DNA from: Hyphomicrobiales bacterium
GTDB taxonomy: Bacteria > Pseudomonadota > Alphaproteobacteria > Rhizobiales > Aestuariivirgaceae
DNA: 64,000 nt
Assembly: GCA_025359045.1 (NCBI GenBank)
Contig: JANYHN010000021.1
Span: 62,001 to 126,000, forward strand
Direction of reading: 5' to 3'
In this document: positions 1-64,000 of the stretch, one piece after another
Layout: every line of letters begins with the position of its first letter
How positions within the stretch are numbered: the first letter of the stretch is position 1
Position numbers and translations under genes: made by a program
Notes under the pieces: generated by a model
The model's database searches: none
Told to the model about the DNA's origin: nothing
Seen by the model: the letters and a program-made list of their open reading frames with translations, nothing else

Positions 1-1069
1 AAATTTTGACGCGTTGAGAAAGGGCAGCCAGCGCGGGGGCTTGTAGATGGAAAATCGTTTGAGCGGATTTATGCGCGCTGCAGATCAAAGTGGCGTGGCC
101 TGATGTAAAGGCACTCCTGATCAACGCACCGTCTGTGTTAGGTGGCACTTCAAGCCAGATGAGGCCACCTGCCCAATCAAAGAAATAACGTTTTTCAATT
201 TTCAGATTGGCGATGACTTGAGGCGAATCTGAAGGGGTGACCGATATGCGCCAAATGTCTTTGGCTTGATCTTTGGCAAATAACCCGACATCTCGAATAT
301 CTTTCCAGACTTGGCTTGATTCAGATTTTAGGATCTCAATTTTGCCACCAAACAACTTCACGAGCTTATTTCGGCGGTAATCGATTGAAGGCTGAATACC
401 TTCAAGCCGCAAATATGTGCCTTGGTTTGGAATGTGGGCGGCGGCTGAAACTTCCGCAGAGGACTGCATGGCTTTGCTCATCGCTTGCACGGCTTCGGCG
501 TCGTTGAGACCACTGATCAAAAGCGTTTCTTCCGCCTCAGGCTTGGGCAATGTTTTGACAATGATCGACGTGAAAGCGGCAAGCGTGCCATATGACCCCG
601 CCATAAGTTTCGGCATGTCGTAACCAGTCACATTCTTAACAACACGTGCGCCTGCTTTGAAAATTTCGCCGCGTCCTGAGACGGCGGTGAGACCAAGAAT
701 ATGATCGCGCATTGCGCCCGCTTTCAGACGGCGCGGGCCGGAAAGATTGCACGCCACCATGCCGCCAATGGTACCAGAATGTTTGGTGCCTAGCAGCTTT
801 GAATAATCTGGTGGTTCGAAGGCGAGATATTGATTGTTCTTAATGAGGAGTTTTTCGATGTCGGCGAGCTTTGCCCCTGCGCCAACATCGAGGATAAGCT
901 CTTCGGGCTCATACGCAAGAATTTGGTCGAAAAATGAGAGATCAAGAATTGCTCCGTCTACGGAATATCCGATGGCACGCTTGGTGCCTGTGCCGATGAT
1001 TTCGAAGGGCGTTGTTGCATCCCGGATGCATTCAGCAAGTTCGGTTTCGGATTGCGGCTTCACGATCAA
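1..1069 (-). CDS. glcE: Glycolate oxidase FAD-binding subunit GlcE (3' end outside window)
   Basis: Translating the minus strand from about 1069 to the window edge gives an unbroken frame that reads as GlcE, the second flavin-binding subunit of glycolate oxidase (GlcDEF), which oxidises glycolate to glyoxylate at the membrane. Recognisable are an N-terminal FAD_binding_4 segment and the stretch GTIGGMVACNLSGPRR followed by MRDHILG, matching the GGMVAC-LAGPRR signature of E. coli GlcE from memory. No ATG is available: TTG at 1069 or GTG at 1063 are the possible starts, and TTG overlaps the glcD stop codon, which suggests coupled translation. The last residues and probably glcF lie beyond position 1. 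It is the last visible gene of the purine operon. Confidence 0.88.
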   Translation of the reverse strand, partial: MIVKPQSETELAECIRDATTPFEIIGTGTKRAIGYSVDGAILDLSFFDQILAYEPEELILDVGAGAKLADIEKLLIKNNQYLAFEPPDYSKLLGTKHSGTIGGMVACNLSGPRRLKAGAMRDHILGLTAVSGRGEIFKAGARVVKNVTGYDMPKLMAGSYGTLAAFTSIIVKTLPKPEAEETLLISGLNDAEAVQAMSKAMQSSAEVSAAAHIPNQGTYLRLEGIQPSIDYRRNKLVKLFGGKIEILKSESSQVWKDIRDVGLFAKDQAKDIWRISVTPSDSPQVIANLKIEKRYFFDWAGGLIWLEVPPNTDGALIRSAFTSGHATLICSAHKSAQTIFHLQAPALAALSQRVKI

Positions 1070-2556
1070 AACCGTGGTAAATCTGGATGCGCAAGTTTGC
1101 CGCCACTGACGCGAACGCGACCCATTTCGGCGCAACGATGGAGTTGGGGAAACACTTTGCCGGGGTTTAAGAGCCCACGATCATCAAATGCGCATTTGAC
1201 GCGCAATTGCTGATCCAAATCAGTTTTAGAAAACATCTCAGGCATCAAATCGCGCTTCTCAACACCCACGCCATGTTCACCCGTCAGCACGCCTCCGACC
1301 TTCACACACAGACGCAAGATGTCTGCACCAAATTGCTCGGCGCGGTAAAGCTCTCCTTCTATGTTGGCATCAAACAAGATCAGCGGGTGTAAATTACCGT
1401 CGCCCGCGTGAAACACGTTGGCTACGGACAAACCATATTTTTTTGAAAGCTCTGCCATGCCTGAAAGAACTTCGGGCAGTTTCTTGCGCGGGATGGTTCC
1501 ATCCATGCACATATAATCTGGAGAGATACGGCCAACGGCAGGAAAAGCTGCTTTGCGTCCGGCCCAGAATAACACGCGCTCGACTTCCGAGTTTGAGACA
1601 CGCAAATTCATTGATTTATTTTTTTGTGCGATTGTGGAAACGCGCTCAATCAAATGATCCACCTCTACTTGTGGGCCATCAAGCTCGACAATCAAAAGCG
1701 CCTCAACATCTAACGGATAATCGGCATGCACAAATTCTTCGACCGCATGAATGGCCGGACGATCCATCATCTCCATGCCGCCAGGAATAATGCCTGATGA
1801 AATAATATCAGCAACACATTGGCCTGCGGTTTCATTAGACGGAAATCCAACCAGCACTGCGCGCGCGGTCTCAGGCTTTTGCAGAATGCGCACGGTCACT
1901 TCAGTGACTACACCCAGCAAACCTTCTGAACCCGTCATAAGCCCAAGCAAATCATAGCCTTCGCTGTCGAGGTGTTTGCCACCAAGGCGCACAACTTCGC
2001 CCGTGATCAAGACCATCTCAATGCCCAGAACGTTGTTGGACGTGAGGCCATATTTCAAGCAATGCACACCACCTGAATTCTCCGCCACATTGCCGCCAAT
2101 GGTGCAGGCAATTTGCGACGAGGGGTCTGGAGCGTAATAAAAGCCCTTATGTTCGACAGCCTTGGTAATGCCCAGATTTGTCACACCGGGTTGAACGACA
2201 GCGCAGCGATTTTCGTAATCAATCTCAACGATGCGGTTAAACTTCGCCATACCCAACAGAATGCCATCTTCCAAAGGAAGTGCACCACCCGATAGTGATG
2301 TGCCTGCCCCACGCGGAACAATTTTAATGTTATTATCGTGGGCAAAACGCAGCACCGCCGAAACTTGCGCCCCTGTTTCGGGCAACACCACCACCATGGG
2401 CATTTGCCTATAGGCTGTGAGGCCGTCTGATTCATAGACACTCATTTGACGCGCCGCATCAATCAAACCTTCACCGGGCACGATTGCTCTGAGAGCAGCC
2501 ACGATTTCAGAACGACGAGCCAATACAGCTTCATCAGGTTTGGGCATCATTAACAT
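1066..2556 (-). CDS. glcD: Glycolate oxidase subunit GlcD (FAD-linked oxidase)
   Basis: A 496-residue FAD-linked oxidase of the GlcD/D-lactate dehydrogenase family, the usual length for GlcD. The N-terminal half carries the FAD_binding_4 fold with the signature PRGAGTSLSGGALP and the segment IGGNVAENSGGVHCLKYG. The C-terminal FAD-oxidase domain shows VFHAGDGNLHP and the closing GEHGVGVEKRD. It should transfer electrons from glycolate through GlcE/GlcF to the respiratory chain. The start is uncertain between three ATG codons (2556, 2550, 2547). It lies 6 bases after guaD and overlaps glcE, so it is co-transcribed with purine catabolism, which releases glyoxylate from allantoin-derived ureidoglycolate. 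Paralogues acting on D-lactate or D-2-hydroxyglutarate look alike, but the adjacent glcE favours glycolate. Confidence 0.9.
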   Translation of the reverse strand: MLMMPKPDEAVLARRSEIVAALRAIVPGEGLIDAARQMSVYESDGLTAYRQMPMVVVLPETGAQVSAVLRFAHDNNIKIVPRGAGTSLSGGALPLEDGILLGMAKFNRIVEIDYENRCAVVQPGVTNLGITKAVEHKGFYYAPDPSSQIACTIGGNVAENSGGVHCLKYGLTSNNVLGIEMVLITGEVVRLGGKHLDSEGYDLLGLMTGSEGLLGVVTEVTVRILQKPETARAVLVGFPSNETAGQCVADIISSGIIPGGMEMMDRPAIHAVEEFVHADYPLDVEALLIVELDGPQVEVDHLIERVSTIAQKNKSMNLRVSNSEVERVLFWAGRKAAFPAVGRISPDYMCMDGTIPRKKLPEVLSGMAELSKKYGLSVANVFHAGDGNLHPLILFDANIEGELYRAEQFGADILRLCVKVGGVLTGEHGVGVEKRDLMPEMFSKTDLDQQLRVKCAFDDRGLLNPGKVFPQLHRCAEMGRVRVSGGKLAHPDLPRF

Positions 2557-2562
2557 GAGCGT

Positions 2563-3846
2563 TTATGCTCCATGAACTTTTTCACCCGCAACATAAGTCG
2601 CTTTGATTGCTCGGTCATCACCCAGAATGGCGAGTGCGAACAACACATCTTCAATTGAATTTGATAGCGGTTGGCGCGCCGCCAAAACATCAGTTGCACT
2701 TGGGTCGAGGACCACAATGTCGGCAAATTTACCGATGGCAAGACTTCCCGTTTCTTCGTCAATGCGCAGGCGTTTTGCGTTGCCCAGTGTGGCCATGTGG
2801 TAAAGTTCTGTGGCTTTTAGTTTCCGCCCGCTGAGCATTTGAACTTTGTAAGCTTCTCCCAATGTTTGCAGCATGGAAAAGCTGGTGCCGCCGCCAACAT
2901 CAGTGGCTAGGCCAAGTGCGACAGGACGATTATTTTTCTGGAGATGGTTCATTGACATGAGGCCGGAGCCTAAAAAATTATTGGATGTTGGGCAATGCAC
3001 AATGCTTGACCCCGCTTCATGCAAACGCTGCGCTTCACTTTCTGAAAGATGTACACCGTGGGCAAACAAGCTATGGTCGGTGACCAATCCATGGCGCTCG
3101 TAGACAGCTGTGTAATCACGGTCATTCGGGAATAGTGTTTTGATCCACTCAATTTCAGATGCGCTTTCTGAAATATGGGTCTGCATCAGTGCACCTTTGC
3201 AAAGGTGCAAAAGTTCACCCGCCGATTTGAGCTGCGCTTCTGTTGATGTGATGGCAAAACGCGGCGTCACCGCATGACGCAAACGACCATTATTGTGATA
3301 GGCCTCGTGCAGGGATAATGTTTCGAGTGCGCCTTGCTCGACGGTGTCTTGAACCGCTGGAATGGCGTTCCTATCCATCAAGGTTTTGCCTGTGATCAAG
3401 GCCATGTTGTTTTTAAGCGCGGCTTCAAACAGGGCCTCTGCACAAGCCTTATGCGATGAACAAAACGCCATCGCTGATGTCGTACCGTTTTTGAACAAAC
3501 GCGACATAAAAATATCAGCGGCCTTCGCAGCGTGTTCGGCATCTGCATAAAGCGCTTCTTCGGGCCACGTAAAGCGTGCCAACCAATCGAGAAGGTCGGT
3601 CGCTGCCGCCGCCAGCATCCGGTATTGTGGGAAGTGGATGTGCGGATCAATAAACCCTGCCATTAAAAGCGATTGACCATAGTCTTCGCGTTGTGTGAAC
3701 TCAAAAGCACGGGGCAGAAGTGTCAAAGGTCCTCGCCATAAAATGCGCCCGTCATCACCAATGACAATCGCACCACGTGTCTCATGCGTTAGGTCTTGTG
3801 GCGTATCGCCAAACACCACCAATTGTCCCAGTAGAAGCTTTGTCAT
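2563..3846 (-). CDS. guaD: Guanine deaminase
   Basis: A 427-residue amidohydrolase that converts guanine to xanthine and ammonia. It has the metal-binding motif FIDPHIHFPQ (His69, His71), the guanine-deaminase-typical TPRFAITST, the QTHISES segment with another metal histidine, the HCPTSNNFLGSG substrate loop, and GLATDVGGGTSFSM containing the catalytic aspartate. Length matches bacterial GuaD. Its ATG overlaps the uraD stop by four bases. It feeds the Xdh enzyme encoded upstream in the same operon, so guanine and hypoxanthine/xanthine converge on urate. Confidence 0.93.
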   Translation of the reverse strand: MTKLLLGQLVVFGDTPQDLTHETRGAIVIGDDGRILWRGPLTLLPRAFEFTQREDYGQSLLMAGFIDPHIHFPQYRMLAAAATDLLDWLARFTWPEEALYADAEHAAKAADIFMSRLFKNGTTSAMAFCSSHKACAEALFEAALKNNMALITGKTLMDRNAIPAVQDTVEQGALETLSLHEAYHNNGRLRHAVTPRFAITSTEAQLKSAGELLHLCKGALMQTHISESASEIEWIKTLFPNDRDYTAVYERHGLVTDHSLFAHGVHLSESEAQRLHEAGSSIVHCPTSNNFLGSGLMSMNHLQKNNRPVALGLATDVGGGTSFSMLQTLGEAYKVQMLSGRKLKATELYHMATLGNAKRLRIDEETGSLAIGKFADIVVLDPSATDVLAARQPLSNSIEDVLFALAILGDDRAIKATYVAGEKVHGA

Positions 3847-4340
3847 GGCGTAACCATTGCTTCCAACCTGAAACTAATGATGCGGCAAACTTGCAGGATG
3901 GCGGTATCAAATTCCAAGTCTTTGTTATTTTTCACCCGCGCTTCAAAGGCGGCAAGAATTTGATGTTTGGTGGCACCTTTAACCGCGAAAATAAAGGGGA
4001 AACCATTGCGAGATTTATAGAGTTCGTTCAGGCGCGTGAAATTGGCAAACTCTTCGGCGCTCAATGCATCAAGGCCCGCGCTCTTTTGTTCGTTGGTTGA
4101 ATCAGTCGTGAGCTTTGCTTTGGTGGCAAGATCAGGATGGGCGCGGAGCAATGCGAGTTGATAATCGCGATCGGCATCAGACACGGCGTCAATGAACGCC
4201 GAGCGCATATCGGGAAATGTAGCATAAGGCCGATCAAATGTTGCATCTTCGGCCACCCATGGTGAATGTTCAGCGATTTCGCCAAACTGGGCAACGAAGG
4301 CTTCATCGGTCATTTGATTGATTTCGGCCAGCGTGATCAT
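3843..4340 (-). CDS. uraD: 2-oxo-4-hydroxy-4-carboxy-5-ureidoimidazoline (OHCU) decarboxylase
   Basis: A 165-residue protein of the OHCU decarboxylase family, which completes urate oxidation by converting OHCU to S-allantoin. Seen in the sequence: EIAEHSPWVAEDA near the N-terminus (the H-S-PW motif holds the proposed catalytic histidine), LRAHPDLATKAKLT in the middle, and NGFPFIFAVKG near the C-terminus, all typical of the family. I chose the ATG at 4340 because its ATGA overlaps the puuD stop codon by four bases; a frame 15 bases longer exists but has no coupling logic. It follows puuD and precedes guaD. Confidence 0.93.
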   Translation of the reverse strand: MITLAEINQMTDEAFVAQFGEIAEHSPWVAEDATFDRPYATFPDMRSAFIDAVSDADRDYQLALLRAHPDLATKAKLTTDSTNEQKSAGLDALSAEEFANFTRLNELYKSRNGFPFIFAVKGATKHQILAAFEARVKNNKDLEFDTAILQVCRIISFRLEAMVTP

Positions 4341-5515
4341 TGGGCGGCAATCCACGCGCCAAGTTTACCGCGTTCTTCTATCAGCATATGGGTTTTATTG
4401 CCCATGGGCATGGCATTGTTGCGCACGGCTTGCGTTTCGATCTGCTTGGCATATTTTTTCATATCGTCGATGGAACCAAACATGATGCCCTTTGGAGCGG
4501 CTTTGATTTTATCATCCGTCGGATTTGCAGCATGACAAGAGCTACACCGATTTTGCACAATGTTGAAGGCTTCCTCGTCGCTTACTTTTGCGCCTGTATA
4601 CGTGAATGTATGCGGTTGAGTGAGCATAATCACGCTGGCAAGACACAGAGCAATCACTGGTATTGTCCAGGCAATTTCGCCCATTTCATCGCCCACTTCA
4701 TGGCGCAGTAAAAAATAGCGCGAGACACCGCCCAGCAAGACGATAATGCCCACAATCGCCCAAGCCTGTGGATGGCCTGTGATAATGGCATAGTGGTTAC
4801 TCGTCATCATGAAGATGACTGGCAAAGTGAGATAAGTATTATGTGTCGAGCGTTGCTTGCCGATGATGCCATACATGGGATCAGGTTTTTCGCCTTTGAG
4901 CAGCGTTGCTGTAATCTTACCCTGATTGGGGATGATCACGGCAAACACATTGGCCGCCATCATGGTGCCTACAAACGCCCCGACATGAATGAAGGCACCG
5001 CGGCCAGAGAATACATGTGAGTAGAAATAGGCCGCCGCCAAAATGAGCAAATAAACACAAAGCGCCAACCAGCCGGTATTTCTGCCAATGGGTGAGCGGC
5101 AAAGTGCGTCATAGACGATCCAGCCCAGAAAAAGTGAAGCAACGGAGATGCCAATCGCTTGCCACGATGTGAGCACCATCACGGATGGATCAATCAAATA
5201 AACATCAGCGGCGATGTAATATTGGATGATGAGCAGCAGAAAGCCAGTAATCCAAGTGAGATAGGCTTCCCACTTGAACCAGATCAAATGCGGCGGAAGC
5301 TCCGATGGGGCAGAAAGATATTTGCGAACATGATAAAATCCGCCGCCATGCACCTCCCAGGCTTCGCCTGAAACGCCTTCCGGCATTGCGCTTGCCTTGC
5401 GAAGTGAAAGATCAAGCGCCACGAAATAAAATGACGTGCCGATCCAGGAAATGCCAGCAAGCACATGGCCCCAACGGACGAGGATGTTCAGCCACTCAGC
5501 GAGAAAGGGATCCAT
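4337..5515 (-). CDS. puuD: Membrane-bound urate oxidase PuuD with C-terminal cytochrome c domain
   Basis: A 392-residue membrane protein. About eight hydrophobic helices occupy residues 1-300, with conserved histidines such as WGHVLAGISWIG, and a small cytochrome c domain follows with the haem motif CSSCH (residues 324-328) and a likely Met ligand in AMPMGN (368-373). This is the PuuD type of urate hydroxylase, which oxidises urate to 5-hydroxyisourate and passes electrons to the respiratory chain instead of making hydrogen peroxide as cofactor-free uricase does. It sits between xdhC and uraD, starting one base inside the xdhC stop (TAATG). No soluble uricase or HpxO-like gene is present in the operon, so this is its urate oxidase. 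Confidence 0.92.
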   Translation of the reverse strand: MDPFLAEWLNILVRWGHVLAGISWIGTSFYFVALDLSLRKASAMPEGVSGEAWEVHGGGFYHVRKYLSAPSELPPHLIWFKWEAYLTWITGFLLLIIQYYIAADVYLIDPSVMVLTSWQAIGISVASLFLGWIVYDALCRSPIGRNTGWLALCVYLLILAAAYFYSHVFSGRGAFIHVGAFVGTMMAANVFAVIIPNQGKITATLLKGEKPDPMYGIIGKQRSTHNTYLTLPVIFMMTSNHYAIITGHPQAWAIVGIIVLLGGVSRYFLLRHEVGDEMGEIAWTIPVIALCLASVIMLTQPHTFTYTGAKVSDEEAFNIVQNRCSSCHAANPTDDKIKAAPKGIMFGSIDDMKKYAKQIETQAVRNNAMPMGNKTHMLIEERGKLGAWIAAQ

Positions 5516-6333
5516 TAACCGTTGGCCTTTTTCTGTGCGGGGATAATGGCTTTGCGAACTTCAACTTGCTCCAACATTTGCACGGCAACGCCAGCCGCGA
5601 TGGCCGCCGGAAGTTTTGACTTCAGCGAAGATACACCAACCGGGCAAGTTAACTTCGTTGCATCGACCCCCGTTTCCAAAAGTCGCTTGATGAAGCGGGC
5701 GCGCTTGGTTTGACTGCCGATGAGACCGACGAATGGGAAAGCGGGATTGCGCAGTGCATAATCAACAATTTCAAAATCCAACGCGTGGCTGTGGCTCATA
5801 ACCAGTACGAAGCCATCCTGTTCCATATCGTTTGGAGCCCCCATTCGGCAAGTGACGTTTTGCGGAACAGCAGACGGAAACGCATTTGCCCTAGTGTCCC
5901 ACCATGAAATCTGAAATGGCAAAGGTGCGAGCGCCATCACTAAAGCACGACCCACATGGCCTGCGCCCCAAAGATGAATGTGTTGGAATTCGTCTTTATG
6001 TTTTAAGGCTTGATCGCGGAGTTGCGGCAAAGATTCACGGTCAAAACTCTCGATGCGCAAATCAACACGACCGCCACAGCACTGGCCCAAATCAGGCCCG
6101 AGATTTTTACGGATCATTTTATAAGTGGCTGACTTGCCAAGCAATGCCTGTGCCTCGGCCATAGCATGCCATTCCAATGTGCCCCCCCCGATTGAGCCGT
6201 TATAGCCTTGAGGGGTGACCACCATCCAAGCACCTTTTTCGCGCGGGGTCGATCCTTCGGCATTCGTTACGGTAACCAATGTGCATGTACCATAAGTTTC
6301 AACTGCGGTGATGATTTTGGCCCACTGGTTCAT
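5515..6333 (-). CDS. xdhC: Xanthine dehydrogenase accessory protein XdhC
   Basis: A 272-residue protein of the XdhC/CoxI family. XdhC binds molybdenum cofactor, helps its sulfuration and inserts it into XdhB. The N-terminal XdhC_CoxI segment has TVTNAEGSTPREKGAWMVV and SIGGGTLEWHA; the middle contains CCGGRVDLRIE; and the C-terminal part is a Rossmann-like domain beginning at HLWGAGHVGRALV and including GLIGSQTKRARF. Start and stop overlap with xdhB (ATGA) and puuD (TAATG), so it is translationally coupled to both. Confidence 0.92.
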   Translation of the reverse strand: MNQWAKIITAVETYGTCTLVTVTNAEGSTPREKGAWMVVTPQGYNGSIGGGTLEWHAMAEAQALLGKSATYKMIRKNLGPDLGQCCGGRVDLRIESFDRESLPQLRDQALKHKDEFQHIHLWGAGHVGRALVMALAPLPFQISWWDTRANAFPSAVPQNVTCRMGAPNDMEQDGFVLVMSHSHALDFEIVDYALRNPAFPFVGLIGSQTKRARFIKRLLETGVDATKLTCPVGVSSLKSKLPAAIAAGVAVQMLEQVEVRKAIIPAQKKANG

Positions 6334-8615
6334 AGTAATTGCACTGCGCGTAAAATATTTTCGGGCGTTGCGGGTGCGTTGAGTTTTGGAACCACGCCGG
6401 GCTTAATTGAGGAAACGGCATCCATCACCGCGCACCACACTGATATAGGTAACATCAAGGGTGGCTCACCAACCGCTTTGGAGCGATAGATCGTGTCCAT
6501 CACATTGCCTTTGGATTTATAAAGCGCCAAGCGGAAATCTTCTGGCAAATCGGAGGCGCATGGAATTTTATAGGTTGATGGCGCATGGGTGCGCAGAACA
6601 CCCTTGGCATCGTAAACCAGTTCTTCCGTGGTGAGCCAACCCAAGCCCTGCACAAAGCCCCCTTCAATCTGGCCAATGTCGATTGCGGGATTTAAAGAAT
6701 GGCCGACATCATGCAGAATATCAACACGTGTGACTTTCATTTCGCCTGTCATTGTGTCGATCAACACTTCGGAACAAGCTGCGCCGTAAGCGAAATAATA
6801 AAACGGCATGCCTTGGCCAGTGGCACGGTTCCAATGAATTTCTGGCGTGAAATAGAAACCTGTCGAAGACAGTGAAATTTTTGCTTCTTTGGTTGCTTTG
6901 GCAAGATCCGCAAAGCTCATGGATTTGCGGCCGGATTTCACTTTGCCATTGGCAAATATGATTTTTGATTTGGCCACTTTCCATATTTTTGCAGCGTGCG
7001 CGGCCATGCGGTCTTTGATGATTTTGGCAGCGTTGGCCGCAGCCATTCCGTTAAGGTCTGTTCCTGATGAAGCCGCAGTGGGCGATGTGTTGGGGACTTT
7101 GCCTGTGGTCGTAGCGGTGATCGCCACATGCTCAAGCGCGATGCCAAAGACTTCAGCGACCACTTGCGCTACCTTAACATAGAGCCCTTGGCCCATTTCT
7201 GTGCCGCCATGATTAAGATGAACAGAGCCATCGGCGTAAACATGCACGAGCGCACCCGCTTGGTTCATCTGCGTGAAGGTAAAAGAGATGCCAAATTTAA
7301 CTGGCGTGAGGGCCAAGCCTTTTTTCAGAATTTTACTCGTCTTATTAAAGGCCGCAATTTCTTTGCGACGCTTGGCATAGGATGATGTTTTTTCGAGCTG
7401 GGCGATGACGTCGGCGGTAATATTGTCGCGCAACTTTTGACCATAAGGCGTTACATCACGACCGCGTGCGTAGAGATTGCGCTTACGAACTTCCAGCGCG
7501 TCCATCCCCGTTTGAATGGCGATGGCCTGCATCATCTGTTCGGCAAACAAAATACCTTGCGGCCCGCCAAAACCTCTGAATGCCGTATTCGAAACCGTAT
7601 TGGTTTTCAGGCGGCGTGTGGCGATGTTATAGGCTGGATAGAAATAAGTATTGTCTGCGTGGAACATGGCACGGTCGCAGATGGCGTTGCTGAGATCAGC
7701 TGAATAACCACAGCGCGCCATGAGGTTGACATCAACTGCGGTGATGCGCGCGGTTTTATCGAAGGCAGCTGCATAGTCCACATGAAAATCATGGCGCTTG
7801 CCAGTCATCATCATATCGTCGTCACGGTCTAATCGGCACTTTGCAGGGCGACCCGTTTTGTGTGCGGCGAGTGCGGCAAGGCAGGCCCATTGAGTTGCCT
7901 GGCTTTCCTTGCCGCCAAAACCCCCGCCCATGCGGCGGCATTCAGCGGTGATCTTTGCATCGTCGACGCCGAGCATGGCTGCCACTGAATGTTGAATTTC
8001 AGTGGGGTGCTGTGTTGACGAATAAACCAACATTGCACCCTGCTCGCCGGGAATCGCAAATGCAATCTGGCCTTCAAGATAGAAATGTTCCTGGCCACCG
8101 ATATCGAAACTGCCGGAGATTTTTTGTGGCGACGATTTGAGGAGCTTCGCCACATCTCCCTTTGTGAAAGCATAAGGTGCCAGTAAATCTGGCTTTGTTT
8201 CTTTCAAAGCATCTTGCACGGTGACAGCGGGTTTTTCTTCCTCGATTACTATGTTGGCTAACAAAGCTGCACGACGGGCAAGGTCTCGTGTTTCGGCGAC
8301 AACGGCAAAAATCACTTGCCCATGAAATTGAATTTCGTCTTCTGCAAAAATAGGATCATCACCTGCATTAGGGCTGCAATCATTTTTGGCTGGAATATCA
8401 CTGGCCGTCAGCACTGCAATAACGCGGGCAGAATTGCGAACGGCTGATAAATCAAGCTTGGTGATTTTGCCGCGTGCACCATGCTTGGCATAACCAGGTG
8501 CAACATGAACCGTTCCATCTGGTTCGCGCATATCGTCAATATAGACCGCATTGCCTTGTACATGCAGTTCAGCACTATCATGCATGATGGCTTTGCCGAC
8601 AGTTTCGAGCGTCAT
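6330..8615 (-). CDS. xdhB: Xanthine dehydrogenase molybdopterin-binding subunit XdhB
   Basis: A 761-residue large subunit of xanthine dehydrogenase, which hydroxylates hypoxanthine and xanthine to urate. Visible molybdenum-cofactor motifs are RRMGGGFGGKESQ, TAFRGFGGPQG, the HGGTEMGQGLY loop, and the region near DVGHSLNPAIDIGQIEGGFVQG. The active-site glutamate that serves as base in this family is expected in the SKAVGEPPLMLP segment near the C-terminus. Length is usual for separate XdhB subunits. It overlaps xdhA and xdhC by four bases on each side. Confidence 0.94.
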   Translation of the reverse strand: MTLETVGKAIMHDSAELHVQGNAVYIDDMREPDGTVHVAPGYAKHGARGKITKLDLSAVRNSARVIAVLTASDIPAKNDCSPNAGDDPIFAEDEIQFHGQVIFAVVAETRDLARRAALLANIVIEEEKPAVTVQDALKETKPDLLAPYAFTKGDVAKLLKSSPQKISGSFDIGGQEHFYLEGQIAFAIPGEQGAMLVYSSTQHPTEIQHSVAAMLGVDDAKITAECRRMGGGFGGKESQATQWACLAALAAHKTGRPAKCRLDRDDDMMMTGKRHDFHVDYAAAFDKTARITAVDVNLMARCGYSADLSNAICDRAMFHADNTYFYPAYNIATRRLKTNTVSNTAFRGFGGPQGILFAEQMMQAIAIQTGMDALEVRKRNLYARGRDVTPYGQKLRDNITADVIAQLEKTSSYAKRRKEIAAFNKTSKILKKGLALTPVKFGISFTFTQMNQAGALVHVYADGSVHLNHGGTEMGQGLYVKVAQVVAEVFGIALEHVAITATTTGKVPNTSPTAASSGTDLNGMAAANAAKIIKDRMAAHAAKIWKVAKSKIIFANGKVKSGRKSMSFADLAKATKEAKISLSSTGFYFTPEIHWNRATGQGMPFYYFAYGAACSEVLIDTMTGEMKVTRVDILHDVGHSLNPAIDIGQIEGGFVQGLGWLTTEELVYDAKGVLRTHAPSTYKIPCASDLPEDFRLALYKSKGNVMDTIYRSKAVGEPPLMLPISVWCAVMDAVSSIKPGVVPKLNAPATPENILRAVQLL

Positions 8616-10024
8616 ATAAGCACCTGCAAATCGGTTTCCCCTGCTGCTTGCATCAAGGCTTTATGCAGCAGAGCATTGGCGACGGTGGAGCGATATTCTG
8701 CACTTGCGCGCATATCACTCAGCGGCTCGAAATCATCAAGGACGATGTGCATTGCCTCTTGCAGTGTTTTACCGATGAGTACTGCTTCGGTTTTTGACGC
8801 GCGCTTGGGTGTGCCCGCCATGCCACCATAAGCGATGCGAGCCGCTATGATTTTTTCATTGTCGAAGGTGAATAAAAACGCACCCATGACTGCTGAAATA
8901 TCGTCGTCACGGCGCTTCGTAATTTTTGCGCAGTGGAACATTTGGTTGGGCTTTGGTTTGGGAACATCAATTTGCCAAACGAGTTCGCCAGGCTTTCGGT
9001 CTTGTTTGCCGTAAGCAATGAAAAAATCTTCAAGCTTCAATTTGCGTTCGGTTTTGCCACTGCGCAAATGAAGCGTAGCACCCAGCGCAATGAGAGCAGG
9101 AGGCATATCGCCGATGGGTGAGCCATTGGCAATGTTGCCGCCGATCGTGCCAGAAGCGCGAACTTGGCGTGCGCCAATGCGTTTCAGGAGGCCGCCTAAA
9201 TCAGGACTGATTTTTTCGAGTGCTTCAAAAGCATCTTCATAAGTTGCGCCCGCGCCGATTGAGAGGTGGCTGCCGTGATCAACAATGTGGGCAAAATCTT
9301 TGGCTGCACCCGTGTAAATAATTTTTGGCTGCGCTCGCATCTGCTTAGTGATCCACAAGCCAACATCGGTGCATCCTGAAACGATAGTTGCTTCAGAATA
9401 TGTGGCACATAAATCGGCGAGCGTCTCAGATGTTGAGGGTGCTGCAAAAAAAGAGTTTGTATCGCCAGCAAATAAATCGCCTTTGATGTTTTCTAATGTA
9501 ACAAAAGTTTCAGCTTGCGTTTTGTGCCAATGATCATCGACCGCACCACAAGCGGCCAGCCCCGCATCAATGATTGGGCGGTAACCTGTGCAGCGACAAA
9601 GATTGCCTGCAATCTGTTCCACCACGTCTTGCCGTGAAACTTTGCGGCCCTCATGCGCTAGAGAAAACAGTGACATAACAAACCCCGGTGTGCAGAACCC
9701 ACATTGCGAAGCATGGGCGTCAACCATCGCTTGCTGCACCGGATGCAAAATGCCGCCGTGCGCCAGATCATCAACGGTGATCAATTCCTTGCCATGAATT
9801 TGGCCCAACAAAAGAATGCAGGCATTCACGGCTTGATAGCGCACGCCACCATTGTATGGTGTTCCGAGCACAACGGTGCAGGCACCGCAATCGCCTTCAT
9901 TGCAACCTTCTTTCGTGCCCCTGGATTTCTCCGTGAGGCGCAGATATTCCAGCAGCATTGTATCAGGCGCGAATTTATCAATCCGCACCAGCTCGCCACG
10001 CCGCATAAATTCAAGTGCGTTCAT
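8612..10024 (-). CDS. xdhA: Xanthine dehydrogenase small subunit XdhA (2Fe-2S and FAD domains)
   Basis: A 470-residue subunit that moves electrons from the molybdenum centre of XdhB to NAD+. The N-terminal ferredoxin-like domain has CNEGDCGAC, the second iron-sulfur domain has CGFCTPG and CRCTGYRP, and the C-terminal half is the FAD-binding domain with SGTIGGNIANGSPIGDMPP. I place the start at the ATG at 10024, which overlaps the uraH stop (TGATG); a TTG three bases upstream is the only alternative. It is the second gene of the operon. Confidence 0.93.
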   Translation of the reverse strand: MNALEFMRRGELVRIDKFAPDTMLLEYLRLTEKSRGTKEGCNEGDCGACTVVLGTPYNGGVRYQAVNACILLLGQIHGKELITVDDLAHGGILHPVQQAMVDAHASQCGFCTPGFVMSLFSLAHEGRKVSRQDVVEQIAGNLCRCTGYRPIIDAGLAACGAVDDHWHKTQAETFVTLENIKGDLFAGDTNSFFAAPSTSETLADLCATYSEATIVSGCTDVGLWITKQMRAQPKIIYTGAAKDFAHIVDHGSHLSIGAGATYEDAFEALEKISPDLGGLLKRIGARQVRASGTIGGNIANGSPIGDMPPALIALGATLHLRSGKTERKLKLEDFFIAYGKQDRKPGELVWQIDVPKPKPNQMFHCAKITKRRDDDISAVMGAFLFTFDNEKIIAARIAYGGMAGTPKRASKTEAVLIGKTLQEAMHIVLDDFEPLSDMRASAEYRSTVANALLHKALMQAAGETDLQVLI

Positions 10025-10362
10025 CAACTGCCTCGGTAAGTCGAATAGCCAAAAGGCGACAACAATAACGGCACGTGGAAATGTTGCGAAGCTTCTGCAA
10101 TACCAAAACGAATGGGTATGACATCGAGAAACAATGGCTCGGCTAAATTGGAACCCAGCATACGCAAATAGTCGCCCGCGAAGAAACGTAGCTCATATTG
10201 GCCATTTGTGAATGCAGCACCCTCCAAGAGAGGCGCATCCGCGCGACCATCGGCATTGGTCACGACAGTTTTAAGCAATTGGTCGTTCCATACCTCAATG
10301 CGCAACCCCGCTGCCGGTTTGCCAAGTGCTGTATCCAAAACATGAGTGGTCAATTTGCCCAT
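10024..10362 (-). CDS. uraH: 5-hydroxyisourate hydrolase (transthyretin-like)
   Basis: A 112-residue transthyretin-related protein that hydrolyses 5-hydroxyisourate, the PuuD product, to OHCU. It starts [16 protein letters not shown], holding the first active-site histidine, has a central [10 protein letters not shown] segment, and ends with [17 protein letters not shown], the C-terminal tetrapeptide YRGS that marks hydrolases and is absent from transthyretin. I chose ATG 10362 because AAGG lies 8 bases upstream; a GTG nine bases earlier would directly abut that ribosome-binding site. It is the first gene of the purine operon, so the promoter probably lies in the 71 bases up to the sulfotransferase stop or further upstream. 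Confidence 0.93.
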
Positions 10363-10433
10363 CGTAAACACCTTAGAATTTTGACCAAGTGATCACAAGT
10401 CTATGGCTAAGACAAGGTTTAGCAGTGTCGCTG

Positions 10434-12089
10434 CTAGCTTAAATCGGCCAAATCACCCAATGCAGTGATTAAAGGCCCCAGATGTTTCTCATAAGGCTTC
10501 CAGCGTTTCATCGAACTCTTATAAATGGGCTGGCGCACCTGCCATCGGCTGATGGTGGTGACTGTGCGTTCATTTTTGGTATAATTCAAGCAGGCATCAT
10601 CCCATTCCAACCCGCAATGCGCGATTAGTTTGCGTGACTGTTCTTCTTGATTTTCAACCAAAGTTTCATATTGGTTATCAAAAATCCGTCCCGGCAGAAC
10701 TTTGTTCCAGTGGGCCATGAGCCGATTATAGGCGCGGTAATAGCGACCAAGCTTTTCGAGATCAGCATTGTAAGCATGGGCGTCGCTGAACGCGTTCATA
10801 TAGCAGGAGAGGCAGTTATCAATCGCATCACGCTTGCAATGAATGATAGTGGCGTTGGGAAAGAGTAGAGCGATAAGGCCAACATATTCGAAATTATGTG
10901 GCATTTTGTCGGTGATGCGTTGGGCTTCATGCGAGTAATGTGCAAGGTGCTTCAGGTATCGCTGCGCCGAAAGGCGCGACTCGTCCGTTGTCAACTTTAA
11001 AAGCTTATCACTAAAACGCGCGCCGGATTTATGATTGTCACCAAAGCCCCGCGCGATGGTGGAAATTTCTGATAGTTCGCCCGCCCCCATTACCAGAGGA
11101 TGACTCGAAATAATCTGTTCGGTCAACGTGGTGCCAGAGCGCGGCATGCCCACAATGAATACGGGCTTTTTCGAAGCCTCGCCAAAATTCTTGCGGGTTG
11201 AAAGAAACAACTGGTTGAAAAGTTCGCAAAATTCATCAACGCGCTTTTCATAACGATTGATATCGTAGTGCGCAGCTGATACCGCCTTGGCCTTCTGAAA
11301 AAAACCCATGGCATCATCATTGATCTTTGCGTCATTGCTCATCTTTGCAGCCGCGTAATAAAGTAATGCCCTTTCTTCCTCGCTATATTCAGGATTTTCG
11401 ATCTCTGTTTTCACTGCCATGAGTTCTGGCGATGTGGCAGAAAACTTCCGCGTTGAAGATAGGCTTTGATATGAATGCGGCACTGCAATGCGTTTGGCAA
11501 TTGTTGCCTTGATGAAAGGTTCAGCCTCATCCATTCGGCCAAGATTAATCAAAGCATCTACATAGGCGACGCGGCCATTCGGGTTGACGTCATCCATGCC
11601 CAATGACTTGACCGCAAATTGAAGCGCCTCTTTGCCGCGCCCCATGCGATTATAACAAGTGGCAACCAGCGCGATGGTCTCTATCTGACTAGGTTTCAGA
11701 TCGAGCGCACGCCGCAAATGCGGAACGGCATGATGATAATCGTGCAGAGAGATTAGAGCGCTCGCAATATTGTGGCGGATCAAGGGGTCTTTGGGCAGTC
11801 CCTTGACTGCTTTTTCAAAAAACTCCACTGCCACGGCAAAGTCTTCAGCTTCTATGGCAATAGTTCCCATCAGGTTATTGGCCTCGGGCATATCAGGCGC
11901 CTGAGCCAAAACCGTTTGATAATAGCGCTCGGCTTCCAAAAATTTGCCCGAACGCTGCAAGTCCATGCCCACTTGCAAAAGTTGCAATAGCCGGTTGCGA
12001 TCCAATGGTTTTGTTTTGGCCAAACGCAAGGGGGCAGTAAAGTTACTGAAGGCTGGGCCGATTGGTGTTGGAACAGGAAATTTGGGCAT
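10434..12089 (-). CDS. TPR-repeat sulfotransferase
   Basis: A 551-residue two-part protein. Residues about 30-200 contain tetratricopeptide repeats (for example GKFLEAERYYQTVLAQAPD and the following LMGTIAIEAEDFAVAVEFF). From about residue 310 it is a PAPS-dependent sulfotransferase with the 5'-phosphosulfate loop VGMPRSGTTL (313-322) and a 3'-phosphate-binding region IIHCKRDAIDNCLS. Such TPR-sulfotransferases are common in Alphaproteobacteria; their acceptors (glycans, lipids or proteins) are mostly unknown. It has no signal peptide. It lies 71 bases upstream of uraH on the same strand, so weak co-transcription with purine genes is possible but not suggested by function. Confidence 0.85.
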   Translation of the reverse strand: MPKFPVPTPIGPAFSNFTAPLRLAKTKPLDRNRLLQLLQVGMDLQRSGKFLEAERYYQTVLAQAPDMPEANNLMGTIAIEAEDFAVAVEFFEKAVKGLPKDPLIRHNIASALISLHDYHHAVPHLRRALDLKPSQIETIALVATCYNRMGRGKEALQFAVKSLGMDDVNPNGRVAYVDALINLGRMDEAEPFIKATIAKRIAVPHSYQSLSSTRKFSATSPELMAVKTEIENPEYSEEERALLYYAAAKMSNDAKINDDAMGFFQKAKAVSAAHYDINRYEKRVDEFCELFNQLFLSTRKNFGEASKKPVFIVGMPRSGTTLTEQIISSHPLVMGAGELSEISTIARGFGDNHKSGARFSDKLLKLTTDESRLSAQRYLKHLAHYSHEAQRITDKMPHNFEYVGLIALLFPNATIIHCKRDAIDNCLSCYMNAFSDAHAYNADLEKLGRYYRAYNRLMAHWNKVLPGRIFDNQYETLVENQEEQSRKLIAHCGLEWDDACLNYTKNERTVTTISRWQVRQPIYKSSMKRWKPYEKHLGPLITALGDLADLS

Positions 12090-12100
12090 GATCCAGTTAT

Positions 12101-12129
12101 AACAAAACCCCGGCTTTGTGAACCGGGGT
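12101..12129 (-). terminator. Rho-independent terminator after the outer-membrane protein gene
   Basis: On the minus strand the sequence forms a stem ACCCCGG/CCGGGGT (12123-12129 with 12107-12113) with a 9-base loop, followed by TTTTGTT. It lies just downstream of the outer-membrane protein stop codon at 12159 and immediately before the sulfotransferase start, so it separates the two transcripts. Confidence 0.75.
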
Positions 12130-12158
12130 CTCGAATTCTTGTTTTCTAAAAACCCGAA

Positions 12159-12818
12159 CTAGAAATTAAATGTCAAACCAATCTGCACATTATGTGAGGC
12201 AAATGTATTTCCGGTAACATCGGGGAACCCAGTGAACTTTTGAGTAAAATTCGGAATATCTTTGAAGCGGTAACCAATATCCAGATCAATTTTGTCGCTC
12301 AAGGCATATTTTGCACCAACGCCCAGTTGGAACGCAAGCTGTACCGGCGTATCAGAATTAACCCCACCGTTGGCGGTAAAGTCTTGGTTTGGCAATCCCA
12401 CCCCCAAACCACCACCGATATATGGTGTAAATGCACTCTCCGACTTAAAATCATACCAAACGTTGCCGAGTATATAAGTAGCGCTCAATTGGCCTTGAGC
12501 TGGCGAAAACGGACTACCGCTGCTCGAAATTGAATTGACTGACCAACTCGCGTGAGACAACTCTAGTTCTGCACGGAAATTGTCGTTCAGATGTGCGCCA
12601 ATAGCGCCACCAAAAATATAGCCCAAATTCGTTCTAACGCTTAGAGAAGTGCCGGAAGAAAACCCATTCACGTCATTTAAAAAGCTCGCGCCACCGAATA
12701 CGCTGACGTAGATTGGTGATCTTTCTGGAGCAATTGGATCAGCTGCACTGGCCGAACTATAGGTGAATGCGACTGCTGCTAAAGCCACACTTGTTAATAA
12801 GATAAATTTTGATTTCAT
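12159..12818 (-). CDS. Outer-membrane beta-barrel protein (porin/OmpA-like barrel)
   Basis: A 219-residue exported protein. Residues 1-26 form a signal peptide ending in SSASA before AD, and the mature part has alternating amphipathic strands, many aromatic girdle residues, the glycine-rich YIGGGLGVGLP, and ends in the terminal aromatic residue LTFNF typical of outer-membrane barrels. The segment GVGAKYALSDKIDLDIGYRF is typical of the alphaproteobacterial OMP_b-brl family (Omp25/Omp31 relatives). The ATG at 12818 (MKSKF) is preferred over the longer frame because the signal peptide then has a normal n-region. No ligand or function can be read from the sequence. Confidence 0.8.
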   Translation of the reverse strand: MKSKFILLTSVALAAVAFTYSSASAADPIAPERSPIYVSVFGGASFLNDVNGFSSGTSLSVRTNLGYIFGGAIGAHLNDNFRAELELSHASWSVNSISSSGSPFSPAQGQLSATYILGNVWYDFKSESAFTPYIGGGLGVGLPNQDFTANGGVNSDTPVQLAFQLGVGAKYALSDKIDLDIGYRFKDIPNFTQKFTGFPDVTGNTFASHNVQIGLTFNF

Positions 12819-13052
12819 CGTGATGGTGCCCAATTCATTTAAAGTGACTACCGCTATACTCTAAATAAAGCCTTAAAGTGGCCACTGTCAATGATTTTTC
12901 TCAATTATATTCACAGTTTAACCGCAACCAAAAGATGTGTCAAAACTGTGGCGCACCCAAAGCGATTGATCGCTCCACATTTTTCCAGTGCTTGATTTTG
13001 AAGCCATTCCGGTTCAAAGGAGGCGCCAATTGGTAATTTGACAAGGAATCTA

Positions 13053-13274
13053 ATGGCTAAAGAAGAATTGCTGGAGTTTGAGGGCACGGTTGCCGAACTT
13101 CTGCCGAATGCAACATTTCGTGTGAAGCTTGACCATAACGCTCACGAAATTATTGCTCACACCTCTGGAAAAATGCGTAAAAACCGCATCCGCGTTCTGG
13201 CGGGTGACCGGGTTATGGTTGAAATGACGCCCTATGATCTGACCAAGGGCCGCATCAATTATCGGTTTAAATAA
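13053..13274 (+). CDS. infA: Translation initiation factor IF-1
   Basis: A 73-residue OB-fold protein beginning [20 protein letters not shown] and containing [19 protein letters not shown] and the closing [11 protein letters not shown], the invariant IF-1 pattern. The ATG at 13053 is preceded by AAGGA; a frame starting 15 bases earlier lacks family support. Its TAA stop overlaps the maf ATG by one base. The infA-maf-yacG order is typical of Rhizobiales. The 234 bases upstream, divergent from the outer-membrane protein gene, must hold both promoters. Confidence 0.97.
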
Positions 13275-13912
13275 TGGCTGTCGCGGGTGCCAAGCTTGTT
13301 CTGGCCAGCGCTTCACCGCGTCGCTTGAGCTTGCTTGACCGCATCGGCCTCACACCTGATTTGCTCAATCCATCAGATGTCGATGAAACGCCTTTAAAGC
13401 GCGAAACACCGAGACGCTTGTCAATCCGCCTCGCGGATGCCAAGGCCGATAAGGCCAGAGACATGCCGATGGTGAAGGCCTTGGGGGATAGTGTTTTTGT
13501 TCTGGCTGCTGATACAGTTGTGGGTCTTGGTCGGCGCATTTTGCCTAAGGCTGAAACTTACCAGGAAGCCAAAGACTGTTTAAATTTGCTCTCTGGCCGT
13601 TCGCATTGGGTCTACTCTTCAGTCACGGTCATTGCCCCCGGCGGTAAAAAATCTTCGCGCTGCGTGGAAACCAAAATCCGCTTTAAACGCTTTTCGCGCG
13701 ACGATATTGAAAGCTATTTGAAATCTGAAGAATGGCGCGGCAAGGCCGGTGGTTATGCTATTCAGGGCCGTGCCGAGGCGTTCGTGCGTTATATGGCTGG
13801 CTCGCATTCAGCCGTGATTGGTCTTCCACTTTACGAAACCGTGTTGCTTTTGGAAGGTGCTGGTTTTCCTGTGCAACATAAGTGGATGACCCAGCCCATT
13901 AGTGATTTGTGA
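13274..13912 (+). CDS. maf: Maf-like nucleoside triphosphate pyrophosphatase
   Basis: A 212-residue Maf/YceF/YhdE family protein that hydrolyses non-canonical or modified nucleoside triphosphates, mainly m7GTP or dTTP/UTP depending on subgroup. It starts LVLASASPRRLSLLDRIG, the hallmark Maf motif, and has LAADTVVGLGRRIL with the catalytic aspartate and GGYAIQGRAEAFVRYMAGS. Coupled to infA (TAATG) and to yacG (TGATG). Confidence 0.93.
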   Translation: MAVAGAKLVLASASPRRLSLLDRIGLTPDLLNPSDVDETPLKRETPRRLSIRLADAKADKARDMPMVKALGDSVFVLAADTVVGLGRRILPKAETYQEAKDCLNLLSGRSHWVYSSVTVIAPGGKKSSRCVETKIRFKRFSRDDIESYLKSEEWRGKAGGYAIQGRAEAFVRYMAGSHSAVIGLPLYETVLLLEGAGFPVQHKWMTQPISDL

Positions 13913-14100
13913 TGGCTGAAATTATACCTCTAAGGCCGCGCAAGCCTTGCCCGATCTGCAAAAAGCCTTCCTCACAAAAATTCCATCCATTCTGTTCTAA
14001 CCGCTGCGCCAATGAAGATTTAAATTCTTGGTTGGGTGGCAAATACTCCATCCCCGTCGTTGAAGATGAAGACGAAGACGGCCAAGACGGGTTGGCTTAA
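13912..14100 (+). CDS. yacG: DNA gyrase inhibitor YacG (zinc-binding)
   Basis: A 62-residue zinc-ribbon protein with CPICKKP and FCSNRCANEDLNSWL, giving the four conserved cysteines and the downstream DL--WL of YacG, followed by an acidic tail rich in Asp/Glu. YacG binds the GyrB C-terminal region and inhibits gyrase in E. coli. I use ATG 13912, which overlaps the maf stop, rather than the GTG three bases earlier. Confidence 0.9.
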   Translation: MAEIIPLRPRKPCPICKKPSSQKFHPFCSNRCANEDLNSWLGGKYSIPVVEDEDEDGQDGLA

Positions 14101-14244
14101 TTCAATTTCCACAGCACTGAGAAGTCGGTCGACTTTTATCATGTACTGCTCTAAGAGCTTGGCCTTAGCGGATGGGATAAAGGCCCACGCAAGAGCTAAA
14201 TTGCATCCGAAAATAACGATATGCTTCAGGGAGGAAGCTTCATA

Positions 14245-16167
14245 ATGTCTAGTGCATCAACAATGCCTTCAAAAGGCATGACCAAAGACGAGAAATTCGT
14301 CATATTGGCTTCATCTACGGGAACCGTGTTCGAGTGGTATGATTTCTATCTCTACGCAACGCTCACCCCATTTTTCGCAGCTTTCTTTTTTCCGCCAGAT
14401 AACCCCACTTGGGCTTTGCTCGGCGCCCTTGGTGCCTATGCGGCAGGCTTTCTTGTACGCCCGTTTGGTGCCTTGTTTTTTGGCCGATTAGGCGATCTTG
14501 TTGGCCGCAAATACACATTCCTCGTCACCATTATGGTGATGGGCATTTCAACATTCTTGGTGGGTTGCTTGCCGTCTTACGCAAGCATCGGCGGCTTGGC
14601 TCCGGTTCTGTTGCTGATCATTCGCTTGACACAAGGCTTGGCGTTGGGTGGCGAATATGGTGGTGCTGCAACTTATGTGGCAGAGCATGCACAAAATGGC
14701 CGCCGAGGTTATGCGACCAGCTGGATTCAAACCACGGCAACCATCGGCTTTTTTATGTCGCTGATCGTGATCGGTGGTTTGCGCTGGTATTCTGATCCAG
14801 CGTGGTTCAAGGACGGCACAGGTGGTATCATCGCGGGCTGGCGCATTCCGTTCCTCGCTTCAATCATTCTTTTGGCTTTCTCGGTTTGGATTCGTTTGAA
14901 GTTAAACGAGTCACCTGTGTTCCAAAAGATGAAAGATGAGGGCCGTGGCTCCAAAACCCCGATCCGTGACTCGTTCTTCAAATACCCCAACAACAAATAC
15001 GCATTGCTCGCTTTGCTGGGTGCCACTATGGGCCAAGGCGTTGTGTGGTATACCGCACAATTCTATGCGCTGTTCTTTATCAATGGCCCCCTGAAAGCAG
15101 ATTGGTGGGTTGGTTACGTCGTCGTAGGCGTTGCTGTTCTCTTGGCCACACCGCTGTTTGTTTTCTTCGGTAAGCTCTCTGATAAAATTGGCCGTTTGAA
15201 AATCATTTTGGCGGGCTGTGCGTTAGCTGCAATTTGCTATTTGCCGACCACAGGCATATCACTGTTCCACATGTTGGCGCGGGCCGTGAATCCAGAACTG
15301 GCAGCCTTCAATGACACAAGTCCGGCAAAGTTAATTGTGACGGCTGATCCAGCGCAATGCCATTTCACCATCTTCCCAATCAAGGGTTGGACGACGGAAG
15401 GTGACTGCGACAGGGGCAAAGCCATCCTGACATCAAATGGCATTTCATTCACGTCTGTGGATGGTGCTGCAGGTTCCAAGGTTAGTTTTCAGGCAGGTGA
15501 CGCCAAGGTGGAAGGCACATCGCCTTATGCTTGGCAGAAGGCATTGGCGGATGCGGGCTATCCGCATTTCAAATTGGCTGAAGCTGATTTGACGCTGACC
15601 AAGGAGCAATCTGATGCGTTGGTAAAAGCACAAGCTGATAAAAAAACTGCCACCGAAGTTAAAGATGCTGCTGCAACCAAGACAGCAAATACTGCCATTG
15701 AGGCCGTTGTTAATGGCTTGCGTAAGGCGGCAGATCCGGCTGCGAAGCCAGTTGCTGCAGTCAATGCCATTGCCGACGCTGTTGTCGCCGCAGATGGAAC
15801 GGCTACGGTGCATGTGGGAGAAATCAAAACCACTACGGCCAAACCCTTGAGCTTTGCTCAATATGTGCAATCGATCCTGATTGTGTTTGTAATGATGGTT
15901 TTCACCACCATGGTTTATGGCCCTATTGCTGCATTTTTGGTGGAAATGTTCCCCTCTAATGTGCGCTATACCTCGATGTCGTTGCCCTATCATATCGGTA
16001 ATGGCTGGTTTGGCGGCATGCTGCCATTGTTCGCCACGGCTTATGTGGCCTATACAGGCAACATCTATGCAGGCTTATGGTATCCCGTGGTGTTCGCCGC
16101 TATTACGGCGGTGGTGGGTTTCTTGTTCCTGAAAGAAACCAAAGATGTGGATATCGCCAAAACTTAA
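14245..16167 (+). CDS. MHS-family major facilitator with a large periplasmic insertion
   Basis: A 640-residue transporter of the metabolite:H+ symporter (MHS) branch of the major facilitator superfamily. The start is fixed by AGGGAGGA 10 bases upstream. Motifs include FEWYDFYLY in helix 1, FFGRLGDLVGRKYTF between helices 2 and 3, and LALGGEYGGAATYVAEHA in helix 4. Twelve helices can be placed, but about 190 hydrophilic Ala/Thr/Lys-rich residues (about 345-530) interrupt helices 9 and 10, a loop expected to be periplasmic. The insert has two cysteines in QCHFTIFPIKGWTTEGDC that could form a disulfide. MHS proteins carry dicarboxylates, proline, shikimate or similar; substrate unknown here. It stands alone between yacG and a strong terminator. 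Confidence 0.85.
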   Translation: MSSASTMPSKGMTKDEKFVILASSTGTVFEWYDFYLYATLTPFFAAFFFPPDNPTWALLGALGAYAAGFLVRPFGALFFGRLGDLVGRKYTFLVTIMVMGISTFLVGCLPSYASIGGLAPVLLLIIRLTQGLALGGEYGGAATYVAEHAQNGRRGYATSWIQTTATIGFFMSLIVIGGLRWYSDPAWFKDGTGGIIAGWRIPFLASIILLAFSVWIRLKLNESPVFQKMKDEGRGSKTPIRDSFFKYPNNKYALLALLGATMGQGVVWYTAQFYALFFINGPLKADWWVGYVVVGVAVLLATPLFVFFGKLSDKIGRLKIILAGCALAAICYLPTTGISLFHMLARAVNPELAAFNDTSPAKLIVTADPAQCHFTIFPIKGWTTEGDCDRGKAILTSNGISFTSVDGAAGSKVSFQAGDAKVEGTSPYAWQKALADAGYPHFKLAEADLTLTKEQSDALVKAQADKKTATEVKDAAATKTANTAIEAVVNGLRKAADPAAKPVAAVNAIADAVVAADGTATVHVGEIKTTTAKPLSFAQYVQSILIVFVMMVFTTMVYGPIAAFLVEMFPSNVRYTSMSLPYHIGNGWFGGMLPLFATAYVAYTGNIYAGLWYPVVFAAITAVVGFLFLKETKDVDIAKT

Positions 16168-16181
16168 TTAAAACACCAATC

Positions 16182-16212
16182 GAAACCCCGCTTTTTAGCG
16201 GGGTTTCTTTTT
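16182..16212 (+). terminator. Strong rho-independent terminator after the MHS transporter
   Basis: GAAACCCCGCT and AGCGGGGTTTC form an 11-base-pair stem with a TTTT loop, followed directly by a T-rich tract (TTTTTG). It is 14 bases after the transporter stop codon. Confidence 0.92.
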
Positions 16213-16272
16213 GTATGAAACCCAGTTGCAACGGCACAACTGTTCACCTATACAGCCCGTCACCAAACGACA

Positions 16273-16290
16273 AATTCCTCGTGAGGAATT
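16273..16290. repeat. Perfect inverted repeat just upstream of tRNA-Phe
   Basis: AATTCCTC, two bases, then GAGGAATT: an 18-base palindrome ending 10 bases before the tRNA. It could be a transcriptional or processing signal, or a protein-binding site; nothing in the sequence decides. Confidence 0.5.
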
Positions 16291-16299
16291 CGCCTGGAT

Positions 16300-16375
16300 G
16301 CCCGAGTAGCTCAGTTGGTAGAGCAGCGGATTGAAAATCCGCGTGTCACTGGTTCGATTCCGGTCTCGGGCACCA
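16300..16375 (+). tRNA. tRNA-Phe (GAA)
   Basis: A 76-base cloverleaf with encoded CCA. Acceptor GCCCGAG pairs with CTCGGGC; the D arm contains AGCTCAGTTGGTAGAGC; the anticodon stem GCGGA/TCCGC encloses TTGAAAA with anticodon GAA; the T arm contains GGTTCGATTCC. A TTTTTATTATT tract follows. No duplicated 3' end or integrase is visible nearby, so it is not in use as an integration site here. Confidence 0.97.
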
Positions 16376-16407
16376 TTTTTATTATTGGCTGTTGAATTCG
16401 CCTGCTT

Positions 16408-17601
16408 TTAATCGCTGCCAAAAAGGTCCCGCGTAAAAACTTTCTTTTTCACATCGAGAAGCTCGTCAGTCATACGATTGGTCACAATCACATCGGCTAT
16501 CGCTTTAAATGCGTTGAAGTCTTTGATCACCGGCGAGTTATAGAATTTGTCTTCATTCACATTCGGTTCGTAAACCACAACCTCAACACCTTTTGCCTTA
16601 ATGCGCTTCATGATGCCTTGGATGCTGGATGACCTAAAATTATCCGAACCTTTTTCCATTGCCAATCGGTAAATACCAACTGTGTTCGGATTGGTCTTTA
16701 GAATATGCTCAGCGATGAAATCTTTGCGCGTGGTGTTAGACCGGACAATCGCCTGAATTAAATTTTGTGGCACTTCGCTATAATTAGCAAGCAGCTGCTT
16801 GGTGTCTTTCGGCAAGCAATAGCCGCCATAGCCAAAGGACGGATTATTATAATGCTGACCAATGCGAGGGTCGTTGCACACACCGTCAATAATACTGCGT
16901 GTGTCTAAGCTGCGACTGAGAGCAAAACTATCAAGCTCGTTAAAAAATGCTACGCGCATCGCCAAATAGGTGTTGGAAAAGAGCTTGGTTGCTTCAGCTT
17001 CAGTTGGCCCCATGAACAAGATTTCAATATCTTGTTTATTGGCCGCATCTTGAAGAAGGCGGGCGAATTCGACTTCAGTTCCCGTCGCGCCGCCAATCAC
17101 AATACGGCTTGGATTCAGATTGTCGTGTAAGGCGCGGCCTTCGCGTAGAAACTCAGGAACAAAAAGGATGTTGGGGAAATTCAATTGCTTTTTTAAGTGT
17201 TCGGTAAAGCCTACCGGAACGGTCGAGCGAATAACGAGAGTTACATTGGGATTGACCGATATTGCAAGTTTCGCGACGGATACCACGGATGTCGTGTCGA
17301 AAAAATTTGTTTGCGGATCATAATTTGTCGGCGTCGCGATGATGATGAATTCGGCGTCAGAAAATGCGGCGGTCAAATCGGTCGTTGCCGAAAGGTCGTG
17401 ATCCTCATTGAGGAAGCGCTCAAGGTCGCCATCGGAAATGGGCGAACGACCATTGTTTACGAGTTCAATGCGGTCTTGCGAAATATCTGCAACTGTTACG
17501 GAATTAAACTTTGAGAGCAGTGCGGCATTCGACAAGCCGACATAGCCACAACCTGCAACAGCTACCTTATAACTCTTTTGCTGAGATATTCTTTGAAGCA
17601 T
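16408..17601 (-). CDS. ugd: UDP-glucose 6-dehydrogenase
   Basis: A 397-residue NAD-dependent dehydrogenase that oxidises UDP-glucose to UDP-glucuronate. The N-terminal Rossmann motif is VAVAGCGYVGLS, followed by IIIATPTNYD, RSTVPVGFTEHL and PEFLREGRALHDNLNPSR; the catalytic cysteine lies in YGGYCLPKDTKQL. The length is that of the short E. coli-type enzyme. The last third, with KGVEVVVYEPNV, is the UDP-binding domain. No good ribosome-binding site precedes the ATG at 17601. It is monocistronic. Its product could serve polysaccharide synthesis or glucuronosyl-diacylglycerol made by the glycosyltransferase about 4 kb to the right (inference). Confidence 0.92.
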   Translation of the reverse strand: MLQRISQQKSYKVAVAGCGYVGLSNAALLSKFNSVTVADISQDRIELVNNGRSPISDGDLERFLNEDHDLSATTDLTAAFSDAEFIIIATPTNYDPQTNFFDTTSVVSVAKLAISVNPNVTLVIRSTVPVGFTEHLKKQLNFPNILFVPEFLREGRALHDNLNPSRIVIGGATGTEVEFARLLQDAANKQDIEILFMGPTEAEATKLFSNTYLAMRVAFFNELDSFALSRSLDTRSIIDGVCNDPRIGQHYNNPSFGYGGYCLPKDTKQLLANYSEVPQNLIQAIVRSNTTRKDFIAEHILKTNPNTVGIYRLAMEKGSDNFRSSSIQGIMKRIKAKGVEVVVYEPNVNEDKFYNSPVIKDFNAFKAIADVIVTNRMTDELLDVKKKVFTRDLFGSD

Positions 17602-17752
17602 GCATCGAACGTGTAGAATCGACGTACGAACGTTTTATGACATCTTTGCCGCAATTGATCGACACGGCTCTTTCACAGAACCGGATTAGCCATTCCATGT
17701 TTTCGACGAGCACTCCATTCGAGTGACCCGATAAGAGTAAAAGGAACAGGCA

Positions 17753-18856
17753 ATGAAATTCTCAAAAAAACTTCTAAATACGACAGTGGCATTTACGCTG
17801 CTGGTTTCCACGACTGCTGCCAATGCAGCCATGATGGATGATCTCGTAGCAGCTGCTAAGAAAGAAGGCCAACTCACCGTAATCGCTTTACCTCATGATT
17901 GGTGTGGTTATGGCGCGGTGATTGATGGCTTCAAAAAGAAGTATGGCCTCACCATCAATGAATTGAATCCAGACGGCGGTTCGGGCGATGAAATTGAAGC
18001 TATTAAAGCAAATAAGGGCAACACGGGCCCACAAGCTCCAGACGTGATTGACGTTGGTCTTTCATTCGGCCCATCGGCCATGAAGGAAGGTTTGTTGCAA
18101 CCTTATAAAGTTTCGACGTGGGATTCGATTCCAGATACTGCCAAAGATAAAGACGGCTTTTGGTATGGCGATTACTATGGCGTTCTCACATTCGTGGTGA
18201 ATGCTGATATTGTGAAGAATCTTCCAACCGACTGGGCTGATTTGCAAAAGCCAGAAATGAAGAATTCGGTTTCACTTTCGGGCGATCCACGCAGCGGCAA
18301 CCAATCCATTCAAACAGTTTTTGCTGCAGGTCTCTCGGCCAATTGGGGTGACGTTGATAAAGCAGCTGAAGCTGGCTTGGCTTTCTATGCCGAATTGCAA
18401 AAGAAAGGCAATTTTGTTCCGGTGGCTGGCCAATCTGCCTCGCTTGCCCAAGGTACAACCCCTATGACTGTGTTGTGGGACTATAATGGTCTGGCCGCGC
18501 GTGACAGCTTGAAGGGCAACCCGAAAATTGAAGTGATCGTGCCAAAAACTGGCGTTGTTGCTGGTGTTTATGTGCAAGCCATTTCTGCTTTTGCTCCTCA
18601 TCCGGCAGCTGCAAAACTTTGGATGGAATACCTTTATTCGGATGAAGGCCAATTGATGTGGCTTAATGGCTATTGCCATCCAATTCGCTTCAATGATTTG
18701 GCCGCCAAGAAACTGATTCCTGCAGAAATGATGGCCAAGCTGCCACCAGCCGAAGGCTATGCCAAGGCATTGTTCCCAACATTGGAACAGCAGTCGGCCG
18801 CCAAAAAGTTGATTGGCGAAAATTGGGAAAAAGTTGTTGGCGTAATTCCAAAGTAA
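17753..18856 (+). CDS. ABC transporter periplasmic substrate-binding protein (Fe3+/putrescine/AEP-like class)
   Basis: A 367-residue exported binding protein. A signal peptide of about 25 residues ends TTAANA before AMMDD. The mature protein resembles cluster-D binding proteins (DLVAAAKKEGQLTVIALP at the start, PDVIDVGLSFG, then GFWYGDYYGVL). This class includes transporters for iron, polyamines, thiamine and 2-aminoethylphosphonate; the sequence alone does not tell the ligand. AAAAGGAACAG precedes the ATG. It is followed by a hairpin and by two permeases and an ATPase in one operon, the usual arrangement. Confidence 0.85.
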   Translation: MKFSKKLLNTTVAFTLLVSTTAANAAMMDDLVAAAKKEGQLTVIALPHDWCGYGAVIDGFKKKYGLTINELNPDGGSGDEIEAIKANKGNTGPQAPDVIDVGLSFGPSAMKEGLLQPYKVSTWDSIPDTAKDKDGFWYGDYYGVLTFVVNADIVKNLPTDWADLQKPEMKNSVSLSGDPRSGNQSIQTVFAAGLSANWGDVDKAAEAGLAFYAELQKKGNFVPVAGQSASLAQGTTPMTVLWDYNGLAARDSLKGNPKIEVIVPKTGVVAGVYVQAISAFAPHPAAAKLWMEYLYSDEGQLMWLNGYCHPIRFNDLAAKKLIPAEMMAKLPPAEGYAKALFPTLEQQSAAKKLIGENWEKVVGVIPK

Positions 18857-18867
18857 CAGAACAATTG

Positions 18868-18894
18868 CACCCCGCTGCTCAATGTTGCGGGGTG
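18868..18894 (+). terminator. Intergenic hairpin between binding protein and first permease
   Basis: CACCCCGC and GCGGGGTG form a perfect 8-base-pair stem with an 11-base loop. No T tract follows, so it probably acts as a processing or stabilising element that keeps the binding-protein transcript in excess, or as a partial terminator. Confidence 0.6.
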
Positions 18895-18906
18895 TGATGA
18901 TTTAAG

Positions 18907-19797
18907 ATGAGCAATACACCCACACTATCTGACCGTTCCGCACCGATGTTTGGCCGCAGCGTCTTGCCATGGCTTGGCATAGCGCCATTTTTTCTATTTG
19001 CAATTTTGTTCTTGGTGGCACCCACTGCGCTGCTTTTGGCGGGCGCATTTTTCAACAGTGAAGGTCAATTTACATTTCAAAATATTTTTGATTTGGCGCG
19101 GCCAGAAATTATCAATTCATTTTTGCTAACCATAAAGATCAGTGCGTTATCAGCTATATTTGGCGCACTGTTTGGTTTTTTTCTCGCTTATGCTGCTGTG
19201 AGCAGCGGCTTGCCAAAATGGATTAGACCGACGCTGATGACGTTTTCGGGTGTAGCCTCGAATTTTGCTGGCGTGCCGTTGGCCTTTGCATTTATCGCAA
19301 CACTTGGACGTTTGGGATTGGTGACAACGGCACTGAGCAGTATTTTCGGATTCAATATCTATGACGCGGGTTTTAATCTGCTCGATTTTTGGGGTCTGAC
19401 CATCACATATCTTTATTTTCAAATTCCGTTGATGGTATTGATTATGACGCCCGCAATTGATGGCTTGAAGCCGGAATGGCGCGAAGCCTCGACCATACTT
19501 GGTTCGAGCAAACTGCAACATTGGCGCTATGTGATTTTACCTATTCTTTGGCCAAGCCTTGTGGGTTCCACATTATTGTTGTTCGCGAATGCGTTCGGCG
19601 CTGTTGCAACGGCGTTTGCGCTTACCAACTCATCACTCAGCATTGTGACTATTCTGCTGTTTGCCCAAATTCGGGGCGACGTGTTTCATAATCCGGGCCT
19701 TGGCTATGCGTTGGCATTGGGGATGGTGATCATCACCGGCGCATCCAACTTGGCCTACATCATGTTGCGCGGACGCGCCGAAAGGTGGATGAAATGA
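18907..19797 (+). CDS. ABC transporter permease (first)
   Basis: A 296-residue inner-membrane protein with six clear hydrophobic segments and the permease cytoplasmic loop EASTILGSSKLQHWRYVILP, which contacts the ATPase. Starts ATG 18907, 12 bases after the hairpin. It pairs with the second permease, which begins four bases before its stop codon. Confidence 0.88.
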   Translation: MSNTPTLSDRSAPMFGRSVLPWLGIAPFFLFAILFLVAPTALLLAGAFFNSEGQFTFQNIFDLARPEIINSFLLTIKISALSAIFGALFGFFLAYAAVSSGLPKWIRPTLMTFSGVASNFAGVPLAFAFIATLGRLGLVTTALSSIFGFNIYDAGFNLLDFWGLTITYLYFQIPLMVLIMTPAIDGLKPEWREASTILGSSKLQHWRYVILPILWPSLVGSTLLLFANAFGAVATAFALTNSSLSIVTILLFAQIRGDVFHNPGLGYALALGMVIITGASNLAYIMLRGRAERWMK

Positions 19798-20585
19798 AGT
19801 CTTCGAAAGTAGGTGCGTGGGTCGCTCTCATTTTTGGTGCGCTTTATTTTATTGTGCCACTGCTGGCCACGTTTGAATTTTTGCTGCGGCTGAAGCGCGG
19901 CGAGTATAGCTTTGAAGCTTATCGCATCGTATTTTCGGATTCAGTTTTTCAGCAAGCTTTTTTATATTCGATGATACTGGCATTGGTGACCATCGTAATT
20001 GGTATAGCGCTGGTTGTGCCCACGGCTTACTTTGTTCAACTAAGACTGCCGAAGCTTCGACCTTTGGTAGAGTTCATTACACTTTTACCTTTGGTCATTC
20101 CGGCCATCATCATCGTGTTCGGCTATATCCGCATGTATAATACATCAAGCTTCTTGCCTCTGACACAAACAAGTGTCGGTACCGATGCTCTTTTGTCTTT
20201 GGGTTATGTTTCGCTGTCACTGCCTTATATGTACCGAGCCGTTGAAACCGGACTTCGCGCAATTGATATAGGCACGCTGACGGAGGCTGCCGAAAGTCTG
20301 GGAGCAAGTTGGTTTGGGATTATGTGGCGGGTAATTTTGCCAAATATCAGACCAGCGATTTTGAGCGGTGCGTTTTTGACCTTTGCAACAGTGATTGGCG
20401 AATTTACCTTTGCCAGCCTTCTCAACCGCCCTACATTTGGCCCCTACCTGCAATTGATCGGCGCCAAGCGTGCCTATGAACCTGCGGCACTGGCCGTAAT
20501 CTCATTCCTCATCACATGGGCCTGCATGGGTCTATTACAACTGGCCGGGCAAGCCTCACGCCGCAATATGGGAACAAAAGCATGA
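19794..20585 (+). CDS. ABC transporter permease (second)
   Basis: A 263-residue inner-membrane protein with about six helices and the loop EAAESLGASWFGIMWRVILP. The ATG at 19794 overlaps the first permease's stop by four bases (ATGA) and has AAAGG about 6-8 bases upstream; a GTG nine bases earlier is less likely. Its own stop overlaps the ATPase start in the same way. Confidence 0.88.
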   Translation: MKSSKVGAWVALIFGALYFIVPLLATFEFLLRLKRGEYSFEAYRIVFSDSVFQQAFLYSMILALVTIVIGIALVVPTAYFVQLRLPKLRPLVEFITLLPLVIPAIIIVFGYIRMYNTSSFLPLTQTSVGTDALLSLGYVSLSLPYMYRAVETGLRAIDIGTLTEAAESLGASWFGIMWRVILPNIRPAILSGAFLTFATVIGEFTFASLLNRPTFGPYLQLIGAKRAYEPAALAVISFLITWACMGLLQLAGQASRRNMGTKA

Positions 20586-21637
20586 GTTTTGTTGAAATTA
20601 AAAATCTGAACAAAAGTTTTGGTGTCAACCAAGTTGTGCGCGATGTGAACCTGAATATTGAGCGTGGCGAATTCATTTCGTTTCTCGGCCCGTCGGGCTG
20701 CGGCAAGACCACACTGCTGCGCATGGTGGCAGGATTTGAACTGGCAAGCTCGGGTCATATCAAAGTTGATGGGCAAGATTTTACCCATCTGAGTCCCGCT
20801 AAACGCGGAGTTGGAATGGTGTTTCAGGCCTACGCACTTTTCCCGAACATGACTGTAGCCGGTAATGTGGGTTTTGGTCTGAAGGTCGCTGGCAGGCCAG
20901 AATCAGAAATAAAGTCACGCGTCGCCGAGATGTTAGATTTGATTAAATTGCCGCATCTGGCAGAGCGTTACCCGTACCAAATGTCTGGCGGTCAACAACA
21001 GCGTGTGGCGTTGGCGCGCGCGCTTGCCGTGAGTCCACGCATCTTATTGCTAGATGAGCCGCTTTCAGCATTGGATGCTAAAATTCGTGTTTCTTTACGT
21101 GATGAAATTTGCGCTCTGCAAAAGAAACTCGGTATCACCACAATTTTTGTGACCCACGATCAAGAGGAGGCGCTCTCCATGTCAGATCGTGTGGTGGTGA
21201 TGAATGAGGGGCGCATTGAACAAAGTGGCACACCATTCGAAATTTATAACAAACCCAAAACCAGTTTTGTTGCGTCGTTTGTTGGAACATTGACAAAGAT
21301 CGAGGCCGAAATACGAGACGCAAAATCTGGTAAACTTATTGTGGATGGTCAAATGTTTTCTGTACAAAATATCAAAGGCCAAGTTGGCCAGAAAGTGACC
21401 ATCGCAATCCGCCCAGAAGCGATGACGCTAGGTAAGAGCACTAAAGCCGATAATCAATTCAAAGCGAAAGTCGAAGACATTAAATTTATGGGTTCAATCA
21501 TACGTGTGGCCACGCGGCTGGGTTCGCAAACCCTTGTACTGGATATGTTTAACCATGCTGACCAGCAACCACCGAAACTTGGAGAGCTTGTAACTCTAAA
21601 TTTTGCTCCCAGAGATGTGGTGTTTCTCGAAGATTAA
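20582..21637 (+). CDS. ABC transporter ATP-binding protein
   Basis: A 351-residue ATPase: Walker A GPSGCGKTT (about 36-44), signature MSGGQQQRVALARAL, Walker B ILLLDEPLSALD, and the switch histidine in IFVTHDQEEAL. The last 110 residues form a TOBE-type regulatory domain, as in PotA/FbpC/PhnT. The start is the ATG at 20582, which overlaps the second permease's stop by four bases and begins MSFVEIKNLNKSFG; a longer frame to 20516 is only read-through of the permease. It is the last gene of the importer operon and is convergent with agt. Confidence 0.92.
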   Translation: MSFVEIKNLNKSFGVNQVVRDVNLNIERGEFISFLGPSGCGKTTLLRMVAGFELASSGHIKVDGQDFTHLSPAKRGVGMVFQAYALFPNMTVAGNVGFGLKVAGRPESEIKSRVAEMLDLIKLPHLAERYPYQMSGGQQQRVALARALAVSPRILLLDEPLSALDAKIRVSLRDEICALQKKLGITTIFVTHDQEEALSMSDRVVVMNEGRIEQSGTPFEIYNKPKTSFVASFVGTLTKIEAEIRDAKSGKLIVDGQMFSVQNIKGQVGQKVTIAIRPEAMTLGKSTKADNQFKAKVEDIKFMGSIIRVATRLGSQTLVLDMFNHADQQPPKLGELVTLNFAPRDVVFLED

Positions 21638-21697
21638 GAGTCATGCACGTCGCACTAGATTAGTCCTTCACCGACCAACAAAGCAACTGTATCTAAT

Positions 21698-22759
21698 TTA
21701 CCGCGTGTGGATGGGTTCTGGCTGAATGGTGTCCTTGATCAACGGCAGGGGCCACTTCACAGGAACCAGCCATGCTTCAAACATTTCGGCCGTGCGCTCC
21801 CAAGTAAATTTCTGTGCTGCTGCATGAACCTTTGCGCGGTCAAGTGTTAGGGCCTGGGTGATGGCAATGCCAAGATCGGCATTTAACGCTCCTGTCACAT
21901 TTTGCTCTACGACATCAATGGGGCTCGATACGTTGAAGGCGGCAACAGGGGTGCCGCAAGCCATGGCTTCAATCATTACAAGACCAAATGTATCGGTGTG
22001 ACTCGGAAATACAAAAACATCTGCTGACGCAAGTGCTCGTGCATAGGTTGTCTCACGAAGATAGCCTGTGAAGACTGCATTTGGATATTTGGCTTCCAGC
22101 ATTTTCCGGTCCGGCCCGTCGCCAACTATAATTTTGGTTCCAGGCAAATCGAGTTTGAGAAAAGCTTCAATATTTTTGTCAATAATGACCCGTCCCGAAA
22201 GAACCATTGTTGGCTTTGGTAAATTCCAATAATCGCGGTCCCAAAGTTTGAATATCGAGTGGTCAACACCGCGCGTCCAAGTCTTTACATTGGTAAAACC
22301 ATGTTCTTCACAAACCTTCGAAACCGTGAGGGAAGGCGTCATCACGGCCTGAGAATGTTTGTGGAAACGACGCAGAATTGACCAGAAGAATGACGCAACA
22401 CCTGGAATGGGCACCCTGGCCGCCGCATATTCTGCAAAGCGAGTATGAAAGCTTGTGGTAAACGGAATCTTTCGTCTGAGGCACGCGCGCCGCGCTGCCC
22501 AGCCGAGTGGGCCTTCGGTTGCGATATGGATACAGTCTGGCTTCATTGCATCAATTTCCAAGCCAATTTTACGTGCGCCGGGAAAGCTCAATTCAATTTC
22601 AGCATAACCCGGCATTGGCCAATTGCGCCTGCCTTCAGGTGTAATGTAGCTGACCTTGTGACCGCGTTCGCGAAGCTTTGCACCTGTGGTTTGAAGAGTT
22701 CGAACGACGCCGTTAACTTGCGGCGGCCAAGCGTCGGTCACGATCAGTATGTGCATCAT
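21698..22759 (-). CDS. agt: GT4 glycosyltransferase, Agt-like (diacylglycerol glycosyltransferase)
   Basis: A 353-residue GT-B glycosyltransferase beginning HILIVTDAWPPQVNGVVRTL, a pattern shared by GT4 enzymes acting on lipids (MgtA/PimB-like and the Agt family). The nucleotide-sugar-binding region is FVFPSHTDTFGLVMIEAMA (EX7E-like motif). In marine Roseobacter and rhizobia, Agt acts with the phospholipase PlcP to make glucosyl- or glucuronosyl-diacylglycerol during phosphate starvation. Here the frame overlaps the 3' end of plcP by 47 bases, a tight translational coupling, which strongly supports that role. Start is ATG 22759 or 22756. The exact sugar is not determined. Confidence 0.82.
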   Translation of the reverse strand: MMHILIVTDAWPPQVNGVVRTLQTTGAKLRERGHKVSYITPEGRRNWPMPGYAEIELSFPGARKIGLEIDAMKPDCIHIATEGPLGWAARRACLRRKIPFTTSFHTRFAEYAAARVPIPGVASFFWSILRRFHKHSQAVMTPSLTVSKVCEEHGFTNVKTWTRGVDHSIFKLWDRDYWNLPKPTMVLSGRVIIDKNIEAFLKLDLPGTKIIVGDGPDRKMLEAKYPNAVFTGYLRETTYARALASADVFVFPSHTDTFGLVMIEAMACGTPVAAFNVSSPIDVVEQNVTGALNADLGIAITQALTLDRAKVHAAAQKFTWERTAEMFEAWLVPVKWPLPLIKDTIQPEPIHTR

Positions 22760-23537
22760 CTTTCCAATTCAATTGCGCTGCGGGCTGTTTTTTCCAGTCA
22801 AGAATTTCAAAGCGACCATCGTGATGTTCAACAAGGGCCGTACAACTTTCCACCCAGTCGCCGTCATTTAAATAATGAATGCCGTCTATCATGCGGTCAT
22901 CAGCGGTATGGATGTGACCGCAGATCACACCTTCACATTTACATTCAAGTGCTTCACGCACGACTGCTTCTTCAAAGCGGGAAATAAATTCAACAGCTTT
23001 TTTCACTTTATATTTGAGGTAAGCAGAAAGAGACCAGTGGCCAAAGCCAAAAAACTTGCGGCAGGCAACGACCACAACGTTCAAATCCATCAAGCGTTCG
23101 TAAGCCCAATCGCCAAGCTTGGCGAGCCAGGGTGCAAAATAAATCACGCTATCAAATTTATCACCGTGTAAAACCAAGTAGCGCTTACCATTTGCAGCCT
23201 TGTGTACAGTCTCTTTTAACACAGCTACGCGGCCAAAACGGTGACCAGCGATATCGCGAAAGTTTTCATCATGATTACCGGGGACATAAATCACACGTGT
23301 TCCCTTTCGGGCTTTGCGTAAAAGTTTTTGGATCACGTCATTTTGTTTTTGATCCCAATACCAGTGCTTTTTCAGCGACCAACTGTCGATGAGATCACCC
23401 ACGACATAAAGATACTCGCTTTCAGTCTCGCGCAAGAAATGCAGCACAGCATCGCATTGCGCGCGCTTTGTGCCTAAATGCAAATCGGAAATAAAAATGC
23501 TGCGGTAATGTCGCGCGTCGGAAGCATTGGTTTTCAT
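22713..23537 (-). CDS. plcP: PlcP-like metallophosphoesterase (phospholipase C for membrane remodelling)
   Basis: A 274-residue calcineurin-like phosphoesterase with all metal motifs: ISDLHLG, VVGDLIDSW, PGNHDENF, VLHGDKFD and CGHIHTA. Proteins of this type are often named UDP-2,3-diacylglucosamine hydrolase, but the subgroup next to agt or btaAB is PlcP, which splits phospholipids to diacylglycerol and a phosphorylated head group under phosphate limitation (established for Sinorhizobium and Phaeobacter). The neighbours agt and btaAB favour PlcP here. It is divergent from btaA across a candidate Pho box. No signal peptide; action at the inner face of the inner membrane is likely. Confidence 0.85.
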   Translation of the reverse strand: MKTNASDARHYRSIFISDLHLGTKRAQCDAVLHFLRETESEYLYVVGDLIDSWSLKKHWYWDQKQNDVIQKLLRKARKGTRVIYVPGNHDENFRDIAGHRFGRVAVLKETVHKAANGKRYLVLHGDKFDSVIYFAPWLAKLGDWAYERLMDLNVVVVACRKFFGFGHWSLSAYLKYKVKKAVEFISRFEEAVVREALECKCEGVICGHIHTADDRMIDGIHYLNDGDWVESCTALVEHHDGRFEILDWKKQPAAQLNWKDDAHTDRDRRLAAAS

Positions 23538-23589
23538 GAATCAGCTGTCGGTTTATTTGTTCCTCTATGCATTCGCATTTGTGAAGGCT

Positions 23590-23618
23590 GTGTGACACAG
23601 CCGTAATGAGGTTGTCAC
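23590..23618 (+). promoter_or_regulatory. Candidate Pho box between plcP and btaA
   Basis: Three 7-base units occur exactly 11 bases apart: GTGTGAC (23590), CCGTAAT (23601) and TTGTCAC (23612). This spacing is that of PhoB-binding direct repeats (CTGTCAT units with 4-base spacers). The last unit matches well, the first two poorly. It sits 57 bases before the btaA ATG and 53 bases from the plcP ATG, suitable for controlling both divergent operons. Confidence 0.55.
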
Positions 23619-23674
23619 AGAGCGGAATTAATTCGTTCAAAACTTGTTCATGGATTCGTTATGAGGACTTCACA

Positions 23675-24907
23675 ATGACTGTCACTGCACTTGCCGAGCA
23701 ACATAATACCTTGGTTGGAACCGCAGCAATTCGCAGCCGCATGTTAAGCGTTGATGGAATGTTAGAGCGGCTATTCGCCTTTGCATTTCGCGGACTAGTT
23801 TATCCGCAAATCTGGGAAGACCCTGTTGTTGATTTGGCCGCGATGGAAATCAAGCCCGATCACCACATTGTTACGATTGCGTCTGGTGGTTGCAACGTGC
23901 TCAGCTATCTTTCTGAGTCACCAGCAAAGATTACAGCAGTGGATTTAAATCGCGCGCATGTGGCTTTGACCAAGTTGAAGCTTGCCGGTCTTCAGAGTTT
24001 GCCGAACTGGGATTCCTTCTATCGCTTTTTTGGTGATGCAGATGAAAAACAGAATATCCGTGACTACAAACATTATTTGCAGCCAGCACTCGATGATGCG
24101 ACGCGCGACTATTGGGAAGGTCGTAGCCTAACCGGGCGCAAACGCTTAAGCCAATTCAAAAACAACATCTATGCGCATGGCTTGCTTGGTCGGTTTATTG
24201 GTGTTGGCCACCGGCTTGCAAAAATTTATGGCCGTGATTTGGGATCCTATCTCAATTGTCGCACAGTTCAGGAACAACGAGATTATTTTGCCACGGAAAT
24301 TGCACCCTTGTTTGACAAACGTTTCGTCAAATGGCTGACCAACCGCCGTGTATCGCTCTACGGCTTGGGTATTCCACCAGCCCAGTATGAAGCCTTGGCC
24401 GGTGGATCGAGCATGGCGGAAGTGTTACATGAGCGTCTTGAGCGATTGACATGTGGATTTTCGCTCAATGACAATTATTTTGCGTGGCAAGCTTTTGGTC
24501 GCGGTTATGCGCCTAATGCGTCAGGTCCGCTGCCGCTCTATTTAGATCAACGCAATTTTGCAAAGCTTCGCTCAAATGCAGAGCGAGCATCAGTTCATCA
24601 GATTAACATGACCGATGCTTTGCTCGCTATGCCTTCGGAAAGCGTTGACCGTGTAGTGTTGCTTGATGCACAAGATTGGATGACCGACGCGCAGCTTAAC
24701 GCACTGTGGGCCGCAATCACCCATGCATCGCGTGGCGGTGCACGCGTTATTTTCCGGACCGCAGGCAAGCTGACAATTCTGCCAGGCCGAGTGGCTGACG
24801 AGGTGTTAGGGCAGTGGAATTATCTTGAAGAAAAATCTTTGGCATTAGGGCTGAAGGATCGTTCCTCTATCTATGGCGGATTTCATATCTATGAACGCGC
24901 CAGCTGA
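23675..24907 (+). CDS. btaA: BtaA: S-adenosylmethionine:diacylglycerol 3-amino-3-carboxypropyl transferase
   Basis: A 410-residue BtaA protein. It moves the 3-amino-3-carboxypropyl group of S-adenosylmethionine to diacylglycerol, giving diacylglyceryl-homoserine, the precursor of the phosphorus-free betaine lipid DGTS. Recognisable are the SAM-binding segment IVTIASGGCNVLSYL followed by ITAVDLNRAHVAL, and the downstream LTCGFSLNDNYFAWQAFGR and VVLLDAQDWMT. Length agrees with Rhodobacter/Sinorhizobium BtaA. ATG 23675 has GAGG about 10 bases upstream; the longer frame to 23606 runs into the promoter region. It overlaps btaB. The diacylglycerol would come from PlcP, encoded divergently. Confidence 0.92.
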   Translation: MTVTALAEQHNTLVGTAAIRSRMLSVDGMLERLFAFAFRGLVYPQIWEDPVVDLAAMEIKPDHHIVTIASGGCNVLSYLSESPAKITAVDLNRAHVALTKLKLAGLQSLPNWDSFYRFFGDADEKQNIRDYKHYLQPALDDATRDYWEGRSLTGRKRLSQFKNNIYAHGLLGRFIGVGHRLAKIYGRDLGSYLNCRTVQEQRDYFATEIAPLFDKRFVKWLTNRRVSLYGLGIPPAQYEALAGGSSMAEVLHERLERLTCGFSLNDNYFAWQAFGRGYAPNASGPLPLYLDQRNFAKLRSNAERASVHQINMTDALLAMPSESVDRVVLLDAQDWMTDAQLNALWAAITHASRGGARVIFRTAGKLTILPGRVADEVLGQWNYLEEKSLALGLKDRSSIYGGFHIYERAS

Positions 24908-25550
24908 GGTGATCCATGATCATGTCCTTGCCATGGACCGGATGTATCGTTGGCAGCGGCATATTTATGATGCCAGCCGCAGATTCTATCTTTTAGGCCG
25001 AAATGAAATGTTGCGCGGCCTTGATGCAAAGCCAAGGCAGTCAATTTTGGAAATCGGATGCGGCACGGGGCGCAATCTTGCTTTGGCGGCAAAGCTGTAT
25101 CCGGTAACAGATCTGTTTGGGATTGATATTTCCAACGAGATGTTGAAAACCGCCAAGGCCAATCTTGGTACTGCTGATGTTAAGTACCGTGTTCATCTTG
25201 CGCAAGGCGATGCAACCAACTTTGATGCGCAGTCTAGTTTTCAAAAACAGAGTTTTGACCGAATCTATTTTTCTTACACACTTTCAATGGTGCCGGAATG
25301 GCAAAAAGCGATCGACCATGCCCTCACAATGTTAGGCGATCATGGTGAACTACACATTGTCGATTTTGGCCAATGCGAAAATTGGCCCGTACCATTCAAG
25401 CGTCTGATGTTCCGCTGGTTGAAGTTGTTTGAAGTAAACCCACGTCAAGATTTACCAATTGTCTTGCAAGGGTTTGCGCAGAAACACAATTTAAAATTAG
25501 ATTTCTCGCGTTCTTTTTCGGGTTACGTTTGGCAAGCAGTTTTGCGTTGA
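24891..25550 (+). CDS. btaB: BtaB: diacylglyceryl-homoserine N-methyltransferase
   Basis: A 219-residue class I methyltransferase that adds three methyl groups to diacylglyceryl-homoserine to yield DGTS. SAM motif ILEIGCGTGRNL lies at residues 52-63, and the N-terminal MDRMYRWQRHIYDASRRFYL is characteristic of BtaB. The start MNAPAEVI at 24891 overlaps btaA by 17 bases; a start 18 bases upstream is possible. Second gene of the btaAB operon and convergent, 23 bases away, with the acyltransferase gene. Confidence 0.9.
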   Translation: MNAPAEVIHDHVLAMDRMYRWQRHIYDASRRFYLLGRNEMLRGLDAKPRQSILEIGCGTGRNLALAAKLYPVTDLFGIDISNEMLKTAKANLGTADVKYRVHLAQGDATNFDAQSSFQKQSFDRIYFSYTLSMVPEWQKAIDHALTMLGDHGELHIVDFGQCENWPVPFKRLMFRWLKLFEVNPRQDLPIVLQGFAQKHNLKLDFSRSFSGYVWQAVLR

Positions 25551-25573
25551 AATAGCGCAGCGGTACTATCACC

Positions 25574-26482
25574 TTAATCAGCATAAACGAATGTCGGGAA
25601 TTTGAATTCCAGATGGGGTTCTGGGGCGTCATCTCCGCCTAACGCCAACGTTATGGTCTTCAAGTTTTGCACAGTGGCAACGCGGTCGACAAAGCTCCTG
25701 TTTTCGTCCGATCCCACTGGTGTGCCGATTGAAATTTTTACACGCGAACCAATGCTGCGTACGGATTCACGGAAAAGCAGTGATAAACGCAACGCGTAAT
25801 TGATATGGCTCGTAATCTGGAACAGTCTGGAATTTTGACCATGAAAATAAATCGGTATCACGGTAACGCCGGGCAATCTCGCCAGCTTGCCCACGAAGGG
25901 ATGCCACGGGCTTTCAATGGCTGGCCCTGTGAATGGTTTCTGGCTGGTGGCCACACCACCACCCGGAAACACCACCATGCTATGGCCGGATTTTAGCCAC
26001 TCCACGGCACGGCGGCGCGTGGCCATGGTGGTGACCAGCGCGTCTTCTGTTCCACCGAAATCAACTGGCAAAAGATATTGATGTGCCTCGGGTGGCTGGC
26101 ACAAAAGGCTATGCGTCATGATCAATGTATCAGGTTTTATCGTAGTGGCCAGATGACCCATGGCTAACCCATCCACCACTCCAAAGGGGTGATTGGCCAC
26201 GAAGAGAATTGGGCCCTCACGTGGGACGGCGCCAAGAGCTGCTTTATCATAATCTAACTGGATATTGAGCAGGCGGATGCCCGCAGAAAAAATATTCTCG
26301 CCATTGCGGCGGCCTGTCGTCCAGTCTCGGTACAGCTTTTCGAGGCGCGGTTGACCCGTGCAGTATTCGATGCTGCGGATTACGAGACGCTTGAATAAAC
26401 CATGCTCTGGCCTTGTGTAACTAAAGCTTACTTCGTCTTCAAAACTAAAATCAAGAGACGGAAGCTCATAGGATTTTGACAT
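25574..26482 (-). CDS. Lysophospholipid-type acyltransferase (NHPxGxxD variant)
   Basis: A 302-residue acyltransferase with the catalytic motif NHPFGVVDG (97-105), an H-X5-D spacing instead of the H-X4-D of PlsC, then VDFGGTEDA and VVFPGGGVATS for substrate contact. This variant resembles the acyltransferase parts associated with ornithine-lipid synthesis, so an OlsA-like role (esterifying a lyso-aminolipid) is plausible; general 1-acylglycerol phosphate acylation cannot be ruled out. It has no signal peptide or clear membrane helix. A good candidate Pho box lies 26 bases upstream of its ATG, linking it to the neighbouring phosphate-sparing lipid genes. Confidence 0.72.
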   Translation of the reverse strand: MSKSYELPSLDFSFEDEVSFSYTRPEHGLFKRLVIRSIEYCTGQPRLEKLYRDWTTGRRNGENIFSAGIRLLNIQLDYDKAALGAVPREGPILFVANHPFGVVDGLAMGHLATTIKPDTLIMTHSLLCQPPEAHQYLLPVDFGGTEDALVTTMATRRRAVEWLKSGHSMVVFPGGGVATSQKPFTGPAIESPWHPFVGKLARLPGVTVIPIYFHGQNSRLFQITSHINYALRLSLLFRESVRSIGSRVKISIGTPVGSDENRSFVDRVATVQNLKTITLALGGDDAPEPHLEFKFPTFVYAD

Positions 26483-26507
26483 GGCTGGTTAAATCTCATC
26501 ATTGCGT

Positions 26508-26536
26508 GTGACCGTTCTGTGAGGCTTTCTTGACAG
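26508..26536 (-). promoter_or_regulatory. Candidate Pho box upstream of the acyltransferase gene
   Basis: On the minus strand the units CTGTCAA, GCCTCAC and CGGTCAC are separated by GAAA and AGAA, so they recur every 11 bases like PhoB direct repeats. CTGTCAA differs from CTGTCAT at one base, CGGTCAC from CTGTCAC at one. It is 26 to 54 bases ahead of the acyltransferase start codon. Confidence 0.65.
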
Positions 26537-26611
26537 CTATATGAAGGATTGAATGCGCGTAAGGTCGCGCCTATTTGGAAGCGTCAATGTCTATTGAAAT
26601 GCACAAAATCT

Positions 26612-27649
26612 TCATGAGCTCATTCTGATCTGCAATTTAACGTCAGTGGGGCGGCCTTCGACGGCGCGGTCAAAAGCTTTGATGCTGTCTTCAAAACTAA
26701 AGGTCTCGGAAATCAACGGCTTTAAATTAACTTTTCCCGAGGCGATTAATTCAATGGCGCGGTCGTAGACATTGGCATAGCGAAACACGGTTTCGATGCG
26801 AACTTCTTTGACCACGGCTGCGGGAATATTAAATTCAACGGGATCGACCGGAAGACCCACAATCACCACTGTGCCCCCGGGCCGCACATGATCAAACATC
26901 GTCGGATAGACCCTTGGGCTGCCACTTGCTTCAAACAAAATATCAACGCCCCAGCCATCTGTAGCCGCATGAACAGCGTCGCCTAGTTTTTGTTCAAGGA
27001 TGTTGACTGGGATAATACCAGGGTACTGCGAAGCTATTTTGAGCTTTGGCGCTGAGACATCCGATATTAAAACCTTCGAACAACCACCTGAAAGCACAGC
27101 AAGAGCAACCATAATTCCAATTGGCCCGCAACCTGTGACCAATGCTACATCTCCGGGTGAAATGCGCGCGCGCGTTGCTGCTTGCATGCCTACCGCGAAG
27201 GGTTCAACCATAGCGCCTTCAGCGAAGGACACATTTTCCGGAAGCTTGTAAGTGAAAGCCGCTGGATGCACCACTTCAGGTGTCAAGCAACCATGATGAG
27301 GGGGTGTGGCCCAAAATGTTAGATCGCCGTCCAAATTATAGATGCCGAGCTTTGTGGCGCGCGAGTTCATGTTGGGAACTCCGGGCTCCATGCAAACACG
27401 GTCTCCCACTTTCAAAGTTTTGACGTCTGAGCCAATTTTAACCACTGTGCCAGAAGCTTCATGCCCCAGAACCATCGGTGCATTGACGACGAATTTCCCG
27501 ATGGCGCCGTGGGTGTAATAATGAACGTCACTACCGCACACGCCAACCGTATGGATGGCTATTTTTACGTCATGGGGGCCAACAAGCGTTGGAAGATCAA
27601 CTTCCCGCAAAGATAAAACACCTTTTTTTTCAAGTACCAGTGCTTTCAT
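26612..27649 (-). CDS. Zinc-dependent polyol dehydrogenase (xylitol/sorbitol dehydrogenase-like)
   Basis: A 345-residue medium-chain dehydrogenase. It shows the catalytic zinc site [11 protein letters not shown] and GHEASGTVV, and the Rossmann motif [15 protein letters not shown]. The HYY-THG segment is typical of L-iditol/xylitol/D-arabitol dehydrogenases. The structural-zinc cysteine set normally found between residues 90 and 110 looks incomplete ([12 protein letters not shown]), which is usual for sorbitol-dehydrogenase-type enzymes. ATG 27649 has GAGGAGGC 4 bases upstream, so the longer frame is wrong. It ends the polyol operon and, with the FGGY kinase, would give a pentulose 5-phosphate (inference). 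Confidence 0.82.
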
Positions 27650-27713
27650 AAAAGCCTCCTCAATATTGGCAGTTTTGCCTTTATGAATTAATACAGCAAA
27701 ACAGCAGCTCAAT

Positions 27714-28685
27714 CTATGTTTTGAATTTCAGCATGCCGATTGCCGACTGTTCGTCTGTGACCAACACATTTGCAAAACCAGCAGAGAGAGCACCATGCAA
27801 AACGGGCACTTTATGGATGCCGCCTGAAGCGAGTATAACGCAGGGAATACTCTTAAGTCGGTTTAACGGTAAAGCTATGACGCGCCTGTTGATAGGGTGA
27901 TCAATTGCCTTACCTTTTTTATCAATCCAATGGCCACAAATATCTCCCACGGCGCCTGCCTTTGAAAGACTCTGTGCTTCCGCCGTTGAGATCAGGCCTA
28001 GCTGTGTCATGGTGTTTGGAGCTGTAAGCTCACCGGCCGAAAGCAATGCCACCTCCACTTTAGCGCCTTGTTCAAACACATCCCGCACCATTGACTGCTT
28101 TATAAGAATATCGCGTGTGGCTTCAGAGTCAGTGAGGGCAGGGGCTGCAACATAATAACACTTGGCACCAACAATATCGGCCAGATGCGAAGCCGTTTCG
28201 TGAGGGTTCACAAGTGATGCTTGTGTCAAACCACCCATCAATGAAACGACTGACAGTGAATTATATGTGCGGCGCGGGACTGAGCGCAGCGAATACCTCA
28301 AAGTTTTCCCCCACCCCACGCCGACTGACATATTGTCTTGCAGCAGCGATCCGAGTTGATACCCAGCTGCGGCACCTATGACTTGTGCAAGTTGACTTTG
28401 GTGAATGGGTGTGGGCACGACAACTGCATGTTTCAGCTTGTAGCGTTCCTTCAGACGTTCCTCCAACGCGATGCATTCAGCCAAGCGCCCGGTAATTTTA
28501 ATCTGAACCAAGCCCTGCTCTCGCGCCAAAGCGAGCAATCGATTAATCCGAATTCGATTGAGTCCTAGTTTTTTACCAATTTCAGCTTGCGTATAGCTCC
28601 CGACAAAATAGAGCCATGCCGCGCGCGTAGCTAATTGTTCTTCGGGGTCGAAATTTCTGAGTTCATCAAAGACTGGCATATCCAT
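27714..28685 (-). CDS. SorC-family sugar-responsive transcriptional regulator
   Basis: A 323-residue regulator. Residues about 20-60 form the helix-turn-helix ([25 protein letters not shown]), followed by the phosphosugar-binding SorC/DeoR-like C-terminal domain with [32 protein letters not shown] and [17 protein letters not shown]. SorC proteins usually bind phosphorylated sugars and control their own polyol operon. It is the penultimate gene of the operon, 64 bases upstream of the polyol dehydrogenase. Confidence 0.85.
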
Positions 28686-28709
28686 TTAGAAAGCCTTTAT
28701 CATATACTT

Positions 28710-29768
28710 TCAGTTGGTCTGATGAAAATCTTTCCACGGCATAACGAGCGGAGTTTCCGTTGATAGCGCTGACAATAGAGATAACGTCAAAGGTATAGAG
28801 CGTTTCGTCAAAGTACCATTCTCAATCATCAATTTTATGGTATGAGCCGCCGCACGACCAAGATCAGCGCCTTCGATAGTATCACCCATCATCGGACCCT
28901 CTCGAACTTGGTTGTAAGTCAAACCGCGTCCTAAATTATTACCTAGTTTCGAATTGCGTCCTGCCTGGCAAGTAACATAAAGGTCACCAACTCCAGCCAT
29001 GCCCCACACGCTTTCTATCTGACCTCCGAGGGCATTAGTCAGAGATATGAGTTCGCGCACTGCTTGGTCAAAGATAAGAGCTGCAGCGTTGTTGTTTTTG
29101 GCTTTATTCTCGGCTGTGGGGATTTGTTCTAAATATCCATGCGCCCAACCCACAGCTATCGCAAAAAAGTTCTTAAACGCTGCACATATTTCAACGCCGA
29201 TCATGTCATCAGATGTGCGCGGATGATAATAGTTTGTCTCAAAATCTCTGCAGAGTTGATTTGCGAAACTTTGATCATGTGAAACAATGACCGTTCCAGT
29301 GGGGCGTCTCACAGCAAGTTCGCCTGCAATGCAGGGGCCGGCGATAGCCGCAATCTTTAAGCCCGAGCCAAACTTTTCGGCGAGTGACTTTGAAATGACA
29401 TCAGGTAACGTGACAAGTGAATTCAGTTCAGCATACATCCCCTTGGTGATCATCACTATTGGCGTCGGCTGCTTCATAAATTGGATTAATTGGTCAAGCG
29501 CCCAAGATATGCCCGCCGACGAAACGCCAAGCAGGATTAAATCTGTGTCATCATCAAGTGCTACGGCTAATTCACTGTACGCGTAGGCTTGAACGCTTGC
29601 CGGCAAAGTGACATTCAACTTTGGATGAAATTGCTTTGTCTTGATACTGGCAATGATCTCAGAGTCAAGATGAGTACCGACCAGCCGCACTTTATAGCCC
29701 CGGTCTGAAAACGGAAATGCCATGGCAGATCCCATGACACCTGCACCAATGATCGTGACAATCTTCAC
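28710..29768 (-). CDS. NAD(P)-dependent glycerol-3-phosphate dehydrogenase homologue
   Basis: A 352-residue protein of the GpsA family: Rossmann motif IIGAGVMGSAMA, ITKGMYAE, AAIAGPCIAGELAVRRPT, the catalytic lysine region GVEICAAFKNFFAIAVGW, and GMAGVGDLYVTCQAGRNSKLG. Housekeeping GpsA makes sn-glycerol-3-phosphate, but this copy lies within a sugar-importer operon, between an ATPase and a SorC regulator, so it more likely oxidises a polyol phosphate made by the neighbouring FGGY kinase. GTG start overlaps the ATPase stop by four bases (GTGA). Divergence from typical GpsA in the N-terminal loop (VRLVGTHLDS) also argues for an altered substrate. Confidence 0.78.
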   Translation of the reverse strand: MKIVTIIGAGVMGSAMAFPFSDRGYKVRLVGTHLDSEIIASIKTKQFHPKLNVTLPASVQAYAYSELAVALDDDTDLILLGVSSAGISWALDQLIQFMKQPTPIVMITKGMYAELNSLVTLPDVISKSLAEKFGSGLKIAAIAGPCIAGELAVRRPTGTVIVSHDQSFANQLCRDFETNYYHPRTSDDMIGVEICAAFKNFFAIAVGWAHGYLEQIPTAENKAKNNNAAALIFDQAVRELISLTNALGGQIESVWGMAGVGDLYVTCQAGRNSKLGNNLGRGLTYNQVREGPMMGDTIEGADLGRAAAHTIKLMIENGTLTKRSIPLTLSLLSALSTETPLVMPWKDFHQTN

Positions 29769-30817
29769 TTGATCGCCATAGTGGTTTTGGCGTCAAACAA
29801 ATGCACCTTATCTAAACGCGGTGCAAACTCCACCATGCTGTCACGTTTGAAAACTTGACGGTCACGCACGATGGCGCAGATTTCGATGTCATTGAGTTCG
29901 GAGTAGACATGAATTTCGGGGCCCGTTGGTTCGGTCACGGTTATTTTTGCTTTAAAGCCTTTCCCTAACTCCAAATCTTCGGGGCGAATGCCGTAAACAA
30001 CGTGCTGACCCACACTGGCCTTATGATCTTTTGGCAATGGCAGTTTTGCGCCTGCTGCTGTTGTAACGTGAGTTTTATCAGCGACGCCCTTGATTAAATT
30101 CATTGAAGGTGAACCTATAAATTGTGCAACGAAAAGGTTTGCCGGAGTGTCGTACACGTCCAGAGGAGTTCCTTGTTGCTCAATTATCCCATCACGCAAA
30201 ATGACAATTTTATCGGCCATTGTCATCGCTTCGATTTGGTCATGGGTCACATAGACTGTCGTCGTTTTCAGTCGTTCATGAAGATCTTTTATTTCGGTGC
30301 GCATTTGAACGCGCAGTTTCGCATCAAGGTTTGAAAGCGGCTCATCAAACAAGAACACGGCTGGATCGCGAACAATAGCACGTCCCATGGCTACACGTTG
30401 GCGTTGGCCACCCGAAAGTTCACGGGGATAACGCGCAAGGTAAGGTTCGAGATTCAAAATCTTTGCGGCCCATTGCGTCTTTTCATCAATCTCGCTCTGC
30501 GGACGTTTGGCCAACGTCATCGAAAACGCCATATTATCTTTCACAGTCATATGCGCATAGAGCGCATAGTTCTGGAACACCATAGCGATGTTGCGGTCTT
30601 TTGGGTGTTTTTGATTCACGCGCTGACCAGCGATTTCAACATCGCCACCCGTGACCGACTCAAGCCCGGCGATCATGCGCAACAGAGTTGATTTGCCGCA
30701 ACCAGAAGGCCCCAACAGAACGACAAAGCTGCCATCATCAATGGTGAGGTCGACACCATGGACAACTTCAACGTCGCCATATTTTTTTACGATCTTCTTG
30801 AGTTCTACGGATGCCAT
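29765..30817 (-). CDS. Sugar ABC transporter ATP-binding protein (UgpC/MalK type)
   Basis: A 350-residue ATPase with Walker A GPSGCGKST (36-44), signature LSGGQRQRVAMGRAIVR, Walker B VFLFDEPLSNLD and a C-terminal OB/TOBE regulatory domain with YGIRPEDLELG, the CUT1 pattern. Its partners are the two permeases and binding protein encoded upstream at 32413-35809. The FGGY kinase gene lies between them and this gene. Confidence 0.9.
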   Translation of the reverse strand: MASVELKKIVKKYGDVEVVHGVDLTIDDGSFVVLLGPSGCGKSTLLRMIAGLESVTGGDVEIAGQRVNQKHPKDRNIAMVFQNYALYAHMTVKDNMAFSMTLAKRPQSEIDEKTQWAAKILNLEPYLARYPRELSGGQRQRVAMGRAIVRDPAVFLFDEPLSNLDAKLRVQMRTEIKDLHERLKTTTVYVTHDQIEAMTMADKIVILRDGIIEQQGTPLDVYDTPANLFVAQFIGSPSMNLIKGVADKTHVTTAAGAKLPLPKDHKASVGQHVVYGIRPEDLELGKGFKAKITVTEPTGPEIHVYSELNDIEICAIVRDRQVFKRDSMVEFAPRLDKVHLFDAKTTMAIK

Positions 30818-30834
30818 TTTATGCCTGTTTCATT

Positions 30835-32352
30835 TTAAATTGTTTGCAGCGATTGAAGTTTTTTGTTCCATTGCGAAACGGTTGGCCAAAGATCACGATA
30901 GACTTCGAGAATTTGGCTATATTTTTTGTTTTGCTTCATTTTAGGACGGAAGGTCTTCGAAGGTTTACCTGTCATCTTGGCGGCTGCTTGCGGGATCGTG
31001 TTAAACCAACCCGCACCTTTCGCGGCAGCACAGGCTGCGCCCAATGATGAAGCCTCAACCGTCTCTAGCCGCTTCACATCCCGACCTGAAGCGTCTGCCA
31101 GTATTTGACACCAAAGGTCGGATTTCGCCCCGCCCCCAATGGCCACATAGTGATCGATGGTTTCTGTGGCCGCTTCCACTTTCTGTGTGGCAACCACTTG
31201 TTCCATGGTCAGACCTTCAATAATTGCGCGGTAAATATCGCCCCGATCATGCGACGGGCCAATGCCCGCAATGACCCCACGCGCCGATGGATCCCAGTAA
31301 GGAGTCATTACACCTGACAAATAGGGAAGCAACATCAAGCCTTTCGCACCAATGGGTGATTGCGCTGCAGCTTTCTCAAGCTGCTCGAATATTTTTGGGT
31401 TTGACCGAGTATCAACGCGAAATAAATTCTCAACGGCCCAGTTCAAAAGAAAAGTGCCCGATCTTAAACACGTCTCATAAATGTATCCTTCTTCCGCAAT
31501 CGCAGTCATGGTGCGAAAGGCTAGGTTATGCTTGTAGTTCTTTCCGTAATTACCGGAAACCACCGCAGTGCCGAGGTTGACGTAAGCGCGGCCTTTAACA
31601 AATACATTGGTTCCAGTTCCAGCGCACTGACCATCGCCACCACCAGCTACAATCAGTGTTCCAGCCTTGACCCCTGTGACCTTTGCGGCCGCAGATGTTA
31701 CTTCGCCGATCACTTCACCTGGGCGAAAAAGCTTTGGCAATTGCTCTTCTTTCAAACCTGCGGATGATAAAAGCTTCTCCGACCATTGCATCTTGGCCAT
31801 ATCCAGCATGCCCATGGGATCAGCAGAACCTGTTGAGCTATTCCACTCGCCTGTCAGAAAATGCGCCACCACACCATGCACTTCGGCAGTCTTGTGGACA
31901 CGCTTCCACATGGCTGGCATGTTTTTTTGGAACCAACAGCAGCGCATCAAACAGGCAATGACATCTAATGGTTTGCCCGAAATGCGGTGGATTGTTTCAG
32001 CACCCAGCTTCATTTCCATCTCAGGTAAAATCGCAGTCGCCCGTTCGTCCAACCACAAAGTTCCGGGCCTTAAAGCCTTCCCACTGCGATCAAACTGCGC
32101 AAAAGATTCGCGCTGACTGGAAACTGAGATAGCAGCGATGCGATCTGCGGAAATTTTCTTTGTAAGTTGCCTGAGTGCCTTGGTAGTGGCCCCTGTCCAA
32201 TCACTTGCCTCTTGTTCATACCAGCCGGGCTTAGGGTTGCCGATTGCAATGGCCGCACGACCTTCGGCCACAGCACGACCACGCTTATCCCAAGCAATGG
32301 CTTTTGTTGCCGTTGTGGAAGAATCAAGCCCGATGACAAGGTCTGGTTTCAT
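30835..32352 (-). CDS. FGGY-family carbohydrate kinase (xylulokinase-like)
   Basis: A 505-residue sugar kinase of the FGGY family. It has the N-terminal phosphate-binding loop IGLDSSTTATKAIAWD, the SSQRESFAQFD segment, the central TLIVAGGGDGQCAGTG and the ATP-binding YVAIGGGAKSDLWCQILADA. Overall order resembles XylB, which phosphorylates D-xylulose, though erythritol, ribulose and glycerol kinases share the fold. Context with a polyol dehydrogenase favours a pentulose such as D-xylulose. It lies between the binding protein (hairpin between) and the ATPase. Confidence 0.82.
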   Translation of the reverse strand: MKPDLVIGLDSSTTATKAIAWDKRGRAVAEGRAAIAIGNPKPGWYEQEASDWTGATTKALRQLTKKISADRIAAISVSSQRESFAQFDRSGKALRPGTLWLDERATAILPEMEMKLGAETIHRISGKPLDVIACLMRCCWFQKNMPAMWKRVHKTAEVHGVVAHFLTGEWNSSTGSADPMGMLDMAKMQWSEKLLSSAGLKEEQLPKLFRPGEVIGEVTSAAAKVTGVKAGTLIVAGGGDGQCAGTGTNVFVKGRAYVNLGTAVVSGNYGKNYKHNLAFRTMTAIAEEGYIYETCLRSGTFLLNWAVENLFRVDTRSNPKIFEQLEKAAAQSPIGAKGLMLLPYLSGVMTPYWDPSARGVIAGIGPSHDRGDIYRAIIEGLTMEQVVATQKVEAATETIDHYVAIGGGAKSDLWCQILADASGRDVKRLETVEASSLGAACAAAKGAGWFNTIPQAAAKMTGKPSKTFRPKMKQNKKYSQILEVYRDLWPTVSQWNKKLQSLQTI

Positions 32353-32370
32353 GTTTAATTTTTAAAAATA

Positions 32371-32397
32371 TGGAGGCAGGCTAAAAACCTGCCTCCA
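32371..32397 (-). terminator. Hairpin after the sugar-binding protein gene
   Basis: TGGAGGCAGG and CCTGCCTCCA form a perfect 10-base-pair stem around a 7-base loop; on the minus strand it is followed by TATTTTT. It lies between the abundant binding protein and the kinase and probably attenuates or protects the upstream transcript. Confidence 0.75.
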
Positions 32398-32412
32398 CTT
32401 TTCTCTTAGAGA

Positions 32413-33939
32413 TTACAAACCTGCGTCCGCAACAGCTTTGTTGACCTGGGTGGCAATTGCATCCATGCATTTCTTGGCATCACCACCGAAATCTTGGCCC
32501 GTGAGCAATTTGCCCAAGTTCACAGGAATTTCGTTGTTCGAGAAGCCAGCCCACAATGGCATATCTGGCTCGGAAGCCATGTCATTGTCGATGATTTCTT
32601 TCACCACTGGCAAGTGGCGTGTTGTGCCGGGGCCAACAACTTCCTTGGCCTTGACGCGTGGGTCTGAGAAGGATGACAAGCGCATTGGAGCGAAACCACC
32701 GCCCAATGTGCAACGTGTCATGATATCCTTCGAACAAGCCCATTGCATGAATATCCATGCAGCATCCGCATTCTTGGAATACTTGGAAAGCGCCAAGATC
32801 GAACCGCCTTGGTGAGCAGCATTTGGAATTTCACCAAAGCCTGCATCTGCAACAGCACGATACGGCACCGTGCCACGAACAGGACGCTTGGCTTGCCACA
32901 GACCTTTGACCTTCGAGTCAGCAGCATCCCAGCCAGGGAAGAATTCATCCCAAGAATTGACAAGAGCAATTTGGCCGGAGGCGCCCATCTGCCATTGACC
33001 ATCCCAAGTTGAGTTGGTCGATTCTGGTGGAGAAATCTTGAGCAATTCTTGATAATATTGCAGACCCTTGATGCCTGCTTCATCATTGCCCGAGAACTTC
33101 TTGTCCTTGGTGAAAATTGAGCCACCATGGTTCCAAACAACCTGTGTCCAATCGCATTCCAGTGAATAGTGACCAGACTTGGCTTGGAGACCGGTGCCGA
33201 ACATGCCGTTGCCTTTTTCGGCTTCATAGATCGTCTTGGCAGCGGCCATGAATTCGTCGGTCGTGTTTGGCGGTGTCAGTTTATGCTTGTCGAAAATGTC
33301 CTGACGCCACATCGTAGTCATGATCGGAATATCGAATGGAATGCCGACCCAGTGACCATCATAAACAGCAAGGCCTTCAACCAATGGCTTGGAGAAATCC
33401 TCCCAATCCATGCCGGGCATTGCGAGGTCTGCCTTGTCCTTGTAGAGCGCAATCGGATCGAAAGTGTCTTGTGCAAAGGTGGCAACCCATGACTGATCGA
33501 GATAGTAGAGGTCATAAGAGCCCAACTGGCCCTGCACGTCTTGCGTAGCCTTAGCGAGAACTTGCTCCAATGGAACAATTTCGATTTCCACTTCGATGCC
33601 GGTGAGCGCTGTGAATTCACCCTTCAGCTTATCAAGCACGACGGTTGGCGGTGTCGCTTCCGAGGTATAGCGGATTTTCGTGCCTTTAAATTTGCTACCA
33701 ACATCTTTGAGCCATTTGTTGACCGCTGGATCACCCATTTCTTCTGCCCAAGCAGGTGAGCCAAAGAGGCTGCTGCGGTCTTTGCGCATATTACCGAGTA
33801 AGCCCAAGTTGAAGGCTGAGAAGCCCACACCGGCCATCGCCGTTTTCTTCAGAAACGAACGCTTCGAAATGCGCCGTGCCGTGAAGTCATTTGCCGCGTC
33901 GATAAGAAAAGTCTTTTTATCATACTCTCTAAAACTCAT
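32413..33939 (-). CDS. Sugar/polyol ABC transporter substrate-binding protein (Tat-type signal)
   Basis: A 508-residue family 1 extracellular solute-binding protein. The start ATG 33939 has GGAGG 5 bases upstream; a TTG 12 bases earlier lies on that ribosome-binding site and is rejected. The N-terminus is long, with ARRISKRSFLKKTAMAGVG followed by a hydrophobic stretch, a KR-type variant of the twin-arginine signal, suggesting folded export. The mature part shows GTKIRYTSEATPPTVVLD and LGSYDLYYLDQSWVA, typical of the larger CUT1 binding proteins for polyols. Ligand not determined. Confidence 0.82.
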   Translation of the reverse strand: MSFREYDKKTFLIDAANDFTARRISKRSFLKKTAMAGVGFSAFNLGLLGNMRKDRSSLFGSPAWAEEMGDPAVNKWLKDVGSKFKGTKIRYTSEATPPTVVLDKLKGEFTALTGIEVEIEIVPLEQVLAKATQDVQGQLGSYDLYYLDQSWVATFAQDTFDPIALYKDKADLAMPGMDWEDFSKPLVEGLAVYDGHWVGIPFDIPIMTTMWRQDIFDKHKLTPPNTTDEFMAAAKTIYEAEKGNGMFGTGLQAKSGHYSLECDWTQVVWNHGGSIFTKDKKFSGNDEAGIKGLQYYQELLKISPPESTNSTWDGQWQMGASGQIALVNSWDEFFPGWDAADSKVKGLWQAKRPVRGTVPYRAVADAGFGEIPNAAHQGGSILALSKYSKNADAAWIFMQWACSKDIMTRCTLGGGFAPMRLSSFSDPRVKAKEVVGPGTTRHLPVVKEIIDNDMASEPDMPLWAGFSNNEIPVNLGKLLTGQDFGGDAKKCMDAIATQVNKAVADAGL

Positions 33940-33998
33940 GGTTTCCTCCAAAGTGTTTTATGTTCATAGTTCAGTCGTAGAGTTCTCGTTTGCTGTCT

Positions 33999-34907
33999 TC
34001 ACTCTTTGAGGGAGCCCAAAGTGAGACCGCGAACCAGATGGCGTTGCACTAGCAATATGAAGATGAAGCCTGGGATCACTGCGGCTGTGCCCAGCGCCGT
34101 GATAAAGCCCCACTCATTGCCAGTGGAAGTAACGAAAGTTTGAATTTTGACTGGAACCGTGCGGATATCTGTTGTGAGAAACAATGACAGCAAGAATTCC
34201 GTCCAAGAAAATATGAAGCATAAAACGGCAGCAGCGGCGACGCCGCCCTTGGCCATCGGCAAAACAATTTTGCAGAACGTTTCCCAACGTGTTGCGCCAT
34301 CAATCATCGCAGCCTCATCTACATCCTTTGGCACGTCATCAAAGAATGATTTGAGAAGCAACACTGCAATTGGCAAATTCATGAGCGCATAGATCAACAT
34401 TAGGCCTAACCAGCCCAGATAATAATTATCCGTATCGCGCATCCCTAACCATTTATAGGTCGTGACCAGGGGAAAAATGATAGCGATAGGCGGCATAAAG
34501 CGTTGGCCCAATACCCAATTGAGGAAGACGTTTCGACCCCGAAACGCCATGCGGGATAATGCATAGGCCGCAGGGATAGCGACCATCATCGTTACAGCTG
34601 TGGCCCCGACCGAAACGACCGCACTATCAAGAATTGATGATCGGGAATCATAGGCCTCAGTTCCGGCAACACCCATGCCAATGCCCGCATCAATTGCAAG
34701 TTGCGAGCGAGATTGACCAAGTAAAGTAACGGCATAATTTATGCTCGTGGGTATGAAATCGAACCAAACGATACGGTCTTTGTCAAAAACCGCGGAAATT
34801 GGTTTAATTGAAGTCAACGCCCACCAGAATATGGGGAACATAAAAACCCCCGTAACAAACGCGGCAAGAGCATCACGGGCAAACTGCCATGGGCGCGAAA
34901 GTTCCAT
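33999..34907 (-). CDS. Sugar ABC transporter permease (MalG type)
   Basis: A 302-residue inner-membrane protein with six helices and the loop DEAAMIDGATRWETFCKIVLP region (EAA motif) near residue 200, ending with the MalG-like LVRGLTLGSLKE tail. Starts within the stop codon of the other permease (TAATG). Confidence 0.88.
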   Translation of the reverse strand: MELSRPWQFARDALAAFVTGVFMFPIFWWALTSIKPISAVFDKDRIVWFDFIPTSINYAVTLLGQSRSQLAIDAGIGMGVAGTEAYDSRSSILDSAVVSVGATAVTMMVAIPAAYALSRMAFRGRNVFLNWVLGQRFMPPIAIIFPLVTTYKWLGMRDTDNYYLGWLGLMLIYALMNLPIAVLLLKSFFDDVPKDVDEAAMIDGATRWETFCKIVLPMAKGGVAAAAVLCFIFSWTEFLLSLFLTTDIRTVPVKIQTFVTSTGNEWGFITALGTAAVIPGFIFILLVQRHLVRGLTLGSLKE

Positions 34908-35809
34908 TACAGTTTCACCTTGAAGATTCGCATGAAGATAGTCGAGGTTAATATGACAAGCACCAATGTTAAGATGGCAACAGAAGAAGCCAGCGGATAA
35001 TCTGAATTACCAAAGTAAATACGACCTGCATAGCTTGTGAGTGTCTCCGTCGCCGTGCCCGGTCCGGAATCTGTCATCACTTTGATATAATCAAAAGCCC
35101 GCAACAAATCCACACCACGGATTAATACCGCGATGGCGATAACCTTGGACATCATCGGTAATGTCAATTTGAAAAAAGCTTGAACTGGTGTTGCGCCATC
35201 TATGGCTGCAGCCTCGAATGGTTCCTTTGGAAGCGCCCGCAACCCGGCCAGCATGATGAGCACCATGAAAGGTGTCCATTGCCAAATTTCGGCAAGCATA
35301 ACACCCGGCAGTGCGGTCGCCGAATTACCGAGTATCGAATAACCAACTGGCAAGAGTCCAGTTGCAATGATCAAACGCGCAATAACCCCAAATGATCCAT
35401 TCAACATCAACAGAAACATCATTCCAGTCACAGCGGGTGGAATAACCAGCGGCAATGTCATCATCGCCCGCAGAATGCCGTAGCCTTTCCGATCCGAATC
35501 TAAAAGCAATGCAATCAACATGCCCAGCACGAGTTGAAACGTTAAAGCAATAAGTGTGTAAGCAAGCGTATGCCAAAGCGCATCCCACATCCGTGGATCT
35601 TCAAATATCTTGGTCCAATTATAAAGCGGATCAAAAATCTCGCGGCGCGTCGCAGCGTTTTTGCGATAAAGTGTTTTCAAGACAGCGGCAATCAACGGAT
35701 AGACACCAAAGACTATCATTAATGCTGAGGCCGGCAATAACCATGGCAATGGATGCTCAGACGTCAACCAATTTAATCTGTCTTTTTTTTGAACCTCACT
35801 TGCCGTCAT
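34907..35809 (-). CDS. Sugar ABC transporter permease (MalF type)
   Basis: A 300-residue inner-membrane permease with six helices and the EAA loop FEAAAIDGATPVQAFFKLTLP at about residue 200; its N-terminus WLLPASALMIVFGVYPLIAA is typical of MalF-like subunits. It is the first gene of the transporter operon; the 177-base gap upstream carries repeated AATGTTCAA boxes and probably the promoter. Confidence 0.88.
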   Translation of the reverse strand: MTASEVQKKDRLNWLTSEHPLPWLLPASALMIVFGVYPLIAAVLKTLYRKNAATRREIFDPLYNWTKIFEDPRMWDALWHTLAYTLIALTFQLVLGMLIALLLDSDRKGYGILRAMMTLPLVIPPAVTGMMFLLMLNGSFGVIARLIIATGLLPVGYSILGNSATALPGVMLAEIWQWTPFMVLIMLAGLRALPKEPFEAAAIDGATPVQAFFKLTLPMMSKVIAIAVLIRGVDLLRAFDYIKVMTDSGPGTATETLTSYAGRIYFGNSDYPLASSVAILTLVLVILTSTIFMRIFKVKL

Positions 35810-35913
35810 AGCTAAGGGTTAACCCCAACTATAAGCAAGGCAATCCTACGATTGAAATTATCAACTGAAATCATATTTCTCCCAACTTTGAACTTATGTT
35901 ATTTTTTTTTACA

Positions 35914-35977
35914 AATGTTCAAGTGGGATATAAGTACGGATTTTTCAGACTGTCAATGGTACTAACGCAATGTTCAA
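35914..35977. promoter_or_regulatory. Direct repeats AATGTTCAA in the promoter region of the transporter operon
   Basis: AATGTTCAA occurs at 35914-35922 and at 35969-35977, 55 bases apart, and a related TTTGAACTTA lies at 35888. These lie between the first permease (start 35809) and the end of the upstream gene at 35987. They are candidate binding sites for the SorC or GntR regulator of the region; which one cannot be told. Confidence 0.4.
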
Positions 35978-35986
35978 ATGTTAAAC

Positions 35987-37114
35987 CTATTGCAGTTGCG
36001 AACGATCTAAGAGTTTTTGAAGCAGCGTAAATTTGGCGCAAGGGTTTCTCTGCTCAACCCAAGTTATGAAATCCGCGGCACGTCTCTGAATTTTGAGCCG
36101 ATGATTCTGGGCTATATCACTAAGCTGGTGGTTGAGAAATGGGTTTTGAAACCTTCTCATTGTTTTGGCAACATAGTCTGTTGCTTGTTCGCCCATATCG
36201 AAATAAGTGAAACCCGGTATCACTTCTTCCGAATAGAGTGCCATTAGCTGGGCCATAATATCATCAACGCTCACAATTTCTCGTACTGTCTCTTTGCTCG
36301 GTCGGTTTTCCGATTGCCAGATTTCAGCGAGGAAACTATGGCCCAGATTGAGGATGTGAAGTTTAAGACGCACAAAAGGCGTGAGGTCATCCGTCAGAAC
36401 GACTGCTGGATGCGAGAAGGGAAAATCAAAATTTGGTACGCGTTTAATCGCCCAAAGCGCATAAGGCTCAGCTACAGCACCAATAGGATCGATTGCTTCA
36501 GACACAATTCTATCAACCAACGTATCACAGATTATTATTTTCGTTGCGAGCCAAGTCTTGAAAGCTTCGTCCAAATGCCATTGGTTAGATAATTGCTCTA
36601 GCAGCCCGCGCAACAATTTTCCATTTTCTGATACCAGTTCGCATGGTAAAATCAGCATAGGCCTCGCGTTTGCTTTAAAGCGAGAGACGAGCAGGCTTAA
36701 TAACTTTGCTGGATATCCCGCCGGAACCTGTCCCCATTTTGGTAAGGCAATCTCGTCTGCTACAGGAATGGCGTAACCACTTTCCCCGACGTTAGAGATT
36801 ACAATTTCGGCTTCGTCTGAAAACAATCGAACCACAGCTAACCAATCATCATCCGCGACTAATCCGTGGTCAACACTTTTGACAAAAATCTTGTGATCCA
36901 AAATTTTATCACCATCAAGACCGCGAATAATGACTGGAAACCCTTCACCTGAATCAAAAGCTGAAACGCGTCCCGAACGTTCAGCCCCTTTAGTGGTTTT
37001 AACAATTGTAATTGGCCCAATGTCCTGACCGCTAAGTCTCGCCTCATGAATGAACAGATCAGCATGGGCTTGTAAAAATCGGCTTGTACCAAATTGAATG
37101 ATCCGCTTAGTCAT
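35987..37114 (-). CDS. Mannitol dehydrogenase-family oxidoreductase, UxaB (tagaturonate reductase)-like
   Basis: A 375-residue NAD-dependent polyol/uronate oxidoreductase. The N-terminal IIQFGTSRFLQAHADLFIHEA replaces the usual GAGNIGRG of mannitol-1-phosphate dehydrogenase and, with MLILPCELVSENG, IICDTLVDRIV and the catalytic region VRLKLHILNLGHSFLA, points to the tagaturonate/fructuronate reductase branch. It is about 100 residues shorter than E. coli UxaB. Its start overlaps the preceding alcohol dehydrogenase by four bases, so the two act in one path, perhaps L-galactonate to tagaturonate to D-altronate (inference). Confidence 0.7.
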   Translation of the reverse strand: MTKRIIQFGTSRFLQAHADLFIHEARLSGQDIGPITIVKTTKGAERSGRVSAFDSGEGFPVIIRGLDGDKILDHKIFVKSVDHGLVADDDWLAVVRLFSDEAEIVISNVGESGYAIPVADEIALPKWGQVPAGYPAKLLSLLVSRFKANARPMLILPCELVSENGKLLRGLLEQLSNQWHLDEAFKTWLATKIIICDTLVDRIVSEAIDPIGAVAEPYALWAIKRVPNFDFPFSHPAVVLTDDLTPFVRLKLHILNLGHSFLAEIWQSENRPSKETVREIVSVDDIMAQLMALYSEEVIPGFTYFDMGEQATDYVAKTMRRFQNPFLNHQLSDIAQNHRLKIQRRAADFITWVEQRNPCAKFTLLQKLLDRSQLQ

Positions 37115-38130
37115 GTAGCGCTTATTTCCACGATAGCTTTAATTAGAACCGCTTTGTTAGACGACCAACGAGGGAGATCGGTTGAAACATGAGCAAGCGA
37201 AGTGCGGTGAGTCAGAAGTTTTGAAATTGGAACATCTCCTGATTTGATGGATGCAATAACCTGCTCAAAGTCGATATTCGTCGCATTACGACTAGCCATC
37301 AGAGTCATTTCACGCTTATGAAATTCAGGGTCAGAAAACTTTATATCGTCCTTTACTAACCCAACTAAAACATAACAGCCCCCATGAGCAACATACGAAA
37401 AACTTTGCTCCATGGAAGAGCGATTGCCAGTTGCATCAAAAACAAAATCAAATCCGTCGCCGCTCGAAAGTTCATCTAACTTCTGCGAGGTACTCTCGTC
37501 GGCAGAAAGTCTATTTGAGACGCCAACAACTGAACTGGCAAGTTCCAGTCTGACATTGTCACGGTCAACGAAGGTCACTTTTGCTCCCGCTATTTGAGCA
37601 AATATTGCAACGCCGATACCAATTGGACCGGCACCCACGACAAGAGCATTGTGACCTTGCCCAATTCCAGATCTCCGCACGGCGTGAGCGCCGATAGCCA
37701 GAAATTCTACCGATGCGGCCTCATCCAAATTCAAGCAATCAGCAGGGATCAAATTGCCGGGTGGCAAGCTGATAAATTCGCACATACCGCCATCTCGGTG
37801 CACGCCCAGCACAGCGATCTTCATGCAGCAATTTGGCTTGTTTGATTTGCAAGCATGGCATAAGCCGCAAGCAATATAGGGATTCACGACAACAGTTTGG
37901 CCAACGTCAAATGCTGATTTGGTATCCGTCTCCCAGACCGTTGCTGAAAGTTCATGACCTATCACGCGGGGGTATTTTAGAAAGGGATGCAGGCCTTCAT
38001 ATATATGATAGTCTGTGCCACAAATGCCTGCGCGATTGATCTGAACTAGTACTTCACCTGAGCTTCGCGAAGCGAGTGGTATCTCCTCAATTGCAATTGC
38101 ATGTGGTGAAGAACAAACAACAGCTTTCAT
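37111..38130 (-). CDS. Zinc-binding alcohol dehydrogenase, RspB/L-galactonate 5-dehydrogenase-like
   Basis: A 339-residue medium-chain dehydrogenase with catalytic zinc motif AGICGTDYHIYEG and GHELSATVW, the structural-zinc cysteine cluster CGLCHACKSNKPNCC, and Rossmann motif VVGAGPIGIGVAIF. The pattern resembles RspB/LgoD-type enzymes that oxidise sugar acids such as L-galactonate. First gene of a two-gene operon with the UxaB-like reductase, divergent from the GntR regulator across 145 bases. Confidence 0.75.
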   Translation of the reverse strand: MKAVVCSSPHAIAIEEIPLASRSSGEVLVQINRAGICGTDYHIYEGLHPFLKYPRVIGHELSATVWETDTKSAFDVGQTVVVNPYIACGLCHACKSNKPNCCMKIAVLGVHRDGGMCEFISLPPGNLIPADCLNLDEAASVEFLAIGAHAVRRSGIGQGHNALVVGAGPIGIGVAIFAQIAGAKVTFVDRDNVRLELASSVVGVSNRLSADESTSQKLDELSSGDGFDFVFDATGNRSSMEQSFSYVAHGGCYVLVGLVKDDIKFSDPEFHKREMTLMASRNATNIDFEQVIASIKSGDVPISKLLTHRTSLAHVSTDLPRWSSNKAVLIKAIVEISAT

Positions 38131-38275
38131 TGAATTTATCCCTGGCGAAAACTTAAAAATCAGAAACTTTTTGTAGTTTTAGTAAATATTGGGAAAAGAC
38201 GATAGTCAAACTGTTTTTTATATGCAAAAATACAAATAAGAATCGTAATGGCAGTTCAGTGGATAGGTTGGGTCA

Positions 38276-39178
38276 ATGAAAGGCGATACAATTTACAAAC
38301 GAACTTACAATCGCATGATCGTCTATCTTGGCGAGTTGAAAATCGGCGATGCGTTGGATTCGGAAAATGTTCTCAAATCCAAACTCACAGCAAGCCGCAC
38401 CACAATCCGTAAAGTGTTGCAGGAGTTCGAGTTAAAACAACTTATCGTCATCAAGAGCACTAAAAAAACTCTCCTTCGAAAACCTAAAGCTAAGGACAGT
38501 TTTCCGCGAGCAGAGACTCTGTCGAACGCGGCTCGGATCGAAAAAAAATTTCTGGAGTGGATGCTACGTGCTGATCCAAAACCCGGTGATATTATTAATG
38601 AGCTAGAACTCGCACGTCAGTTTGGCGTTTCTACAAGTGGCATTCGTGAATTCTTGAACAGATTTAGCCGATTCAAACTCATTGAAAGACGGCCAAATTC
38701 GGGTTGGTGCTTTCAAGGTTTTACCGAAGACTTTGCATTAGAGCTGTTTGAAGTCAGGGAGCTTTTCGAAATGCGTTCAGCAGCGGCATTCGCGACATTA
38801 CCTGATAATGCGATTGCTTGGAACGAGCTTCACGTTTTAAAGATCGATCATAAGAATCTTTTGCGAAACATAAATAAGGACTTTCATAATTTTTCCGATA
38901 TTGATGAAAGATTTCATCAACTGGTAAATAATGCATCCATGAATCGTTTTATCGTTGATTTTTATGATCTCATTTCTTTGATATTTCACTATCATTATCA
39001 GTGGAATAAAGTTGACGAAAGAAAGCGGAACAAAGCAGCTATTCTCGAGCATTTAGATTATATCGAAGCACTTTTCAGCCGCGATCCAAAACGGATTGAG
39101 GTTGCTTGTAAGAAACATTTTATCTCGGCAAGAAATACACTGCTTTCTTCACTGAAAACGCCGCTCCCCGTTTCCTAG
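38276..39178 (+). CDS. GntR/FadR-type regulator with two winged-helix domains
   Basis: A 300-residue regulator. Residues about 5-70 look like a degenerate GntR winged helix (GDALDSENVLKSKLTASRTTIRKVLQEFELKQLIVI). A second winged helix follows at about 85-150 (KPGDIINELELARQFGVSTSGIREFLNRF), and residues 155-290 form an FCD effector domain with FEVRELFEMRSAAAFAT and histidines in DERFHQLV. Normal FadR-subfamily proteins have one such DNA-binding domain and about 230 residues. It is divergent from the dehydrogenase genes it probably controls. Start ATG 38276 has no strong ribosome-binding site. Confidence 0.75.
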   Translation: MKGDTIYKRTYNRMIVYLGELKIGDALDSENVLKSKLTASRTTIRKVLQEFELKQLIVIKSTKKTLLRKPKAKDSFPRAETLSNAARIEKKFLEWMLRADPKPGDIINELELARQFGVSTSGIREFLNRFSRFKLIERRPNSGWCFQGFTEDFALELFEVRELFEMRSAAAFATLPDNAIAWNELHVLKIDHKNLLRNINKDFHNFSDIDERFHQLVNNASMNRFIVDFYDLISLIFHYHYQWNKVDERKRNKAAILEHLDYIEALFSRDPKRIEVACKKHFISARNTLLSSLKTPLPVS

Positions 39179-39570
39179 ATTTGGATTGAAATAGATATCG
39201 TCTTGTTAAGCCTAGCGCTCCAAAACTTTTACGGGAGTGCAATTGCAATTTATCACATACTGCCAGAAGATACTGCGGCCTATCCTTAATCATCGCTGAA
39301 TCTTTGAATTTTATGACATTTTATCGACAATTTGTAACGCCTTGAAGTGACTCCATAATTCCCAAAAAAACGCCGCGGCGTGAATGAAGTTGATTCAAAT
39401 CGGAACAAATTTGGAGCTACAAGTTAACCAGTCTTCTGAACCCCAGTTTAAGATGCCGGGGGCTATCGGTGATGTAGGGAAGAACCCGGGGGCACTCTGT
39501 AAGTTTCTTGCGGCGGCAACGGTTAAAATCCCAAGGTGCAAATTAGATTTTAACAAACAAAGGTAATGTC
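39179..39570 (+). other. Gene-free stretch: probable promoter and long leader of the pilin gene
   Basis: About 390 bases without a convincing gene. A 60-codon frame at 39384-39566 lacks a ribosome-binding site and resembles nothing I know. The right half has GC-rich paired segments (GCCGGGGGC near 39453 and ACCCGGGGGC near 39486) and ends with AAAGGT eight bases before the pilin ATG, suggesting a structured 5' leader. I found no known riboswitch motif. Confidence 0.4.
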
Positions 39571-40008
39571 ATGCGTAAATATCTTCTGCCACTCGTTGCT
39601 ATTGCTGGTCTTGCCAGCGCTTCTTCAGCATTCGCTGCAACTGCTTCGGGCACATTCAATGTGCAAGTTACAATTGTGAAGGCATGCGCAGTTTCAGCAA
39701 CTGCAGTAAACTTCGGCACGTTGTCGACTGTAGTCGGCACAGAAACTGCAAACTCAACTGTAACTGTAACTTGCAACCCAGGCACACCTTATAGCCTGTC
39801 ATTCGTTTCGGGTTCTGCTGGCCTCACAGCTGCAGGCAACCTCGTAAATGGCGCGAACACCATTGGCGCAAGCTATGATCTCGGTACAGCAGCCGCTGCT
39901 TCAGGCACAGGCTCGGGCACAGATGCTTTGAAAGTTAGCTTGTCAGCTGCTTCTTACCCAGCAACTGGCCTCTACCAAGCTACTCAAACGGTTTACGTCA
40001 ACTACTAA
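39571..40008 (+). CDS. SCPU-type pilin subunit (chaperone-usher pilus)
   Basis: A 145-residue secreted protein. A signal peptide of about 22 residues ends SSAFA before ATASG. The mature part has the spore coat U pattern: TIVKACAVSATAVNFGTL, TVTCNPGTPYSLSF, then ANTIGASYDLG and the terminal YQATQTVYVNY, the Ig-like pilin fold with a cysteine pair and donor-strand motif. It is the probable major subunit, with a hairpin after the gene that would raise its expression over the assembly genes. Confidence 0.85.
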   Translation: MRKYLLPLVAIAGLASASSAFAATASGTFNVQVTIVKACAVSATAVNFGTLSTVVGTETANSTVTVTCNPGTPYSLSFVSGSAGLTAAGNLVNGANTIGASYDLGTAAAASGTGSGTDALKVSLSAASYPATGLYQATQTVYVNY

Positions 40009-40059
40009 GAACCGTTGAGGCTGAGAAAACAGCTTCGCTCACAAAAATGAAGTCGATTA

Positions 40060-40082
40060 CCCCGGGATGAATAATCCTGGGG
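40060..40082 (+). terminator. Hairpin between pilin and chaperone genes
   Basis: CCCCGGGA and TCCTGGGG pair with one G-T wobble around a 7-base loop, 52 bases after the pilin stop. No T tract follows. It probably protects the pilin message or partly terminates transcription. Confidence 0.5.
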
Positions 40083-40121
40083 CGATCACGCTGAAACTTT
40101 GTCAATTTTAGGGGATAGATA

Positions 40122-40847
40122 ATGAAAACCAAGGGTGGGACCTTCGTTCGCAACACGACGCTGGTGGCAGCAATACTCGCCGCGCCAATTTCAGGTTTTG
40201 CAGGTACACTGCAAGTAAGTCCAATTAATATTGAAGCCATTGCGCCGCTGTCAACGTCAACTGTCACGCTGACAAATCTCGAAGGCAAGGGCGTTATCAA
40301 CAGTCAAGTGCGTGTGTTCAAATGGACTATCGTGAATGGCCAAGAAAAACTGTCACCGACGAAGGATGTCGTTGCGAGTCCTCCGGCGTTAGTCATCAAA
40401 GAAGGTGGTAACGCGACAGTGCGTATTGTGAGGCTTTTGAAGTCTTCAGCAACAACAGAAGAGACATATCGTTTACTGGTCGACGAAATTCCCTCAGCGC
40501 CGACCAAGGGAACCCAAGCCGTAGCTTTTGCCGTACGTCACAACATTCCGGTATTTTTTACACCCGCCGGCCTGACGAGCAAACTGAATTGGTCAGCCAA
40601 GATAACCAAAGGTGGAGTTTCGGTTTCTGCGACAAACGCGGGCCAACGCCATGCTCGCCTGGCCTCATTGCAAATCGTCGGAAATGGCGAGACTGATAGT
40701 TTTAATAATGGCCTTGCTGGTTATGTTCTGGCGGGTGGTTCCAATGCATGGACCATCAAATCGAAGGCCATAAAATCAGGCAGCTCAATTAAAATCATGG
40801 CCAAAGGTAATGATGGACCGATCGAAGCGACCGTTCAGGTTCAATAA
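40122..40847 (+). CDS. Periplasmic pilus chaperone
   Basis: A 241-residue PapD-like chaperone. A signal peptide of about 27 residues ends PISGFA before GTLQVSP. The N-terminal Ig domain shows TLQVSPINIEAIAPLSTSTV, FKWTIVNGQEKLSPTKD (strand G1 donor region nearby) and the conserved ETYRLLVDEIP, with NIPVFFTPAG ending the domain. It binds pilin subunits and hands them to the usher encoded next. GGGGATAGATA precedes the ATG weakly. Confidence 0.88.
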   Translation: MKTKGGTFVRNTTLVAAILAAPISGFAGTLQVSPINIEAIAPLSTSTVTLTNLEGKGVINSQVRVFKWTIVNGQEKLSPTKDVVASPPALVIKEGGNATVRIVRLLKSSATTEETYRLLVDEIPSAPTKGTQAVAFAVRHNIPVFFTPAGLTSKLNWSAKITKGGVSVSATNAGQRHARLASLQIVGNGETDSFNNGLAGYVLAGGSNAWTIKSKAIKSGSSIKIMAKGNDGPIEATVQVQ

Positions 40848-43458
40848 GGAACTTCGATTCCTTATTGCGATCCTCGTCGCTTTTTTCATCTTTTCGCCTT
40901 TAGCTTCGGCACAAGGCACATCTGCACCGGGGGGCGCACAACATAAGAAAGTTACAGCAAAGAAAGCTGTAACTGTGCCCTCTGTTGACGGTGTTCCTGG
41001 TGCTGGCCACCTTAACGATGCGGTCGATCATGTGCAGGCCGCCGTCTCCACGGATACCGTCCCTGCTTCTGGCCAATTAAACAATCAGACGGCCCAAACC
41101 CCTGGGGATGCACAAACTGATGACGTACCCAGCGCCGGACATCTTATCGATGGCCCCCCAAAGGGTGATCTGAACCAGTCAGTGCAGGACATTGCACCTT
41201 CAGGAAGTTTGCAACTCGACGTACTTATCAACGGTTATGCAATTGATCTGGTAGCCGCTTTTGTGCAGCTGCCTGATGGCAGTTTTTCATCTGCAAGATC
41301 GGAGTTGCAACAACTTGGCTTAAAAGTTTCGGGAAAGGGCCCCGATAGTGAGCAAATCAATCTGGCTTCAATTGAAGGCCTGAAATATGAATATGATCAA
41401 GACAAGCAAACCATCAATCTAAAAATTTCCGATGCCGGGCGTGAAGCCAGAACGATTGCAATAACATCACCAAAAGAAATGCTCCAAGCGGAAAGCGATC
41501 TTGGTGTAGTCTTAAACTACACAGGTTACGGTGCCGCGAATTATGATTTGGGGTTGGGTGCGAGTCATTTCAATGGCGCATCGGTCACGCTGGACGCACG
41601 AGCTTTTTCGAAATTCGGCATTGTTCAACAAAGCGGAATTATCGGAACAACAACGTTTTCGGACTTCACCGCAACAAGGCTTGATACCAATTGGACTTAT
41701 GCAAACCAAGAAAGGGCTGAAACCTATACGGTGGGTGATATTATCTCCGGGAGTCTAAATTGGACAAGACCCGTGCGTTTTGGTGGGGGGCAAGTGCAAC
41801 GGAATTTTGGCGTTCGACCTGATCTCATCACGAGGCCTCTGCCCAGTCTTGAAGGTAGTGCTGCTGTGCCCTCAACGGTTGATGTTTATGTAAATGGAAC
41901 CAAAACTTATTCTTCCGATATTAGCCCTGGGCCGTTCAGTATTGACCATTTGCCACTTATTACTGGGCATGGAACCGCTAGGGTTGTCTTGACGGATACG
42001 ACGGGAAAGCAAACCGAAAGTGAAACCCAGATTTATACTTCTGCTTCATTGCTGGCTCCACATTTGTTTGATTACTCTGTCGATCTAGGCCTGCCGAGGC
42101 ATGGGTACGGCACGCAAAATTTCGACTATGATAATCAGTTGATGGCAGTGGCCAGTGCCAGATATGGCATCAGCAATGAAATCACCGCTGAAGCACATGC
42201 TGAGGCGCGGCTGGATATGTTTGAGGGTGGTCTAGGCACAAGTTTTGTTGCTGGGCCTTTTGGCGTTTTTAATGCCGCTGCGGCAGCCAGCTATTATCAA
42301 GGCGATCTCGGCTTTTATGGATTTGGCTCTTGGGATTTTGAATACAAAAATCTTCTCGTTCGGGCATCTGCGGCTAGAACCTTTGGAAATTTCGTCGATC
42401 TTGCAGCTGTAACTGAAATTCCGATCAAAGGCATTCTTCACAACGGAGTGCCACAAGCACTCGATCAGCTTACTGTTTCTTATGGCTTTCCGGACTGGAA
42501 TTTGGGAACCGGCCTCAGTTTAATCCATATCAACACCCACGAAGGCCTAGACTCTTTGATCGTTGGTGCAAATGTAACCAAATCATTCAAAGGTGATATT
42601 TCAGCTTACGCCAACGCCTATATCGATCTCGACAATGGCACGGACTACGGCGCGTTTGTCGGCCTGACTGTGCCATTCGGTAAAAACATAAATAGTTCAT
42701 CAGGCGCCAGCATTGTCAAAAATAACTGGGAGGCGACGACCGAAGTCGCAAAACCATTAGACACAAATTATGGCTCATATGGCTGGCGCGTTTCGGCTTC
42801 GGCTCAAGATAGCTATAAAAGGCTCGCCGCCGAAGGAAGCTATCGCAGCGATAAAGCCATTCTATCTGGCCGCGTAGCAGGTGAAAATGACAAGGCGAGT
42901 GCCAGTGCAACCATCGAAGGCTCATTGGTTGCCACCAAGTCTGGCCTGTTTATGGGCAACCCAATCGCAGATTCTTTTGCCATCGTCGATGCTGGTGTTG
43001 AGGGTATTGATGTGAGTTATGAAAATCGCTTCGTGGGCAAAACCAGAAAAGATGGCAAATTGTTGATCAGTGAATTACGCGCTTACCAACGCAACAAAAT
43101 CTCGATCGATCCCGAAAAATTACCGTTGAATGCCAGCGTTTCCGAAACTGATAAATATATCGCGCCACGCACCAAGAGCGGTGTGCTAGTTGATTTTGGT
43201 GTGAAGAAAGATGGAAATGGACTAATTGTAGTTTTGACCGATGCGAAAGGCGCATTCATACCGCCTGGAACAAAAATCACAGTGGCTGGAAAAAGCGAAC
43301 CATTCTTGATGGGTTATGATGGCGAAGTTTATTTAACTGATATTGATGCGCATGTCAGCTTGACGGCCGAAGGTGCAAATACCACTTGTTCGGCCAATTT
43401 CGATTTTCAAGCCGAAAAAGAAACGCAAACTTCAATCGGGCCATTGCAATGCTTGTAA
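40810..43458 (+). CDS. Outer-membrane pilus usher (SCPU class)
   Basis: An 882-residue fimbrial usher. A signal peptide of about 35 residues ends PLASA before QGTSAP. Residues 36-135 are an unusual Pro/Gly/Ala-rich extension with repeats 22 residues apart. The usual usher N-domain follows (LQLDVLINGYAIDLVAAF), then the beta barrel with RFGGGQVQRNFGVRPDLITR and the plug domain (PSTVDVYVNGTKTYSSDISP), and C-terminal domains with GYDGEVYLTD. It starts 38 bases inside the chaperone gene; AAAGG lies just upstream of ATG 40810/40813. Confidence 0.88.
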   Translation: MMDRSKRPFRFNKELRFLIAILVAFFIFSPLASAQGTSAPGGAQHKKVTAKKAVTVPSVDGVPGAGHLNDAVDHVQAAVSTDTVPASGQLNNQTAQTPGDAQTDDVPSAGHLIDGPPKGDLNQSVQDIAPSGSLQLDVLINGYAIDLVAAFVQLPDGSFSSARSELQQLGLKVSGKGPDSEQINLASIEGLKYEYDQDKQTINLKISDAGREARTIAITSPKEMLQAESDLGVVLNYTGYGAANYDLGLGASHFNGASVTLDARAFSKFGIVQQSGIIGTTTFSDFTATRLDTNWTYANQERAETYTVGDIISGSLNWTRPVRFGGGQVQRNFGVRPDLITRPLPSLEGSAAVPSTVDVYVNGTKTYSSDISPGPFSIDHLPLITGHGTARVVLTDTTGKQTESETQIYTSASLLAPHLFDYSVDLGLPRHGYGTQNFDYDNQLMAVASARYGISNEITAEAHAEARLDMFEGGLGTSFVAGPFGVFNAAAAASYYQGDLGFYGFGSWDFEYKNLLVRASAARTFGNFVDLAAVTEIPIKGILHNGVPQALDQLTVSYGFPDWNLGTGLSLIHINTHEGLDSLIVGANVTKSFKGDISAYANAYIDLDNGTDYGAFVGLTVPFGKNINSSSGASIVKNNWEATTEVAKPLDTNYGSYGWRVSASAQDSYKRLAAEGSYRSDKAILSGRVAGENDKASASATIEGSLVATKSGLFMGNPIADSFAIVDAGVEGIDVSYENRFVGKTRKDGKLLISELRAYQRNKISIDPEKLPLNASVSETDKYIAPRTKSGVLVDFGVKKDGNGLIVVLTDAKGAFIPPGTKITVAGKSEPFLMGYDGEVYLTDIDAHVSLTAEGANTTCSANFDFQAEKETQTSIGPLQCL
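40990..41214 (+). repeat. 22-residue repeats in the usher N-terminal extension
   Basis: Within the usher, GVPGAGHLN, TVPASGQLN, DVPSAGHLI and a weaker IAPSGSLQL recur at residues 61, 83, 105 and about 128, a 22-residue (66-base) period. The consensus is D-VP-sG-L-n. The unit precedes the N-terminal pilus-binding domain. Confidence 0.7.
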
Positions 43459-44399
43459 GAATTTTTTTCATTCTCATTTCGTTAGCATGGCTGAACGCCA
43501 ACGCAGCCCTTTCGCAGTCCTGTAATTTTTCGATGACGGACATCAACTTCGGAAGCGTAAATTTAAGTGTCGGTGGCACCCCAACAACTGCTGGAACATT
43601 TTCAGCCAGTTGCACTGGAACACCGGGCAGCACGATAACCATCTGCCCCAATATTGGTGATGGCACGGGAGGATCGACTTCTGGCAATCCACGTTTGCTG
43701 GGAAATGGGCCCAGAAATGTGCCTTACAATCTCTATCAACCGTCGGGTCAAATTTGGGGTTCATATGTTTGGCCTTACGCACCATTGCCACCCATTTTAA
43801 CTCTGCCGCTCAACAGCACAGGTTCAGGTTCACTCTCACAAACTATCAATGCACAAATCACCGGAACTTTGGCCTTAGCCCCAGCGGGCAATTACCAATC
43901 GGTATATAGTGCTGGTCACACATTATTTGATTATGGCTATGCGCCCGCACAAACTTGCACTGTTCAATCGACTCGTGCTGCGCGTGTTGCATTCACGGTG
44001 CGTGCCACCAATAATAACAGCTGTAATATTTCAACAACGCCGCTTAGTTTTGGAACGCGGAGCAGTTTGAGCACGGCTCAAACCGCCAACAACCAAATTT
44101 CCATCACCTGCACAAATGGCGTGAAATATACTGTTGGTCTAAGCAACGGCGCAAATGGCGGCACCAGTCCGGTCAATAGATTAATGGCAAATCCGGCAAC
44201 TGGCCAAAAAATCACCTATGGCCTTTATCAAAATGCTGGGTTGAGCCAGCAATGGGGTTCAACACTAGGTTCCGACACGGCTGCCGGAACAGCCACGGGT
44301 CTCACTCAGGTCTACAATGTCTATGGTCAAATCCCAGTTCAAGCAACGCCGCCCGGTGGATCATATGCGGATGTAGTTGTGATCACTCTGAGCTATTAA
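43449..44399 (+). CDS. Two-domain SCPU protein, probable pilus tip adhesin
   Basis: A 316-residue secreted protein with a signal peptide ending NANA before ALSQSC. It contains two spore coat U domains: the first from CNFSMTDINFGSVNLS, the second from CNISTTPLSFGTRSS, with YGLYQNAGLSQQWGS and the terminal YADVVVITLSY. Two-domain proteins at the end of such operons are usually tip adhesins. ATG 43449 is 10 bases before the usher stop, so translation is coupled; the longer frame to 43386 is usher sequence. Confidence 0.83.
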   Translation: MLVRIFFILISLAWLNANAALSQSCNFSMTDINFGSVNLSVGGTPTTAGTFSASCTGTPGSTITICPNIGDGTGGSTSGNPRLLGNGPRNVPYNLYQPSGQIWGSYVWPYAPLPPILTLPLNSTGSGSLSQTINAQITGTLALAPAGNYQSVYSAGHTLFDYGYAPAQTCTVQSTRAARVAFTVRATNNNSCNISTTPLSFGTRSSLSTAQTANNQISITCTNGVKYTVGLSNGANGGTSPVNRLMANPATGQKITYGLYQNAGLSQQWGSTLGSDTAAGTATGLTQVYNVYGQIPVQATPPGGSYADVVVITLSY

Positions 44400-44425
44400 T
44401 GCCTTAGACATTGCCTCGTGCTTCA

Positions 44426-45448
44426 TCAAACTCTAACCGACCCCGTCGATCCTCTGACAATTAAATCAACACTCCACAGTTCATGTGGCTTTTCTGCATC
44501 GGCATCGGTGATGATGTTCAGCAGCAGTTCAGCAACGCGTGAACCAGCGGCGCGGATGGATGAGCGGGTGGTTGTCAGCGACGGCACCAAGCCTTCGGCG
44601 TTGAGAAATGGGAGGCCGTCATCATGGGCAATCACGGAAATATCCTTGCCGATGTGCAGCCCCATTTCATTGATGGCGCGCATCGCACCAGACACCAATA
44701 ACATGCTCGACAACAGCAAAGCAGTTGGTCGATTGGCTATTTGCAAGATGCGTTTGGTTTGGCGGTAGCCATTTTCTTCAGTCATCAACCCGCTTGAGGT
44801 AATCATCGGATCAATGCTTATGCCCTTGTCGCGCAGCGCATACTCATATCCTTGCTTGCGGTGAAGTGCAAAAGTCATATCTTCCAAACCATTGATGATA
44901 CCGATGCGATTGTGACCAAGATCAGTCAACAGCTTTGTGGCTTTTTGAAAAGCGCCGCGATTATCAATATCGAGCCAAGCATAATTGTCGTCATGTTCGT
45001 CAAGACGGCCATGAACAATAAAAGGCAGCTTCAATTTATTCAGCACAGCGATACGCGGATCATTGACGCGTGGGCCCAATACCACAACGCCGTCAACTGC
45101 ACCCCCTTGCGCATAGCGACGGTAAACCGAAATCTCGTCTTCCGATCCACCGGCATGCAGCATCACTTCAAAGCCGTGTGCCGCATAGATTTCGGCAGCA
45201 CCCGCCACGAAATCAGAAAACAGAGGATCGATCATCAAAGTACGATCAGTTGGAAACACATGGCCGATAGCGTGGGAGCGGCCTGTGGCCAAACGCCTTG
45301 CATGTGGGTTGGGCTGATAGCCCAAGCGCTGCGCTTCTGCGCCCACACGACGTTTTGTTTCAGCACCAACTTCGGGGTAACCGTTCAAAGCGCGGCTGAC
45401 CGTTGTGGGCGAGAGATTGAGGTGCTTGGCTAGCTCTTTGAGATTCAT
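44426..45448 (-). CDS. LacI-family transcriptional regulator, AglR/ThuR-like
   Basis: A 340-residue repressor: LacI helix-turn-helix MNLKELAKHLNLSPTTVSRAL at the N-terminus, hinge helix NPHARRLATGRS, and the periplasmic-binding-protein-like effector domain (GAVDGVVVLGPRV, NRIGIINGLEDMTF, SVIAHDDGLPFLN). I set the start at ATG 45448; the frame reaches 123 bases further upstream but across an operator. Divergent from the alpha-glucoside operon, with two identical palindromes between. It probably responds to a disaccharide such as trehalose or sucrose. Confidence 0.88.
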   Translation of the reverse strand: MNLKELAKHLNLSPTTVSRALNGYPEVGAETKRRVGAEAQRLGYQPNPHARRLATGRSHAIGHVFPTDRTLMIDPLFSDFVAGAAEIYAAHGFEVMLHAGGSEDEISVYRRYAQGGAVDGVVVLGPRVNDPRIAVLNKLKLPFIVHGRLDEHDDNYAWLDIDNRGAFQKATKLLTDLGHNRIGIINGLEDMTFALHRKQGYEYALRDKGISIDPMITSSGLMTEENGYRQTKRILQIANRPTALLLSSMLLVSGAMRAINEMGLHIGKDISVIAHDDGLPFLNAEGLVPSLTTTRSSIRAAGSRVAELLLNIITDADAEKPHELWSVDLIVRGSTGSVRV

Positions 45449-45470
45449 GGAATATGAGTGACACATTTCC

Positions 45471-45480
45471 AAAGCGCTTT
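45471..45480. promoter_or_regulatory. LacI-family operator proximal to the regulator gene
   Basis: The perfect palindrome AAAGCGCTTT is flanked as TTTCCAAAGCGCTTTCAA. It lies 23 bases upstream of the regulator's ATG and fits the central CG-containing LacI/GalR operator pattern; autoregulation is likely. Confidence 0.8.
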
Positions 45481-45583
45481 CAATAATTGTCGCAAGTGCG
45501 AAATTCGATTTGGTGCATTGCAACACAAAAAGCATAAAAATTTGCTTGACGGTTTTGATTATTGAAGCCATGAATTGCGTCTC

Positions 45584-45593
45584 AAAGCGCTTT
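45584..45593. promoter_or_regulatory. LacI-family operator proximal to the agl-type operon
   Basis: AAAGCGCTTT again, in the reverse orientation of the same extended sequence (TTTCCAAAGCGCTTT on the minus strand). It is 113 bases from the first operator and 74 bases before the binding-protein start, just downstream of a possible promoter with TTGACG at 45546, which suits repression and looping. Confidence 0.82.
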
Positions 45594-45666
45594 GGAAAAA
45601 ACCAAAATTAAGCCGACGCGCCTTCTGCAGTTTTAAAATAAAGACTTTAAATGGGAGGAATATCAC

Positions 45667-47022
45667 GTGAAGAAAGTTCTATTTATCAGCGCAGCATTCG
45701 CTGCACTTAGCCTAGCAACACCGGCTTTAGCCGAACTCAAATACAAGCCAGGCGAAGATGCCAAGTTCACTTGGGCAAATCTTGATGCTTTGAAAAAAGT
45801 TGATCTCAAGGGCGAAACGCTGACAATTTTTGGCCCATGGCGCGGCGATGACGAAAAGCACGTGCAAGTCATGCTCGATTATTTCCGTGAAGCTACGGGC
45901 GCTGACGTGAAATATTCGTCATCAGAAAATTATGAGCAACAGGTTGTAATTGATACATCTGCGGGCAGCCCTGCCAATATTTCAGTTTTGCCACAACCTG
46001 GCTTGATTGCTGACCTTGCTGGCAAAGGCTTGCTTGCTCCGCTGACAGCCGATGATGCCAAGTGGATGGTGGAAAATTATGGCGCAGGCCAATCATGGGT
46101 CGACCTCGGCACATCCAAAGGCAAAGACGGCGCTAAGAATTTCTACGGTTTTTCTTACAAGACCGACGTGAAGAGCTTGGTTTGGTATAGCCCTGAAAAC
46201 TTCAAGGATGCAGGCTATGCTGTTCCAAAGACCATGGAAGAACTGATTGCCCTGTCTGACAAGATTGTCAAAGACGGCGGCAAGCCATGGTGCATTGGTC
46301 TGGGTTCAGGCGGTGCAACAGGCTGGCCTGCAACCGATTGGGTTGAAGACATCATGCTGCGCACGCAGAAGCCTGAAGTTTATGATGGCTGGGTGAATAA
46401 TAGCGTGAAGTTTACGGATCCTGCTGTCATCAATGCATTGGATATCTTTGGTTCATTTGCCAAGAATGATGCCTATGTTGATGGTGGTCATGCGGGTGTT
46501 GCATCTATCGATTTCCGCGACAGCCCGAAGGGCCTCTTCTCCACACCGCCAAAATGCTACATGCACCATCAGGCTTCGTTCATTCCATCTTTCTTCCCAG
46601 AAGGCAAAAAGGTTGGAACAGATGTCGACTTTTTCTACTTTCCGACATTTGCGGCCAAGGCTGATCTCGGCACACCTGTTCTCGGTGCTGGCACGCTCTT
46701 TACCATTACGAAGGATTCAAAAGCCGCTCGCGCTTTTATTGACTTCTTGAAATTGCCGCTGGCCCATGAAATCTGGATGGCCGATGGTGGTTTCTTGACA
46801 CCACTCAAGAGCGCTAACCCAGCTGCTTATGCCAATGATGCCGCCCGCAAAGAGGGCGCTATGATGGCATCAGCAACGACCTTTCGTTTTGACGGATCAG
46901 ACATGATGCCGGGCAAAATTGGTGCTGGAGCATTCTGGACTGGCATGGTGGATTTTGTTGGTGGTAAATCATCAGTTGATACAGCTGCTGAAATCCAGAA
47001 GGCATGGGACGCCCTCAAGTAA
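45667..47022 (+). CDS. aglE: Alpha-glucoside ABC transporter substrate-binding protein (AglE-like)
   Basis: A 451-residue exported binding protein. Signal peptide of about 22 residues ends TPALA before ELKYKPG. The mature segment LTIFGPWRGDDEKHVQVML and SSENYEQQVVIDTSAGSPAN are characteristic of AglE, which binds sucrose, maltose and trehalose in Sinorhizobium. Start is GTG 45667, with GGAGGA 7 bases upstream. First gene of the operon, controlled by the LacI-type repressor; a strong hairpin separates it from the permeases. Confidence 0.87.
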   Translation: MKKVLFISAAFAALSLATPALAELKYKPGEDAKFTWANLDALKKVDLKGETLTIFGPWRGDDEKHVQVMLDYFREATGADVKYSSSENYEQQVVIDTSAGSPANISVLPQPGLIADLAGKGLLAPLTADDAKWMVENYGAGQSWVDLGTSKGKDGAKNFYGFSYKTDVKSLVWYSPENFKDAGYAVPKTMEELIALSDKIVKDGGKPWCIGLGSGGATGWPATDWVEDIMLRTQKPEVYDGWVNNSVKFTDPAVINALDIFGSFAKNDAYVDGGHAGVASIDFRDSPKGLFSTPPKCYMHHQASFIPSFFPEGKKVGTDVDFFYFPTFAAKADLGTPVLGAGTLFTITKDSKAARAFIDFLKLPLAHEIWMADGGFLTPLKSANPAAYANDAARKEGAMMASATTFRFDGSDMMPGKIGAGAFWTGMVDFVGGKSSVDTAAEIQKAWDALK

Positions 47023-47050
47023 TCTAGGTTTCCTCCTAGTAATATGACGG

Positions 47051-47090
47051 AAAAGCTCCGGACCAAAAACACCGGTTCGGAGCTTTTTAT
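47051..47090 (+). terminator. Terminator-like hairpin after the binding-protein gene
   Basis: AAAAGCTCCGGACC pairs with GGTTCGGAGCTTTT (14 pairs including one G-T) around a 9-base loop and runs into TATTTT. As the permeases continue downstream in the same orientation, this is likely a partial terminator or mRNA-protecting element giving binding protein in excess. Confidence 0.82.
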
Positions 47091-47124
47091 TTTCCAATTT
47101 TAAACTTCGGCGGGGTTGGTTCAA

Positions 47125-48138
47125 ATGGCAGAACAAATTATCTACGCATTCTTCACTGTGATTATCGGTGTTGGCGGATGTTTCGGCTATTTCTATGGAT
47201 CAAATTGGTTGTTGGACCGCATTTTTCCTGCCAATGCCAGCAACGACTCCAGTGCCGTGCGTAATTTAAAAATGCAGTCCATGATCCGCCCTTGGTTATT
47301 TCTCGGTCCAGCTCTGATACTTCTCAGTGTCTATCTGCTGTTCCCAGTCGTCCAAACATTTTGGCTTTCGTTTCATGACCGCGCTGGCGATAAGTTTGTT
47401 GGTTTGGCCAATTATGTTTGGGCCTTTAACGACGATCAATTTCGCCTTTCGATTTTCAATAACATTTTATGGCTCGCTGTTGTTCCCGCACTTTGCACGC
47501 TGATGGGTCTTGTCATCGCTGTGCTGACGGACCGTTTGTGGTGGGGTAACCTCGCCAAAAGTCTGATTTTCATGCCGCTGGCGATTTCATTTGTGGGTGC
47601 CAGTGTAATCTGGAAATTTGTGTATGACTATCGTGGTGAAGGCCAGGATCAGATTGGCATCATCAATGCCATTGTCACCTATTTCGGCGGTTCGCCTCAG
47701 GTCTGGATAGCGCTGCCATTCTGGAATAATTTTTTCCTGATGGCCATTTTGGTTTGGATACAAACGGGCTTTGCCACTGTAATTTTAGCGGCAGCTTTGC
47801 GCGGCATTCCTGAAGACACACTTGAAGCCGCAACCATTGACGGCGCTGGCCCCTTTAAAATCTTTTTCCGCATTATGGTGCCGCAAATTTATGGCACCAT
47901 ACTTGTGGTGTGGACGACAATTACCGTTCTGGTTCTGAAAATCTTCGACATCGTTTTGACCATGACCAACAGCCAATGGGACACGTCTGTATTGGCCAAT
48001 CTCATGTTCGATTGGATGTTCAGGGGGGGCGGTGACTTTGGTCGGGGTGCGGCCATCGCCATCGTCATCATGGTGGCTGTCTTGCCAATTATGATCTGGA
48101 ATATTCGCCAAGCCAACAAAGAGCAGAGTGGGCATTGA
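47125..48138 (+). CDS. aglF: Alpha-glucoside ABC transporter permease AglF-like
   Basis: A 337-residue permease. It begins with a hydrophobic segment and a short linker (GSNWLLDRIFPANAS) before the normal MalF-like core, and has the EAA loop LEAATIDGAGPFKIFFRIM. Extended N-terminus and order after aglE match AglF of Sinorhizobium. ATG 47125 is preferred to the TTG nine bases upstream. Confidence 0.85.
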   Translation: MAEQIIYAFFTVIIGVGGCFGYFYGSNWLLDRIFPANASNDSSAVRNLKMQSMIRPWLFLGPALILLSVYLLFPVVQTFWLSFHDRAGDKFVGLANYVWAFNDDQFRLSIFNNILWLAVVPALCTLMGLVIAVLTDRLWWGNLAKSLIFMPLAISFVGASVIWKFVYDYRGEGQDQIGIINAIVTYFGGSPQVWIALPFWNNFFLMAILVWIQTGFATVILAAALRGIPEDTLEAATIDGAGPFKIFFRIMVPQIYGTILVVWTTITVLVLKIFDIVLTMTNSQWDTSVLANLMFDWMFRGGGDFGRGAAIAIVIMVAVLPIMIWNIRQANKEQSGH

Positions 48139-48139
48139 T

Positions 48140-49297
48140 ATGTTAAACCGCCTTCGCCTTGAACCGTCGCGCATTCTACTCAATCTCGCAGTTATATTTA
48201 TCATCGCATTATGGACGTTCCCAACGGCTGGTTTATTGATCAGTTCGCTGCGTGATAAAAACGACATCGCCGCATCCGGCTGGTGGACAGCGCTCTCAAG
48301 TGCTGACCGCAAACAAGTGGGCCGTATGAAGGGGTCAGCCGATCAGGTTGAAAAAGATGGAAAATTTGTTATCTCCGGAAACCTTTTTGAAGGTGGTGAT
48401 GGAACCTCTGGCAAGGTTTCGGCATTTGGCACGAAAGTGCAAACACCAAGTGCCAATGCAGCAGGTTCAACCGTTACGCTTGATGCGGGCCAGACCCTGA
48501 CTGTGAATGTGGACGGTTCTTATATTCTTACATCACCGACCAAATTTGCCGATGAACGCGGTGGTCGCATATTTTTCGTATCATCACAACCGCCGCGTTT
48601 TACCTTAGATAATTATCAAAGCGTGTTATTCTCCGAAGGCATTGGCAGATCGTTTATCAACTCACTGACGGTGACGATCCCCGCCACTATCATCCCGATC
48701 CTGATTGCCGCTTTTGCAGCTTATGCCCTAGCGTGGATGAAACTGCCATTCCGTGGCCTTCTCATTGCTATCATTGTTGGTTTGTTGGTTGTGCCGCTTC
48801 AAATGTCACTCATCCCGTTGCTCAAACTCTATAATGCAGCTGGATATTTCATGGGTGTGCCGTCAAAAACTTATCTCGGCATATGGTTGGCGCACACCGG
48901 ATTTGGTCTGCCCTTCGCAATCTATCTGCTGCGCAGTTATATCGCTGGCCTTCCAAAAGACTTGATTGAATCGGCGCAGATTGATGGGGCCAACGATTTC
49001 AAGATATTCCGCCGCATCGTTTTGCCTTTGTGTTTCCCAGCACTCGCATCTTTTGCAATCTTCCAATTCCTCTGGGTGTGGAATGATTTGCTAGTGGCCA
49101 TTGTGTTCTTGGGCAGCGGGCCAGATCAACTGGTGCTGACGGGCAAACTCAATGCGCTGCTCGGTTCGCGCGGCGGCAACTGGGAAATTCTCACAGCGTC
49201 GGCTTTCGTGACAATCATTGTTCCACTGACAGTATTCTTCTCACTGCAAAGATATTTCGTGCGCGGGCTTCTCGCCGGCTCGGTAAAGGGAGGCTAA
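48140..49297 (+). CDS. aglG: Alpha-glucoside ABC transporter permease AglG-like
   Basis: A 385-residue permease of MalG type with the EAA loop IESAQIDGANDFKIFRRIVLP region and the C-terminal FVRGLLAGSVKGG. A hydrophilic segment of about 120 residues follows the first helix (ASGWWTALSSADRKQVG through FTLDNYQSVLFSEG), a periplasmic loop that also marks AglG. ATG 48140 follows the aglF stop as TGATATG. Confidence 0.86.
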   Translation: MLNRLRLEPSRILLNLAVIFIIALWTFPTAGLLISSLRDKNDIAASGWWTALSSADRKQVGRMKGSADQVEKDGKFVISGNLFEGGDGTSGKVSAFGTKVQTPSANAAGSTVTLDAGQTLTVNVDGSYILTSPTKFADERGGRIFFVSSQPPRFTLDNYQSVLFSEGIGRSFINSLTVTIPATIIPILIAAFAAYALAWMKLPFRGLLIAIIVGLLVVPLQMSLIPLLKLYNAAGYFMGVPSKTYLGIWLAHTGFGLPFAIYLLRSYIAGLPKDLIESAQIDGANDFKIFRRIVLPLCFPALASFAIFQFLWVWNDLLVAIVFLGSGPDQLVLTGKLNALLGSRGGNWEILTASAFVTIIVPLTVFFSLQRYFVRGLLAGSVKGG

Positions 49298-49299
49298 TT

Positions 49300-50304
49300 A
49301 TGGCTAATATCAAGCTCACTAATCTCAACAAATCTTATGGTACAGTTCACATTCTGAAAGACGTGAACCTCGACATCAAGTCGGGCGAGTTCATCGTTTT
49401 CGTAGGCCCATCGGGCTGCGGCAAATCAACATTGCTGCGGGCGATTTCGGGGCTGGATCAGGTGAGTTCTGGCACACTTGAAATTGATAACGCAGTGGTC
49501 AACGAAGTACCACCATCCAAGCGCGGCATCGCAATGGTGTTCCAATCCTATGCGCTTTATCCACATATGAGCGTGTTTGAAAATATCGGCTTTGCGCTGG
49601 AAAATCAGGGCCTCTCCCGCGCAGACATTAAAACCAAAGTTGAAGCTGTGGGTGAGATGTTGCAACTCACCAGTTATCTCACGCGGCTACCAAAAGCTCT
49701 TTCGGGCGGCCAGCGCCAACGCGTTGCCATTGGCCGAGCCATTGTCCGCGGCGCTAAAGTGTTTTTATTCGACGAGCCGCTCTCCAACCTCGATGCGGCC
49801 CTTCGCGTTCAGATGCGCATGGAGATTGCCAAATTAAAGCGCGACTTACCTAAAACCACAATGGTTTATGTAACACATGATCAAGTGGAAGCAATGACGA
49901 TGGCAGACCGCATTGTGGTGCTGCAATCTGGCAAGGTGATGCAAGTTGGAACCCCAATGGAGCTCTACGAAAATCCCAACAGCGTGTTCGTGGCAGGTTT
50001 TATTGGCTCACCGAAAATGAACTTTATCACTGGCGCACCAGCTGAAAAATTGAAAGCCAAAACCATTGGCGTTCGCCCCGAACATTTTGAATTTTCAGAC
50101 ACAAAGACAGATATTACGGGAACATTGGACTATACCGAAATTCTAGGCAGCGACAGTTTTCTCTATGTCACCACGCCCACGGGCATGCTAACTGTGCGCC
50201 AGGCCGGACGTACAGAATTTAAAACCGGCCAGAAATTGAATTTGAAACCAATTGCCCAACACGTCCATCGCTTTGGCGAAAATGAAATGCGACTTGCAAA
50301 ATAA
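49300..50304 (+). CDS. aglK: Alpha-glucoside ABC transporter ATP-binding protein AglK-like
   Basis: A 334-residue MalK/UgpC-type ATPase: Walker A GPSGCGKST (36-44), signature LSGGQRQRVAIGRAIVR, Walker B VFLFDEPLSNLD and a C-terminal regulatory domain beginning GVRPEHFEFS. Starts ATG 49300 with GGAGG upstream, two bases after aglG. In Sinorhizobium the agl operon also holds the glucosidase aglA before aglK; it is absent here. Confidence 0.88.
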   Translation: MANIKLTNLNKSYGTVHILKDVNLDIKSGEFIVFVGPSGCGKSTLLRAISGLDQVSSGTLEIDNAVVNEVPPSKRGIAMVFQSYALYPHMSVFENIGFALENQGLSRADIKTKVEAVGEMLQLTSYLTRLPKALSGGQRQRVAIGRAIVRGAKVFLFDEPLSNLDAALRVQMRMEIAKLKRDLPKTTMVYVTHDQVEAMTMADRIVVLQSGKVMQVGTPMELYENPNSVFVAGFIGSPKMNFITGAPAEKLKAKTIGVRPEHFEFSDTKTDITGTLDYTEILGSDSFLYVTTPTGMLTVRQAGRTEFKTGQKLNLKPIAQHVHRFGENEMRLAK

Positions 50305-50318
50305 TTAGGATAACAACG

Positions 50319-51107
50319 ATGACCATTCGCACCCTCATCTGGCACGAACACCGCCACGAAAAAACCAACAAGCTGGTCGCCAGCCTTTATCCAGAAGGCA
50401 TGCATGGGGCACTGAAAAATGCCTATAAAGGTGACAAGGATTTTGCTGTTGACCACGCGTTACTAGATGATGACGCCGAACACGGCCTTTCGCAAAAACG
50501 ACTTGATGAAACCGACGTGTTGGTCTGGTGGGGCCATGCCGCGCATGGTGATGTGAAGGATGAAATCGTCGAACGCGTTGCAAAACGTGTGTGGGAAGGC
50601 ATGGGGTTGATTGTTCTTCACTCTGGCCATTATTCTAAAATCTTCAAGAAATTGATGGGTACACCTTGCTCGCTCAAATGGCGGGAAGCAGGCGAGAAAG
50701 AACGCGTTTGGATCATCAATCCAAATCACCCCATTGCCGCTGGCCTGCCTGAAATGATCGAGATTGAAAATGAAGAAATGTATGGCGAGCCGTTCTCAAT
50801 TCCCGAACCCCTCGAGACTGTGATGATCTCTCACTTTGAAGGGGGTGAAGTGTTCCGTTCAGGTGTCACTTATCAGCGCGGCGCTGGCAAAGTGTTTTAT
50901 TTCCGCCCCGGCCATGAAGCCTATACCGCCTACCATAACCCATTGGTTCTGAAAGTGATCAAGAACGCCACGCGTTGGGCCTATAACCCGGCAAAGCCTT
51001 GGTTTGGCATTCACCCATCGCCCAACGTGCCACATGATAAGGCGCCCATTCCACTCGAGGTCAAAGGACCGACATTGCATGAAAAAGGCGAAGAAGGTTT
51101 CCGGTAA
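50319..51107 (+). CDS. thuA: ThuA-like disaccharide-utilisation protein
   Basis: A 262-residue ThuA-domain protein (class I glutamine-amidotransferase-like fold). It begins MTIRTLIWHEHRHEKTN and contains LVWWGHAAHGDVKDEIV, IVLHSGHYSKIFKKLMG and KVFYFRPGHEAYTAYHNP, all typical of ThuA. In Sinorhizobium, ThuA and ThuB together turn trehalose, maltitol or sucrose into 3-keto derivatives. AGGA is 7-10 bases upstream of the ATG. Its stop overlaps thuB by one base. Confidence 0.88.
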   Translation: MTIRTLIWHEHRHEKTNKLVASLYPEGMHGALKNAYKGDKDFAVDHALLDDDAEHGLSQKRLDETDVLVWWGHAAHGDVKDEIVERVAKRVWEGMGLIVLHSGHYSKIFKKLMGTPCSLKWREAGEKERVWIINPNHPIAAGLPEMIEIENEEMYGEPFSIPEPLETVMISHFEGGEVFRSGVTYQRGAGKVFYFRPGHEAYTAYHNPLVLKVIKNATRWAYNPAKPWFGIHPSPNVPHDKAPIPLEVKGPTLHEKGEEGFR

Positions 51108-52162
51108 TGACTAAGAAAATTCGTTTGTTTGTGCTGGGCACAGGCGGCATGGCAGCAGCTCATTGCAAGGCTTTCAATGCAGACCCACGTGTTGAGATTG
51201 TGGGCTGTGCGGATATTGAACTCGCCCGCGCCGAAAAATTCTCAAAAGAAAATCATGCTGGCAAAGCCTTTGGCTCGCTCGATGAGGCGATCAAATGGGG
51301 CGAGTTTGATGCGGTAACCAACGTCACACCTGACAGCATCCACCATCCAACCACGATGAAGCTTCTGGCCGCCAAGAAACACATTCTATGCGAAAAACCA
51401 CTGGCAGAAAATTTTGCACTTGCCGATGAAATGGCCACAGCAGCTGAGAAGTTAGCCGTGATCAATATGGTCAACCTCACTTATCGCGGTGTTGCTGGGC
51501 TGCAAGCTGCCAAGCGCATTATTGCGTCCGGCGAAATCGGCGAAGTGCGCCATGTGGAATCGTCTTATCGTCAAAGCTGGCTTGTCGGCAATCATTGGGG
51601 TGCTTGGGATAAGCTGCCCATGTGGCTGTGGCGCCTGTCTGAAAAGCATGGCTCCAAAGGCGTGCTCGGCGATGTTGGCATCCATATTCTGGATTTTACA
51701 ACCTATGCCATCGGCATGATGCCGACATCAATTCAGGCGCGACTCAAAACTTTCCACAAAGCGCCAGATGATAAAATTGGCGAATACACTTTGGATGCTA
51801 ATGACTCAGCCTACATGTCAGTTGAGTTTGAAAATGGCGCATTGGGTATAATTCATGCCAGCCGATTTATGACCGGCTATGGTAACACGCTGAAGCTTCA
51901 CGTATTTGGCACCAAGGGCGGGCTTGAAATCGAGAACGACCATGACCGCACGACGCTGCGCGTGTGTTCAGGCGAAGATGTCCACACCCAAGCTTGGCGC
52001 GATATTGTGCGCACTGAAGCGGAGCCTTCAAACTATCACAAGTTTATCTCGGCGATTGTAGAAGGCAAAAACGGCGACCCAAGTTTCCGCCGCGCTGCTG
52101 ATCTGCAGAAGATTTTGGATGCTTGTTATTCCAGCGAAGCGTCGCATGCAATGAAGCTTTAA
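51107..52162 (+). CDS. thuB: ThuB-like Gfo/Idh/MocA oxidoreductase
   Basis: A 351-residue NAD(P)-dependent dehydrogenase: N-terminal Rossmann motif FVLGTGGMAAAHCKAF, the family motif ILCEKPLAENF with catalytic lysine, and GVLGDVGIHILDFTTYAIG at the substrate side. With ThuA it oxidises position 3 of a glucose moiety in disaccharides. Starts in the thuA stop (TAATG). Last gene of the operon; a GC-rich hairpin follows. Confidence 0.88.
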   Translation: MTKKIRLFVLGTGGMAAAHCKAFNADPRVEIVGCADIELARAEKFSKENHAGKAFGSLDEAIKWGEFDAVTNVTPDSIHHPTTMKLLAAKKHILCEKPLAENFALADEMATAAEKLAVINMVNLTYRGVAGLQAAKRIIASGEIGEVRHVESSYRQSWLVGNHWGAWDKLPMWLWRLSEKHGSKGVLGDVGIHILDFTTYAIGMMPTSIQARLKTFHKAPDDKIGEYTLDANDSAYMSVEFENGALGIIHASRFMTGYGNTLKLHVFGTKGGLEIENDHDRTTLRVCSGEDVHTQAWRDIVRTEAEPSNYHKFISAIVEGKNGDPSFRRAADLQKILDACYSSEASHAMKL

Positions 52163-52192
52163 CGTCCCCTCCCGCTTTGCGGGAGGGGACGT
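52162..52192. terminator. Bidirectional hairpin between thuB and the synthetase gene
   Basis: ACGTCCCCTCCCGC and GCGGGAGGGGACGT form a perfect 14-base-pair stem with a TTT loop. It fills the 31-base gap between convergent genes and has no long T tract on either side, but is stable enough to end both transcripts. Confidence 0.8.
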
Positions 52193-52193
52193 A

Positions 52194-55100
52194 TCAAGCC
52201 GCAATAGCTTCGTTCGCCACAGCAATCGCTTTCAAAACTTCAACAGGTTGTGCGGGCGAACCGACCCAGGATGAATCTGAGGGAAGCTCTTCGCCCTTCA
52301 TGACCAACGTAAGCGGCCCAATGATTGCGCCATCGCCCAGATGCGTATCATAGAGAACAGTCGAACCAGCACCAATCGTCACATCTTGCCCAACCCAAAT
52401 CCGACCCACCTTCATCAGACGGTCTTCATAGAGATGGGTTTGCAGACAAGCACCTGCATTGATCGAAGCGTGATCTCCGATTGTTACACAATCAAACTCT
52501 GTGATGTCGGTTGCATCCATATATACACCTAGGCCAATTTTTACACCAAACAGACGCAGTGCCATCGGCAAAAATGGCGTTCCGCGCGCTTGTTCGAGAA
52601 ACGCTTTGCCGGCCATGCCCCAATACATAACAGCGATAGCCTCCGTGCGCAGCGCCCACCACGACCACATCGGTTTTACGATTGGTTTATAAACGCCCAT
52701 CGAAATCCATTTGCAGGCAACCGCAATGAGCAATTGCATAAAGTCAACCCAGACGACCACCAACACACATAAGGCCGCGAGCAGCAGCCAGTTTTCATCC
52801 TCAACAGCTTCGTTTAGCGCCAACATGCCGTAAGTTGCGAGTGAGATGAAAATTGCGGTTGGCAGGCTAATATTGAAAGCTTCAAAGACAGCGCGCCACA
52901 ACTTCATCCGGATACTTGGTTCAAACGTCGAAGCAGAACTTGAATCAAATTTCTGGCGCACCGGTAGTTTAATCGCGGGTGAACCAAACCAGATTTCCGA
53001 TTGCCCAACAGTGCCACCTTCCGGAGGACGCGATTTGACGCCGATCAAGGCACCCGAAGCAACAGTATAATTCATCGGCACCACGGCTTCGTTGCCAATA
53101 AAAACTTTGGACCCTGTGCTGATTGTGCCCAGTGTCATCCAATTGCGGCGCATATGATCATCACCCAACTGAACGTCATCCGCAATGAAATTGCCTTCTC
53201 CAATATCGACGAGGTCATAACGACCCGAAAGATTTGTTGAAATTTCCGATCCGCGCCCGATGCGTGCACCCATGAGGCGGTACCAGCCACGCATATATAT
53301 GGTAGCGAAAATGGATGACAAAGTGTCGAGCATTACTTCGGTGCCGAGCGACACGATCCATTTGCGCACATAAATGCCGCTGAAAATCGAATAGCGACCG
53401 GGTTTGAGCTTTGGCAATATCGTCCAACGCAAAGCCACCATGAAGAGCGCAGTCAACAAAACCAACATTGCAGCTGCAGAAAGTGCAAGCAGTGGCATAT
53501 ACCAAAGGTAATTGATGCCCCCCAACAATGGATTCACATAATTGTCCAGCCATTCCATAAAGCGGAACGCCGGAACCACAGGCAAAAGACCAATGGGTGG
53601 CAGAATAATCAAACAAATAGCATAGATGCAGATGTGCAAATTGCGCAAAGCGCTGGATGCTGTAGCTGGTTCGGGAATTTCGGTAGCATTGATATCCCTT
53701 ACTTTTCGCGCGGGCGAGCCTGTCCAAAGTTCATAAGCTGGAACAGTGTGATCAGCCTGAATAGAAGTGAGATCATCCAACTCTGCGCCGTCACCAATGA
53801 TGACATCGTTTTCAATCACGCACGACGAGCCGATAACCACATCATCACCAATGGTAACTGGGCCGATGATAAACAGATCGCGCTCAACACGCGTATTCGC
53901 GATAATAACTTTGCCGCCGAGCGAAGCGTGATCACCAATGCTCACAAGATCAATTGCACCAGCATCAATTTCACTGATCAACGCTTCATTGCCAATTTGC
54001 GCACCAAACAAACGCAAATAACTGCGGATGATGGGCGTGCCTTGCATCCACTTTACATGGGCCAGGGAAATCAAACGCTGCACCAACCAAACGCGGAAAT
54101 AATAGCTGCCCCAAAGTGGATAGATGCCCGGCTTCGTGCGCCCAATGAGCAGCCACTTTGCAATGGGCGGAAGAACAAAATTGAAAATACTGACGGCCAT
54201 AAAAGCAAAGAAGATTTGTGCCACGTCAAAGAGGAATGAACTATCCTCTGCTGAAATCAACGTGTACGAAATAAAGATCGTCAACCAAGGTGCGGCCTGC
54301 AATGTTAAAATAAATGGCAGGGTAAGGCCTTGCGCGATGCCACATAAAATTTGATTGCGCTTGCTGATGCGCCTTGGAACAATGCGTTCAGGCTCAATTG
54401 TATTGCGTTCGACATAAGCGCCACGCGCTTCCAGAAGTTTTGACATGGCTCTAATGTTGCGTGCTTCATAAACATCTTGCAGGGTGATGGCAGCGCATCC
54501 CCTAGTCTTGCGAACAATCGAAATAAATTGCGCAGCCAGCAAAGAGTGCCCGCCAATGTCAGTGAAGAAATCACCCTCAAGCGGAATAGCATTGCCCGGA
54601 AAAACCTTGCGCGCCGCATGCAGCAATACTCCTTCAATCGGCGTTGCAGCTTCTTCCTGCCCAACCAAACCATCATCGGCTTTGGCAAGCGGTAAAAACT
54701 TCAAGGCTTTGCGATCAACTTTGCCGGACACCAAGCGCGGCACGATGTCAATCACTTCAAACCGCGCTGGAACCATGTAGGGTGGCAAGCGCTTGCGCAA
54801 GTCTGCGCGAAGGGCAGGGACATCAACATTTGCATTCTTGCGCGGCACTAGGAACGCAACCAATTGGTCCATGCCGCTATCATGGCGCAGCACAACCGCC
54901 GCATGATCAACGCCTTCAAAATCTCCCACGGCGGTTTCAATCTCACCGAGTTCGACCCGAAAGCCACGAATTTTCACCTGATCATCAATACGGCCATGAA
55001 ACAGAATATCGCCGTCTTCATCAATGCTCACTGCATCTCCGGTGCGATACAAAATAGGATCAAGTTCAGTGGCACCAAAAGGATTGGCGATGAACTTCTG

Positions 55101-56261
55101 TGCAGTAAGATCTGGACGTTCCACATAGCCTGGGGCAACGCCCGGCCCGCCAATAAGCAATTCACCCTTGGTGTTGGGTAAAACCAAATTCATGCTCTCG
55201 TCAACTACAAAGGCTGAGTGGTTTGGAATGGGCTTGCCGATGGTCACATCAACACCGGGCTCCAACTCAGCCATGGTGGCAACCACGGTTGTTTCGGTTG
55301 GGCCGTAGCTGTTGAACAATCGTCGCCCACCCGTTGCAAAACGCGCCACCAATGATGGCGGGCAGGCTTCGCCACCCACAATAACTGTGCGCAGTGTGGG
55401 AACATCCCCCATCAACAAGGCAAGCAAAGTGGGTACTGTGTCAATCGCCGTAACACCCGCTTTGCGCATCAAACCGGGCAGGACTTCTGTATCGGCCAAT
55501 GTCTCGCCATTGACGATCCAAAGCGTTGCCCCAACCATCAACGGAATCCAAACTTCCTCCATCGAGAGATCAAAGGCCACCGAGCAACCTTGAAACATCA
55601 CGTCGCTGGATGAGATGCCAAACATTGAATTTGAAGCACGCAGATAGTGGCAGATGTTGCGGTTGGTAATCGCAATGCCCTTGGGCACACCAGTCGAGCC
55701 CGAAGTATAAATCATATACGCTATACTGCTCGACGAATGACCACGCTTGCGTGGGTCCGCGAGTTTTGCTTTGCCGGGCTTGGCAATTGAACCCGTATTA
55801 GGCCAAACTGGAAATGCAATTCCGTCCACTCGTTTAGCAAATTCAACTGTCGTCAAAAGCCCTTTGGCTTTCGCATCACCAAGACAAACGGCAATCCGGT
55901 CTTTTGGTGTTTCAGAATCAAAGGGCAGCCAAGCAGCGCCCGTCTTGGTAATGGCAATCTGCGCTATCAAAAGATCAGCGCCCCGCGGCAGGTAAAGGCC
56001 AACCACATCACCTGGCCCAACACCTTGTTCCTGCAATCCGCGCGCAATCGCGTTTGATTGCAAATCCACTTCGGAGTAAGTTAGCTTTCGATCACCTTCG
56101 ATCATCGCAATCTTTTTTGGATTCTGAGCGGCAGTTTCAGCGAACATTTCCGCCATGGTCTCTTCACGCAGAAATTCAGGTTCAATGACTCCTCTTAAGG
56201 GATTTCCAGCGATGGGTGTTTGATGGTTAAAACCAGCGCTGTTCTGCGGGACGACGTTCAT
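52194..56261 (-). CDS. Pls/PosA-type non-ribosomal peptide synthetase (A-T-membrane-LbH)
   Basis: A 1355-residue single-module synthetase. Adenylation domain, residues about 30-525: A3 YTSGSTGVPKG (185-195), A5 NSYGPTETT, A7 YRTGD, A8 QVKIRGFRVELGEIE, A10 lysine 514. Carrier domain, 540-612: DIGGHSLLAAQ with Ser573 as phosphopantetheine site. No condensation or thioesterase domain follows; instead six membrane helices (about 637-668, 675-705, 872-900, 918-945, 1124-1150, 1157-1187) alternate with three left-handed beta-helix domains (750-850, 997-1100, 1236-1340) rich in IG-hexapeptides. This is the architecture of epsilon-poly-L-lysine synthetase. Pocket residues D231 L232 E235 D274 I294 G296 S318 V326 V327 K514 suggest a basic amino acid. 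ATG 56261 has AGGA 7 bases upstream; the GTG at 56300 does not. PPTase and M1 peptidase precede it. Confidence 0.88.
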   Translation of the reverse strand: MNVVPQNSAGFNHQTPIAGNPLRGVIEPEFLREETMAEMFAETAAQNPKKIAMIEGDRKLTYSEVDLQSNAIARGLQEQGVGPGDVVGLYLPRGADLLIAQIAITKTGAAWLPFDSETPKDRIAVCLGDAKAKGLLTTVEFAKRVDGIAFPVWPNTGSIAKPGKAKLADPRKRGHSSSSIAYMIYTSGSTGVPKGIAITNRNICHYLRASNSMFGISSSDVMFQGCSVAFDLSMEEVWIPLMVGATLWIVNGETLADTEVLPGLMRKAGVTAIDTVPTLLALLMGDVPTLRTVIVGGEACPPSLVARFATGGRRLFNSYGPTETTVVATMAELEPGVDVTIGKPIPNHSAFVVDESMNLVLPNTKGELLIGGPGVAPGYVERPDLTAQKFIANPFGATELDPILYRTGDAVSIDEDGDILFHGRIDDQVKIRGFRVELGEIETAVGDFEGVDHAAVVLRHDSGMDQLVAFLVPRKNANVDVPALRADLRKRLPPYMVPARFEVIDIVPRLVSGKVDRKALKFLPLAKADDGLVGQEEAATPIEGVLLHAARKVFPGNAIPLEGDFFTDIGGHSLLAAQFISIVRKTRGCAAITLQDVYEARNIRAMSKLLEARGAYVERNTIEPERIVPRRISKRNQILCGIAQGLTLPFILTLQAAPWLTIFISYTLISAEDSSFLFDVAQIFFAFMAVSIFNFVLPPIAKWLLIGRTKPGIYPLWGSYYFRVWLVQRLISLAHVKWMQGTPIIRSYLRLFGAQIGNEALISEIDAGAIDLVSIGDHASLGGKVIIANTRVERDLFIIGPVTIGDDVVIGSSCVIENDVIIGDGAELDDLTSIQADHTVPAYELWTGSPARKVRDINATEIPEPATASSALRNLHICIYAICLIILPPIGLLPVVPAFRFMEWLDNYVNPLLGGINYLWYMPLLALSAAAMLVLLTALFMVALRWTILPKLKPGRYSIFSGIYVRKWIVSLGTEVMLDTLSSIFATIYMRGWYRLMGARIGRGSEISTNLSGRYDLVDIGEGNFIADDVQLGDDHMRRNWMTLGTISTGSKVFIGNEAVVPMNYTVASGALIGVKSRPPEGGTVGQSEIWFGSPAIKLPVRQKFDSSSASTFEPSIRMKLWRAVFEAFNISLPTAIFISLATYGMLALNEAVEDENWLLLAALCVLVVVWVDFMQLLIAVACKWISMGVYKPIVKPMWSWWALRTEAIAVMYWGMAGKAFLEQARGTPFLPMALRLFGVKIGLGVYMDATDITEFDCVTIGDHASINAGACLQTHLYEDRLMKVGRIWVGQDVTIGAGSTVLYDTHLGDGAIIGPLTLVMKGEELPSDSSWVGSPAQPVEVLKAIAVANEAIAA

Positions 56262-56352
56262 GTGATTTCCTGTTGTTCGCTGCGGATATGGAATTCCCAC
56301 ATGAGTCTGTCAACAATGTGAGGCAGCAGTGCCTTGAAGATATTAAATTTTC

Positions 56353-57021
56353 TTAAGATTCTGGCCTGGTTTTCAGAGCTTCAATTTGCCAGCCAGCCCC
56401 AATTCGATAGGGCTTTGTGAGGCTTTTTAAAATCATTCCATGACTGTGGGGCAGGGCGATACCACATAGGAATTCGATACCTGGCCACTTCAGGGCCCTT
56501 ATTTGAAACAATCCCACAATCACATCGGGAACAGGAGCACCCGCCAAGAGACTAGGGCCGATTCTATAAATACCTTCTCGAAATTCAGAAACCGCCAAAT
56601 GTCGCGGATCAATCATAACGTCGCCACTGCATTTCAGTGCAGCCTCCTTGACGACCCAAAGTGCTATCCCCGCATCTCGGTTCAGGCGTACGAGCGATTG
56701 AATGGCACACGCATCCTCAGACGTTGAAATACTGTCCAAAAAATCAGGGTCAGCTGCAATCTCAGGCCAAACTTCAACATCAATGCCTAATTCTGTTTCG
56801 TCAGATACAGCAATCAACCCAAAAATTTGGGGCGCGTTTCGAACACGGCTGAAATTGCAATGCCATGTGCGCCCATCGGCACATTCTACCTTCTGCTTGC
56901 CGTTGGTTTGGCGCAAGAGCCTTACAGTTTCAGCATCGCTTTGACCCGCAGCTTGTAATAATTCGCGCAGAATCTCAGTGCGGCGCATGGCTGTATCAGG
57001 TTGAACAATGCCGATATGCAT
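56353..57021 (-). CDS. 4'-phosphopantetheinyl transferase (Sfp-like)
   Basis: A 222-residue Sfp/AcpT-type transferase that activates carrier domains with coenzyme A's phosphopantetheine arm. Key motifs are LGIDVEVW (magnesium-binding Asp and Glu) and WVVKEAALKCSG. An N-terminal CNFSRVRN resembles the substrate-proximal NxSH region but lacks the usual histidine at that position. It lies 5 bases after the M1 peptidase and 91 bases before the synthetase, so its probable client is Ser573 of that protein. Confidence 0.87.
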   Translation of the reverse strand: MHIGIVQPDTAMRRTEILRELLQAAGQSDAETVRLLRQTNGKQKVECADGRTWHCNFSRVRNAPQIFGLIAVSDETELGIDVEVWPEIAADPDFLDSISTSEDACAIQSLVRLNRDAGIALWVVKEAALKCSGDVMIDPRHLAVSEFREGIYRIGPSLLAGAPVPDVIVGLFQIRALKWPGIEFLCGIALPHSHGMILKSLTKPYRIGAGWQIEALKTRPES

Positions 57022-57026
57022 TGCTT

Positions 57027-59402
57027 TTACTTCACGCCGTTAGCGGCGCGCGTGAGGAGAGAGGTGTTCAATTGTATCGTCTCCAATGTCTGCTGTAACT
57101 GCACTGCCCCGCCCCTCAGTGTTCCCAAGAGTGGCGTAATCGTGGAATGAACGCGCATTTCTAATTCTTTTGTCGCAAACACATCAGCGAGCTGAATGAG
57201 CACCACATCAAGGTCGCCATCTAATCGTTTGAGCAGCCGGTCGCTATCTTGCGCCACCACGTCCCATAGCTGATGTTGGAATTTTTTATAATCAGCACGC
57301 GCATAAAGAAGATCGGGAACTTCTTGGTTGCGCAATTCATCTGATAGCAACAAATCCGCGATGATTTTAGATGATTGATCAGCATGACTGGCTGCAACAC
57401 TGTCGAGCCAAACTTCGCGGTCCGCAAGGCTGAGTCTATTTCCCAGTTGGGCAAGTGCGAGTGCCAGAAAATCTTCGCCATATAAAATTGCAGCAGCCAC
57501 GAGAGCCCCCCTCGCAACGTCATAAGGTGCAATATTGTTTTCATGGAGAGAAATGCGCTTCCGTTGGGCCAAGCGCATTCCTAATTCTGCAAACTGCAAC
57601 TGCTTTGCAGCATCAGCACCAGATTTGGCAAATGCTAAAACAAGATCCTCGCGTTGCAACTGTCTTTGCCACGAAGCGACAGTGTTTCCCTTCAGAGGCG
57701 ATTGCAGGTTAATTTTTTTAAGGCGCTTGGCATAGACAGTGTTGAGCGTTTCTTCGACTGAGGTTGCAATTGAACCGTCTATATCAGCAAAATAATTGAG
57801 GCGTTCGAGTGGAAATCCTGCCACCTGCCAATCTGGGTGTTCTGCAATTTTCTCAACATTGCGCAAATAAAAATCAAAGTCGACCCGACCCGCGTAGAAA
57901 GCCACGTCTAGATTGATTGCAGCTGCAAGCGCGCGCGGTCGTTCCCAAGTTTTGAAATTGACAAGATTAGCCTTGCCCTGGCGTAGAGATAAATCAGATA
58001 GTTCATATCGGGGTTTGTGATCAAATCTCGTTTGGTCAGAGATAGGAACGCCTGTTTCAGAAATTCCTTTGCGCACCAGACGGGCCGCAGCAGTGCCAGC
58101 GTTGCGTTCCAGAACGCTAAGAAATTCTTCAGTTGTCATCGTCCCATGCGCCCGTTCTTTCAGAAATGATCGCACAATGCTTTTGAAGTTTTCTGCCCCC
58201 ATCTCATTTTCGGCCATGGCCAGAATTGCAGCACCTTTTTGATAAGTAATTTCATCAAACGCACCAGAAATGCTGTCGACGCTATTAACAGGCTCATGAA
58301 TGCGGCGCACTGATTTAATTTGGTCTAATAACATGGCCTCATGTGCCCCCAACATAACATCTGTTTCAAATTGCCAACTTGGTTCAATCACATGTGCAAA
58401 TTTTGATTCCATGAACGAAGCAAAAGACTCATTGAGCCACAGATCATCCCACCATTTTGGCGAAACCAAATTACCAAACCAATGATGCGCAATCTCATGC
58501 GCATGAATTGAAAGAAATTCGCGCCGATCTTCGATGCCGGCGTCTTCAAGCATCAAAACATAATTTTCGTCGTAGGTAATTGCGCCAGCATTTTCCATGC
58601 CGCCCGCTCCAAAATCGGGTACTGCGACGACATCGAGCTTATCAAATGGATATGCAATGCCGAAATATTCCTCCTCTGCCAATACCAACGGCGCTGTATA
58701 TCGTAATGCAATTTCCAGCTGCTCGCCTTTACCCCTCATTGCAATGCCGCGCACAGGTATTGGTGTATTGCGCAGTTTGCTTGCACGAACAGGAACACTT
58801 TCAACAACATCGAATTGTCCAACCGCAAAGACTATGAGATATGTCGGCAGAGGTTTTGTTGTTGCAAACCGATGTGTCGTGAGCCCAGCCTTATCGCTGA
58901 TTGCATTCAGTTCAATTGTATTGCTGATAGCTTGAAATTGACTGGGAGCAATCAATTGAAAATCGAACAGAGCCTTAAAGCCGGGTTCGTCAAAACATGG
59001 AAATGCCCGCCTGGCAGCGATGGCTTCAAACTGTGTAAAAACAGCTGGCTGGCCTTCATCAACAACTTTGTAAATGCCTTCAAGCCCAGAAGCGAGAGGT
59101 GCGCGATAAGAAAACGACAATGTGACGAGCCCCGGGTCGAGCATGTCTGACACATCAACACTGATCGTACCGTCAGTATCCAAACTACGGACTTGCGCGA
59201 TATTTTGCGTAGCTTTTTTAATAATTTGGACACGCTCAAAAATAAGATTTTGCGCATGCAGGATCACGCTGCGCGTGGCCTTGCCAAGCAAGACGTCGAT
59301 TTCAACATTCCCAAAAAAATATTCGGCCGCAGGGTCGATACGCAAGGATAGCCGGTAATGTTTTGGCCTTACCGTTTCGTCAAGGCGTATCAATTTCGCC
59401 AC
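57027..59402 (-). CDS. M1-family zinc metallo-aminopeptidase
   Basis: A 791-residue gluzincin aminopeptidase. The exopeptidase motif GAGGMENAG lies at 265-273, the zinc site HEIAHHWFGN at 302-306 (His302, His306), and the third ligand is Glu325 in LWLNES, giving the HEXXH-18-E pattern. N-terminal beta domain and C-terminal helical ERAP1-like region are present, so it is complete. No signal peptide, hence cytosolic. The start is GTG 59402 without a strong ribosome-binding site. It begins the operon with the transferase and synthetase. It may be general, or may trim or degrade the polymer for self-protection (inference). Confidence 0.9.
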   Translation of the reverse strand: MAKLIRLDETVRPKHYRLSLRIDPAAEYFFGNVEIDVLLGKATRSVILHAQNLIFERVQIIKKATQNIAQVRSLDTDGTISVDVSDMLDPGLVTLSFSYRAPLASGLEGIYKVVDEGQPAVFTQFEAIAARRAFPCFDEPGFKALFDFQLIAPSQFQAISNTIELNAISDKAGLTTHRFATTKPLPTYLIVFAVGQFDVVESVPVRASKLRNTPIPVRGIAMRGKGEQLEIALRYTAPLVLAEEEYFGIAYPFDKLDVVAVPDFGAGGMENAGAITYDENYVLMLEDAGIEDRREFLSIHAHEIAHHWFGNLVSPKWWDDLWLNESFASFMESKFAHVIEPSWQFETDVMLGAHEAMLLDQIKSVRRIHEPVNSVDSISGAFDEITYQKGAAILAMAENEMGAENFKSIVRSFLKERAHGTMTTEEFLSVLERNAGTAAARLVRKGISETGVPISDQTRFDHKPRYELSDLSLRQGKANLVNFKTWERPRALAAAINLDVAFYAGRVDFDFYLRNVEKIAEHPDWQVAGFPLERLNYFADIDGSIATSVEETLNTVYAKRLKKINLQSPLKGNTVASWQRQLQREDLVLAFAKSGADAAKQLQFAELGMRLAQRKRISLHENNIAPYDVARGALVAAAILYGEDFLALALAQLGNRLSLADREVWLDSVAASHADQSSKIIADLLLSDELRNQEVPDLLYARADYKKFQHQLWDVVAQDSDRLLKRLDGDLDVVLIQLADVFATKELEMRVHSTITPLLGTLRGGAVQLQQTLETIQLNTSLLTRAANGVK

Positions 59403-59426
59403 CGGAAGCTGAATATGTCTTTCATG

Positions 59427-59579
59427 TTATTCACTTTGGTTTTCCCCATTCTTGTCTGAGGAGGCGCGAACAACTATTGGTTTAGCTTGCTCTTTGCGTT
59501 TTTTCAAATTGGCCTTCAGCGCCCGAGCCTCGCGCTTTTTGCGGTCTAAAGTACTTTTCGGCACAGTTTTATTTGTCAT
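59427..59579 (-). CDS. Small basic conserved-type protein, 50 residues
   Basis: A 50-codon minus-strand frame, MTNKTVPKSTLDRKKREARA at the start, then LKANLKKRKEQAKP and a short acidic tail ending QSE. It is lysine/arginine-rich and predicted as one charged helix. Small alphaproteobacterial proteins with the core ALRANLKRRKxQ are familiar to me as hypotheticals often close to tRNA or metabolic genes. It ends 25 bases before the peptidase start, so it may be the first gene of that operon. Function unknown. Confidence 0.65.
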   Translation of the reverse strand: MTNKTVPKSTLDRKKREARALKANLKKRKEQAKPIVVRASSDKNGENQSE

Positions 59580-59767
59580 TAGCCAAGACACTTCTTCATT
59601 TTATAGGATGCATGCTTTGCTCTACAATGATTATTCCGACAAGACCGCGCAAGTACCATTTTCCGAGCCTAAAGGTGGGAGTAGCTCAGAAATTTGTCAC
59701 TGCATGCCGAAGGAAGATTTAAAGCTTGCGGGCCATGGGTTGTTTTTGTATGAGATTTTCGCAAGAT

Positions 59768-59842
59768 GCTGCGGTAGCTCAGTGGTAGAGCACACCATTG
59801 GTAATGGTGAGGTCGGGAGTTCAATCCTCCCTCGCAGCACCA
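59768..59842 (+). tRNA. tRNA-Thr (GGT)
   Basis: A 75-base cloverleaf with encoded CCA: acceptor GCTGCGG/TCGCAGC (one G-T pair), D arm AGCTCAGTGGTAGAGC, anticodon stem CACCA/TGGTG enclosing TTGGTAA with anticodon GGT, and T arm GGGAGTTCAATCCTCCC. The 188 bases between it and the small protein show no gene. Confidence 0.96.
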
Positions 59843-59942
59843 GCTTATCCCGCATTTTTGATATTGCAGAAAACGTGCTACTGATCTTAGCGCAAATTGC
59901 GGCACTTTACCGAAATGAAAAATCAAATCTAAGGTCAAGCAC

Positions 59943-60506
59943 ATGAAACTCATCGGCAGTCAAAACATTCCAGCCCCGCGCGAAACTGTTTGGAAGGGTT
60001 TGAACGATCCAAATATTTTGCAACAGTGCATTCCCGGTTGCAGCAAGATTGAAACAACTTCACCAAATAATTTCAAAGCGACAGTCACGATTAAAGTCGG
60101 TCCGGTGAAAGCCAATTTTGGCGGGCAAGTGACTTTAAGCGAGCTTAACCCGCCCGAAAGTTACCGCATCTCTGGCAAAGGTGACGGTGGTTTTGGTGGC
60201 TTTGCCAGCGGTGGGGCGACTGTGAAGCTCACCCAGCTTAGCGCTAACGAAACCCAAATGGATTATGATGTCGATGCGCAAATCGGTGGCAAGCTTGCCA
60301 TGTTGGGTTCGCGCCTTGTCGATTCAACAGCCACCTCACTTGCCAATCAGTTTTTCACAAAATTTGGCGGTCTGATGAAGGCCGCAGCCTCCACCCCTAA
60401 AGTCAAAGCCCTACCAAAGGCCAAACCACCTGCGAAGAAACCGGTTAAAAAAGCCGCCGTCAAAACAACGAAAAAGCCAGCAAAGAAAGTAGCTAAAAAG
60501 AAATAA
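59943..60506 (+). CDS. CoxG/SRPBCC-family protein with histone-H1-like C-terminal tail
   Basis: A 187-residue protein. Residues 1-140 are the CoxG-type SRPBCC fold: MKLIGSQNIPAPRETVWKGL, DPNILQQCIPGCSKIE, KVGPVKANFGGQVTLSEL and GGFASGGATVKL. CoxG proteins accompany molybdenum hydroxylases such as CO dehydrogenase and attach them to the membrane. From about residue 147 the sequence is a Lys/Ala/Pro-rich tail (KPPAKKPVKKAAVK and on) with an H1-like AKKPxK repeat, which is not part of normal CoxG. It is 100 bases after tRNA-Thr and convergent with moaE. Role unclear. Confidence 0.85.
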   Translation: MKLIGSQNIPAPRETVWKGLNDPNILQQCIPGCSKIETTSPNNFKATVTIKVGPVKANFGGQVTLSELNPPESYRISGKGDGGFGGFASGGATVKLTQLSANETQMDYDVDAQIGGKLAMLGSRLVDSTATSLANQFFTKFGGLMKAAASTPKVKALPKAKPPAKKPVKKAAVKTTKKPAKKVAKKK

Positions 60507-60530
60507 TCTTTGCGATTGTTGTCAAACCTC

Positions 60531-60989
60531 TCAGACTAATTTTGCATTCCATCTTTCTGTGGCGTTATCGTCGCTCACCTTTGCTTCAACCCAATGGGCA
60601 TGTCTGCCATCTTCTTCCAGCTTCCAGAAGGGCGCTTTTGTTTTAAGCCAATCCATCAAAAACGCGCAAGATTGAAACGCAGCTTCGCGGTGTTCCGAGC
60701 AGGTGATCACCAAGACAATGTCGTCGGCAGGCAGCAATTTGCCGTAGCGGTGGATGATCAAACAATCAGAAATCGGCCAGCGTTCGCGAGCCTGTGATTC
60801 AATTTCGGCGAGCGCTTTTTCTGTCATCCCGGGATAATGTTCCAGTGTCATCGTCGAAACATTCTGCCCGTCCGACCGATCACGAACGCTGCCAACGAAC
60901 ATCGCAGTGGCACCAATATCAGTTCGGCCCGTTTTCAGCCGCACATATTCTTGCCCCACATCAAAGGCGTGTTCCTGAACAATAATCAT
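60531..60989 (-). CDS. moaE: Molybdopterin synthase catalytic subunit MoaE
   Basis: A 152-residue MoaE that, with MoaD, adds two sulfurs to cyclic pyranopterin monophosphate to make molybdopterin. Visible: GATAMFVGSVRDRSDGQ, LEHYPGMTEKALAEIE, HRYGKLLPADDIVLV, the catalytic-lysine region MDWLKTKAPFWKLE and a basic C-terminus. Slightly long for the family (about 150). No moaD is adjacent. Its product is needed by the xanthine dehydrogenase of this window. Confidence 0.93.
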   Translation of the reverse strand: MIIVQEHAFDVGQEYVRLKTGRTDIGATAMFVGSVRDRSDGQNVSTMTLEHYPGMTEKALAEIESQARERWPISDCLIIHRYGKLLPADDIVLVITCSEHREAAFQSCAFLMDWLKTKAPFWKLEEDGRHAHWVEAKVSDDNATERWNAKLV

Positions 60990-61029
60990 TGATGCAATTT
61001 GCGCTGAATTGAGTGTTTGATCAATGCCG

Positions 61030-62724
61030 CTATTTCACCAATACAAAATGAGGCTTTGCCCACGCCCCATCAATTTTGATCTTCGCAGGATTGCCGTCAA
61101 TGCGGCCCAGTTTCATTTCCGCAACCAAATTCAAAGCCTGTCTCAAAATATCAACTTCGCCTGTCACTGCGGCCTTAATTCCAGGCGCCGTCAAACTGGC
61201 ACTTTCAACGCTTGCCACACCATCATCAATTGTAAGCTTGGTTTTGAAAGCAGTGGGACTCGTTGTGTCTCCTTCCCAACCATCAACAGGCTGGGACTGC
61301 ACATGAGCGCTAAGCTTAGCCAAGTCCACGCCACTTACAATGGAAGCCTCGGATATAACTTCAACATTTCCCTTCAGCGCTCCAGCCATATCAGACTGGC
61401 TAACTCCTGTCGTCTTCAATGACCCGTTCAAAGTGAGCGGCCCAGCTAACCAATTCATGTGCAAAACACTTTTCATAAAGGTCTCAGCTTTTGGCAGAGC
61501 GAGCGCGAAATTCAAATCCAACATGGGTGGCAACTGTTGTGCATCTAAGTTCACATCAAAATTGCCGATATCCGCATTTGTTATTTTTGCGTTCAGTATC
61601 CTGTCTTTCAACTGCCCTTCAATTTCCGCAGGGCCAACCAGGAAATCACCATACTGGAATATATTCGTGGTCAATCGAAACTGGGCATCAATTGCTTTGA
61701 AATCAGCGAAATCAAACGGCTTATCATTCCAAATTCCATTCGGCGCGGTTTTTTCTGCAACTGGCGCATAGAGATTGGTGTTCAAATCATCAACTTTGAG
61801 ATCAAGGGTGATATTTGGTCTAACCCCGGCATTCGAAAATGAAACATCGCCTTGCGCTTGCATTCTGGCAAAGCGAATATCTGCTTTCTTGAGTAAGAAA
61901 ATTGAACTTTCAGATTCAATACCTGCGGCGATCGATAGCGGTAACTTTGTTTGTATGCCTTTAAGATCAGCACCCAACCACTGGAATAATCTAGCTGCAT
62001 CAGTAGTTTCAACAGTTCCTATCCCAGCAAGATCAATACCCTTGGCAGCAACTAGCCGACCTGTAAAACCAAATGACGCGCCCGCACCCTCCATATTAAA
62101 ATCAAAAGGTGAGCCGTCGCCCAAAGCACGCGGCAGGGATTTCAACTCTCCAGAAAAATGAACTCGTTGCTGGGCCAAAAGTCCAGCTGCCTTGAAAGTG
62201 ATTTCGTCTTGCGCATCAACATCAATCAATCCATCCATCATTGTCAGGCTGAAAGCTTTGCCGCTTGCCTCATTTTGGTAGTGGACGCTGCCGTCCCTCA
62301 CGGCGACATGAATTGGTGCAGGTGGCGCCTCATTTTCATTGGTTTTTAAAACTGAACTAGATTGAGGCAGTCCAATTTTTGAACGCCCTTGTCCATCTAC
62401 ACCCAAATTGAATATCGGTTGTTCAAGTTCGAAAGTGTTTGACGAGGCCTGCGCACCCAGCATTTGCATAACCGTAATCGGGAATGTCAGTTTTTTTGTT
62501 GTGACCACGCTCCCCCAACTCACATCATAGAGCGCAATTCCAAAATGCGGTGAAAACTGCAATGAATGGCCACCCGAAACAGTGAGCAAGCTTCCAGTGC
62601 GATCGAGGATTGCACCCTGCGCCCGCTTTTCCAAAATCATCGGCAAAAATATAAAAAGCCAGATGGCAATCGTCAAAACGGCTAATATAAAACTGAAAAA
62701 GATGTAACTCAAAATGCGGTTCAT
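61030..62724 (-). CDS. AsmA-family inner-membrane-anchored protein
   Basis: A 564-residue protein. One N-terminal transmembrane anchor (about residues 5-32) is followed by a large periplasmic part built of repeating beta strands, with the AsmA N-terminal pattern LTVSGGHSLQFSPHFGIALYDVSWG and a C-terminal AsmA_2-like region (LTLNGSLKTTGVSQSDMAGALKG). Such proteins affect outer-membrane lipid transport or assembly. It lies between moaE and the histidine kinase, with only 40 bases to moaE on the same strand. Confidence 0.78.
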   Translation of the reverse strand: MNRILSYIFFSFILAVLTIAIWLFIFLPMILEKRAQGAILDRTGSLLTVSGGHSLQFSPHFGIALYDVSWGSVVTTKKLTFPITVMQMLGAQASSNTFELEQPIFNLGVDGQGRSKIGLPQSSSVLKTNENEAPPAPIHVAVRDGSVHYQNEASGKAFSLTMMDGLIDVDAQDEITFKAAGLLAQQRVHFSGELKSLPRALGDGSPFDFNMEGAGASFGFTGRLVAAKGIDLAGIGTVETTDAARLFQWLGADLKGIQTKLPLSIAAGIESESSIFLLKKADIRFARMQAQGDVSFSNAGVRPNITLDLKVDDLNTNLYAPVAEKTAPNGIWNDKPFDFADFKAIDAQFRLTTNIFQYGDFLVGPAEIEGQLKDRILNAKITNADIGNFDVNLDAQQLPPMLDLNFALALPKAETFMKSVLHMNWLAGPLTLNGSLKTTGVSQSDMAGALKGNVEVISEASIVSGVDLAKLSAHVQSQPVDGWEGDTTSPTAFKTKLTIDDGVASVESASLTAPGIKAAVTGEVDILRQALNLVAEMKLGRIDGNPAKIKIDGAWAKPHFVLVK

Positions 62725-62782
62725 GGGCGTGCCTTATAATCTAACTTGCGGCATTTTCATGAACCAATAAACGATACAGAAA

Positions 62783-64000
62783 TTATTCTGCCAGTACCCG
62801 GGTGGTTGGAAATGTAATTTCGATCAGCGTGCCTTGGCCTTGCTCGCTGCTCAGTTCGAATTTTGCGCGGTTAGCTTCAACTAACGCCTTGGTGAGCGGC
62901 AATCCAAGACCAGTGCCTTGGGTTTCGCGGCCTGCTGTTTCAACGCGCTTAAACGGTTCAAGCGCATCCAAAATTTGGGCGGCATTCATTCCAATGCCCG
63001 TGTCTTTGAGTTTTACGGTCAATTCACCTGAAGCTGCAACATTAGCTGAAATAATCACCTGCCCACCGGGGTCTGTAAACTTGATCGCATTCGACAACAT
63101 GTTCAGGAACACTTGGCGCATGGCGCGCAAATCAGCAACCACCCGCGGCAATTTATCTGGAAAAGATTTTCGCACCAAAACCCGCCCGCGTGTTGCGCTT
63201 TCTTGCAAAAGTTTGATAGCATGGTCGGCACATTCAGCCACATTCACAGCCGTAAAATTAAGCTCCATCTTTCCAGCTTCAATTTTGGAAAGGTCAAGCA
63301 GATCGTTGATCAATGCCAGCAAGTGGCTGCCACTGGCATGAATATCATTCACATAACCGCGATATTTGTCGTTTTTAATGTCGCCAAATTGGCCAAGCCG
63401 CATGACATCTGAAAAGCCCATGATGGCATTTAAAGGCGTTCGCAGTTCATGAGAAATGCGGGCCAGAAATTCTGATTTTTGCTTAGACGCAGCTTCGGCA
63501 CTTTCTTTGGCTTCACGCAATTCCATCTCTGTGCGCTTCCAGCTCGTAATGTCTCGCATCACCGCGCAAAACGCGGCGGCAGATTTATGATTTTGCAATT
63601 TGCCAATTGTCAAAAATAACGGAACAGTTCCGCCCTGCTTGACAACAGCCGTCACTTCTCGCCCATCATTAAAAACTGCGCCAAGGCCCGGCCCATGCAG
63701 CCCTGCAAAATACTGCTGTAAGATTTTGCGACTATCGCTTGTGAAATAATCAGCCAGTGGCCTAGCCTTCACTTCGGCACTTCGGTAGCCAAAAAGAGAT
63801 TCGGCCCCCGCACTAAAACTTAATATAGCTCCGTTATTGTCGAGTATGACGATTCCGTCTGAAGCGATATCAAGAATACTGTTCAATTCAGCTTCCGTCG
63901 TTAGGCCTGAATGATCCTGATTATCAACTCGAACAGTTTCAACACTTTGAGGCGGCGCCTCTTCAATAATTGCGACTGGCACTTCTGGCACTGAAATTTC
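62783..64000 (-). CDS. PAS-containing histidine kinase (5' end outside window)
   Basis: At least 402 residues of a sensor kinase, open to the window edge; a GTG at 63991 is probably internal. A PAS domain (about 36-150) precedes a HisKA domain with the phosphorylated histidine in FLARISHELRTPLNAIMGFS (His181) and a HATPase domain with N box MLSNAIKFTD, G1 DTGIGM and G2 GTGLGLPL. The sequence GFSDVMRLGQFG after the H box is typical of the PleC/DivJ/PdhS family of alphaproteobacterial cell-cycle kinases. No receiver domain is seen. Confidence 0.86.
   Translation of the reverse strand, partial: EISVPEVPVAIIEEAPPQSVETVRVDNQDHSGLTTEAELNSILDIASDGIVILDNNGAILSFSAGAESLFGYRSAEVKARPLADYFTSDSRKILQQYFAGLHGPGLGAVFNDGREVTAVVKQGGTVPLFLTIGKLQNHKSAAAFCAVMRDITSWKRTEMELREAKESAEAASKQKSEFLARISHELRTPLNAIMGFSDVMRLGQFGDIKNDKYRGYVNDIHASGSHLLALINDLLDLSKIEAGKMELNFTAVNVAECADHAIKLLQESATRGRVLVRKSFPDKLPRVVADLRAMRQVFLNMLSNAIKFTDPGGQVIISANVAASGELTVKLKDTGIGMNAAQILDALEPFKRVETAGRETQGTGLGLPLTKALVEANRAKFELSSEQGQGTLIEITFPTTRVLAE

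What the first reader, a model, noticed from the sequence alone, without database searches (positions are those of the whole stretch)
52194..59402. Three-gene operon for a probable poly(amino acid): M1 peptidase, PPTase and Pls/PosA synthetase
The synthetase has one adenylation and one carrier domain but, in place of condensation and release domains, six membrane helices alternating with three left-handed beta-helix domains, the layout known from epsilon-poly-L-lysine synthetase of Streptomyces. A dedicated phosphopantetheinyl transferase and a zinc aminopeptidase are co-transcribed. This suggests synthesis (and possibly trimming or immunity) of a homopolymer in an alphaproteobacterium; I know of no characterised product from such an operon in this class.
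Basis: partly seen in the sequence, partly recalled or inferred. Interest (0 to 1): 0.88.

Follow-up and report, generated by a model that had tools for sequence, protein, structure and literature searches.

The report
Predicted poly(amino acid) synthetase operon
This is a three-gene operon that probably makes a short cationic polymer of one amino acid, with its own activating enzyme and a peptidase that may trim the polymer; the machinery is of a known kind, but the amino acid used by this branch of alphaproteobacteria is unknown.

Summary
On the minus strand lie an M1 aminopeptidase (57027-59402), a small phosphopantetheinyl transferase (PPTase, 56353-57021) and an adenylation-carrier-TIGR02353 synthetase (52194-56300; likely start 56261). 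TIGR02353 scores 611 bits against a cut-off of 423; a model shows six long helices in three pairs with three beta-rich domains. It belongs to the Pls/PosA family.

Its pocket code, DLEDIGSVV, matches neither Lys, Orn nor Dab/Dap enzymes. It is kept in 33 of 36 readable members of one alphaproteobacterial clade next to PosA. Patel and Gulick (2023) already listed nearly this code as unassigned. Genome content argues against beta-lysine and diaminobutyrate; ornithine, arginine or lysine remain.

The neighbours differ in strength. This PPTase occurs in exactly the 10 of 37 same-genus genomes that hold the synthetase, always adjacent. The M1 gene is adjacent in only 3 of 9 same-genus carriers where it could be seen: a lineage-specific addition, analogous to PldII beside Streptomyces pls. 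New member of a known kind.

The parts
57027..59402 (-). M1-family zinc aminopeptidase gene, 791 aa, no evident signal peptide; first gene of the operon
   Evidence: closest solved structures ERAP2/ERAP1; GGMEN, HEXXH-X18-E, Tyr; catalytic motifs kept in the copies of G020, G027 and G036
56353..57021 (-). small Sfp-like 4'-phosphopantetheinyl transferase, 222 aa; second gene
   Evidence: only PF01648 gene found in the genome besides one with a 146-aa frame; co-inherited with the synthetase
52194..56300 (-). Pls/PosA-family synthetase, 1368 aa as the ORF; likely start ATG at 56261 (1355 aa)
   Evidence: start: AGGAAA before the ATG and start of relative L025
54699..56165 (-). adenylation domain (residues about 46-534)
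   Evidence: TIGR01733 and AMP-binding; best PDB match 8g95
55281..55571 (-). stretch with the substrate pocket residues, code D L E D I G S V V (D244 to V340)
   Evidence: alignment to 8g95 and MAFFT alignment; D244 and E248 invariant in 44 synthetases
54411..54623 (-). carrier domain with phosphopantetheine Ser586 in IGGHSL
   Evidence: PP-binding, motif, Ser586 invariant in 44
52251..54335 (-). TIGR02353 polymerisation part: three helix pairs plus three beta-helix domains
52425..52442 (-). invariant Q1287-x-H1289-x-x-E1292, candidate catalytic centre in the third beta-helix domain
   Evidence: invariant in 44 aligned Pls/PosA-type synthetases; catalytic role is inference
52162..52192 (.). 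perfect 14-bp hairpin directly after the synthetase stop, between convergent genes; no T-run, so only terminator-like
   Evidence: read by eye from the sequence printed; not listed by the scan

Best explanation
A biosynthetic operon for a cationic homopoly(amino acid). The PPTase puts phosphopantetheine on Ser586 of the synthetase (inferred from family). The adenylation domain activates one diamino or guanidino amino acid and loads it on the carrier domain (inferred from intact motifs and the Asp/Glu pocket). The membrane-embedded beta-helix part, probably around H1289 and E1292, joins monomers one by one through side-chain amines and releases or passes the chain at the membrane (inferred from Pls and PosA). 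The monomer is most likely ornithine or another cell-made basic amino acid of similar length. The M1 enzyme, present only in one branch, removes residues from the polymer by way of the free alpha-amine next to each amide carbonyl: trimming, recycling or self-protection, as proposed for PldII beside Streptomyces pls (inferred).
For: TIGR02353 over cut-off; A and carrier domains, no condensation or thioesterase domain; fold model; residues shared by all 44 synthetases compared, PosA of Acinetobacter (L082) among them: D244, E248, Ser586, Q1287, H1289, E1292, K1297, Y1317, M1334-K1335-G1336. Tree puts the DLED clade (34 rows, support 100) next to PosA, with a second DMEHNGTV-code protein (L085) just outside, so an ornithine-type ancestor is the simplest reading (long branches). 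PPTase in exactly the 10 of 37 same-genus genomes that hold a synthetase, always adjacent. M1 relatives of 41% identity or more occur in 4 of 100 genomes, all 4 synthetase carriers, 3 adjacent. PldII precedent: translationally coupled to pls, repression lowers tolerance to the polymer (PMC9223678, passages read); peptidase gene in the pls operon of Corynebacterium too (PMC8117764, passages read). Beta-lysine: KamA family not found in G000, G015, G020, G022, G024. Diaminobutyrate: Dat over cut-off in 0 of 10 carriers, EctB in 0 of 10.
Against: No product, activity or expression data. The code is not that of any characterised synthetase, so the monomer is a guess. The M1 gene is missing beside the synthetase in 6 of 9 testable same-genus carriers; in G027 it lies far away beside genes that look by eye like pyrB and pyrC, and G235 has a distant M1 relative (40% over query residues 6-456) but no TIGR02353 match, at 86% completeness. 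The window's M1 has no signal peptide, whereas PldII is described as outside the membrane. A review passage reports that inactivating Pld and PldII did not change epsilon-PL production or length (PMC8506220, passages read), against the later CRISPRi result. The M1 position aligned to Asp of the TDFE stretch in ERAP2 is Gln here (TQFE; that this position shapes the S1 pocket is recalled), so there is no sign of a basic-residue preference.
Confidence: 0.68

Rival explanations
1. The synthetase and PPTase form the real unit; the M1 gene is a general aminopeptidase that happens to be co-transcribed in one branch and has no role in the polymer.
For: Adjacent in only 3 of 9 testable same-genus carriers; the G027 copy is unlinked; a distant relative occurs without a synthetase in G235.
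Against: A second, longer M1 gene is present in the genome as well (G000 C53, 27% identity, open frame 882 aa), so this is an extra copy; all 4 of 100 genomes with this M1 hold the synthetase; two different surroundings (window/G020 versus G036) keep the M1-PPTase-synthetase order.
Confidence: 0.35
2. The product is delta-poly-L-ornithine itself; the DLED pocket is a variant solution for ornithine.
For: Nearest characterised relative is PosA (41% identity); Leu at position 2 is close in size to Met of PosA; PosA-type codes flank the clade; E248 kept.
Against: Met to Leu, His to Asp, Asn to Ile, Thr to Ser and Ser to Val changes relative to PosA are all kept in 33 of 36 readable clade members, which suggests a different ligand; a second acid in the pocket could fit arginine or another doubly cationic side chain.
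Confidence: 0.35
3. The product is a polymer of a monomer not among the known homopoly(amino acid)s, such as an arginine-type unit, selected by the Glu plus Asp pocket.
For: Code not shared with any characterised enzyme named in PMC10522769, where nearly the same code is listed as unassigned (section read); an A domain of a Bdellovibrionales homologue showed modest activity with arginine (same paper, section read).
Against: Arginine has no nucleophilic side-chain amine for an isopeptide chain; no monomer-making gene in the operon.
Confidence: 0.3
4. The product is poly-beta-lysine or poly-diaminobutyrate.
For: The code resembles, from memory only, the beta-lysine code DTEDVGTMVK and the start of the diaminobutyrate code DLEHNTTVSK.
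Against: No lysine 2,3-aminomutase family member found in the window's own genome (93% complete) nor in 4 of the 9 other carriers searched, though 5 of 10 have one; no Dat or EctB over cut-off in any of 10 carriers; position 2 is Leu, not Phe as stated for the Dab/Dap enzymes (PMC10522769).
Confidence: 0.06

Closest known systems
PosA, delta-poly-L-ornithine synthetase of Acinetobacter baumannii (PMC10522769; A domain 8g95-8g98, the link to these entries being recalled)
   Same: Whole domain order, TIGR02353 part, Asp and Glu at pocket positions 1 and 3; nearest characterised relative in the tree
   Different: 41% identity; code DLEDIGSVV instead of DMEHNGTVS; [quoted passage not shown]
Pls, epsilon-poly-L-lysine synthetase of Streptomyces albulus, with PldII (PMC8117764, PMC9223678, passages read)
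   Same: Same synthetase kind; an aminopeptidase gene coupled to the synthetase gene
   Different: PldII has a 1404-bp gene and is described as a two-zinc enzyme outside the membrane, its gene following pls; here a 791-aa M1 enzyme, its gene first in the operon; no PPTase is mentioned in the passages I read; pocket differs
Uncharacterised DLEDIGTV(T/V/I)K group of Patel and Gulick (Archaea, Rhizobia, Methylobacterium)
   Same: Pocket code equal but for Ser instead of Thr at position 7; the window's clade includes Rhizobium sp. CCGE531 with DLEDIGTVV (L081)
   Different: A term search of that paper's main text found no mention of PPTase or peptidase neighbours; its supplements were not seen

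Membership tests
Pls/PosA cationic homopoly(amino acid) synthetases | TIGR02353 terminal domain over the curated cut-off | tested here: met
   611 bits against 423
Pls/PosA cationic homopoly(amino acid) synthetases | one A and one carrier domain, no condensation or thioesterase domain | tested here: met
   Pfam list of 6 families
Pls/PosA cationic homopoly(amino acid) synthetases | six membrane helices in three pairs with three beta-helix domains | tested here: met
   third beta domain modelled with low confidence; first one matched to hexapeptide transferases
Pls/PosA cationic homopoly(amino acid) synthetases | Asp and Glu at code positions 1 and 3 | tested here: met
   D244, E248
Pls/PosA cationic homopoly(amino acid) synthetases | makes an isopeptide homopolymer | not testable with these tools
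   needs an assay
PosA proper (ornithine) | pocket D M E H N G T V S K | tested here: not met
   DLEDIGSVV
Pls proper (lysine) | Ala at code position 2 | tested here: not met
   Leu245; Ala rule from PMC10522769
Dab/Dap polymer synthetases | Phe at code position 2 | tested here: not met
   Leu245; Phe rule from PMC10522769
Sfp-type PPTases | PF01648 over cut-off, GIDxE and KEAxxK motifs (motifs recalled) | tested here: met
   margin is small, 27.9 against 25 bits
M1 aminopeptidases | GxMEN and HEXXH-X18-E with catalytic Tyr (motifs recalled) | tested here: met
PldII (epsilon-PL-degrading enzyme) | homology to PldII | not tested
   PldII sequence not fetched; gene length (1404 bp) and two zinc ions given in PMC9223678 suggest another family

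The most novel reading that the evidence does not exclude
The DLED clade, spread over Azospirillum, Rhizobium, Bosea-like, Chelatococcus and Beijerinckiaceae genomes, makes a homopolymer of a monomer not yet known from any poly(amino acid), and in one branch an M1 aminopeptidase has been recruited independently of PldII as its depolymerase or immunity enzyme.
Probability: 0.27. Interest if true: 0.65.

Novelty: new member of a known kind. Interest (0 to 1): 0.42.

Why it matters
Only a handful of natural homopoly(amino acid)s are known, and the Acinetobacter polymer was described as the first from bacteria outside the Actinomycetes (PMC10522769, abstract). A pocket kept almost unchanged in synthetases only about 50% identical, across several alphaproteobacterial families, points to one specific polymer, undescribed as far as my searches reach, with a wide spread that includes plant-associated genera. 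The two-gene PPTase-synthetase cassette should make expression and assay easy, so the monomer question can be settled directly. The residues common to all 44 compared synthetases name a testable active site for the polymerising part; [quoted passage not shown]

Tried and rejected
Beta-lysine and diaminobutyrate as monomers were considered because of remembered code resemblances and judged unlikely on genome content. Chance clustering of the PPTase was rejected by the 10 of 10 against 0 of 27 pattern, with the caveat that these genomes are related. Neighbourhood clustering over the fetched loci gave no monomer-making gene for the DLED clade; the gene calls there were longest-ORF calls, often on the wrong strand in high-GC loci, so that absence is weak. 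The pocket comparison of the M1 enzyme was not informative. The PDB has no sequence match for the PPTase at E 0.01; for the terminal part the matches listed are hexapeptide transferases, gamma-carbonic anhydrases and other beta-helix proteins. The structural comparison covers mainly the first beta-helix, so other folds are not excluded. Paper searches listed no characterised alphaproteobacterial product; they cover open PMC papers only, and three listings were cut (30 of 226, 20 of 130, 10 of 22). Yamanaka 2010 (PMC2935060) was not held.
Full report
What is there. The window is G000:C23:62001-126000 of a 3.18 Mb genome in 76 contigs. Its closest named relative for this gene is a metagenome-assembled 'Hyphomicrobiales bacterium' (L003, 96% identity; its contig length equals that of G020:C24, so I count the two as one genome; likewise L025 and G015:C285). 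On the minus strand three genes follow each other: M1 aminopeptidase, PPTase, synthetase. The gap between the first two is 5 bases. The synthetase ORF begins with GTG at 56300, but the ATG at 56261 has AGGAAA ending 4 bases before it and agrees with the start of L025. A perfect 14-bp hairpin follows the synthetase stop (by eye), without a T-run. Promoter-like matches in the region were fewer than in shuffles (4 against a mean of 9.8), so nothing is claimed about promoters. Co-transcription is inferred from spacing and strand only.

Residues. In an alignment of 44 synthetases (5 partial or broken rows of 49 left out) the invariant residues include D244 and E248 of the pocket, the carrier serine 586, and in the last beta-helix Q1287, H1289, E1292, K1297, Y1317 and M1334-K1335-G1336. 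H1289 and E1292 are my candidates for the catalytic centre; this is inference.

The pocket. Read against PosA, the code is D L E D I G S V V, with the usual Lys as tenth letter assumed. Of 49 aligned rows, 39 fall in the same clade as the window in the first tree; 36 of these could be read and 33 have exactly this code; the others are DLESVGSVV (L019), DLEDLGTVV (L024) and DLEDIGTVV (L081, Rhizobium). In the quick maximum-likelihood tree of 44 rows the 34 DLED rows are one clade with support 100; PosA (L082) is its neighbour and L085 (DMEHNGTVT, Sphingomonas) lies just outside. The tool warned of long branches, L082 and L085 among them, so the order of these two is not firm. Patel and Gulick list 'D L E D I G T V T/V/I K' from Archaea, Rhizobia and Methylobacterium among unassigned codes (section 10). 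The code group is therefore published; I found no product for it.

Which monomer. Beta-lysine would need a lysine 2,3-aminomutase; no member of that family was found in 5 of 10 carriers, the window's genome and the 100%-complete G020 among them, while the other 5 have one over the cut-off. Diaminobutyrate would need Dat or EctB; 0 of 10 carriers exceed either cut-off, although paralogues at about 230-260 bits exist in most (the Dat model rings weakly in 14 of 14 control genomes). What remains are amino acids that cells generally make: ornithine, arginine, lysine. The flanking PosA-type codes and the Met to Leu change at the chain-length position favour an ornithine-sized unit; the additional Asp at position 4 is unexplained and could mean arginine or a unit not yet known from such polymers.

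The PPTase. The window's genome has two PF01648 genes, one with a 146-aa frame (AcpS-like by size) and this one. In all 37 genomes of the genus, the small low-scoring type is found in 10, exactly the 10 with a synthetase (8 over the TIGR02353 cut-off plus G022 and G033, where the gene is split over contigs), each time on the synthetase's contig and adjacent to it; in 0 of the 27 others (the G027 copy scores 23.6 bits, just under the cut-off of 25). Four genomes hold additional, higher-scoring PF01648 genes (G012, G022, G032, G036; G032 is not a carrier), and G005 shows none at all. Outside the genus a PPTase adjoins the synthetase in Rhizobium sp. CCGE531, Sphingomonas, two Rhodospirillales MAGs, G077, G049 and G053, and none is annotated next to it in two Azospirillum plasmid records or the Acinetobacter record (PLSDB gene tables are incomplete).

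The M1 gene. It is not the general proteobacterial PepN: NCBIfam's best is pepN_strep_liv at 226 bits, far below its cut-off of 591, and the window's genome has a separate longer M1 gene. Relatives of 41% identity or more occur in 4 of 100 genomes: G000, G020, G036 and G027, all synthetase carriers. In the first three it lies directly upstream of the PPTase; in G027 it lies far away beside genes that look like pyrB and pyrC. Of the 9 same-genus carriers with readable sequence upstream of the PPTase, 3 have it and 6 do not; G015's contig ends inside the PPTase, and no close copy was found elsewhere in G015. A sample of 297 genomes of the order at E 1e-90 found it in G000, G027, G036 and, more distantly, G235, which has no TIGR02353 match (G020 was not drawn). 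In the synthetase tree the three carriers with adjacent M1 form one branch with G015 (support 94), so one acquisition is enough. G036's copy has what looks like a signal peptide; the window's has none (by eye). The parallel is PldII, coupled to pls in Streptomyces; its repression lowered tolerance to the polymer and shifted its length (PMC9223678, passages), though a review passage says that earlier inactivation of Pld and PldII changed neither production nor length (PMC8506220, passages). A peptidase gene also forms an operon with pls in Corynebacterium (PMC8117764, passages). In an alpha-carboxyl to side-chain-amine polymer each amide carbonyl has a free alpha-amine beside it, so an aminopeptidase is a chemically sensible depolymerase; this is reasoning, not data.

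Verdict. The PPTase link is strong, the M1 link is real but confined to one branch, and the family, its layout and nearly this code group were already known. What is open and interesting is the monomer of the DLED clade.

Noticed in passing
L065 (G070:C96:22000-37259), 4693-15212: A split, multi-carrier version of the system: a 1116-aa protein with four tandem carrier stretches and the highest TIGR02353 score of the survey (664-666 bits) but no A domain; next to it a gene with partial condensation, A and carrier domains, a TauD-type dioxygenase, a PPTase, SbnB (over cut-off) and an SbnA-like protein (below cut-off), which suggests a diaminopropionate supply. It may be more unusual than the window's operon.
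   Followed up: partly
L071 (G061:C279), synthetase 8352-12359: Pocket code DGESVSVVN, one letter from the published epsilon-poly-beta-lysine code DGESISVVNK (PMC10522769), in an unnamed relative of the same order.
   Followed up: no
L077 (G088:C7), synthetase 8836-13056: Code DAESVGTVV with Ala at position 2, as described for lysine-type synthetases.
   Followed up: no
L066, L068, L069 (G077, G049, G053): DFEC-type codes (Phe at position 2, as in Dab/Dap enzymes) with a PPTase adjoining or overlapping the synthetase end (L068's PPTase also by Pfam).
   Followed up: no
L085 (Sphingomonas parapaucimobilis plasmid), 7800-16585: PosA-like code DMEHNGTVT with PPTase, GNAT acetyltransferase and S8 peptidase genes downstream.
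   Followed up: no
L009, L014, L015, L018, L022, L029, L032: In Beijerinckiaceae-type loci the synthetase often stands near a gene that looks by eye like chorismate synthase aroC, on the same strand, with no PPTase or M1 found in the fetched flanks: perhaps a stable, old position.
   Followed up: no
L067 (G036:C143), 12170-14731: The M1 copy carries an N-terminal stretch that looks like a signal peptide, unlike the window's copy, so the site of action may differ between species.
   Followed up: no
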